Shown here: piece after piece, positions 1 through 34,065 of the stretch | How the letters are laid out: each line of letters begins with the position of its first letter | How positions within the stretch are numbered: position 1 is the stretch's first letter | Source of the DNA: Anaerolineae bacterium | GTDB lineage: Bacteria; Chloroflexota; Anaerolineae; E26-bin7 | DNA: 34,065 nucleotides | Direction: 5' to 3' | Assembly: GCA_029933115.1 (NCBI GenBank) | Contig: JAOZOT010000006.1 | Coordinates: 1-34,065 of the forward strand | Notes under the pieces: generated by a model | The model's input: the letters and a program-made list of their open reading frames with translations, nothing else | Told to the model about the DNA's origin: nothing | Database searches by the model: none | Position numbers and translations under genes: made by a program

Positions 1-1
1 C

Positions 2-421
2 ATCGACCGCTTACAGGATCCTGTGGCCGTCCTTCTGGCTTACGTCTACTTCTATGACCTGCGGGGTGGTGGGGTAGAAACCCAGATCAAAGGTGACAAG
101 CAAGGCCTGGGCATCACCAAACGTAACAAGAAACGCTTTGAGGCCCAAGAGGTACTGGCTCAGTTGAATGCCTTGGCTCATAATATCATCATCTGGTCTC
201 GCGATTGGCCGGCGCCGGCTTATTCCCGTCTCCAGAGCTTTGGCATCTTGCGCATGGTGCGGGATGTCTTCCGGGTGTCTGGAGTAGCAGTCTTCCAAGG
301 TGGGGATCGTCTGTGTCAGATTATCCTCAATGAGGCCGATCCCCTGGCCAACAGCTTGTGTAGCGGCCTGCGTGCCCTGTTGGCCCCACTGCATGTAGAC
401 ATTAATTTGGGCGAAATCTAG
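2..421 (+). pseudogene. C-terminal fragment of a DDE-type transposase, cut by the window edge
   Basis: Frame open from base 2: IDRLQDPVAVLLAYVYFYDLRGGGVETQIKGDKQGLGITKRNKKRFEAQEVLAQLNALAHNIIIWSRDW. This resembles the C-terminal region of IS4/IS1380-type transposases (YFYDLRGG..E..IKGDKQGL, KR.KKRFEAQE.L..L..LAHN). Runs to a stop at 421. Confidence 0.6.
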
Positions 422-450
422 GTAGATAGTTGAGGCCTGGTCATAATTCG

Positions 451-1021
451 TCAGGCAGCTTTCAGGAAAGCTTTGAGGCCGACCCGCAGGTCCAGGCCAT
501 GCTCGAACCGATACAACAAGGCGAGTTGATAGACAAAGATGGCCCCCAGGGCGAACCGCTGTGTGTTGACCAAGCCCTTGGTAGGCACTTGGTCGTGGCC
601 ATCGAAGATGCCTTTGAACTGCTCATTGAAGTTCTCGATGGCTGTGGAGCGCAGCTTGTGGAAGATGCGACGCACTTCTTTCCCAATATCGGTATGGGGA
701 TAAGGCCCATACTGCGGGACGACCAGGAAGCGGTCAGAGGACTCCCAGGCCTGGCGGACGTTGGGCGCATTGTAGTGAATGTCACCCAGCAGATAGCGGA
801 CGGATGTTGGCAGTTCCTGAATGAGGGCTGGGGCCACCTCATTGTCCGCCTCGTTGGCCGGGGTGAGGGCAGCCGCCGGGGGAATCCACACTGCGGCTAC
901 GGTTGTCACGATATGTAGCTTCCAGCCATACACCCAACCGTGCCAGCCCGACTTGGTCCAGTGGGCTTCGGTGTCAATCGAAGTGATGACGGTAAGTCCT
1001 AGAAGGCTATTGCCACTCGCG
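451..1021 (-). pseudogene. 5'-truncated DDE transposase remnant (IS4/IS5-like C-terminal half)
   Basis: The minus-strand ORF ending at 451 (MYGWKLHIVTTVAAVWIPP...LLGDIHYNAPNVRQ...ENFNEQFKGIF) extends upstream in frame as ASGNSLLGLTVITSIDTEAHWTKSGWHGWVYGWKLH. The GWKLH, LLGD and ENFNEQFK motifs are transposase-like. No N-terminal half is present because the next gene (1007-1615) abuts it. Confidence 0.65.
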
Positions 1022-1615
1022 TAAGATCAACCGAAGTGTATGACCCAAGAAGCTGATAACACTTAACGGAATAATCCAACCACAAACACACACAAGTGAG
1101 TTCCACCACCACAGCGGTGATGGCTTATCTGGATGAATGAGACTGGAAAAGAATAGCTCGATTAAATTTCCCTGAAAGCGCCAGCTAAACAGTAACATCC
1201 AAACCAGAATGACCAGTCCCCAGGCTATCAGACCCAGGCCGACATCCCGGTACCAGAGCAGGATGGCAGTGGCAACGCCAGCAGAGCAGACACTGACCAC
1301 AAAAAGCATAGAGAAAAAGAGAGAGAAATTGGGATGGCTAACAGGCAGGATACCCTGAATAACAAGACTGCTGAGAATTAGCGTTATGAGTGGAACTGCC
1401 CAGCCCGGCCAGGTGCGAAAGAATGCTCTGTAGCGGATCATGAGCCAAACTGAGGTAATAACTAAGGTGAGAATAAGCCATGCTGCGTAAGCAATCATTA
1501 GCAACAAGCTACCAAAATGTGTGTCGGCTGGCACGACAAAGATGAGAAGCACGTCAAAGATGAGAAGCCCCCAAGCTAATCTAGTCAGCCATAAAGTCAA
1601 GGTTGCTTTTCTCAC
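1007..1615 (-). CDS. Polytopic membrane protein, unknown function; C-terminus runs into the transposase remnant
   Basis: 202-aa ORF with about 5-6 hydrophobic segments. GTG start overlaps the TGA stop of the upstream gene (GTGA), suggesting translational coupling. Confidence 0.75.
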   Translation of the reverse strand: MRKATLTLWLTRLAWGLLIFDVLLIFVVPADTHFGSLLLMIAYAAWLILTLVITSVWLMIRYRAFFRTWPGWAVPLITLILSSLVIQGILPVSHPNFSLFFSMLFVVSVCSAGVATAILLWYRDVGLGLIAWGLVILVWMLLFSWRFQGNLIELFFSSLIHPDKPSPLWWWNSLVCVCGWIIPLSVISFLGHTLRLILREWQ

Positions 1616-3522
1616 AGCTCATACTCCGCTATCAGCCAGGGGTGCAGTAATGCGTTACAAGCCTTACAGCGCTTACCTACATGGTACCATCCGGGTACTG
1701 CCGTGCCGCATCTGGGGCAACGCCGGGCGTATTTTCGATGAGCATAGATAAATAATCCCAGGCCAGTAGCAGCGATTATAAGACCTAAAGCTCCTACAAT
1801 GATACCAGGGAGATTGAGCAAATCGGTGAGTCTCAGTAAAGCGGTTGTGATTAGCGGCAAGATAGTCAAACCCAAGAGCAGAGCAACCCAACCTATCACC
1901 AGATAGGCTACTTTCATCAATCGCTGATTGACCTGGGGAAACCTATACCATGTTAACAGGCAACGCAACAGAAAAGCAACCAAGACAAGGGCAACCATCA
2001 AGATAAAGAAGATGATGAGAACTTGGGCAAGATTGAGGATAGAGGCTTTAACAACAAATGCAGACAAATTGTCAAAGATTAACTCATCCGAGTAACCAGC
2101 AAAATGAGCGCTGCTAGCGACGAAAGCCACCAGTGTCTCTGAGAGTATGTCTGGCGCAAAGACCAATAGGAGAATCATCAGACCAATGGTTAAAAGTAGC
2201 CAGGCTAAGCGCAAAGCCACAACCACGACAATAATTTTCAGCATATCAGACCAGACCGATTTACCCTGGGCAAGGGGAGAGATGAGGTTGAGCGAAACAA
2301 CAACCAAAATGGCCAGCGTTGAAAAATGCATGGGCCAGCTACCCGCGTAGAGTATTGTTAGCGGGCTGACCAAAAGAATATCAAGCAGAAGGGTCAGACT
2401 GCCAGCCAATATAGCCGCATCAACCCAGTTATCAATAACTTGGCTTGGGTCTTTGACACAAGTTATGCGAGTAGCTGCGTCGGGATGCCGTTTTAGTAGT
2501 GCCTTGATTCTCCTCCACCATTCTCTAACTATATCAAGGAAACCTTTACCCTGCTGACAAATAGCCAGTGACCTTTCGTAAGGATATTTTTTTAGTAAAG
2601 GTAGAGGTATCTGGGTCAAGGCAGAAAGGTAAGGAGTAGCCTTGCCCTGTGCCTGAACCACTCCAGCATCAGCATAGAATTCCCGCATTCGCCAAAGCTT
2701 TGGCCAGTAAAGTCCCCACAGGATCCCACCCATGATTACGTATGGTAGCGTGGCGCCAACAATAAAGTTGAGCACCAGAGGCAAGTTAATGACCGCCGCT
2801 TTTTGACGTACTGCCTCCATTTCGCCTGGTGAGGGCATTATTTGGAGCAGCATCTGGCGCACTTCTGGGGTGAGATTGCCTGCCTGCTCAAGCAATTTAG
2901 TTGGATCGAGTTGAAGAAAATCGGGTGCGGCAACAATTAGTAGGAAACCGAAACCGCAAAAGAAAGTAGCTGCCCAGGCCATAAATAAAAAAACCGTGCG
3001 CAACAATTCACGGGTGTAGCCCATCTGCCAGTAATCGCCTGTTTTGAAGTGATACAATTCGTGAATGAGCCTGGCCTGAGCCACGGGCGCAACATCTGGA
3101 TCTTCCAGACTTTCTTGCAGGCGCAGAGCGGCCTCATGGTTGACCGCAATGTACCAATGCCGACGTGTGCCAAAGGTGTAAAGTGGTCTTTTACTTGGGC
3201 TTACTACGAGCCTGGGGGTTCGTCGCAAACCGATCGCCTTGGCATTGGTTTCTATAGCTTGCTGCAAGTCGGCCAAGTCATCGCCGGCAGGTGACAGATT
3301 ATGGCGGGCAAAATCACGTTCAGGCCGGGCCAGAAAGGTACGCAAGGGCAAAAACAGCAATCCCAAGGCCAAGGGCCAGGTACAGATGGGAGAAGGACCA
3401 ATACTGCCGACAAATACCGTACCCAGCAAAACCGTGACGATCAGACCGAAGAGAAGGGTGGTTTGGCTGGGCAAAGCAAAGATATTGAGTTTAGCCTCGG
3501 TCTTCTGAGGAGGGGCTTTCAT
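1612..3522 (-). CDS. M48-like integral membrane zinc metalloprotease with C-terminal zinc ribbon
   Basis: 636 aa. HExxH in LIHELYHFKTGDYW (plus-strand bases 3049-3063), downstream ExxAD-type motif REFYADAGVV typical of M48/HtpX-like enzymes, many TM segments, C-terminal CPRCG...CKAC zinc ribbon. Confidence 0.85.
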   Translation of the reverse strand: MKAPPQKTEAKLNIFALPSQTTLLFGLIVTVLLGTVFVGSIGPSPICTWPLALGLLFLPLRTFLARPERDFARHNLSPAGDDLADLQQAIETNAKAIGLRRTPRLVVSPSKRPLYTFGTRRHWYIAVNHEAALRLQESLEDPDVAPVAQARLIHELYHFKTGDYWQMGYTRELLRTVFLFMAWAATFFCGFGFLLIVAAPDFLQLDPTKLLEQAGNLTPEVRQMLLQIMPSPGEMEAVRQKAAVINLPLVLNFIVGATLPYVIMGGILWGLYWPKLWRMREFYADAGVVQAQGKATPYLSALTQIPLPLLKKYPYERSLAICQQGKGFLDIVREWWRRIKALLKRHPDAATRITCVKDPSQVIDNWVDAAILAGSLTLLLDILLVSPLTILYAGSWPMHFSTLAILVVVSLNLISPLAQGKSVWSDMLKIIVVVVALRLAWLLLTIGLMILLLVFAPDILSETLVAFVASSAHFAGYSDELIFDNLSAFVVKASILNLAQVLIIFFILMVALVLVAFLLRCLLTWYRFPQVNQRLMKVAYLVIGWVALLLGLTILPLITTALLRLTDLLNLPGIIVGALGLIIAATGLGLFIYAHRKYARRCPRCGTAVPGWYHVGKRCKACNALLHPWLIAEYEL

Positions 3523-3974
3523 TTGCTTGCTAGGTATTCTAAAAGCGCTCCATTCAGTGCTCCAGCCAACGCTTTGATTTTTCTCTTAGCGCCGGGGGAT
3601 TTAGTACGTTTGACGACTACTTCGATATCCTCAACAGTGACTTTGATAAAAACTTTGGCTTCCTTCTCACGCTTTAATTTCTTCTTGAGCTCCTCAATCT
3701 CCACTTCGCCTAACTTGGTTAGCAAATTGCCCAGAACGGCAACTACTACAGGCACAACAACCGTAACCATCAGATCAGCCGCACCAAAGCCGCCCGCCTC
3801 ATCGGAAGTATCAACGGTTACAATCTCACCTCTGGCGGTCATATCAATCAGAGGCTCGATGAAGCTCGCAGAAACTTCCACTTCATCCGGTTCAACCTCG
3901 GCCAACACTTGCTGGCTAATAGCCCGCACGGCTGCACGGTTTTCTGGCACTGATAAAAATTGAGTGGTTTTCAT
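3519..3974 (-). CDS. Small protein of unknown function with hydrophobic central segment
   Basis: 151 aa, MKTTQFLSVPENRAAVRAISQQVLAEVEPDEVEVSASFIEPL...DLMVTVVVPVVVAVLGNLL...; strong RBS (GGAGGAATAAAT-ATG); overlaps start of 1612-3522. Confidence 0.75.
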   Translation of the reverse strand: MKTTQFLSVPENRAAVRAISQQVLAEVEPDEVEVSASFIEPLIDMTARGEIVTVDTSDEAGGFGAADLMVTVVVPVVVAVLGNLLTKLGEVEIEELKKKLKREKEAKVFIKVTVEDIEVVVKRTKSPGAKRKIKALAGALNGALLEYLASK

Positions 3975-4028
3975 ATTTATTCCTCCATAGATAATGCGAT
4001 TTTGTGGATTCGATTGATCAGTCTATTG

Positions 4029-4343
4029 TCACAGACTCCGACGAAGGGTTGATATCAAGGTAATCACCAGTCCAATTAGAGCCAACACGACATATTCGGA
4101 TCTCTCATACAATAGGTTGGGGTTAGCGTAAAGAAATACGGCTGTTACAAATCCAGCGGTGCCAGCGAAAATACCGGCTACTTTCCTTACGTTAGGATCT
4201 TTTAGGGGGAATATCCGTCCCATGGCCAAATACACTGTGGCCAACACTAAAACCCCCAACCCTATCGCCAATGCAAGGTTGATAGTGTTTGTTCTGGCGA
4301 GCGTGTCCACGCCTCTTACTTCTATAGAGAACAAGCAAGACAA
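4029..4343 (-). CDS. Small three-TM membrane protein, unknown function (start codon uncertain)
   Basis: 104 aa with three hydrophobic segments. The annotated start is TTG; an internal GTG at VDTLARTN preceded by AAGAGGC is an alternative. Confidence 0.6.
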   Translation of the reverse strand: MSCLFSIEVRGVDTLARTNTINLALAIGLGVLVLATVYLAMGRIFPLKDPNVRKVAGIFAGTAGFVTAVFLYANPNLLYERSEYVVLALIGLVITLISTLRRSL

Positions 4344-4377
4344 TCGCTTAGGTTGACTTCCGACTACCTGGCCTAAT

Positions 4378-5967
4378 TTATTTGAGCAACCGGATAAACC
4401 CAGCTCTCACACCTGCTGCCTTGCCCTGGAGCCGGATGATAATTGTGTGTTCTTCGTTCAAGCGATAGGTTCCGACACTTCGAAAGGTGCTCATCTCCGA
4501 GTCTGGCACTGAAGCTACTTTTAGGGCGTCCCCCAGCGGTTTGAGACCGATTTCATCGTTGTTAACCAGCGCAACAACTTGGTAAGTCGCTTCTTGGCTC
4601 CCTCGGGGTGCCCAAGCCTGCAACTGGAACCATCCCTGGATGCTGTCAATATGCCACTCTATCGGTTGGATGTCAGCCACGTCTTGGCTAGAAAGTATCA
4701 TCAACCCATCTATCGTTTCAAAGTCCCAACCTGTTGGCGGGGTTGGGAAGGTTCTAGCAGCGGCAGCTACATCAAATCCAACAGGCAGATAAATGTCAGG
4801 CAACTGCGTTTCTTGTTCTGGTTGCAGCACCTCGACCACATAACGAGGAGGATCTGCTTTCGAGTTATATCCTGACCAAAAATACTCCTTAGCACTGGTG
4901 TTAGTGGCTGTATCTACAATCTCCTGACAACAGGAGAGGCGCCATTTTTCGCCAGCCCATTGCCCTAGAATTTCGACCGGGTTTTCGGCAGAGCCACCTT
5001 CGATCAGTGTCGCATCTGTCATAACTGGGGCTCGCCGGCGAATATTACCAGTCGCATACTCACCTGAAACCGGTTTTATGGCGATCTCAGGCACTGCCGC
5101 CAAGATCGCCTGAATGTCGGGGAAGGTGGCTTTGGTGAGAGTCCGCTGACTTTCCAAGCCGGTGATAAGTCCCGAAATCGTGTCTGTCACAACCTTCCAA
5201 TCCTTGGCACCAGGCTCGATGTTTTCAACATAAGCTCCCAAAGGCGCGTTGATCTCAAGGCGATAGTAGCGAGGCTCATCCACGACCTGGGCTGTGAAGC
5301 CAAACGTACCATTATCACCGTCCGGTCGGATGGGCTCTCCCTGTGTCCAGTCTTGTTCACTCTCTCCTTTCGAGGACAACGTAAGTTCCACTTCACCTAG
5401 GTTCACCTGTTCCGCATCTCGTGTCGTAATCACGCCTGAAATGGCCAGCGCAGGGAGAGGTGTAGGCTCAGGCTCTGTTATTGGCATCAAAGTCGGCGTT
5501 GGTCTTGGAGGAAGGGTCGCGGTCGGTTCAGGTGGCGGGGTCGTGGGAGTGGGCAAAACCGAGGGAGCAGGGGGAAGAGGAGGAAGGGCTATTGCCTGGG
5601 CAGCGACCGCGGTTGCTAGTTCATTCACTCTAGCCGCCAGGTGATTTATTCTGTCCTCTAGGTTCATCGCTCTTGATTTCGCCCACCAAGCCGTACTCGC
5701 GATCAGGAGTAGCACAACGACACTGACAATTACAACAGGAGCACTGATTCTACGCTTATAGCCAGCAAACTGGGCTTTGAGAGAACTTGAAGAAGCAGCC
5801 TGGTCCAGCTCTATCTTTATCGCATCCTTCTGCCCTGGCCAATCTATGTCTTTAATTTTCTTTACTCTGTCATACAGCTCTTCCGCTGTGAGCTTGCCTC
5901 CGCTCCAATCAGCAGCGATTCTCTGGATTTGCTTGCGCTGTTCTTTAGTTAGCTCAGACGATGTCAT
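4378..5967 (-). CDS. Single-pass TM protein: short cytoplasmic helical N-terminus, TM, Pro/Thr-rich linker, extracellular domain
   Basis: The ORF track gives 4378-6042, but MTSSELTKEQRKQ at 5967 has a clear RBS (GGAGGTACTTATCA-ATG) and avoids overlap with the upstream gene. TM APVVIVSVVVLLLIASTAWW, linker PPLPPAPSVLPTPTTPPPEPTATLPPRPTPTLMP. Confidence 0.8.
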   Translation of the reverse strand: MTSSELTKEQRKQIQRIAADWSGGKLTAEELYDRVKKIKDIDWPGQKDAIKIELDQAASSSSLKAQFAGYKRRISAPVVIVSVVVLLLIASTAWWAKSRAMNLEDRINHLAARVNELATAVAAQAIALPPLPPAPSVLPTPTTPPPEPTATLPPRPTPTLMPITEPEPTPLPALAISGVITTRDAEQVNLGEVELTLSSKGESEQDWTQGEPIRPDGDNGTFGFTAQVVDEPRYYRLEINAPLGAYVENIEPGAKDWKVVTDTISGLITGLESQRTLTKATFPDIQAILAAVPEIAIKPVSGEYATGNIRRRAPVMTDATLIEGGSAENPVEILGQWAGEKWRLSCCQEIVDTATNTSAKEYFWSGYNSKADPPRYVVEVLQPEQETQLPDIYLPVGFDVAAAARTFPTPPTGWDFETIDGLMILSSQDVADIQPIEWHIDSIQGWFQLQAWAPRGSQEATYQVVALVNNDEIGLKPLGDALKVASVPDSEMSTFRSVGTYRLNEEHTIIIRLQGKAAGVRAGFIRLLK

Positions 5968-6008
5968 TGATAAGTACCTCCAACTGGCTGACAAGTAGTG
6001 ATTGGCAT

Positions 6009-8387
6009 TTAAGATGGCAATGATGAGAGCAGTTCTGCACACTCTATGGCGTGAGATGGTTGGCTGAAGTGACTATGCTTATAACCACCTCGCTCTTTCA
6101 GGGCTTCTTCGATGATGAGGAATTTTATCGAGGCCGGCAGATCAGGCTTAGTCAGACATTCTCTCGTTTCCTCAATTAGCTCCAGCGAAATAACTTCTGA
6201 TTGCCTCCACCGCTCTCCAAGTTTCTGCACTCGGTTGTATTGTTCCTGTAACGACTTGAGTCTGGAAGCAATTGCCTCAAATTCCCGAGACCATTCTGGA
6301 GGATGCTCAATCTGGTTGTCCAAGACGCCTCCCGCTTTATCCAGCAATTGACGTGCTTCTTCAAGAAGCCTCTTCACTTCATCAGGACGAGTTCTTATAT
6401 CAGCAGTTCGTTTGTCTATTATGCCGAGACACGATTGCACTTGCCGGATGCTATTCCCAAACTCTTTTTGCACCTTTTCCCATATCTTGATAACGTCCTC
6501 TTTTAATGCTGCTATCTCTCTAGAGTCCGGATCGTATTCTTCTGCTTTTTTAAGTCGCCGCAAGGCCCAGTAGGCGCGGGATTGGGGCTTTTGTTCGTCC
6601 GCTAACCAATGAGCTTTTACTTCTCGCAACAACTGACGCGCCCAGAGCAAGTTATCCTGGCGGGCTAGGATCAGTTTTTGCAGCGTGTCATCAAGCTCAT
6701 CAAACCCGCGGGCGGAGTAGAGGTAGAAGCGCACCTTGTCAACCAGTTCTCGATGCTCTTTGTGCTCCTCTTTCGTCTTCCCAAGAAATTGCGTCACATC
6801 TTCAGTGGGGTGAGATGACTGCCAACTATCCAACTTACCTTTCAGATCCTGGACAGTTTGTTTCCATTGTAATTGTCGTTTCATAGAGAGCCAGTTTGGA
6901 AGATACTGTTCAGCCCTTTCCTGTAGTTCTACAAGACGTTTGGTTCCTTTCCGGACTCTCTCTTGCAAACCGAGGTCAGTGTCGGAGAACTCAGAGGGGG
7001 CATCTTGCCAATCCTGCTTCTGTCGTTTCGTAGGGGAGAGCCGCATTGGAAGGCGCTGTACGGCCTTTTCCCCTAGCTCTGCAGCAAGGCGTTTGGCTCC
7101 TTCCCAGATCCCCTCTTGTGAACGACGCTCAGTATCAGAGAATGCAGGGAGGGTCTTTTGCCAATCCTGTTTCGAGCGGTCGGTGGTACCTAATAGGTCT
7201 TCTTGCAAGTCATCGAGGATAACCTTCGCGCGAGCCAGGCAGGCGAGCGCAGCGAATGGATCAAGAGAGGCGAATTGGCCGCTGGGCCTGGTTGAAAGTT
7301 GAGGAGCAGATGTGTCAGAAGACAGACCTTCGGCCCGGATACTCTCGGGGGCGGAAGAGGCAGAAGGGGACAATGGATACTGTTCCGGTTCGTCCTCGGT
7401 CACCTGCCCAGCTACGGTCGAAGTTTCGTCGAGGTCAGAAGAGGACGGCAGATACGCCTCCGCCCGGTTAAGCCAGTAGGTGGCCGTCGCCAGACGTGCA
7501 TTGGCGTGCTGCTCCTGTGCCTGTTGAAACTGCTCCTCCATTCGTGTCAGAACTTCCTCGGCTGTCTTTTTCCAGGACGAGGGTGGCTCTGCAGCAGGCC
7601 ACTCGGCTAGGTTAGCTTTAGCCTTATCTATGGCCAGCTTTGCCTCGTCAAGCAACTTCTGGAAGGACGGTTGTGAGATAGCCTGGCCGAAATCCCGGAC
7701 GTATTGTGAGAATGACTGCCACCTCCGTATTTGCTCTGTTTCCTGTTCCCACTGTCGTTCCAAGCCCTTCTGTCGCTTTTGGGCTGCTTGCTCTAAGGAT
7801 ACCAGGGATGCTTCCAAAGTCTTCTGGCGTTCTTGGGCTGCCTGCTCTACGGCTGCCAGCGATGTTTCCAGAGCCTTGTGACGCACCCGGGCTGCTTGCT
7901 CCAAGGACGCCAGCAATGTTTCCAGAACACTCTGTCGCCCCTGGGCTGCTCGTTCTATGGATGCCAATGATGCTTCCAGAGCACCCTGTCGCCCTTGTGC
8001 TGCCCGCCATCGCTCGATGGCTGCCTTTAAGGCGCTTGCCCGTGCGATGTCGGCAGCCAGGGTATGGCGACGGAAGGCAAATTCGTCTTTTTCAGGATAT
8101 TCGATTCCTTCCAACGATTCCAGCGCTGACTTGATCTGCGTTGCTGCCTGTGCCATAATCCTGCTGGCGTCTGTTACTGCAGGGTCCTGGGCTTGATAAA
8201 AGCTTTGTTCTGCCCATACTAGTTGCCTCAACGCCTGGGCTCGCTGTAAAGCACACTCAAGCAATTCACTAATCGGTGTGCCATAAACTTCTTTTTCGCC
8301 TAACTTTTGTAATCTCTCGAGAGCTTGTATCTCTGGAGATATTGGCGTGTGGCTCTCTCCAGAGGGATTCATTTTTGTCTCAGCCAT
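6009..8387 (-). CDS. Long coiled-coil/helical repeat protein
   Basis: 792 aa rich in E/Q/K/R/A/L with heptad-like character; RBS GGGAGGAATATAA-ATG; contains four 18-aa tandem repeats and a duplicated segment of about 50 aa. Confidence 0.85.
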   Translation of the reverse strand: MAETKMNPSGESHTPISPEIQALERLQKLGEKEVYGTPISELLECALQRAQALRQLVWAEQSFYQAQDPAVTDASRIMAQAATQIKSALESLEGIEYPEKDEFAFRRHTLAADIARASALKAAIERWRAAQGRQGALEASLASIERAAQGRQSVLETLLASLEQAARVRHKALETSLAAVEQAAQERQKTLEASLVSLEQAAQKRQKGLERQWEQETEQIRRWQSFSQYVRDFGQAISQPSFQKLLDEAKLAIDKAKANLAEWPAAEPPSSWKKTAEEVLTRMEEQFQQAQEQHANARLATATYWLNRAEAYLPSSSDLDETSTVAGQVTEDEPEQYPLSPSASSAPESIRAEGLSSDTSAPQLSTRPSGQFASLDPFAALACLARAKVILDDLQEDLLGTTDRSKQDWQKTLPAFSDTERRSQEGIWEGAKRLAAELGEKAVQRLPMRLSPTKRQKQDWQDAPSEFSDTDLGLQERVRKGTKRLVELQERAEQYLPNWLSMKRQLQWKQTVQDLKGKLDSWQSSHPTEDVTQFLGKTKEEHKEHRELVDKVRFYLYSARGFDELDDTLQKLILARQDNLLWARQLLREVKAHWLADEQKPQSRAYWALRRLKKAEEYDPDSREIAALKEDVIKIWEKVQKEFGNSIRQVQSCLGIIDKRTADIRTRPDEVKRLLEEARQLLDKAGGVLDNQIEHPPEWSREFEAIASRLKSLQEQYNRVQKLGERWRQSEVISLELIEETRECLTKPDLPASIKFLIIEEALKERGGYKHSHFSQPSHAIECAELLSSLPS
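7773..7988 (-). repeat. Four tandem 54-bp (18-aa) coding repeats
   Basis: QGALEASLASIERAAQGR / QSVLETLLASLEQAARVR / HKALETSLAAVEQAAQER / QKTLEASLVSLEQAAQKR. Confidence 0.9.
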
Positions 8388-8415
8388 TTATATTCCTCCC
8401 GGGGGGCCAATGGTT

Positions 8416-10512
8416 TCAGAGAGCAAAACAGTAATCTTCGACAGCAGCAAGTTCAAGGTACATCCAATCCTGCAGACAGCGATACCGGTCCTGGAGGTTC
8501 TTTTCTCTCTCCTGTAAAGCCTCTTCTACGTGAGAGGAGAGTTCAGCCAATTTCTTCTTGAGATTGGCCAGTTGCTTCTCATCGCTCGGATCAGCAGGCT
8601 GCATCTCGGCACTCTTAAGTTTGCCCCAGTTCTCGCGCAGCCGTCCGAGATAGTGATCTTCCAGCAACAGGTTCTTCCCCTCGCTATGCACACGGTGATA
8701 GTCACGCTCCTCTTCAAGCAGACGGTATAGACCGCTCAGGAGCGGATTATTGGGCGTGACTCGAAGCACTGCACTTACATCTTCTATAGCCTCCTCCAGC
8801 GTGGGCGAGTCGCCGATGGCTCGCAATCCCCGCTCAAAAGCCCTTTCCACGTCTTGGCCAGCTTGAACAATGCCTTCTACCTCTCTCTGCTCCGATGTCG
8901 GATCGCCATAAATCTGATCTAGCCAGGTGAGTATTTGCGTATCTTGTTTTGCCAGCGGATTCCGCAGGGACAACACTCTTGAGAACAGAGTCGAAGCTTC
9001 TTGGAAAGCTCCCTGCTCTTTCAGAAGACGTGCTTTTGTCAATGCCAGCCGATAGCCGGCTTCCTGCCACAGCCGAACTTTGACTGTTTTCCATCTTACT
9101 TCTCGTTCGCCTTCTACCTCTTTTCGCCAACTGTCTATCTTTTTGTCATCCAGCTCTTGCTCCACTTGGACGTCTGCCGGTCGGTCGAATTTGAGCATCA
9201 GTTCGCTACGCTCATATAAGGGCCTGATTTCTTCCCAGCGTTTTCCGGCCTGGTAGGCCAATTCAATTATTTGCCTAAGCCGGCTCAGGTGGAGGCGTTG
9301 AACAGGATCGTAGCCGTACTCCTTCTCCAGGTTCTTGATTTCATCCAGGGCCTTGTCCCATTGGGACTTGTACAATGCCTCCTTCATCGGGCGGAAAGGC
9401 GCTTCCACCACTGCGCGCCACAAGGCGCGATGGACGTTATCAAAGCCCGTCGGTTTACGGTCGCCCCACGCCTCAACCCGCAGGCGGAGCACATCGGCGG
9501 CTCGCAGAGCATCCTCAACTCTGTCCCGCTCCACAAACTTCAGGCTTGCAACATCCTCATAGACAGACTTGAACTCTTTCTCCAGTGTCTGGGATTCAGT
9601 TTGCCAGAGGTCAACCTGATGTCCCACGTCCCTCAAGAAATCTGACGCATCCAGGTAGCGCCGCTCCGGGGCAGGATGTAGAAGCCTAGACAAAATCTGG
9701 CGGGTGCCGAAGGAAAGTTGGGACCAGATCGGGTTTCTCTCCAGCGGCTCTTCTAACTGCCAGCCTGCTCCTCGCCGAAAGCGAGGCTCAACCCCCAGCA
9801 GCATCCGATGCCAGAGGATGCCAAAGCGAAACAGGTCCAGGGCAATTGTCCCGTGTGGGCCGGGAGAAGCCACTTTGGTCACGTTCCAATCCAAGACCGT
9901 CAGGCGACCGGGGGGAGACACCCGCCAATGGGTCAGTGCTTCCCGGTCGCCCTGCTTGAAATCGTATTCCTTTTGCCAGCGCAGGTCGGCCAGCTTGCGG
10001 TCGGCACAGGTAAGGCCGGCATCATGTAGGATAGCGAGCATCTCGGCATACTGGCGGGCTATCTCCAGGGCCAGCGGCTCCGGCAGACGCAGGTCTGGCG
10101 GGTAGTCCAGCAGCAGGTCGTGGGCGCCGATGCCGGTGACAAGCTCTTGGACCAGGGCGAGGAAAGTGATCCACCCACCCTCCAGGTATACATCCTGCCG
10201 CAGGTCGCTTTCATTGGCCGGGAAAAGGACACGGGGGAAGTAATGGGTTCCCTTACGCTGCTCTGCCTCGGCCAGGGTACGCAGGTTGCGCCACTCTCGC
10301 ACCAGGGCCTGGTGCCACCGCTCTTCCGCCCGGGCAACCTTGACAGCCACGTGCTGGATAGGATCCTCCGGGGCCTCCGGGTTCACACCCAGGAAGACAA
10401 CGGCGGTGGCTCCGCCGCCTAGCACTTTCTTCAGACGGTAGCGGTTTATACCCAGGCTCAGGGTGCGGCCGAGGAGGAAGTCCGGGGATACGTTTTGGTC
10501 AGTCACCACCAT
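8416..10512 (-). CDS. Divergent eukaryotic-like Ser/Thr protein kinase fused to a helical C-terminal region
   Basis: The track start is 10533; ATG at 10512 (MVVTDQN) has a better RBS (AGAGGCGAATAGT). Gly-loop YRLKKVLGGGATAVVFLG, VAVKVARAE lysine, E in LVREWRNLR, catalytic-loop equivalent LTCADRKLADLRW, DFG-equivalent VLDWNVTKV, subdomain-IX-like LDLFRFGILWHRMLLG. Confidence 0.85.
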   Translation of the reverse strand: MVVTDQNVSPDFLLGRTLSLGINRYRLKKVLGGGATAVVFLGVNPEAPEDPIQHVAVKVARAEERWHQALVREWRNLRTLAEAEQRKGTHYFPRVLFPANESDLRQDVYLEGGWITFLALVQELVTGIGAHDLLLDYPPDLRLPEPLALEIARQYAEMLAILHDAGLTCADRKLADLRWQKEYDFKQGDREALTHWRVSPPGRLTVLDWNVTKVASPGPHGTIALDLFRFGILWHRMLLGVEPRFRRGAGWQLEEPLERNPIWSQLSFGTRQILSRLLHPAPERRYLDASDFLRDVGHQVDLWQTESQTLEKEFKSVYEDVASLKFVERDRVEDALRAADVLRLRVEAWGDRKPTGFDNVHRALWRAVVEAPFRPMKEALYKSQWDKALDEIKNLEKEYGYDPVQRLHLSRLRQIIELAYQAGKRWEEIRPLYERSELMLKFDRPADVQVEQELDDKKIDSWRKEVEGEREVRWKTVKVRLWQEAGYRLALTKARLLKEQGAFQEASTLFSRVLSLRNPLAKQDTQILTWLDQIYGDPTSEQREVEGIVQAGQDVERAFERGLRAIGDSPTLEEAIEDVSAVLRVTPNNPLLSGLYRLLEEERDYHRVHSEGKNLLLEDHYLGRLRENWGKLKSAEMQPADPSDEKQLANLKKKLAELSSHVEEALQEREKNLQDRYRCLQDWMYLELAAVEDYCFAL

Positions 10513-10548
10513 ACTATTCGCCTCTATAACCATCAGAATAAATGGGCA

Positions 10549-11355
10549 TCATTTGATTATAACTTTCACAGCACACTTTACATCTGTCATAGAGTTCCCA
10601 TCTTTGCTAGCTGTAAAGAAAATGGGCAAAAGCCAATATTCGCCAGAGGGGGGATTATCCCATGTCTCTTCGATGAGCTTTTCTTTTATCGCCTTTCTCT
10701 CCCCCAAGCATATCCAGGATAAGGGGTTTTTTGTAGTTGGCTCCCCAGTGACATAACGAATTTCATAGTGGGTGTAGCCATCCAACTTACCTTTCAAACG
10801 TATCCGGATCGAAATATCTTCCGATTCCTTGAAACTAAACACAGAATTATGAGCAGGCAACTCGAAGTAGAAAGGCCCTTCACCTTCTCCGAAGCAGGGT
10901 GGGATTGGAGGAGGTGGGGGAGGTGGGGGGGGTGGGGGGGTGGGTGTTGGAGTAGGAGTGGGTGTATCGGTGGGGGTTGATGTAGGTGTAGGAGTGGGTG
11001 TATCGGTGGGGGTTAATGTAGGTGTAGGCGTAATGGTTGGGAGCATGGATATCCGTGACCCCTGGGTTGCTCGCACAATAGGCACAGATATGCCTTGCGA
11101 GGTCGAGAGAGAATATCCTATCACTGTGGGAGGCAAGATTAAGCCGAGCCCAACCCCCGCCAATAGCACTGCAAAAATCCCTCCAATTATCGCTGTCTTC
11201 CACTCATTTTCCAAGGTTTCCCAAAAGTTTTGGCGTTTGTAGAAGAAAACACCAATAATGGTCAACAGACTGACAAAGCCGGCTGAAAGCGTAACCCAAA
11301 GAAAATTCAAAATGTTACCAACGAGGAAGTTAGTAAACCATGTACCGATATTCAT
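10549..11355 (-). CDS. Membrane protein with two N-terminal TMs, TP-rich/poly-proline linker and extracellular C-terminal domain
   Basis: 268 aa; TMs NILNFLWVTLSAGFVSLLTIIGVFF and AIIGGIFAVLLAGVGLGLIL; linker TITPTPTLTPTDTPTPTPTSTPTDTPTPTPTPTPPPPPPPPPPP; AAGGAG upstream of ATG. Confidence 0.8.
   Translation of the reverse strand: MNIGTWFTNFLVGNILNFLWVTLSAGFVSLLTIIGVFFYKRQNFWETLENEWKTAIIGGIFAVLLAGVGLGLILPPTVIGYSLSTSQGISVPIVRATQGSRISMLPTITPTPTLTPTDTPTPTPTSTPTDTPTPTPTPTPPPPPPPPPPPIPPCFGEGEGPFYFELPAHNSVFSFKESEDISIRIRLKGKLDGYTHYEIRYVTGEPTTKNPLSWICLGERKAIKEKLIEETWDNPPSGEYWLLPIFFTASKDGNSMTDVKCAVKVIIK
10952..11023 (+). repeat. 36-bp tandem direct repeat (two near-identical copies) encoding the TP linker on the minus strand
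   Basis: gtaggagtgggtgtatcggtgggggttgatgtaggt followed by gtaggagtgggtgtatcggtgggggttaatgtaggt; one mismatch. Confidence 0.9.
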
Positions 11356-11373
11356 GACCCTGCTTACTCCTTC

Positions 11374-13503
11374 TTAACGTACTTTGATAATGCTAATAAT
11401 CAAAATACCTTGGACCATGAGAGTGACAACAGAAAGGCCGATACTCAGCCGTATTTGAAGAGGTGTTCTTAGAGGTGATGTTGAGGGAGGTAATGTTGAG
11501 GTGGTTGATGCATTTCTCCACGCCAGATGTATTGGTGGGGATTCGCACCAGCCAGTCGTCACTTTCAGGTAGGCTGCGTTGGCCGTCTCCGCATCAAGGA
11601 GATATGGTAATCTGGCTGTAAAACCCAGTCTGTCTCTTGTTCCCTTGGCTGTTTCAACCATCTCCTGGAGTGGCTGCAAGTCAGGCTCCTCGAATCCGCG
11701 GCCGCTAGTAGGGGCGGGGACAAAGATCGTTTTCTGAGACGTAATCTGAGCTGACGGCAGAGGTGAACGTCCTATTTCGATGACAAAGATGGTATTAGGC
11801 TTGGTTTCCGTTTCGAAAATTTCGTAGGAATCGCCTTGAAGGGGCTTGCTGCGCCACCTTATAATTACAAGTAAGCGCGGTATCTTTTCTTCTACCCCCA
11901 CATCCTTAAACTCTTGCGGTATTTGGGCTTGATATACCTTCTTAGATATATCCTCATTTTCCTCCTGGCCTTCATTCTGATAGAGGCACTGTTGTACCAC
12001 GTAACTCATCCTATTATACATGCCTTCTCCAGTAAAACTTTCCGCTCTGTGCCCGTTCTCGTCATCCTGCGCGTAAATGGGATGCCCAGGATCTATATTT
12101 CCACACTTCCATGTGCAAAAAACGGCTCCGAGATCGCTTTGATTGGGAATCCCGTTGAAGTGGAAGGCGCTCACAGACCGCGCTATTACTTCATGCCAGA
12201 AGTTCTCTTCATCTCTCACCCCACCACTAACTTCAGGCAGTAGAGGATTATCTTGAGGGTCATAGATGACATCTCGATCAAGGTCGAACAGGAATTGTAC
12301 ATATAATGGGGGTAAGAGAGACGGTGGCTTCGTCAGTGGAATAGGGACAACAACTGCTGTTCCGGAATCGGATATCGAAGATAGGTTCAAGTGAAGCGAC
12401 TTAACTTGAACCAGCTTGTTGGTGATGCGCAGTTTACCTTTCACAAACCACCCTGGCGGTGTAGCGCTGTCACCCGGCATGAAACTCAACTGGGCATCAG
12501 GAGTTTCAGAGTCTAATTCAAAGCAAAGCGTGCCTGTCTGAAGCGATGGGCCGGATGAAGGTGAAGCAAGCACTTGTCCTTTCAGGCTTGAGAGAAGGGT
12601 CAGAAAGACCAGGGTTGTGGCCAGGACCAGCCCGGCAACAGATAAGGGGTCTAAGAACTCAAAGTGTAAATGTCTCCCTACCCAAAAACATTCTCCGGCC
12701 TTTACGGTGCTTGATGGCTGTTCGGAATCCGGGCCGAAGCATGGTTCGCCGTTTCTTTCCGGCTGTTCCTCCAGCCGATGCCCTTTTAAAGTTTTATCTT
12801 TTGGATCATGAACCAGATGAACCCACTTCTTGTCTGCCTCACGAGGCGGTTCCGAAGTCACCTGAATCACCTCACCCCGGCTCTCTAACTCAATGTATAA
12901 ATTCTCTTTCTCAATGGTACAGTCATCCCCCGCTTTCCAATCCTTCCCTTCAAAAGAGAGTTTTCCAATGTGTGGTTCATCACTCCTTAGGAAGCGAAGC
13001 TGGAAACCGTGGGATGACTCGGGTGGTTGAGCAGCGACCTCACCGGACTCCTTCTGCCTTCTGAACCACATGATTATTGGGATCGGTATCCATATGAGGC
13101 TGGCCAGTGCCAGAAGAATCTGGGTGCGTGCCAATGTTCTCAAGTAGTAAAGAAGGCTAGTCACTTCATCAGGCGACAACTGCCATTCGCTGACAGCGTC
13201 ACTTTTCACGACCTTTAGCACTTCTAATGGGTTCCGGGCGTGTAACCAGAGTATCCACCAACACGCGCAGGCGATGATAGAAAAAAACCAGGCCCAGTTA
13301 TGTGGCTGCTGTACCAATTCCCTAAATGAGCGTCTTGGAGGTAACAGCAAAGCAACGACCAGTCCAATGGAAAGAAAAAACGTTGCTACCCACAGAACTG
13401 GACCCCAGCCATCCCATACGCCACATTTGGCACACCAAAGGAGATGGGGGTTGTTCACCTGCATTTCTGAGAAGATTTGTGCCCAAGTAATTTGTCCACC
13501 CAT
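11374..13503 (-). CDS. Multi-TM protein with soluble beta-rich insert and large extracytoplasmic domain
   Basis: 709 aa; TMs WVATFFLSIGLVVALLL, WAWFFSIIACACWWILWL, ILLALASLIWIPIPIIMWF, VAGLVLATTLVFLTLL and C-terminal LSIGLSVVTLMVQGILIISII; RBS GGAGGAGGAATAA-ATG. Confidence 0.8.
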   Translation of the reverse strand: MGGQITWAQIFSEMQVNNPHLLWCAKCGVWDGWGPVLWVATFFLSIGLVVALLLPPRRSFRELVQQPHNWAWFFSIIACACWWILWLHARNPLEVLKVVKSDAVSEWQLSPDEVTSLLYYLRTLARTQILLALASLIWIPIPIIMWFRRQKESGEVAAQPPESSHGFQLRFLRSDEPHIGKLSFEGKDWKAGDDCTIEKENLYIELESRGEVIQVTSEPPREADKKWVHLVHDPKDKTLKGHRLEEQPERNGEPCFGPDSEQPSSTVKAGECFWVGRHLHFEFLDPLSVAGLVLATTLVFLTLLSSLKGQVLASPSSGPSLQTGTLCFELDSETPDAQLSFMPGDSATPPGWFVKGKLRITNKLVQVKSLHLNLSSISDSGTAVVVPIPLTKPPSLLPPLYVQFLFDLDRDVIYDPQDNPLLPEVSGGVRDEENFWHEVIARSVSAFHFNGIPNQSDLGAVFCTWKCGNIDPGHPIYAQDDENGHRAESFTGEGMYNRMSYVVQQCLYQNEGQEENEDISKKVYQAQIPQEFKDVGVEEKIPRLLVIIRWRSKPLQGDSYEIFETETKPNTIFVIEIGRSPLPSAQITSQKTIFVPAPTSGRGFEEPDLQPLQEMVETAKGTRDRLGFTARLPYLLDAETANAAYLKVTTGWCESPPIHLAWRNASTTSTLPPSTSPLRTPLQIRLSIGLSVVTLMVQGILIISIIKVR

Positions 13504-13523
13504 TTATTCCTCCTCCCTGGCGT

Positions 13524-15116
13524 TCAAACTTTTTGACAACGCTCGACAATCTGTTGAGCCTTTTGATATACATCCTCAAACCCCGGCAGGTTTTGCGTTC
13601 GACCAAGTACGCTATCGGCAAGACGCCGGGCCGTCTCCAGATCACCATCCCATGAAGCGGCCTCAGCCTTGCGAAGCAAGGTGTTCCAATGCACCTTGAG
13701 CCAGGGGGAGAGGTACTCACGGGTTTTGTTCACCTCACGCAGGCGGGGAGCCAGACGGCCGGCCTCTATCACTAAATCCCAAGCTGCCTCCAGATCTTCA
13801 GGTCGCCGTTCTTTAGCTTCCTCCAAAAGTTGAAGAGCTCGCTCTTGCTGTTCCAATGCTGTACTAATCACTTTATCGTAGTAAGCCTGTAACTCCTCAC
13901 GCTCAGCAGATGGGAGAAATTCCAAAGACAACGCTTGCTCAATCCAATCCGCTGCTTGCTTAGGATCACCTGCTAATGTCTCCACCGCTTTCTCTTTATA
14001 CTCCTCTGCCTTGCGGCTGGCATATTCTTGGGCCAGGTTTGATAGATGGTTGATGGCCTCTTGAGCCGGCATGTTTCCCGTGAGCACCAGACCTTCGGCC
14101 TCCCATTCGAATCGGGGTAATTGCTTATGGCCTTCATGATACAGTCGTTCCAATTCGTCAATTATATCTTTAAAATTTCCCTGATTGACCTGAACAATCA
14201 GTGCCTCTACCTTACGATGTGCTTCGTTCCAATGCATTTTGGCTTCTTGAAGAAGCTCCTGGAACCCCTGCTCATTGGGATAGGTCTCGCTTGTATGACG
14301 GGCCAGGGCCATTGCTTCTTCATACCGGTCCAACAACATAAACGGTGAATGCCATAGTTTCTCCAGACGCTGACGAGTATTTTGCAGATGCAGGGACACT
14401 TCTCTGCGACGCTGATAGGCCTGCCAGCGCTCGGATAGGATTTCCAGCTCAAGGCGGTCGAGATCGCAGGCTATCAGTTCAGCTAATATGGCTTGTCCCC
14501 GGTCCAGATCAGCCTTATTTAATCCCTCAGGGCCTTTAGCGAAGAGACCCTCTAGCTCCCTCGTCAGCAATTCCGCATATATCTGGCGCTGTTTCTCAAT
14601 CTTTTGCCCTGTTTCTTCGACTGCCTTGAGTTGCTCCTCGTCGGCAAACTGGTGGGCCTTTTGCAGTGCATCCAGAGCTTCTTTAAACCGCTTTTCCTCA
14701 CTACAGGCGCGTACCTGGTTCATTAATCTTCGAAAACGACTAGACCTTGCGCTTATTGCTTTCTGGTAATGCTTCTCCCAGCGCTGGTTCAGAGCCTGGA
14801 CATCACTGGAGCCAATTTTATTTAAAGCTTCCAACGCCTGCTCAACAGAGGTCCTGTGTTCCTGCGATACCTTTACAGGTTGTAATTGGAGGACGCTTTC
14901 CACCATCTGAGACAGGGTCTGCACCCGTTGCTGGTGCAGAGTCTCAACTTTATCTTTCACTTCTCTTACGCGCTCAACCAAAGCGGGAGAGGGATCGGCG
15001 AAGTCCAGGGCCGCCTCAAGCTCTCGCCTGGCTTCCTCAAAACGATCTTGTTGGGCCAGCCAGATAGCCCGATCCAGGTAGTGAGTGACAACTTCTCGTC
15101 TCACTGCCTCTTTCAT
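13524..15116 (-). CDS. Helical/TPR-like repeat protein, paralogous to the N-terminal part of the 1495-aa protein
   Basis: 530 aa, alpha-helical composition; collinear similarity to 29286-33773; RBS GGAGGGGGTGAGTAG-ATG; start overlaps stop of upstream gene (ATGA). Confidence 0.88.
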   Translation of the reverse strand: MKEAVRREVVTHYLDRAIWLAQQDRFEEARRELEAALDFADPSPALVERVREVKDKVETLHQQRVQTLSQMVESVLQLQPVKVSQEHRTSVEQALEALNKIGSSDVQALNQRWEKHYQKAISARSSRFRRLMNQVRACSEEKRFKEALDALQKAHQFADEEQLKAVEETGQKIEKQRQIYAELLTRELEGLFAKGPEGLNKADLDRGQAILAELIACDLDRLELEILSERWQAYQRRREVSLHLQNTRQRLEKLWHSPFMLLDRYEEAMALARHTSETYPNEQGFQELLQEAKMHWNEAHRKVEALIVQVNQGNFKDIIDELERLYHEGHKQLPRFEWEAEGLVLTGNMPAQEAINHLSNLAQEYASRKAEEYKEKAVETLAGDPKQAADWIEQALSLEFLPSAEREELQAYYDKVISTALEQQERALQLLEEAKERRPEDLEAAWDLVIEAGRLAPRLREVNKTREYLSPWLKVHWNTLLRKAEAASWDGDLETARRLADSVLGRTQNLPGFEDVYQKAQQIVERCQKV

Positions 15117-18100
15117 CTACTCACCCCCTCCAGCTCATCCCGCACCACCAGGCGGGCGAAGGACCAGAAATCGTCTGCTCCAATTCGGGCCTCCCCGGCC
15201 AGGTCGGCTGGCTTCTGCGTCAAAAAGTCACGCAGAGTCTGGCTTGCCTGGGGGATATTGGCTGCTACCACTTCGGCCACCAGCCGGGCCAGTTCATCCG
15301 CGGAATACTGGTGCTGCACCACATCCGCGCGCGGATGGCCCAGCACAAAGCTCTGCATGGCCCGCACCACTAACGCCACCGGATCGTTCGGGCGGTCGCC
15401 CCGGGTCAGGGGTATCTCCTCCTGGTCGGGCAGCACCAGCACGTACCGCTCCCGCCATTCACCCCGCTCCTGGAAGCGACTACGTACTACCCACCCCAGG
15501 GCATAGGCCAGCACGAACTCCCGCGCCCGTTCCAGGTCTTCCAGGGCCGCCACAAAGTGAGGATGGAAAAGGCGCGGCGGCTCGTGCAGTTCGCCCAAGC
15601 GTTGCTCATAAGCTAAGGCGTGCCGCTCAGCGGCGAAGATATGGACAGGCTCTGGCTGCGAACGAACATCCCGCGCCCAGGAGATCTCACCCAAGCGGTG
15701 AGCATTCTTGTACTCCGTCTCCAAGCGGGCGACACAATCCAGCGCCGACAGGGGCAGGATATCCAGCGAGGTGATGAGAGCCGCGCTGTAGGGGTCGGTG
15801 GCATTGAGGCGTTGCACCTCTTCCCGCATATTGGCCACCAGTTGCACCTGCCGGGCAAAGGCATCGCGGCTGCGCACCGTCCGGTTCACCCACAGATAGC
15901 GATGGGGTTCCTGCTCGTGGGCCATGCCCACCCGCACTGTGGTCAGCGGCTCGGCCCAGGCTCGCGCTTCCTCGCTCTCCCGGCGTAGCAGCTTTTCATC
16001 CCGCCACAGGCCGCGCTCCTCATCGTCGAAGAAGGGGTCCAGCCGCAACTGCCAGACCTCCTGGCCGACAGCCTCGGCCAGGGCCAGCAGGCCGGCCAGG
16101 AACTGCTCCTGTCCCTGGGCGTCGGCAGTAAAGGTGATATCTTCCCAGTGGCGCAGGGCCAACTCCAGTCCGCCATCGGGCCGCTCCCGCCAGTAGAGCC
16201 GCTCCAGCCCCTCGCGGGTGAGGTAGGGAGCGAAGTAATCCCGGTACAGCAGGTTGAAGAACTCTTCATCCGCAAAGACCTGGCGCACCGATATGCGACG
16301 CATTTCCTCTCGCCGCTGCTGCTCCTGGGCCAACTGTTCCCGCAGCAAGTCCAGCAGCCCACGCCGGACCGGTTTTTGCCCCGGTGCACCGACTGGCGTC
16401 TGGCCCAGCAAGAAGTTAACACTCTGGGTCACCTGGGCCTGCACCTCGCCCACGATGCGTTCCTCCTGGCCGATGAGGTCGAGCAGCGCCTTGTGCCCGG
16501 CCTGCATCTCTGTGGGCACCTGACCGGCCAGGTATTCCGCCCGTTCCCGTGTCCGGCGCAGGGTGGCAGCCAGTTCATCCAGGAAGGCCAGGGTGTAGCC
16601 CAGCTTGCCGCTGCGGGCGGTGGTGATCTCATCCTCGGGCCGGCCGTTGAGCAGGCGCAGGACAGTGGCATTGAGCACCTGTCGGAAGTGGGTCAGGTGA
16701 TCTTTCACTCCATTAGGGGTCAGGCTGCGCCACTCCGGGGCCGGTCCTGCTCCCTGGGCCAGGTTGGCAACCAGGATGGTGGCGCCGCCGACCCCTTCAC
16801 CTCGCCCGGCCATCGTGCCCCGCAGAAAATGGTCGGCCATCACTGCTAACCCGTCGGGGTATTTATCCTGACAGAGGTCTGGCGAGAGAGTGATCTCCCG
16901 CCCCTTGAACTCTGGCCCGGCCAGGTACAGCACCAGCAGATCATGGGCAAAGCGTAGCTTGAGGCCGCGCGCCAGGTCACGCAGGGGCAGACGATAGGTG
17001 TAACCGCCCAGGGTGCTGACCACTGGCTCGCCCCGCTCCACCTGGACAGTGGCTGCCTGAGTGCGCAGATTGGCCCGCACCTCCTCCATCAGCCGGCTAC
17101 CCCGGTCAATGAAGGCTGTAATCAGGTCAGCCATCAGTGGGAACATCCCTCGCTCAGGTTCCAGGAGGGTCAGGGGGTACTGTGGCCGCTGACCGTCGAA
17201 GATAAATATCTCATCAAAGACGGACCATTCGATGTAGCCATTGAAGACCTCGTCGCGGCTCTCCTGATTATAGGTCATCGGGAAGGGTCTTCCTCGGGCC
17301 AGCAGAAAGCGTCCCAGTTCACGCAGGGTGGCCATGCTGTTCAGTGTCAACTGGGGCGAGCGAGTATGGACTACGAAAGCATTGTCGGTGGCCAGGAAAG
17401 CGGTGACGACAGCAGCGGCGTTCTCGCCTGTCACCTGTGTTGCCCGGCGAACCAGGTAGGCCACGTCGGCCAGGGTTCCGCTGCCAAAGCCACCGGCCAG
17501 CGAACCCACAATGATCACCCGGGCCTGCTCCTGGTACAACACCCGGCGCACGGCCTGGCTGAGGGTCTGCCACAGGCGAGAGGCCTCCCCCTGGTGAACG
17601 TCGTGGAAGACGACCGCCCGGCCCACAGGCCGTCGCTGGTGAGTGGTGCGGCGTACATCCATCTGGGCATCAGGCAGATGGCGAACGCGGGTGTATTCCT
17701 CAGCTGGGAACCAGCCTTGCATCTCCGGCTCAGCCTCTGGATCCTGGGCCATCCGCCGGATGAGGTCGCGCAGGTCTTCGCCCATAACCAGTTGCTCCTC
17801 ATCGCTAAGACTGACCCCGGCAAACTGCACCGTCAACTCCTGGCCCTGGACTATCTCCTGGGGAGCCGTATCCAAGAGCAACAGTTGCACCTGTTCTCGC
17901 CACTGCCCGGCTCCGGCATCCAACAGGTTCTTCTTGAGATGGGTCAGCACCCAGCGCCCGGTTCCGCCCAGACCGATGACCAACGTAGGGGCCGGGTCCC
18001 ATTCCGGGGGGAGACCCCGCCAGTGGGCTAGAAACTGCACCGGCCGGCGTGGTTCAGGTCGTCCACCCAGCGGGGGCAACGGGATCGGTGGTGACACTGC

Positions 18101-21100
18101 TTTTTCACGACAAAGCAGCCAGCGCAGCAAGAGTAGCAAGAGCAAAGGCAGAAGCCAGGGCCACAGGTTCAGCAGCCGCTGCCAAAGGGGAGGTGGTTGG
18201 AGCGGCTCACCCCAGAAGGGCGTGTGCTCAAACACGTCGGGACTGGCCGCGCCGGGCAGAGGGATAGCCGGGCCAGAGTTGCCGTTTTCATCAATGGCCG
18301 TAACGAACACATCGAAGACTGGGTCATAGCGCTTGCTGTTGAAAGCCAGCCAGCGTCCATCCCGTGACCAGGTGGGCCAAGAGTTGCTCACGTTTTGGAG
18401 AGAGGTACCATCCGGCGCATCATTGGCCGCCAGGCGGCGGGCGTCGCCGCCGGCTGCCGGCACCAGGTAGATCTCGGCTGCTTCGTCAGAATAGGTGTGA
18501 TGACCCGTAGTGTGATGGGTGAGAGCCAGCCAGCGGCCGTCGGGGGAATAGGCGGGATAGTAGTTGAAGCCCTCATCGCTGGCCCCTGGCAGGGGTTGGG
18601 GTTGGCCGCCAGCAGCAGGCACGACATAGATGTCGCAAGGCCCTTCCACATCGGCTCCGCCAATACCCAATGGTGATTCGCTGCGCACAAAAGCTATGAT
18701 CTGACCATCAGAACTCCAAGCAGGCATAGTCTCTGTCAAAGCAGGATCGCTGGCACCCGGCAACGGCGTCACCGTGCCAGTTTGCAGATCAAGAATGTGA
18801 ATATCGCCGGTAGAGTCGGAGAAGGCCAGTTGCTGACCATCCGGAGACCAGGCATAGTAGACAGCGTCAATTGGTGGGATGTTCACCCGCTCCCCGGAGA
18901 GGGTGTAAATCACACCTCGACCGGGGATAGGGCCGACCACCGCTGCAATCTGGTGAGAGGCATTGGAGACAGCGTGGCAGCCCATGCATCCTTCTTGGTT
19001 GAGAGCGCGGAAAGGTGCCGGCTGAGCACCTTCCTCCTGACTGGTGAGAAAGATGCCAAAATCGCCACGGCTGGGGTCCATTCGCCAGAAGTAGATGGCC
19101 TCGGCGGGTTTGCACAGGCCAACGAAAAGCTCCCGGCCAATAAGAAAGGCCAGAAAGAGAGCATAAAGCAGAAATAGTATGGAAAGGATACGGCAGGGCC
19201 AACGCCAGCTCAGCCACAGGTTGTACCAGGCCATTTGGTTGCGGCGCGACCACCACCAGAGCAGGAGCACCAATAACAGAACCAGGAGCAGGGGCAGGAG
19301 CAGCGCCGGCACCCACCAGTAACGACTGGAACAGAAGAGGGGCTGGGTAGGCCGGGGCAGCAGGTCCAGCAGGCCAGGTGCGGGCGTAGGCACCGCTGGG
19401 GTGATCATCACCCCGGCGGGCGTTGGCGAGGCGACAGGAGTCGGGGTTAGTGTTGGAGTAGGTGTAGGGGTGGGTGCGAGAGCTTGTAACCATAGACCTG
19501 GCCCGGCCAGAAAGGCTCGGGCTTCTCTCTCGCACAGGATATACTCAACCCGGTCGCGCACGTCCACGAAAAACTGGCCGGATTGCCGGACTCTGGCCCG
19601 GTAGGAGACGACATGTTGCTCCCCCAAACTATTCAGGTGCCAGAGGATTGCATTTTGTGCTGTTTCACCGGTAAGCGACCCATTATCGGAAATCGAATCA
19701 GGGATGACCTCAATTTTAGCCGGGTCGAAGGTGTGGTTGATTTTGACGTCAGTGGCCGTGGCAAACTCCCGTATCTGTTGGGCGATAGAGATGTAGATGT
19801 CCTTGAGGTCAGAGGTGTCAGGAGAGAAATGATAATCGGCCGGGCTACTGGCAATCTGCTGCATCAGATCCTTATCCACATCGGCCCCAATGCCTACGGA
19901 AATGATGCGTATGCTGTCGGCTTTGGCTGCATCGGCGGCATTGACGGCGGAATAAAAATCACTTTGTCCATCAGAAAGGATGATGATCACAGGTGCGGCC
20001 TCAGCTCGACCATTACTGCGCAAGTCATCGTGAGCGACTCGTAAACCCTCATCTATCGCAGTGCCATCCCCGCCAGTGATGCTATCTATGCTGGCTTTGA
20101 TAGCAACCGGATCATGGGTCAGGGACTGGAGAAGATCGGCAGTGTCATTAAATTGAACCACTGCAACCCGGTCGCTCGCCATGTTCATTTCGCCGACAAA
20201 AGCTTTAGCTGCCTCTTTGGCATTTGCTAGCTTGGACTGGAAACCAATGACCGGATCCTCCATGCTGCTGGAGTGGTCAATGACCAGCATAGCATCCAGG
20301 GGCTTACCGGTGATCTCTGGCCCGCAGATGGAGCTATCGGCGCTCAAGATGAGATTAATAGTCACTTCCTGGCCGGGTTGAGTTACGGAAGGGACAATGT
20401 TTTTCTCCAGGCGCACTGCCTCATCGCCCGCCGGGGAAGGGGTGAGTGGGACCACCGGCGTTGGAGTGCTGGTGGAGGGTATCGTCGGTATGGGTGTGGG
20501 CGTGGCTGTAGAGAAATAAATGCCGTCACCGGCCGAACGCACCTCGCCCGCCGCATTGCGCAATTCAACGGTCACTGTATGCAGTCCTTCGCTACCTGGC
20601 AAGCTCCAGGACAACGTAGCGCTGAAGGGTTGCCAGTCGCCGAAGGGCTCCTCGTCGTTGCGCAAGCGCATCTCAGTGGCCCATTCCTCACCGTAGATGT
20701 GGAGGGTGACCGTCGGTGTCTCGGTGGAAAAAGCCTCGTTGTTGATGACAACGGGGAAAACATCGGGACTGGTGCCAAAGTTCTGCACCCAGTAATGGCT
20801 ATAGGGAGCATCTGGTTGGGGGAAAGAATCGTTTGCGTCGAAGGCATACCCTACGCCGATTTCACGGACACGAGGGTTGAGGATGTTGGCTCGGTGTCCA
20901 GAACTTCCCATCCAATTCTGCATGACTTCGGCCGGCGAGGCGGCACCGCTGCCAATGTTTTCGGCTACCACAGACCAATGATACCCGGCAGCGGTAATCC
21001 TGTCAGCCGGGGTAGTCCCAGTATGGGGGTTGCTGTGATCGAAGAAATCCCCCGCGGCCATTGCCTCAGCGTGGGCCTGAGCCGCCTGAGCCAGCAGGGG

Positions 21101-21286
21101 GTTTTCTTTCAAGGGGGGCAAGCCGGCTTTCTCGCGCTCCAGGTTGGTCAGGTAGATGACTTCCTGGGCTGGGGAAGGGGCAGGTAATTCACCCTGAGCC
21201 AACCCTACTAGGGGGAAACCAGGTGTAAGAGAAAAGACCAGAACAGTACAGGTGTTCGCCAGCAATAGAAAGAGCCTGCGTTTCAT
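15113..21286 (-). CDS. Giant transmembrane fusion: signal peptide, CAP/SCP domain, vWA domain, TP linker, TM hairpin, CxxCH plus PD40/TolB-like propeller, TM, cytoplasmic tubulin-like domain
   Basis: The track start is 21463; MKRRLFLLLANTCTVLVFSLTPGFPLVGLAQG at 21286 gives a signal peptide and RBS-like AAGGGGGAATTCG. CAP: LNLEREKAG-type region NLEREKAGLPPL...HAEAMAAGDFFDHSNPHTG...VAENIG...SSGHRANILNPRVREIGVG. vWA: AMLVIDHSSSM. PD40 motifs WSPDGQQLAFS, WSSDGQIIAFV, YSPDGRWLALT, WSRDGRWLAFN. Tubulin-like: LVIGLGGTGRWVLTHLKK and VGSLAGGFGSGTLADVAYLVRR. Confidence 0.9.
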   Translation of the reverse strand: MKRRLFLLLANTCTVLVFSLTPGFPLVGLAQGELPAPSPAQEVIYLTNLEREKAGLPPLKENPLLAQAAQAHAEAMAAGDFFDHSNPHTGTTPADRITAAGYHWSVVAENIGSGAASPAEVMQNWMGSSGHRANILNPRVREIGVGYAFDANDSFPQPDAPYSHYWVQNFGTSPDVFPVVINNEAFSTETPTVTLHIYGEEWATEMRLRNDEEPFGDWQPFSATLSWSLPGSEGLHTVTVELRNAAGEVRSAGDGIYFSTATPTPIPTIPSTSTPTPVVPLTPSPAGDEAVRLEKNIVPSVTQPGQEVTINLILSADSSICGPEITGKPLDAMLVIDHSSSMEDPVIGFQSKLANAKEAAKAFVGEMNMASDRVAVVQFNDTADLLQSLTHDPVAIKASIDSITGGDGTAIDEGLRVAHDDLRSNGRAEAAPVIIILSDGQSDFYSAVNAADAAKADSIRIISVGIGADVDKDLMQQIASSPADYHFSPDTSDLKDIYISIAQQIREFATATDVKINHTFDPAKIEVIPDSISDNGSLTGETAQNAILWHLNSLGEQHVVSYRARVRQSGQFFVDVRDRVEYILCEREARAFLAGPGLWLQALAPTPTPTPTLTPTPVASPTPAGVMITPAVPTPAPGLLDLLPRPTQPLFCSSRYWWVPALLLPLLLVLLLVLLLWWWSRRNQMAWYNLWLSWRWPCRILSILFLLYALFLAFLIGRELFVGLCKPAEAIYFWRMDPSRGDFGIFLTSQEEGAQPAPFRALNQEGCMGCHAVSNASHQIAAVVGPIPGRGVIYTLSGERVNIPPIDAVYYAWSPDGQQLAFSDSTGDIHILDLQTGTVTPLPGASDPALTETMPAWSSDGQIIAFVRSESPLGIGGADVEGPCDIYVVPAAGGQPQPLPGASDEGFNYYPAYSPDGRWLALTHHTTGHHTYSDEAAEIYLVPAAGGDARRLAANDAPDGTSLQNVSNSWPTWSRDGRWLAFNSKRYDPVFDVFVTAIDENGNSGPAIPLPGAASPDVFEHTPFWGEPLQPPPLWQRLLNLWPWLLPLLLLLLLRWLLCREKAVSPPIPLPPLGGRPEPRRPVQFLAHWRGLPPEWDPAPTLVIGLGGTGRWVLTHLKKNLLDAGAGQWREQVQLLLLDTAPQEIVQGQELTVQFAGVSLSDEEQLVMGEDLRDLIRRMAQDPEAEPEMQGWFPAEEYTRVRHLPDAQMDVRRTTHQRRPVGRAVVFHDVHQGEASRLWQTLSQAVRRVLYQEQARVIIVGSLAGGFGSGTLADVAYLVRRATQVTGENAAAVVTAFLATDNAFVVHTRSPQLTLNSMATLRELGRFLLARGRPFPMTYNQESRDEVFNGYIEWSVFDEIFIFDGQRPQYPLTLLEPERGMFPLMADLITAFIDRGSRLMEEVRANLRTQAATVQVERGEPVVSTLGGYTYRLPLRDLARGLKLRFAHDLLVLYLAGPEFKGREITLSPDLCQDKYPDGLAVMADHFLRGTMAGRGEGVGGATILVANLAQGAGPAPEWRSLTPNGVKDHLTHFRQVLNATVLRLLNGRPEDEITTARSGKLGYTLAFLDELAATLRRTRERAEYLAGQVPTEMQAGHKALLDLIGQEERIVGEVQAQVTQSVNFLLGQTPVGAPGQKPVRRGLLDLLREQLAQEQQRREEMRRISVRQVFADEEFFNLLYRDYFAPYLTREGLERLYWRERPDGGLELALRHWEDITFTADAQGQEQFLAGLLALAEAVGQEVWQLRLDPFFDDEERGLWRDEKLLRRESEEARAWAEPLTTVRVGMAHEQEPHRYLWVNRTVRSRDAFARQVQLVANMREEVQRLNATDPYSAALITSLDILPLSALDCVARLETEYKNAHRLGEISWARDVRSQPEPVHIFAAERHALAYEQRLGELHEPPRLFHPHFVAALEDLERAREFVLAYALGWVVRSRFQERGEWRERYVLVLPDQEEIPLTRGDRPNDPVALVVRAMQSFVLGHPRADVVQHQYSADELARLVAEVVAANIPQASQTLRDFLTQKPADLAGEARIGADDFWSFARLVVRDELEGVSR

Positions 21287-21396
21287 CGAATTCCCCCTTG
21301 GATATAACTGCCCTAGCCGTGAGCAGGGTAAACACTTCATGAGGTTTGTGGTGCCCCTGCCCTCAGAGGCGCTTAAGGGCATATGCGTCAACTCAA

Positions 21397-21526
21397 GCGG
21401 TTGAAACCGCGCCTCGGGGGCGTTCCGCCGGATGTCCACCTCCATGGACATGTCTCCATCCACGAAGGTGGACGGCCAGCCGGTAGGGGCAGAGCGCCCC
21501 CTTCTTCAGGCGCGATTTCCAATCGC
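21397..21526. repeat. Cluster of four hairpins in the intergenic region between the two tubulin-like genes
   Basis: GCGGTT-GA-AACCGC (21397-21410); GTCCACCT...AGGTGGAC (21434-21473); GGGGC-AGAGC-GCCCC (21486-21500); GCGATT-TCC-AATCGC (21512-21526). Confidence 0.75.
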
Positions 21527-21587
21527 CAGCCTTTAAGTTGACACATATGGGCTCTTAAAAGGGCAGAGGCAACCGGAGCATGGTGAT

Positions 21588-24500
21588 CTACTTCACACCT
21601 TTCAGCAAGTCGTCCATGGCCAGATTCAGGCTCTCGATGTCCTCATCGAGGATCATGAATTGGGCGATGGCGACATCCTGGTCTAGGACACTGGTCTGTT
21701 CGTTACGGATCAGTTTTTCAAGCTCTGCCTGTTTCTCTTGCAGGAATCGGCGTTCTAGCCACAACCGCTGGAAACGCTCTCTGTCTGTCTGAGGAAGCAT
21801 CTCGGCGCGCTCGCGGAAGGCAGGGTCGTCAATACCGGTACCCTTTTGTTGCATTTCCGTAACCACCCTGTCCCTGGCGGCCTGCACGGCCCGACGGGCA
21901 CGGGGGTAATCAATGGGAAGAGTTACGTCAGGTCGTACATCTCGTCGCTGATAGCTCCAGATTTTCATGGCCTCTACGATGTCTGGATCGCCGGGAGCCG
22001 GGCGGGTCAGGTAAATCTTCAGGGCCGGCTCCGGCCCCCGGACACTGCCGGTATCCTCCGGCGGCAGGTCCAGGCACCAGAAGTTTTCGTATCCGCCGCC
22101 AATTCCTTCATGCCGGTCCCGGTGGATGAGATCGAAGGCCTGGCAGCGGACAAAGAGACGGAGTAGGTCCATGTCTTCCATTTGCAACACAATATCGTTA
22201 TGCAGAGCCCGATGCATGATATTTAATCTACCCGGAATACGGGTCTCCAGCCGGGCAGCGTTCACCTCGGCTGGGAAGAGATGGAGTGTCTCCCGGCCTA
22301 GCCGACCCCGGATGCCCCGAGCGCCCTCTACCTCACCAATGTGGGTCCAATAGTCCGCCTCAGCGCCGCGATATGACTCCACCCCTTCCAAAGGGATCAG
22401 GTCTAGAGTATGCACCAGGCGCAGAGCGAAACGATCTGTCGAGTTGACTACATCGTTCAGCTTCCCTCTGGCCTGGGTCAAGTTTTCCAGACGAGATCGG
22501 ACGGCTTCCAGGTAATCTCGCTCAGCCGGGTCAGTGCCGTAGGCTACGTGGAGGTAATTGGCCGGCACTACTGACTCCCCCGTGGCACTTAGCAGGACGT
22601 CGGCTTTCGCCGCCAGGAGGTCGGCCAGGGCATTGGGATCGGTGAATCGCCGGGTCATCAGGTATTTCAGGATGGACTCCTGTTCCCAGGCATCAGCAAA
22701 TACCTGGCGGGCAGGCGTGAGCAGGAGGTTCAGATTTCGTTCCTGGTTCTCTAACCCCAGGCGATTTTGTGCTTCGTCTTCCGAGACCTGAGCGAGAAAG
22801 CGAAAGCCAAAAGTTTCTTTGAGGCCGGTCCGCTGCTGCTCATAGCGCCAAAGGACTTTGGCCAGGTAGTCGTCCACGCCGGGGCGCAACTCCTGGGCGT
22901 ATTTCTGGTAAAGCTGGTCCAGATAGCCCTGGTCCCAGACGAACTCGCGCACTGGCACTGTTTGCTCAGCTTTGATGGCATTTCTAATCTGGCGCTCACC
23001 ACGCAACAACCAACCGTATAGGCTGTTATAGCCAAGGCCCAGGGTTGAGGCCCAGCTTTGCGCGCTCTCCCGCAACTGGTGGGTATGTTGCAACATGGCA
23101 TCCACTAGGCCCCGCACCAGGTCTTCAACGATGAGGGTCTTCTCTATGTCTATTAACTCCTGCTCGGCATCCAGGTAAGCCTTGCGACGTCGTCCACCAA
23201 AGATACCACCTGGTTTTGCTTCCAACTCCTGGCGCGTAGACTGGACTGCTGAGATGTTGGTCTGTTTTTCCCCACGAGCCTCTCGCATTTGTCCGGCTTC
23301 ATTTAGCGCTTTAAGGAAACGACCCAATATCTCTTCCAACCTCTCCAGGAAATCCAACAGGTAACCCAGTTTGCCACCTCGCTGGACGGAGGCCGAGTCG
23401 TCCGGGTTTTGCCCACCGTTTAGGATGTTTTCACACTCTGTTTGTAGAAATAACCGATAACGATCCAGTTGGATTCGTGTGTATTCTTCCAGCGCCAGGC
23501 GATATTGCCCCCCCACGCGTTGGCCGGTGCGCAGATCCTCGCGGCCCAGGTGATAGCCCTTGTAGGCTTCCACTCCCCGCAGGATACGATCAAGGGCACT
23601 GCCGGCGCTTTCCCCTCGCTGGTTGGGGGGCACCTCATCTGTCAGACGGCTACTCAACTCCTGTTGTACCCGCTGCCGTATGGCAACGATTTCACTGGTA
23701 GTGCCAGGCGGATCCAGGTGTATCTCCCAGTCGCGTACTTCGCGCGAGCTCAATTCTTTCACGATAGCCGGGTCCTGGGGGCGGTAGTTGAGAGACACCC
23801 GTGCTACTTCTTGGAAGAAGGGGGTGCTGGCTATCCGTTCGCCGCTGCGCAATGATTGCACCTCGGCCGTTTGGAGAAAACGAGCAGCGGCATCCCGACC
23901 GGGCACGCCAGGGATTTCGGCGTTGGCATCGGGGGCCAAAGCAGTCGGGTAGCCGTCTTCGTCCTTCCTGTCAGGCCTCAAAAGGATATCCAACGCCTCC
24001 AAAGCCAGGCGATGGGCCAGCCAGTCGGTGATGTGGTGCATCGGCAGAATCAGTGAAAAGCCTCCCACAGCCGAGTCGAAGGATGTCGTGCGCTCATCTC
24101 CCACCTGCAATCCCATCTGCGAGGCCTGAGAAATGACGTTGGTCGTGTGCCGGTCGTAGACGTCCTCCTCCCCCTCTTCAGGCCTGTCCAGCATGGCCGC
24201 GATAGCATCAGCGATGGCGGCTGTCACCCCGTACTCCGGCAAGACGTTAGTCAGGGGATTACGCTTGCTCTGGCCATCTACATGGTAGAGGAAATCAAAC
24301 AGTTTGGTCTTGATGGAATTACGCCAGATACCCCCCTGACCTGAGGCATGGTAATACATTGGGTAGCCATGCTCATACTGGAAGTCCACCATAAAGCGCT
24401 TGTTTTCCCTCATGCAGGCATAACTCCGGGCCCGCATGGCTGGTTTCACACCGCCGGGGATGGCGCTGAAGGCTTCGGGCAACACCAGGAAACCGCGTAG

Positions 24501-25154
24501 GTGAGTGGATAACTGGTGATCCATTTGAGCGATCTGCCGCACCAGGTAGGCAATGTCCACAAACATGCCCGCTCCAGTACCGCCAGCCACCGAGGCCACC
24601 AGGAAGACATCCATTGAGGTGAAGAAACCCGTCTTGCGTATATCGCCGATGGCTCGATTTAATAAGTTGTAGGTAGAAGAGCGGGCTGGCGCCGAGACAT
24701 CGTAGAAGACGGCCAGGCGGCCAAACTGGCGCAATTGCCCTGAACCACGTTCCAGAGTAAACGAGGCGCGGGGGAGGCTCTCCAGGTAAGTGCGTGCCTG
24801 GAACCAGGGCCCGATGTGAGGATGTTTCCCTTGGTCTACCTGACGGACGAAGTCGTAAACGTCACCGCCGATCCAGTAGTACTCGCCTGGTTCGAGCTCT
24901 GTGCGCAAAGCAGCAATCTGTATCTCCCCTGAGGTCTGCGCTGATTGCCCTTTGTCCTTGACGGTATCCAGGGCAATGAGCTTCACCTGAGGTGGCAGAC
25001 TGCGTTCTCTGGAGGTCAGCAAATGTGCTTTCAGATGGCGCAGGGTCAGCACGCCGGTGCCACCCAGTCCAATTACTAGTGCTGGACGATACATGGGTTC
25101 ATCTCCTTCTTTTAGCTTACGCAGTAATTGTTCAGGCTTCCGAGGTTTTGCCAT
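21588..25154 (-). CDS. Tubulin/FtsZ-superfamily-like protein (Tubulin_2-type) with long C-terminal extension
   Basis: 1188 aa; N-terminal ALVIGLGGTGVLTLRHLKAHLL nucleotide-binding loop and tubulin-signature-like VASVAGGTGAGMFVDIAYLVRQ (G-box at 24567-24584). Confidence 0.85.
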   Translation of the reverse strand: MAKPRKPEQLLRKLKEGDEPMYRPALVIGLGGTGVLTLRHLKAHLLTSRERSLPPQVKLIALDTVKDKGQSAQTSGEIQIAALRTELEPGEYYWIGGDVYDFVRQVDQGKHPHIGPWFQARTYLESLPRASFTLERGSGQLRQFGRLAVFYDVSAPARSSTYNLLNRAIGDIRKTGFFTSMDVFLVASVAGGTGAGMFVDIAYLVRQIAQMDHQLSTHLRGFLVLPEAFSAIPGGVKPAMRARSYACMRENKRFMVDFQYEHGYPMYYHASGQGGIWRNSIKTKLFDFLYHVDGQSKRNPLTNVLPEYGVTAAIADAIAAMLDRPEEGEEDVYDRHTTNVISQASQMGLQVGDERTTSFDSAVGGFSLILPMHHITDWLAHRLALEALDILLRPDRKDEDGYPTALAPDANAEIPGVPGRDAAARFLQTAEVQSLRSGERIASTPFFQEVARVSLNYRPQDPAIVKELSSREVRDWEIHLDPPGTTSEIVAIRQRVQQELSSRLTDEVPPNQRGESAGSALDRILRGVEAYKGYHLGREDLRTGQRVGGQYRLALEEYTRIQLDRYRLFLQTECENILNGGQNPDDSASVQRGGKLGYLLDFLERLEEILGRFLKALNEAGQMREARGEKQTNISAVQSTRQELEAKPGGIFGGRRRKAYLDAEQELIDIEKTLIVEDLVRGLVDAMLQHTHQLRESAQSWASTLGLGYNSLYGWLLRGERQIRNAIKAEQTVPVREFVWDQGYLDQLYQKYAQELRPGVDDYLAKVLWRYEQQRTGLKETFGFRFLAQVSEDEAQNRLGLENQERNLNLLLTPARQVFADAWEQESILKYLMTRRFTDPNALADLLAAKADVLLSATGESVVPANYLHVAYGTDPAERDYLEAVRSRLENLTQARGKLNDVVNSTDRFALRLVHTLDLIPLEGVESYRGAEADYWTHIGEVEGARGIRGRLGRETLHLFPAEVNAARLETRIPGRLNIMHRALHNDIVLQMEDMDLLRLFVRCQAFDLIHRDRHEGIGGGYENFWCLDLPPEDTGSVRGPEPALKIYLTRPAPGDPDIVEAMKIWSYQRRDVRPDVTLPIDYPRARRAVQAARDRVVTEMQQKGTGIDDPAFRERAEMLPQTDRERFQRLWLERRFLQEKQAELEKLIRNEQTSVLDQDVAIAQFMILDEDIESLNLAMDDLLKGVK

Positions 25155-25187
25155 TGAAACCTTGGGGATCTTTCTCCCAAACGATTG

Positions 25188-28100
25188 TCAGCCTAGGCTG
25201 GCGATGACGGAGAAAATAACTCCGCCCAGGCCAGCTAGCATCACCAGACTGGCCAGACCATAGGACAACACGGCAAGGCTCATTGATGCTCTGACCGCTG
25301 AACTGGCACCTATCCCGCGCTGATAACTGACAAACACGTTACCACCTAGCGACTTTCGCGCGCCATCAACCATCCTCTTAAATGAAAACCTGCCTCTTGG
25401 TCTGAGCTCAACAGTTACCTCAACCGGTGGATTTCGCAAGCCACGCGGCTGATGCACCACAACCTTGCGGATGCTGGCTGGTAGACCATCTCGAGCGGTG
25501 AACGCTAATGTATGTTTGCCGTAATCTCTCAACCGGCGTGTCCAACCTGGGCCTGCACCTTCAATCGTAAGCGTGCCTTCAGCGGACCAGAGGTGCAAGT
25601 ACATTTGATACGCCAGATAAGCTGATAGAATGGCGAACCACACACCCAGGATCGTCGGCAGCACCCACCACTGAGGATGGCGTCCGAGATGTACCCGTAC
25701 CGTTACGCCATCGGGCTTCTCGTAGATGTATGCCTCTTTCAGATCGCTCAGTGGATGAACGCGGATCTCACACCAGCCCAGGTCCCGGTGAGCATACCAG
25801 TTAAACGGTCCGTAGTCATTAAAAGAGGCCAGGTAGCGACCAGGGGCGCTGCCATGGGTCAGCTTGAGTGGGCCGGTGGTTTGCCCCTCGGGCGAGATGA
25901 CCTCTACGGCGAGGGTCGTTTCGGCCGGGTTTTTCTGGATCTGAGCAGGTGCAAGGGGCTTACCTGCCTCATCTGTTACCGCCACTTCAATTCCCAGTGG
26001 GCGGGGGCGCCAGAAGAGATCTCGCCAGGCATACTCCTCCGCTTGGGGGCGAGTCACGAGGATACGCACCAGGCTCATTGGCCGGATAGTGAAAAGTAGG
26101 GCTGTGTGGTCTTCTACCAGGGGGATTTTTTCTCCGATGGGGCTTTCTGCCTGGACAGAGACGGTCAGGGTGAAATCCCCGGCTTTCTGCGGGGTGAACT
26201 CGCCTGTCCAGCGACCCTGCTTTTCCACCGTCAAAGGCACTGCTTCCGTCAGGCCTCCGCCTTTCACACTGGCCTGTGCCTCCAGGCGCCAAGATGGATC
26301 CATCTGATCCCCCATAGGGTTGCCCGTCTGGTCAGCCAGGTAAAAAGTCACCGGCGCCGCGCGATACTGAGGCCACGGACTGGAAAACCCATCCCAAATA
26401 ACCCGGGGTGGCTGCACTTCCAGGCTGCCCATGTCTTCGTCGAAGGTTGTGAACTGCTGGCCTGTGGCCGGGTCCTTCACTTGGCCTAGCAAATGCACCC
26501 GATACTTGCCGGGGTGTGATGGGGTGAAAGTGCCCTGGTAACCTGCTTCGCCAGGGGATAAATCTATAGAGGTATCCTGACCGGCTATCGTAAATGTCAG
26601 GCACATCTGCACAAAGGCGGCCGATTCGGGAGGTACCTGTAAGGGAGCGCCACTGGCATCGGTCAGGACTACGGAGACCAGTACAGGCAGCAATGTCGTT
26701 GGCGTTCCGGCGACGTTCAGGTGCACCGTGGTTGGTTTTACCTCAAAGGTGGCCATCCCCTCCGGTGGCTTGCGGAACAACTCAAATGGCTCACCGTCTG
26801 GCTTCTGAGTGGTGGCTACAATGTTGAAGGCATATTTACCGGGTTGGGCGGGGAGATAGTAGGCTGTGTATTTGCTTTCTCCCTGCGGTGTCAGCACGAG
26901 ATGCTGGCTGGTGCCATCACCCTGTATCTCGGCTTCCACCGTCAGGCGGAAACGAAGATCGTCGTAAGGGGGTAATGCTCCTCCACGGCCGCTCAAAGTG
27001 CATTGCAAACGCACAGGGATATATTGTGGCACTGATGAGAGAGGATCACAGGCCGCGTTGGCTACAATCTGGATCATAAAGATGCGCAGGATGCCAGCGG
27101 AGACAGGCCGCTCGATAGTGATATAACCCGGTTCGGGATTGAGGATGGTGATGCTTTCAATATACCGATCTCTATCCTTCACGGTGGCGGTCGCCAGACC
27201 TTCCAGGAGCTGTCCATCCTGGTACATCTTCACCCGCACCTCAGGCTCTGGTTTATGTATGACAAATGTGATCTCTTGCAGATAAGGTGGCACAGCGATG
27301 CGGTCCTGCGTTTCAGGGATCTCTACGACCTCGCCTCGGGTCGTTTTCTTATCGGCCAGGCCGGGCTCGTTGACCGTCAACTCGGCCAGGATGCCCTCGA
27401 AGAAAGCCCACATGGTGTTGGCATCCACCAGTTCGGCATTATTGTGAGTCCAGTCACTCCAGTATCCTCGGACACGGGACCAATATTCGTTGCTGCGGTC
27501 GTTGATGGCTCCCACAAAGAAACGATAGCGTGGATAGGATAATTCATCCTGAATATACTTTGCCAGCATCTGACGGTACTCAAAGCTCTGGAATTCTCCG
27601 TCTCGGCAATAGGCCAGCGCTTCTTCGCCCATCTCTGGGCAACTCAGGTACCATTCCCCATCGGTAAGCATCAAAATTACCTGAAGATGCTCACCATCTT
27701 GCCAGGTCTGTTGCATCGCCTGTAAAATGCTCTTGGCTTCTCGGAGCGCGCTCAAGTGGTCGGTATTTCCCAGATTGGTTGGAAACGCATCGGCCGAGAG
27801 TTCCGATTGCAAACGGCTGGAGAGAGGTTGCCACTCGTCGGACGTGTCGGGGTCTATGATAGTCGGCGTGACAATGGTCACCGGGCGACTGCCAAAGTAA
27901 ACCACTGCGATCTGGAACTGTACGTCCGAGTCGTGGAAGTAATTGAGGCGGTAGCCAGCCAACCGTTCCACCATTTGTTGCAGGCCGCTGAAGCGCAGGT
28001 CGTTGGGATCATTGGCCTGGGGATGATCCTTACTGCCGTAGTTCAGACCACCCATTGAGCCTGACTGGTCAACCAGGAACACGACGTCCACGCCAGTGTA

Positions 28101-28214
28101 ATCCTGTTTCTCATCTTGCGCGCCAACTGTCAAGGGATTGGTTATCGGCAAAACTGAAAGCAAAAGACAGATACCCAGTATAAAGAAACCTCGCCCACGA
28201 GGATACGGCCTCAT
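25188..28214 (-). CDS. Secreted/membrane-anchored von Willebrand factor A domain protein with C-terminal TM and cytoplasmic tail
   Basis: 1008 aa; signal-like N-terminus GFFILGICLLLSVLPITNPLTVGAQ; MIDAS DVVFLVDQSGSMGG (28053-28070); Ig-like extracellular region; TM WWVLPTILGVWFAILSAYLAYQMYL; RBS AGGAGGAGCAAT-ATG. Confidence 0.88.
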   Translation of the reverse strand: MRPYPRGRGFFILGICLLLSVLPITNPLTVGAQDEKQDYTGVDVVFLVDQSGSMGGLNYGSKDHPQANDPNDLRFSGLQQMVERLAGYRLNYFHDSDVQFQIAVVYFGSRPVTIVTPTIIDPDTSDEWQPLSSRLQSELSADAFPTNLGNTDHLSALREAKSILQAMQQTWQDGEHLQVILMLTDGEWYLSCPEMGEEALAYCRDGEFQSFEYRQMLAKYIQDELSYPRYRFFVGAINDRSNEYWSRVRGYWSDWTHNNAELVDANTMWAFFEGILAELTVNEPGLADKKTTRGEVVEIPETQDRIAVPPYLQEITFVIHKPEPEVRVKMYQDGQLLEGLATATVKDRDRYIESITILNPEPGYITIERPVSAGILRIFMIQIVANAACDPLSSVPQYIPVRLQCTLSGRGGALPPYDDLRFRLTVEAEIQGDGTSQHLVLTPQGESKYTAYYLPAQPGKYAFNIVATTQKPDGEPFELFRKPPEGMATFEVKPTTVHLNVAGTPTTLLPVLVSVVLTDASGAPLQVPPESAAFVQMCLTFTIAGQDTSIDLSPGEAGYQGTFTPSHPGKYRVHLLGQVKDPATGQQFTTFDEDMGSLEVQPPRVIWDGFSSPWPQYRAAPVTFYLADQTGNPMGDQMDPSWRLEAQASVKGGGLTEAVPLTVEKQGRWTGEFTPQKAGDFTLTVSVQAESPIGEKIPLVEDHTALLFTIRPMSLVRILVTRPQAEEYAWRDLFWRPRPLGIEVAVTDEAGKPLAPAQIQKNPAETTLAVEVISPEGQTTGPLKLTHGSAPGRYLASFNDYGPFNWYAHRDLGWCEIRVHPLSDLKEAYIYEKPDGVTVRVHLGRHPQWWVLPTILGVWFAILSAYLAYQMYLHLWSAEGTLTIEGAGPGWTRRLRDYGKHTLAFTARDGLPASIRKVVVHQPRGLRNPPVEVTVELRPRGRFSFKRMVDGARKSLGGNVFVSYQRGIGASSAVRASMSLAVLSYGLASLVMLAGLGGVIFSVIASLG

Positions 28215-28282
28215 ATTGCTCCTCCTGAATCAATGCTGTACAGGTGCCTTATGGTTAATAACTGGACACTGGCGTTTTTGCT

Positions 28283-28339
28283 CGTAGGGACGGCTTTAGC
28301 CGTTCAGAATGGTGAAAAGCGACTGAAGTCGCCACTACG
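28283..28339. repeat. REP/MITE-like double hairpin between metallophosphoesterase and vWA genes
   Basis: cgtaggg ACGGCT-TT-AGCCGT (28290-28303) ... GCGACT-GA-AGTCGC (28319-28332) cactacg; outer CGTAG/CTACG ends are inverted. Confidence 0.75.
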
Positions 28340-28412
28340 AACCACTACATCTTGGGGTTATATGCAGCTTCTTTGCAAGATATGGTGGTATTCAAAATTC
28401 GCCAGACTCCAG

Positions 28413-29282
28413 TTAATAACTGTGCTGCCGGGCAAGAATTTCATAGAGATGTCTGGGCATTGGCACTTTTGCAGCCTCAAATTCTCCCCGATTGTACGGG
28501 ATTCGTCGGAATTCCACGGTCCATTTCACCGTCTCAAGGACGGCGTAATAGGCTGCATTGGTATCTTTAACATTACGAGGGACGCCTACGCTTCCCGGAC
28601 AGATCATCGCCAGCCGGTCACCGTTCTCCAGCAAAGCCTTTGGTCCCCCCGCTGGCTCATATAATTCTTCTCCGGCTTCCCATTCCCATCCCCGTGGTTT
28701 TTCCCATTGCTTAGCCCTTCCGTGGGCTGGTATGTGAGTGTGCCCCACGACTATCAGCCGGGGAAGTGCCTCATCATGTAGTCGCAGAATTGTATCCAGC
28801 ATCAAGTCCGGCGGCAAAGACCAGGGGTTGCAATAGGCATTGGGGCCTATGTTCTCTGCCTCGTGAGGGTCTGCTGACAACACTGCGCCATGGGCAGCGT
28901 AAATGCCGGCGTTTGCCCTTTGCCAGGCAGGACACTCCTTCAATTTCTGGATCCGCCGGGCTGGCAGCCCGGCCTCAAGCTGTTTAGCGTGCCACAGGGC
29001 AACGAGACGCTCGTCTTCACCAGGAGCCAGGTAACGTATGGCTTGATCGCCCACATCAGTGCCTTTCCACATCTGTAGGGCAGCCAGGTCGTGGTTGCCC
29101 ATCAGCCAGACGGTCGGCTCCCATTCGTCCAGCAGATTGATACAGCTTATGGGCAGGGGACCATAGCCCATTACATCGCCCAAAAACCAGAGTTCATCTA
29201 CCCCCAGCTTTTTAGCATCCTCCAAAACGGCCCGCAGGGCTGGCGCGTTGCCATGTATATCCGCCAGCAATGCCACACGCAT
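28413..29282 (-). CDS. Calcineurin-like metallophosphoesterase
   Basis: 289 aa; LLADIHGN, FLGDVMGYGP, LMGNHDL, VVGHTHIPAHG metal-binding motifs; starts 3 bases after the upstream stop. Confidence 0.92.
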   Translation of the reverse strand: MRVALLADIHGNAPALRAVLEDAKKLGVDELWFLGDVMGYGPLPISCINLLDEWEPTVWLMGNHDLAALQMWKGTDVGDQAIRYLAPGEDERLVALWHAKQLEAGLPARRIQKLKECPAWQRANAGIYAAHGAVLSADPHEAENIGPNAYCNPWSLPPDLMLDTILRLHDEALPRLIVVGHTHIPAHGRAKQWEKPRGWEWEAGEELYEPAGGPKALLENGDRLAMICPGSVGVPRNVKDTNAAYYAVLETVKWTVEFRRIPYNRGEFEAAKVPMPRHLYEILARQHSY

Positions 29283-29285
29283 TTG

Positions 29286-32200
29286 TCACGCCCCCCTGAT
29301 TTGTTGTTCGTATTTCTCCAGCCCCGGCCAATGGGGAGCCACCTCTCGCAGCCCCGCCAACCGTTCCAGGCAAAACTGTCGCTGTTCTTCCTTATCATTT
29401 CTTTGCCAGGGCCACCATCGGCCCTCCAGTTCTCTAAGAGCATCATCCAGTGCCTCTTTTTCGTCCAGGAATCGCTTTTGCAATTCCTCAATAGGCTCAA
29501 GAATATCTCTCGAACGATGTTGCCCGACTGTGCCTTTCAGCCAGAAACGCAGTTCGTCCACTGCTTGTTGCACGTCGTGATGCCAGCGATCTGCTTCGGC
29601 CAGTGCCCGGCGCAGACGATGACTGAGGGGCTGTTGTAATTCGGGGGGACGGCTTTCCAGGTGCTGCAGCAAGGGTTCCAACGCCAGGCCACCCCCCAGA
29701 CGGTTGGTCCGGCCACCGGCCTGGGCGCCTTCCAGGGCATCCTGGCTCAGTTGGATAGCCTCCTCAAAAGCAGCCTGGCGCACCAACTCAATAACGTGTT
29801 TGCGGGATTCGGCCTGCCACGGGCGCAAGGCGCTCTTCTCTACCTCGGCCCACCAGGTCTGGAACTGTTCCCACTGTCGCTGACGGGCCTGGAGTGATTC
29901 CTCTAGCTGCTCCCACGAGAGGCGATTGGGTTCCTTGATCAGGTGGCCGCTACGAAATCCGTATCTGTTTTCCCGATCCAATGACACTATCTGCCCCATC
30001 CGCGCCAGGGCTGCATGAAATTCCTCAGCCTGCACCAGGGTGTAGAGGGTTGCTGTTGCCAGCACCAGTTGATTTCGTTTCTCTTCGGCCTGGTTCTTTT
30101 CCTCAAACAGCCAGCTTACCGCCCGATGCCGCCCAAACCTGACCAGGTATTCTCGCAGGGGAGCGCCAACGTCGGCCCACTGCTCTTCAATGCCGACCTG
30201 GATGATCAGGGGGTTGATCACCTCCCAGGGAGCCTCCTGATAACGATCGGCGAGTTTCATCTGCTGCAACACTTCGGCTGCTTTCTGCCAGGCATCCCAG
30301 CGCACATCCACGTCATTATGCTCCAGATTCTGCCAGTAGTCCCGGCTCAGTTCTTTGCCGCCGTCTACCGGCAGCGGTGTCCGGGGGGATCGCAAGATAT
30401 GAGCGATTAATGCTGACCAGGGCACGTGTTCCCAACGGTTGCGTCCGTCGCGGCCAGCAGCAATCACCTGTTCCAGTCGCCCCTTGGCCTGCTGCTGGGC
30501 ACTCCATAAACCGAGTAAGGCTTCTCTAAAGCTTGCAACCTTGTCGTAGATTCGTCTGGCATCCTGATAAATGCCCGCTCCATCCTCCGGGTGTTCCTTT
30601 TCTGTAGCCCAGGTATAGCCGCCCAATAGCCCCTGAAGCAGAGCGGCCCACTCCTGCACATTCTCGCTCCATTGCAGTTGATGGCTAAGCGAGTCTAACG
30701 GCTCCAAATGCTTGTGTTCCAGGTCGTACTTGGGACCGTGGGTATCTTCAGTCAGTTGTTTCGCAACACCTCGCAATCGGCCTAGCGCACGGGTGATCTC
30801 ACGTAGGGTTGTCTCTCCTGCGCTGTCCTCACGGAAGAGAAAACGGATTTTGAGCCCCATTCCCCAGCGATCTCTCAAATTCGCCGCTGGCGGAGCGCCC
30901 CAAAAGGCCAGGTCTTCAACCGGAGCCCTGGTTTGACTCCAGCTTTCCCTGAGTTCGTTCAGCAGTTTCCGCTCCATGCTGGCGTACCAGTTGGAAATGC
31001 CTGCATTGACGCGCACCTGCTCGCCAAACCAGCGCCGCACTTCCCGCCATGCCCTGCGGGCTCTCTCCTGAAATTCCTGTGGGAGGGTGGAGAGCAGCTG
31101 GTGCTCCTTCTCTTGTCGGTGCATGTCTTGTTCGGTTTGTTTTAGCCGCTCGATCAGGCTGCCTTTGGTCTCCTGGGCCAGGCGATATTCTCTGAGGCTG
31201 GTGTGGGGCTGAAGCCGTTCGGCAATGCGGGCCTTTGCCTGGCTGATGTCGGCGACTGCCCCGGTTTTGAAACGCAGCGCTTCCAGGCGCAGCCGCCATT
31301 CCGCGATCTCCTCTGGCTGCTCTAAGCCAGCCCAGGCCGGGTTCTTCTCCCGGTCCGCTGCCTCCAGACGGCGCTTCGCCTGTTGAATATAGATACTTGC
31401 CCGCCTATGTTCCTCATCCTCTAGAAACAGCTCTGCCAGCCAGCACAGACTCTCCACATCGGGAACTAGACCGACCCATTCAGCCAGTTTTTGGCGCGCT
31501 TGGTCACGCTGGCCATCAACAATAAGCCTTTCTATCTCGTTGTACACCTGTTGGCGACGCACCTGGCGCAGTTTTGTCTCCAGCCGAATCCAGGCCTCAC
31601 CCCTGCTCAGGTTGGCTGCCATCTGATAATATTCTTCAGCCTGGGAATACTGACCGATCTGCCAGGCCTGGTCTCCCCACTCCTCGTAGATGCGCGGGAA
31701 TTGTTCGTATTGATAGTTTCGTGCTTTCTCCGGCTGCAGGAGGGCCAGTTGATTGACCTTCTCCACCAACGCGGCGTAAACCGGACGCCGCTCCAGATCA
31801 GCGATGAGTCCCTCAATCTCTTTTATAAGCTGCTCTGCCCACCCGGTCTTAATCTGGCGGTAAAGGTTTCGCACCTCCTGTTGCATGGGCGAGGCTTTTG
31901 TCCGCCACGCCTCCAATTCCTCAAGTGCCTGCGCATACTTCCCCTCTTTCCGGTAATCCAGTGCATCTTCAATGGCCTGGGAAACTGCGGCGGCATCCTC
32001 AGCTTGTTTCAGCCACTCTTCAGCCAGGAAAATATCCCCTTTGTCCGCTTTTTCTGCCTTTACCACCAACTGCCAGGCATCTTTGGCCCGATGATAGAGA
32101 CCTGCCTCCCAGTCCAGACGCCCTTGCAGGAAACGTTGCCGTGCCGCTATCCGTTCTTGAAAATCAATCAGTTCTGGTTTTCTGCCTCGCCCGGTTATAG

Positions 32201-33773
32201 CCTGGCGCACTTCGTCAGCCAGACGGTCTAACTCGTCTATTGCCTGGTGGATGGCTTCACTCTCATCGAGCCTGGTTGGGTCTATGGCCTGGAAGCGTTG
32301 TTCCCAATCGGCCAATAGTGCCTCAAGCGACCGGCGGGCCTGAACTGCGTAGCGAGCTCCCTGCAAGATCTGCTGGAAGCGCTCGGGGCGGCCGGCGACT
32401 TTGGCTTCCAGGTCAGCCAGGGCCTGAACTGCCGCTGCCAGGTCTGTATCTACCAGCCCTTCGATTTGTTCTGCCTCTTTATTTAATGCCTCAAAGAATT
32501 CCTGGTCGGCATCACACTTTCGCACCAGGTCTTGGGCCCGCTGAGCAATCTCCTGCAAACCCTCATCGCGTTCGGCGACTTCATGAACACGGGAGGCCAT
32601 ACCCTTGGCGTCCTCAAAGTCACCCGTCTGGCGCCTTTCGGCAACCCGGCGCAAGAGTCCTTCCAGATGAACTTTGAGCTTCGGGCGCATCTGATCGCGC
32701 GCTCTTTCAATTTCGGGTGCATAACTGTCTATGTTTTTTGCCTGGTCAAGCAGGCTCCAGGCCTCCATTATGTCCTTGCCGGGCTGCAGGGCATCTTTCA
32801 CCAGATCAACGGCCTGCTGACGACGGTCAAGGGCGGGTTCAATAGTCTCTTTGAAAAAGGCCTCTAATTCTTTTTTCTTCTTTAGAGTGAGGTACTCAAA
32901 ACCCAGCGCCTCCTTAATCCAGTCGGCGGCGGCCTCTGGATGGGCTGGCAACTTGGCCTGTGCCCGTCCCCGGTACTCGTCGGCTTTGCCCTCTTCGTAT
33001 TGAGCAGCCAGTTCTATCAGTCGTTGTATGGCTTCTGCAGCAGGCAAATACTCCTTTGATATCAGGGTTCTCTGGGACTTGCCGTCAATAACTTTCGTGC
33101 CCCAGTCATACCCAGGTAACTCGCTAAAGCCTTCTCTGTTCAGCCGGGACAGTTCTTCGATCAAAGGCTTGAAGTTGCCTTGGACTGCCTGAGTGGTACG
33201 CCATCCTTCCTCAGCGTAGGCCTTTTCTCGCCTCTGTTTTGTTTCCTTCAACAGTTCCTGAAACTGGAGGTTGTCATGGTATTTACTCGCTTTTTGCTGC
33301 GCCAGAAACAGGGCCTGGTCATATTGGTTCAGCATAAGAGAAGGAGCTTGCCAGAATGTTTCCAACTGACGACGGGTCTCTTCTAACTCTTGTGACACTT
33401 TTGCCTGCTGCCAGTGCGGCCGCCAGCGCTCGAGCAGAGGTTCTAGCTCTACAGGATTAGGGTGGATACTCTGCAGACGGGCCAGCGTCTCCTGGCCTGT
33501 GTCCAGAAGATTGGCCTGGATCAGCTCCTCCGGCTTTTTGGCCAATAGAGTTTCCAGGTCGTGGGTCAGGGCCTGCACGCGCTTCTGGCGGATCTCTTCA
33601 ACTTCCTGCTCCACGGCTTCAATTTGCCCAATGTCGTCTTCCGTGAGACCCGCAAGCTTGTAAGCATCCTGGAGCTTTTGCAGGGCTTCGTCAAAACGGT
33701 CCTGATCGGCCAGGGACTGGGCCTGTGTCAAGTAATTGCTAAGCATTTGTCTGGCATCTGGGTGGTCGCTCAT
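29286..33773 (-). CDS. Very large helical-repeat/coiled-coil (TPR-like) protein, probable first gene of the cluster
   Basis: 1495 aa, helical composition throughout; N-terminal repeat YLTQAQSLADQDRFDEALQKLQDAYKLAG; GAGGCAACAGAA-ATG upstream. Confidence 0.88.
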   Translation of the reverse strand: MSDHPDARQMLSNYLTQAQSLADQDRFDEALQKLQDAYKLAGLTEDDIGQIEAVEQEVEEIRQKRVQALTHDLETLLAKKPEELIQANLLDTGQETLARLQSIHPNPVELEPLLERWRPHWQQAKVSQELEETRRQLETFWQAPSLMLNQYDQALFLAQQKASKYHDNLQFQELLKETKQRREKAYAEEGWRTTQAVQGNFKPLIEELSRLNREGFSELPGYDWGTKVIDGKSQRTLISKEYLPAAEAIQRLIELAAQYEEGKADEYRGRAQAKLPAHPEAAADWIKEALGFEYLTLKKKKELEAFFKETIEPALDRRQQAVDLVKDALQPGKDIMEAWSLLDQAKNIDSYAPEIERARDQMRPKLKVHLEGLLRRVAERRQTGDFEDAKGMASRVHEVAERDEGLQEIAQRAQDLVRKCDADQEFFEALNKEAEQIEGLVDTDLAAAVQALADLEAKVAGRPERFQQILQGARYAVQARRSLEALLADWEQRFQAIDPTRLDESEAIHQAIDELDRLADEVRQAITGRGRKPELIDFQERIAARQRFLQGRLDWEAGLYHRAKDAWQLVVKAEKADKGDIFLAEEWLKQAEDAAAVSQAIEDALDYRKEGKYAQALEELEAWRTKASPMQQEVRNLYRQIKTGWAEQLIKEIEGLIADLERRPVYAALVEKVNQLALLQPEKARNYQYEQFPRIYEEWGDQAWQIGQYSQAEEYYQMAANLSRGEAWIRLETKLRQVRRQQVYNEIERLIVDGQRDQARQKLAEWVGLVPDVESLCWLAELFLEDEEHRRASIYIQQAKRRLEAADREKNPAWAGLEQPEEIAEWRLRLEALRFKTGAVADISQAKARIAERLQPHTSLREYRLAQETKGSLIERLKQTEQDMHRQEKEHQLLSTLPQEFQERARRAWREVRRWFGEQVRVNAGISNWYASMERKLLNELRESWSQTRAPVEDLAFWGAPPAANLRDRWGMGLKIRFLFREDSAGETTLREITRALGRLRGVAKQLTEDTHGPKYDLEHKHLEPLDSLSHQLQWSENVQEWAALLQGLLGGYTWATEKEHPEDGAGIYQDARRIYDKVASFREALLGLWSAQQQAKGRLEQVIAAGRDGRNRWEHVPWSALIAHILRSPRTPLPVDGGKELSRDYWQNLEHNDVDVRWDAWQKAAEVLQQMKLADRYQEAPWEVINPLIIQVGIEEQWADVGAPLREYLVRFGRHRAVSWLFEEKNQAEEKRNQLVLATATLYTLVQAEEFHAALARMGQIVSLDRENRYGFRSGHLIKEPNRLSWEQLEESLQARQRQWEQFQTWWAEVEKSALRPWQAESRKHVIELVRQAAFEEAIQLSQDALEGAQAGGRTNRLGGGLALEPLLQHLESRPPELQQPLSHRLRRALAEADRWHHDVQQAVDELRFWLKGTVGQHRSRDILEPIEELQKRFLDEKEALDDALRELEGRWWPWQRNDKEEQRQFCLERLAGLREVAPHWPGLEKYEQQIRGA

Positions 33774-33850
33774 TTCTGTTGCCTCGCAGTTATGCTAAAC
33801 CGATGACAGGGATAAACTACAAAACCTCTGGACTGTTGGACATTCAACTG

Positions 33851-33862
33851 GGGTAATTACCC
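33851..33862. promoter_or_regulatory. 12-bp perfect palindrome upstream of the first cluster gene (candidate operator)
   Basis: gggtaattaccc is self-complementary and lies 78 bp upstream of the start codon of the 1495-aa gene. Confidence 0.35.
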
Positions 33863-34012
33863 AATCCATGCCCGAGTTTGATTGTGTGTCACCTCGACAG
33901 ATCGTCGTGATGCCCCCCAGTGTTTTGGCTGCACGCAATTCGCAAAATCCACGTGATAGGGTTGTAGCTCATTGAAGATCCAGGAAGGAACGTCCAAGTA
34001 GTCGATTCTCTA
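33857..34012 (-). other. Possible short coding remnant
   Basis: Minus-strand frame RIDYLDVPSWIFNELQPYHVDFANCVQPKHWGASRRSVEVTHNQTRAWIG followed by TAA and preceded by an in-frame TAG; no start codon or family recognised. It may be a fragment of a disrupted gene or chance. Confidence 0.25.
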
Positions 34013-34065
34013 CTCACCATTCGCTTATTTGCCTGGTTACTATGGCGGATTGGGCATCGCTTGCA

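Follow-up and report, generated by a model that had tools for sequence, protein, structure and literature searches.

Can a member of the tubulin superfamily span the membrane and carry domains on the outer side of the cell, and what might its tubulin-like part then do? This question is raised by a gene, Tub2-B, in a 34,065-nucleotide stretch of DNA from an Anaerolineae bacterium (assembly GCA_029933115.1, contig JAOZOT010000006.1; the window). An initial annotation had read the gene as one polypeptide joining CAP, vWA and propeller domains outside the cell to a tubulin-like domain inside it.

Integrity, occurrence and topology of the Tub2-B chain

Tub2-B is a single intact gene. Its 2057 codons are uninterrupted and a strong ribosome-binding site (AGGGGG) lies 6 bases ahead of the ATG at 21286. 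Pfam detected CAP, VWA, PD40 and Tubulin_2, all above the curated cut-offs, and the claim of one polypeptide held. The chain runs from a signal peptide through CAP, Ig-like, vWA and second beta-sandwich domains and a TP-rich linker to TM1, a basic loop, TM2, the PD40 propeller, TM3, Tubulin_2 and a C-terminal region of approximately 600 residues (Table 1).

Table 1. Features of Tub2-B and of neighbouring genes in the window
Feature	Residues	Position	Strand	Evidence
Tub2-B, transmembrane fusion gene	2057 aa	15113..21286	(-)	ORF, Pfam, RBS
Signal peptide MKRRLFLLLANTCTVLVFSLTPGFPLVGLAQ	1-31	21194..21286	(-)	Sequence; hydropathy
CAP/SCP (YkwD-type)	45-170	20777..21154	(-)	Pfam PF00188 3.8e-22
Ig-like beta domain	185-262	20501..20734	(-)	AlphaFold2 strands 192-258
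vWA	333-497	19796..20290	(-)	Pfam PF00092 5.1e-22; MIDAS motifs; Foldseek
Second beta-sandwich, then TP-rich linker	507-605	19472..19768	(-)	AlphaFold2 strands
TM1	659-677	19256..19312	(-)	Mean hydropathy 2.94
TM2	698-716	19139..19195	(-)	Mean hydropathy 2.53; charge
PD40/TolB-like beta-propeller, predicted extracytoplasmic	731-1036	18179..19096	(-)	Pfam PF07676 4.8e-17; pLDDT mostly 80-95
CMGCH (CxxCH heme-c motif), propeller start	767-771	18974..18988	(-)	Invariant in homologous loci
TM3	1041-1059	18110..18166	(-)	Mean hydropathy 1.98
Tubulin_2 (FtsZl1-type) domain	1102-1450	16937..17983	(-)	PF13809 1.5e-33; model and Foldseek
Degenerate T4 loop GGFGSG	1265-1270	17477..17494	(-)	Alignment against family signature GGGTG(S/T)G; partner GGTGAG
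C-terminal region, long-helix and mixed	1461-2057	15116..16906	(-)	AlphaFold2
Tub2-A, Tubulin_2 partner, soluble, no TM, T4 loop GGTGAG	1188 aa	21588..25154	(-)	PF13809 1.3e-39; hydropathy
Secreted/TM protein, vWA and filamin/Ig-like, conserved upstream		25188..28214	(-)	Pfam VWA_2 5e-9, Filamin 2e-10; TM 850, 987; synteny
Calcineurin-like metallophosphatase, conserved first gene		28413..29282	(-)	PF00149 5e-15; synteny
Divergent protein kinase-like, conserved downstream gene		8416..10533	(-)	PADLOC mad6 9.5e-9 / PD-T4-6 9.1e-8; synteny
TPR/helical protein, 4-base overlap with Tub2-B end		13524..15116	(-)	TPR_14 3e-7

The fusion is not confined to this genome. We found 17 loci on scanning 85,462 species genomes. 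Together with those of a class-wide search, the set comprises approximately 17 distinct single-ORF forms that include a propeller (two clipped by a contig end, a third lying behind an N gap), four vWA–TM–tubulin versions without a propeller, one whose contig begins partway through the propeller and one divided between two ORFs. The named sources belong to the Chloroflexota classes Anaerolineae, Chloroflexia (including Ca. Chloroploca mongolica) and Limnocylindria; one further source is a MAG labelled Ca. Elulimicrobium, a name that NCBI places outside Chloroflexota.

These loci bear on whether a misassembly or an annotation error has joined unrelated genes, an explanation favoured by the draft state of the source genome (4.58 Mb in 897 contigs). 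However, the full architecture is also present in the nearest relative, L061, at 78% identity and, over the full length, in G008 at 53% identity, and the single-ORF versions come from different assemblies and share one domain order. Because the same architecture recurs in independent genomes, we rejected an assembly chimera. The segments of the fusion also bear marks of selection: compared with L061, dN/dS was approximately 0.10 overall, with dS saturated in places, and 0.04–0.17 for the individual segments with unsaturated dS, so that each measured domain is under purifying selection. We consider an artefact next to impossible.

The loop between TM1 and TM2 (SRRNQMAWYNLWLSWRWPCR) is basic. 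Of 16 homologous fusions, 15 carry a net positive charge in this loop and one is neutral there; positive charge after TM3 is less uniform among the same 16. These flanking charges support the proposed topology, in which CAP, vWA and the propeller are predicted to lie outside and the tubulin-like domain inside, and Pfam, charge pattern and conservation across independent genomes agree on it.

Modules on the two sides of the membrane

The CAP region also matched TIGR02909 (7.9e-27), under the cut-off of that model. Its first histidine and its glutamate are retained in all five aligned sequences, and the later histidine is missing in two of them. CAP is clear by Pfam, yet its AlphaFold2 model is poor; homologues that bear CAP are few. 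The Ig-like segment forms a beta domain in the AlphaFold2 model with mostly good confidence. In the vWA domain the MIDAS (DxSxS...T...D) is complete, with DHSSS, GT (in GTAI) and SDG, and the best Foldseek matches of the ectodomain were the vWA pilus adhesins SpaC, RrgA and Mfa5, BatB, integrins and VWF A3. Foldseek revealed no whole-chain homology to integrin: the likeness is at the vWA level only and whole-chain TM-scores are low. These structural matches point to an adhesive role of the ectodomain at least as much as to a sensory one.

At the opening of the propeller we found a CxxCH motif in 18/18 distinct homologous loci that cover this point. Among the matches listed, PD40 domains of other proteins from related genomes aligned from residue 779 on, past the motif. 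The host genome has four matches to cytochrome c assembly proteins (PF01578), all above the cut-off. CxxCH by itself is no proof of heme; on the strength of its invariance together with the assembly matches, heme c is likely to be covalently attached on the outer side. The literature searched gave no match for TolB propellers with CxxCH. The initial annotation was silent on this motif and on the second Tubulin_2 gene (21588-25154).

On the tree, one change suffices for the TM hairpin together with the propeller, versus at least three changes for the gain or loss of CAP; some homologues have extra vWAs. The propeller therefore probably entered once, into an older vWA–TM–tubulin form like those of L064, L069, L070 and L073, with the direction of this change resting on the tree position of these loci.

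The tubulin-like assignment of the cytoplasmic part is supported by Pfam and by fold comparison. Tub2-B scored 117 bits against Tubulin_2, for which the curated cut-off is 27. An AlphaFold2 model of residues 1062-2057, made with 31 own-locus alignment rows, reached a pLDDT of 88 and a pTM of 0.87. By sequence profile, the PDB yielded no tubulin and nothing beyond a prefoldin match at chance level (E 0.026), so a fold comparison was needed. In a Foldseek search of the PDB with this model, the best 50 matches were all CetZ, FtsZ or tubulins (best E 2.1e-4, prob 1.0), and target-normalised TM-scores of at most 0.49 make the likeness remote. The C terminus is thus tubulin-like as the initial annotation had it, over less than the stated length: of the approximately 950 residues, some 360 have a tubulin-type GTPase fold in the model and the other 600 or so form a separate C-terminal region. 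This region has long helices at model positions 501-528, 531-566 and 583-602, followed by a helix-rich domain with some strands, and is partly common to the neighbouring tubulin Tub2-A.

The Tub2-A partner, the T4 loop and the operon

Tub2-A lies directly upstream of Tub2-B in the window. Across 23 Tub2-B loci, it is immediately upstream or at most three genes off in nearly every one with enough upstream contig. In L091 an N gap separates the two genes, in L065 and L088 there is only a 459- or 358-residue fragment, not recognised as Tub2-A, between the contig start and Tub2-B, and the contigs of L061, L078 and L093 start at or within Tub2-B. A 3513-residue ORF in L091 (Ca. Chloroploca) was considered as a natural A–B fusion and dropped; it spans an N run beside repeats and is therefore not counted as evidence for such a fusion.

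To the extent that a tree of 57 Tubulin_2 domains can tell, A and B are sister clades. The B sequences form one clade with support of 99/94 when the long-branched L064 is left out and 75/45 when it is included, and the A sequences form a clade (97/98) beside them. Pairwise distances of A and B are correlated (r=0.78 over 13 pairs), and none of 20000 permutations gave a value as high. At the level of gene histories, this shows A and B to have been inherited jointly since an old duplication. Such a correlation is also expected from plain co-inheritance and does not by itself imply contact.

The two tubulins differ in the T4 loop. The form GGTGx[GA] is found in 21/24 A sequences and 11/11 other Tubulin_2 proteins, versus 1/22 B sequences, in which the loop reads, among others, GGFGSG, GGM-SG, DDVGSG or SEGM-SG. 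The three T1 glycines (GxGxxG) are retained in all B sequences aligned there. Because the B sequences are related, this count does not represent independent losses; yet several different decayed forms occur. From these motifs we infer that Tub2-A binds GTP and that Tub2-B, which would bind it weakly or not at all, may be a nucleotide-deficient partner. By descent, as judged from the tree, Tub2-B is a divergent Tubulin_2 subfamily and not a proven GTPase. Given its degenerate T4 loop and constant partner gene, Tub2-B is less likely to sense and polymerise itself than to anchor or nucleate another tubulin.

The pair is part of a recurrent operon in the order metallophosphatase, vWA/filamin-Ig membrane protein, Tub2-A, Tub2-B and kinase-like protein, with some genes absent or off the contig in individual loci. 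In the window, three other genes intervene before the kinase-like gene. Homologues of the kinase-like protein gave weak Pkinase matches in four loci, and in most loci they fall under the Pfam kinase cut-off; the copy in the window had no Pfam Pkinase match and was detected by the PADLOC kinase models only.

Possible roles and known relatives

We tentatively read Tub2-B as a membrane anchor or receptor for a cytoskeletal or scaffold system of two tubulins, A and B, a reading to which we give somewhat less than an even chance. Its observed basis is the architecture, the topology signals, the predicted tubulin fold, the pairing, the correlated divergence, the loss of T4 in B and the recurrent operon. 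On the outside, Tub2-B would present an adhesion-type vWA with its MIDAS, CAP in some members and the CxxCH propeller, and the three TM helices would join these modules to the inner tubulin-like domain, in which the T4 loop is largely lost. This inner domain could be a membrane-fixed seed, cap or dock for the soluble, putatively GTP-binding Tub2-A. Binding or a redox change outside might then alter Tub2-A assembly, or the reverse, by an integrin-like logic that would couple outer adhesion or redox state to the soluble tubulin, and the kinase and metallophosphatase of the operon might tune this coupling through phosphorylation. Contact between A and B, the formation of filaments and the direction of signalling are all conjectural parts of this model. 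Filaments are not assured, as Makarova and Koonin were unable to identify in the FtsZl1 family the T6-H7/T7 elements that known filament contacts require (PMC2875224). Fairly doubtful in our view is an integrin-like receptor with a tubulin as its cytoplasmic half that bears heme c and, as a pseudo-GTPase, pairs with a soluble tubulin into membrane-tethered A/B polymers under the control of an in-operon kinase and phosphatase.

Some of the same observations could be read otherwise. The degenerate T4 in B, the recurring kinase-like and phosphatase neighbours and a heme-type motif that suggests ligand or redox sensing would also fit a signal receptor that forms no filament, in which the tubulin-like folds would act as a nucleotide switch and as a scaffold presenting the kinase and phosphatase; transport and signalling roles were raised for FtsZl1 by a reviewer in 2010 (PMC2875224). 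Two tubulin-type proteins retained across lineages are, however, more than a single switch needs, and T4 is intact in A, and we regard such a receptor as rather unlikely. Another possibility is that vesicles, internal membranes or septa arise where the A and B tubulins bend or remodel the cytoplasmic membrane, with the outer domains merely fixing the complex to the wall or S-layer. The family and operon type are those of the FtsZl1 proteins proposed in 2010 to remodel membranes (PMC2875224), the membrane link is now physical, and CAP and vWA could grip partners in the wall or matrix. Since membrane remodelling leaves both the invariant CxxCH and the exchange of outer modules (CAP and the extra vWAs) unexplained, we judge it unlikely. 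A role in biological conflict, by defence or on contact, would have the outer adhesion and CAP modules recognise a partner or phage and the kinase and tubulin part trigger a response. The patchy distribution and the weak likeness of the kinase-like protein to the PADLOC mad6 and PD-T4-6 models speak for it; PADLOC, however, gave no match for the tubulins or the fusion and no defence assignment of the fusion, and no toxin or nuclease was recognised in the recurrent operon, which makes this role very improbable.

If the anchor or receptor reading is right, Tub2-B may tie a cytoskeleton within the cell directly to the surroundings. It offers a direct, testable model of an integral membrane receptor of the tubulin family that probably carries heme as a cofactor, and it suggests that in the A/B tubulin pair one partner has become membrane-anchored and probably nucleotide-deficient. 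A reviewer of the 2010 study objected that a cytoplasmic FtsZ-like protein is unable to complex with exported proteins such as vWA, an objection that one chain across the membrane answers (PMC2875224).

The closest known relatives are the FtsZl1 (Tubulin_2, PF13809) proteins, in which vWA, kinase and membrane proteins are encoded by separate genes of one operon (Makarova and Koonin 2010, PMC2875224) and kinase fusions occur in Planctomycetes (PMC2875224); a 2023 survey mentions 'irregular domain architecture' and kinase fusions (PMC9871819). The initial annotation had called the architecture undescribed. This stands for the single chain: a transmembrane tubulin with extracellular domains was absent from the literature searched, a search that left aside most subscription journals, preprints and protein-database architecture lists. 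The family, with its separate vWA, kinase and membrane genes, has been known since 2010 (PMC2875224), so that, as far as this literature shows, the transmembrane single-chain form is what is new here. Tub2-B shares with FtsZl1 the tubulin-superfamily domain and the long-helix C-terminal part, and the operons have similar kinds of partners. In 2010, however, vWA and FtsZl1 were separate and FtsZl1 was judged likely to be cytoplasmic (PMC2875224), whereas Tub2-B unites vWA, CAP, a CxxCH propeller, three TM helices and the tubulin in one chain, with a soluble second copy adjoining. It also departs from the family T4 signature GGGTG(S/T)G, having GGFGSG, and the loop is off-consensus in 21/22 Tub2-B sequences. 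One archaeal FtsZl1 (SSO1376-type) likewise combines a tubulin-like domain with TM helices, which are N-terminal; unlike Tub2-B, its gene is broken by a transposon and extracellular domains were not described (PMC2875224).

Integrins and the pilus adhesins SpaC and RrgA share an outer MIDAS vWA with Tub2-B, as seen in the vWA fold match. For integrins the analogy is one of working principle, in that an adhesion domain on the outer face is coupled to a cytoskeleton within, and does not extend to shared ancestry of the entire chain. Integrins contact actin by way of adaptors, whereas the Tub2-B chain itself holds a cytoskeletal-type domain. As a retained sister pair, Tub2-A and Tub2-B resemble alpha/beta tubulin and BtubA/BtubB of Prosthecobacter, each of which consists of two sister paralogues kept together. 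In contrast to these, any Tub2-A/Tub2-B heterodimer is putative, and Tub2-B is predicted to span the membrane and has a decayed nucleotide loop.

Synonymous divergence along the fusion

We compared Tub2-B, the transmembrane tubulin fusion, with its nearest relative, L061, and found that synonymous divergence (pS) was 0.72–0.83 in the CAP, TM1–TM2 and propeller parts, and lower, about 0.55, in the tubulin and C-terminal parts. Recombination or domain exchange in the outer half of Tub2-B is possible.

Variant architectures

The fusions of L067 and L068 contain one more vWA domain, placed after TM3 and before the tubulin domain, and this additional domain is predicted to lie on the cytoplasmic side. 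In L101, the ectodomain and the tubulin occupy two ORFs with a 20-base overlap instead of one fusion ORF, an arrangement that could be natural or could reflect a frameshift; a vWA domain is also inserted within the Tubulin_2 domain of this locus. We rejected the apparent single ORF joining Tub2-A (the soluble partner) and Tub2-B in L091, which is a product of a run of N adjoining zinc-ribbon-like repeats.

Coordinates of the features discussed
Feature	Position	Strand	Remark
Tub2-B	15113-21286	-	window
Transposase fragment	451-933		window
M48-like membrane peptidase	1612-3522		window
L067 fusion	4572-11537	-	
L068 fusion	9215-16297	+	
L079 divergent Tubulin_2 relative	11125-14010	+	
L080 divergent Tubulin_2 relative	11605-14937	+	
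L091 apparent Tub2-A/Tub2-B ORF	3989-14530	+	3513 aa
L101 split fusion	2826-8853	+	Ca. Elulimicrobium MAG

Further Tubulin_2 matches and relatives, and neighbouring genes

The window's far end holds the transposase fragment and the M48-like membrane peptidase, each of which scored narrowly under the Pfam cut-off. Tubulin_2 was matched a third time in the same genome (G000), on another small contig (C754; L029); this match is weak, with an E-value of 5.7e-5 that is under the family's standard of acceptance, the Pfam cut-off.

In other Chloroflexota operons (L079 and L080), the gene right after the canonical 840–940-aa Tubulin_2 encodes a very divergent Tubulin_2 relative. These relatives carry two or three hydrophobic segments, differently placed, and a membrane-bound second tubulin may therefore be a broader rule.
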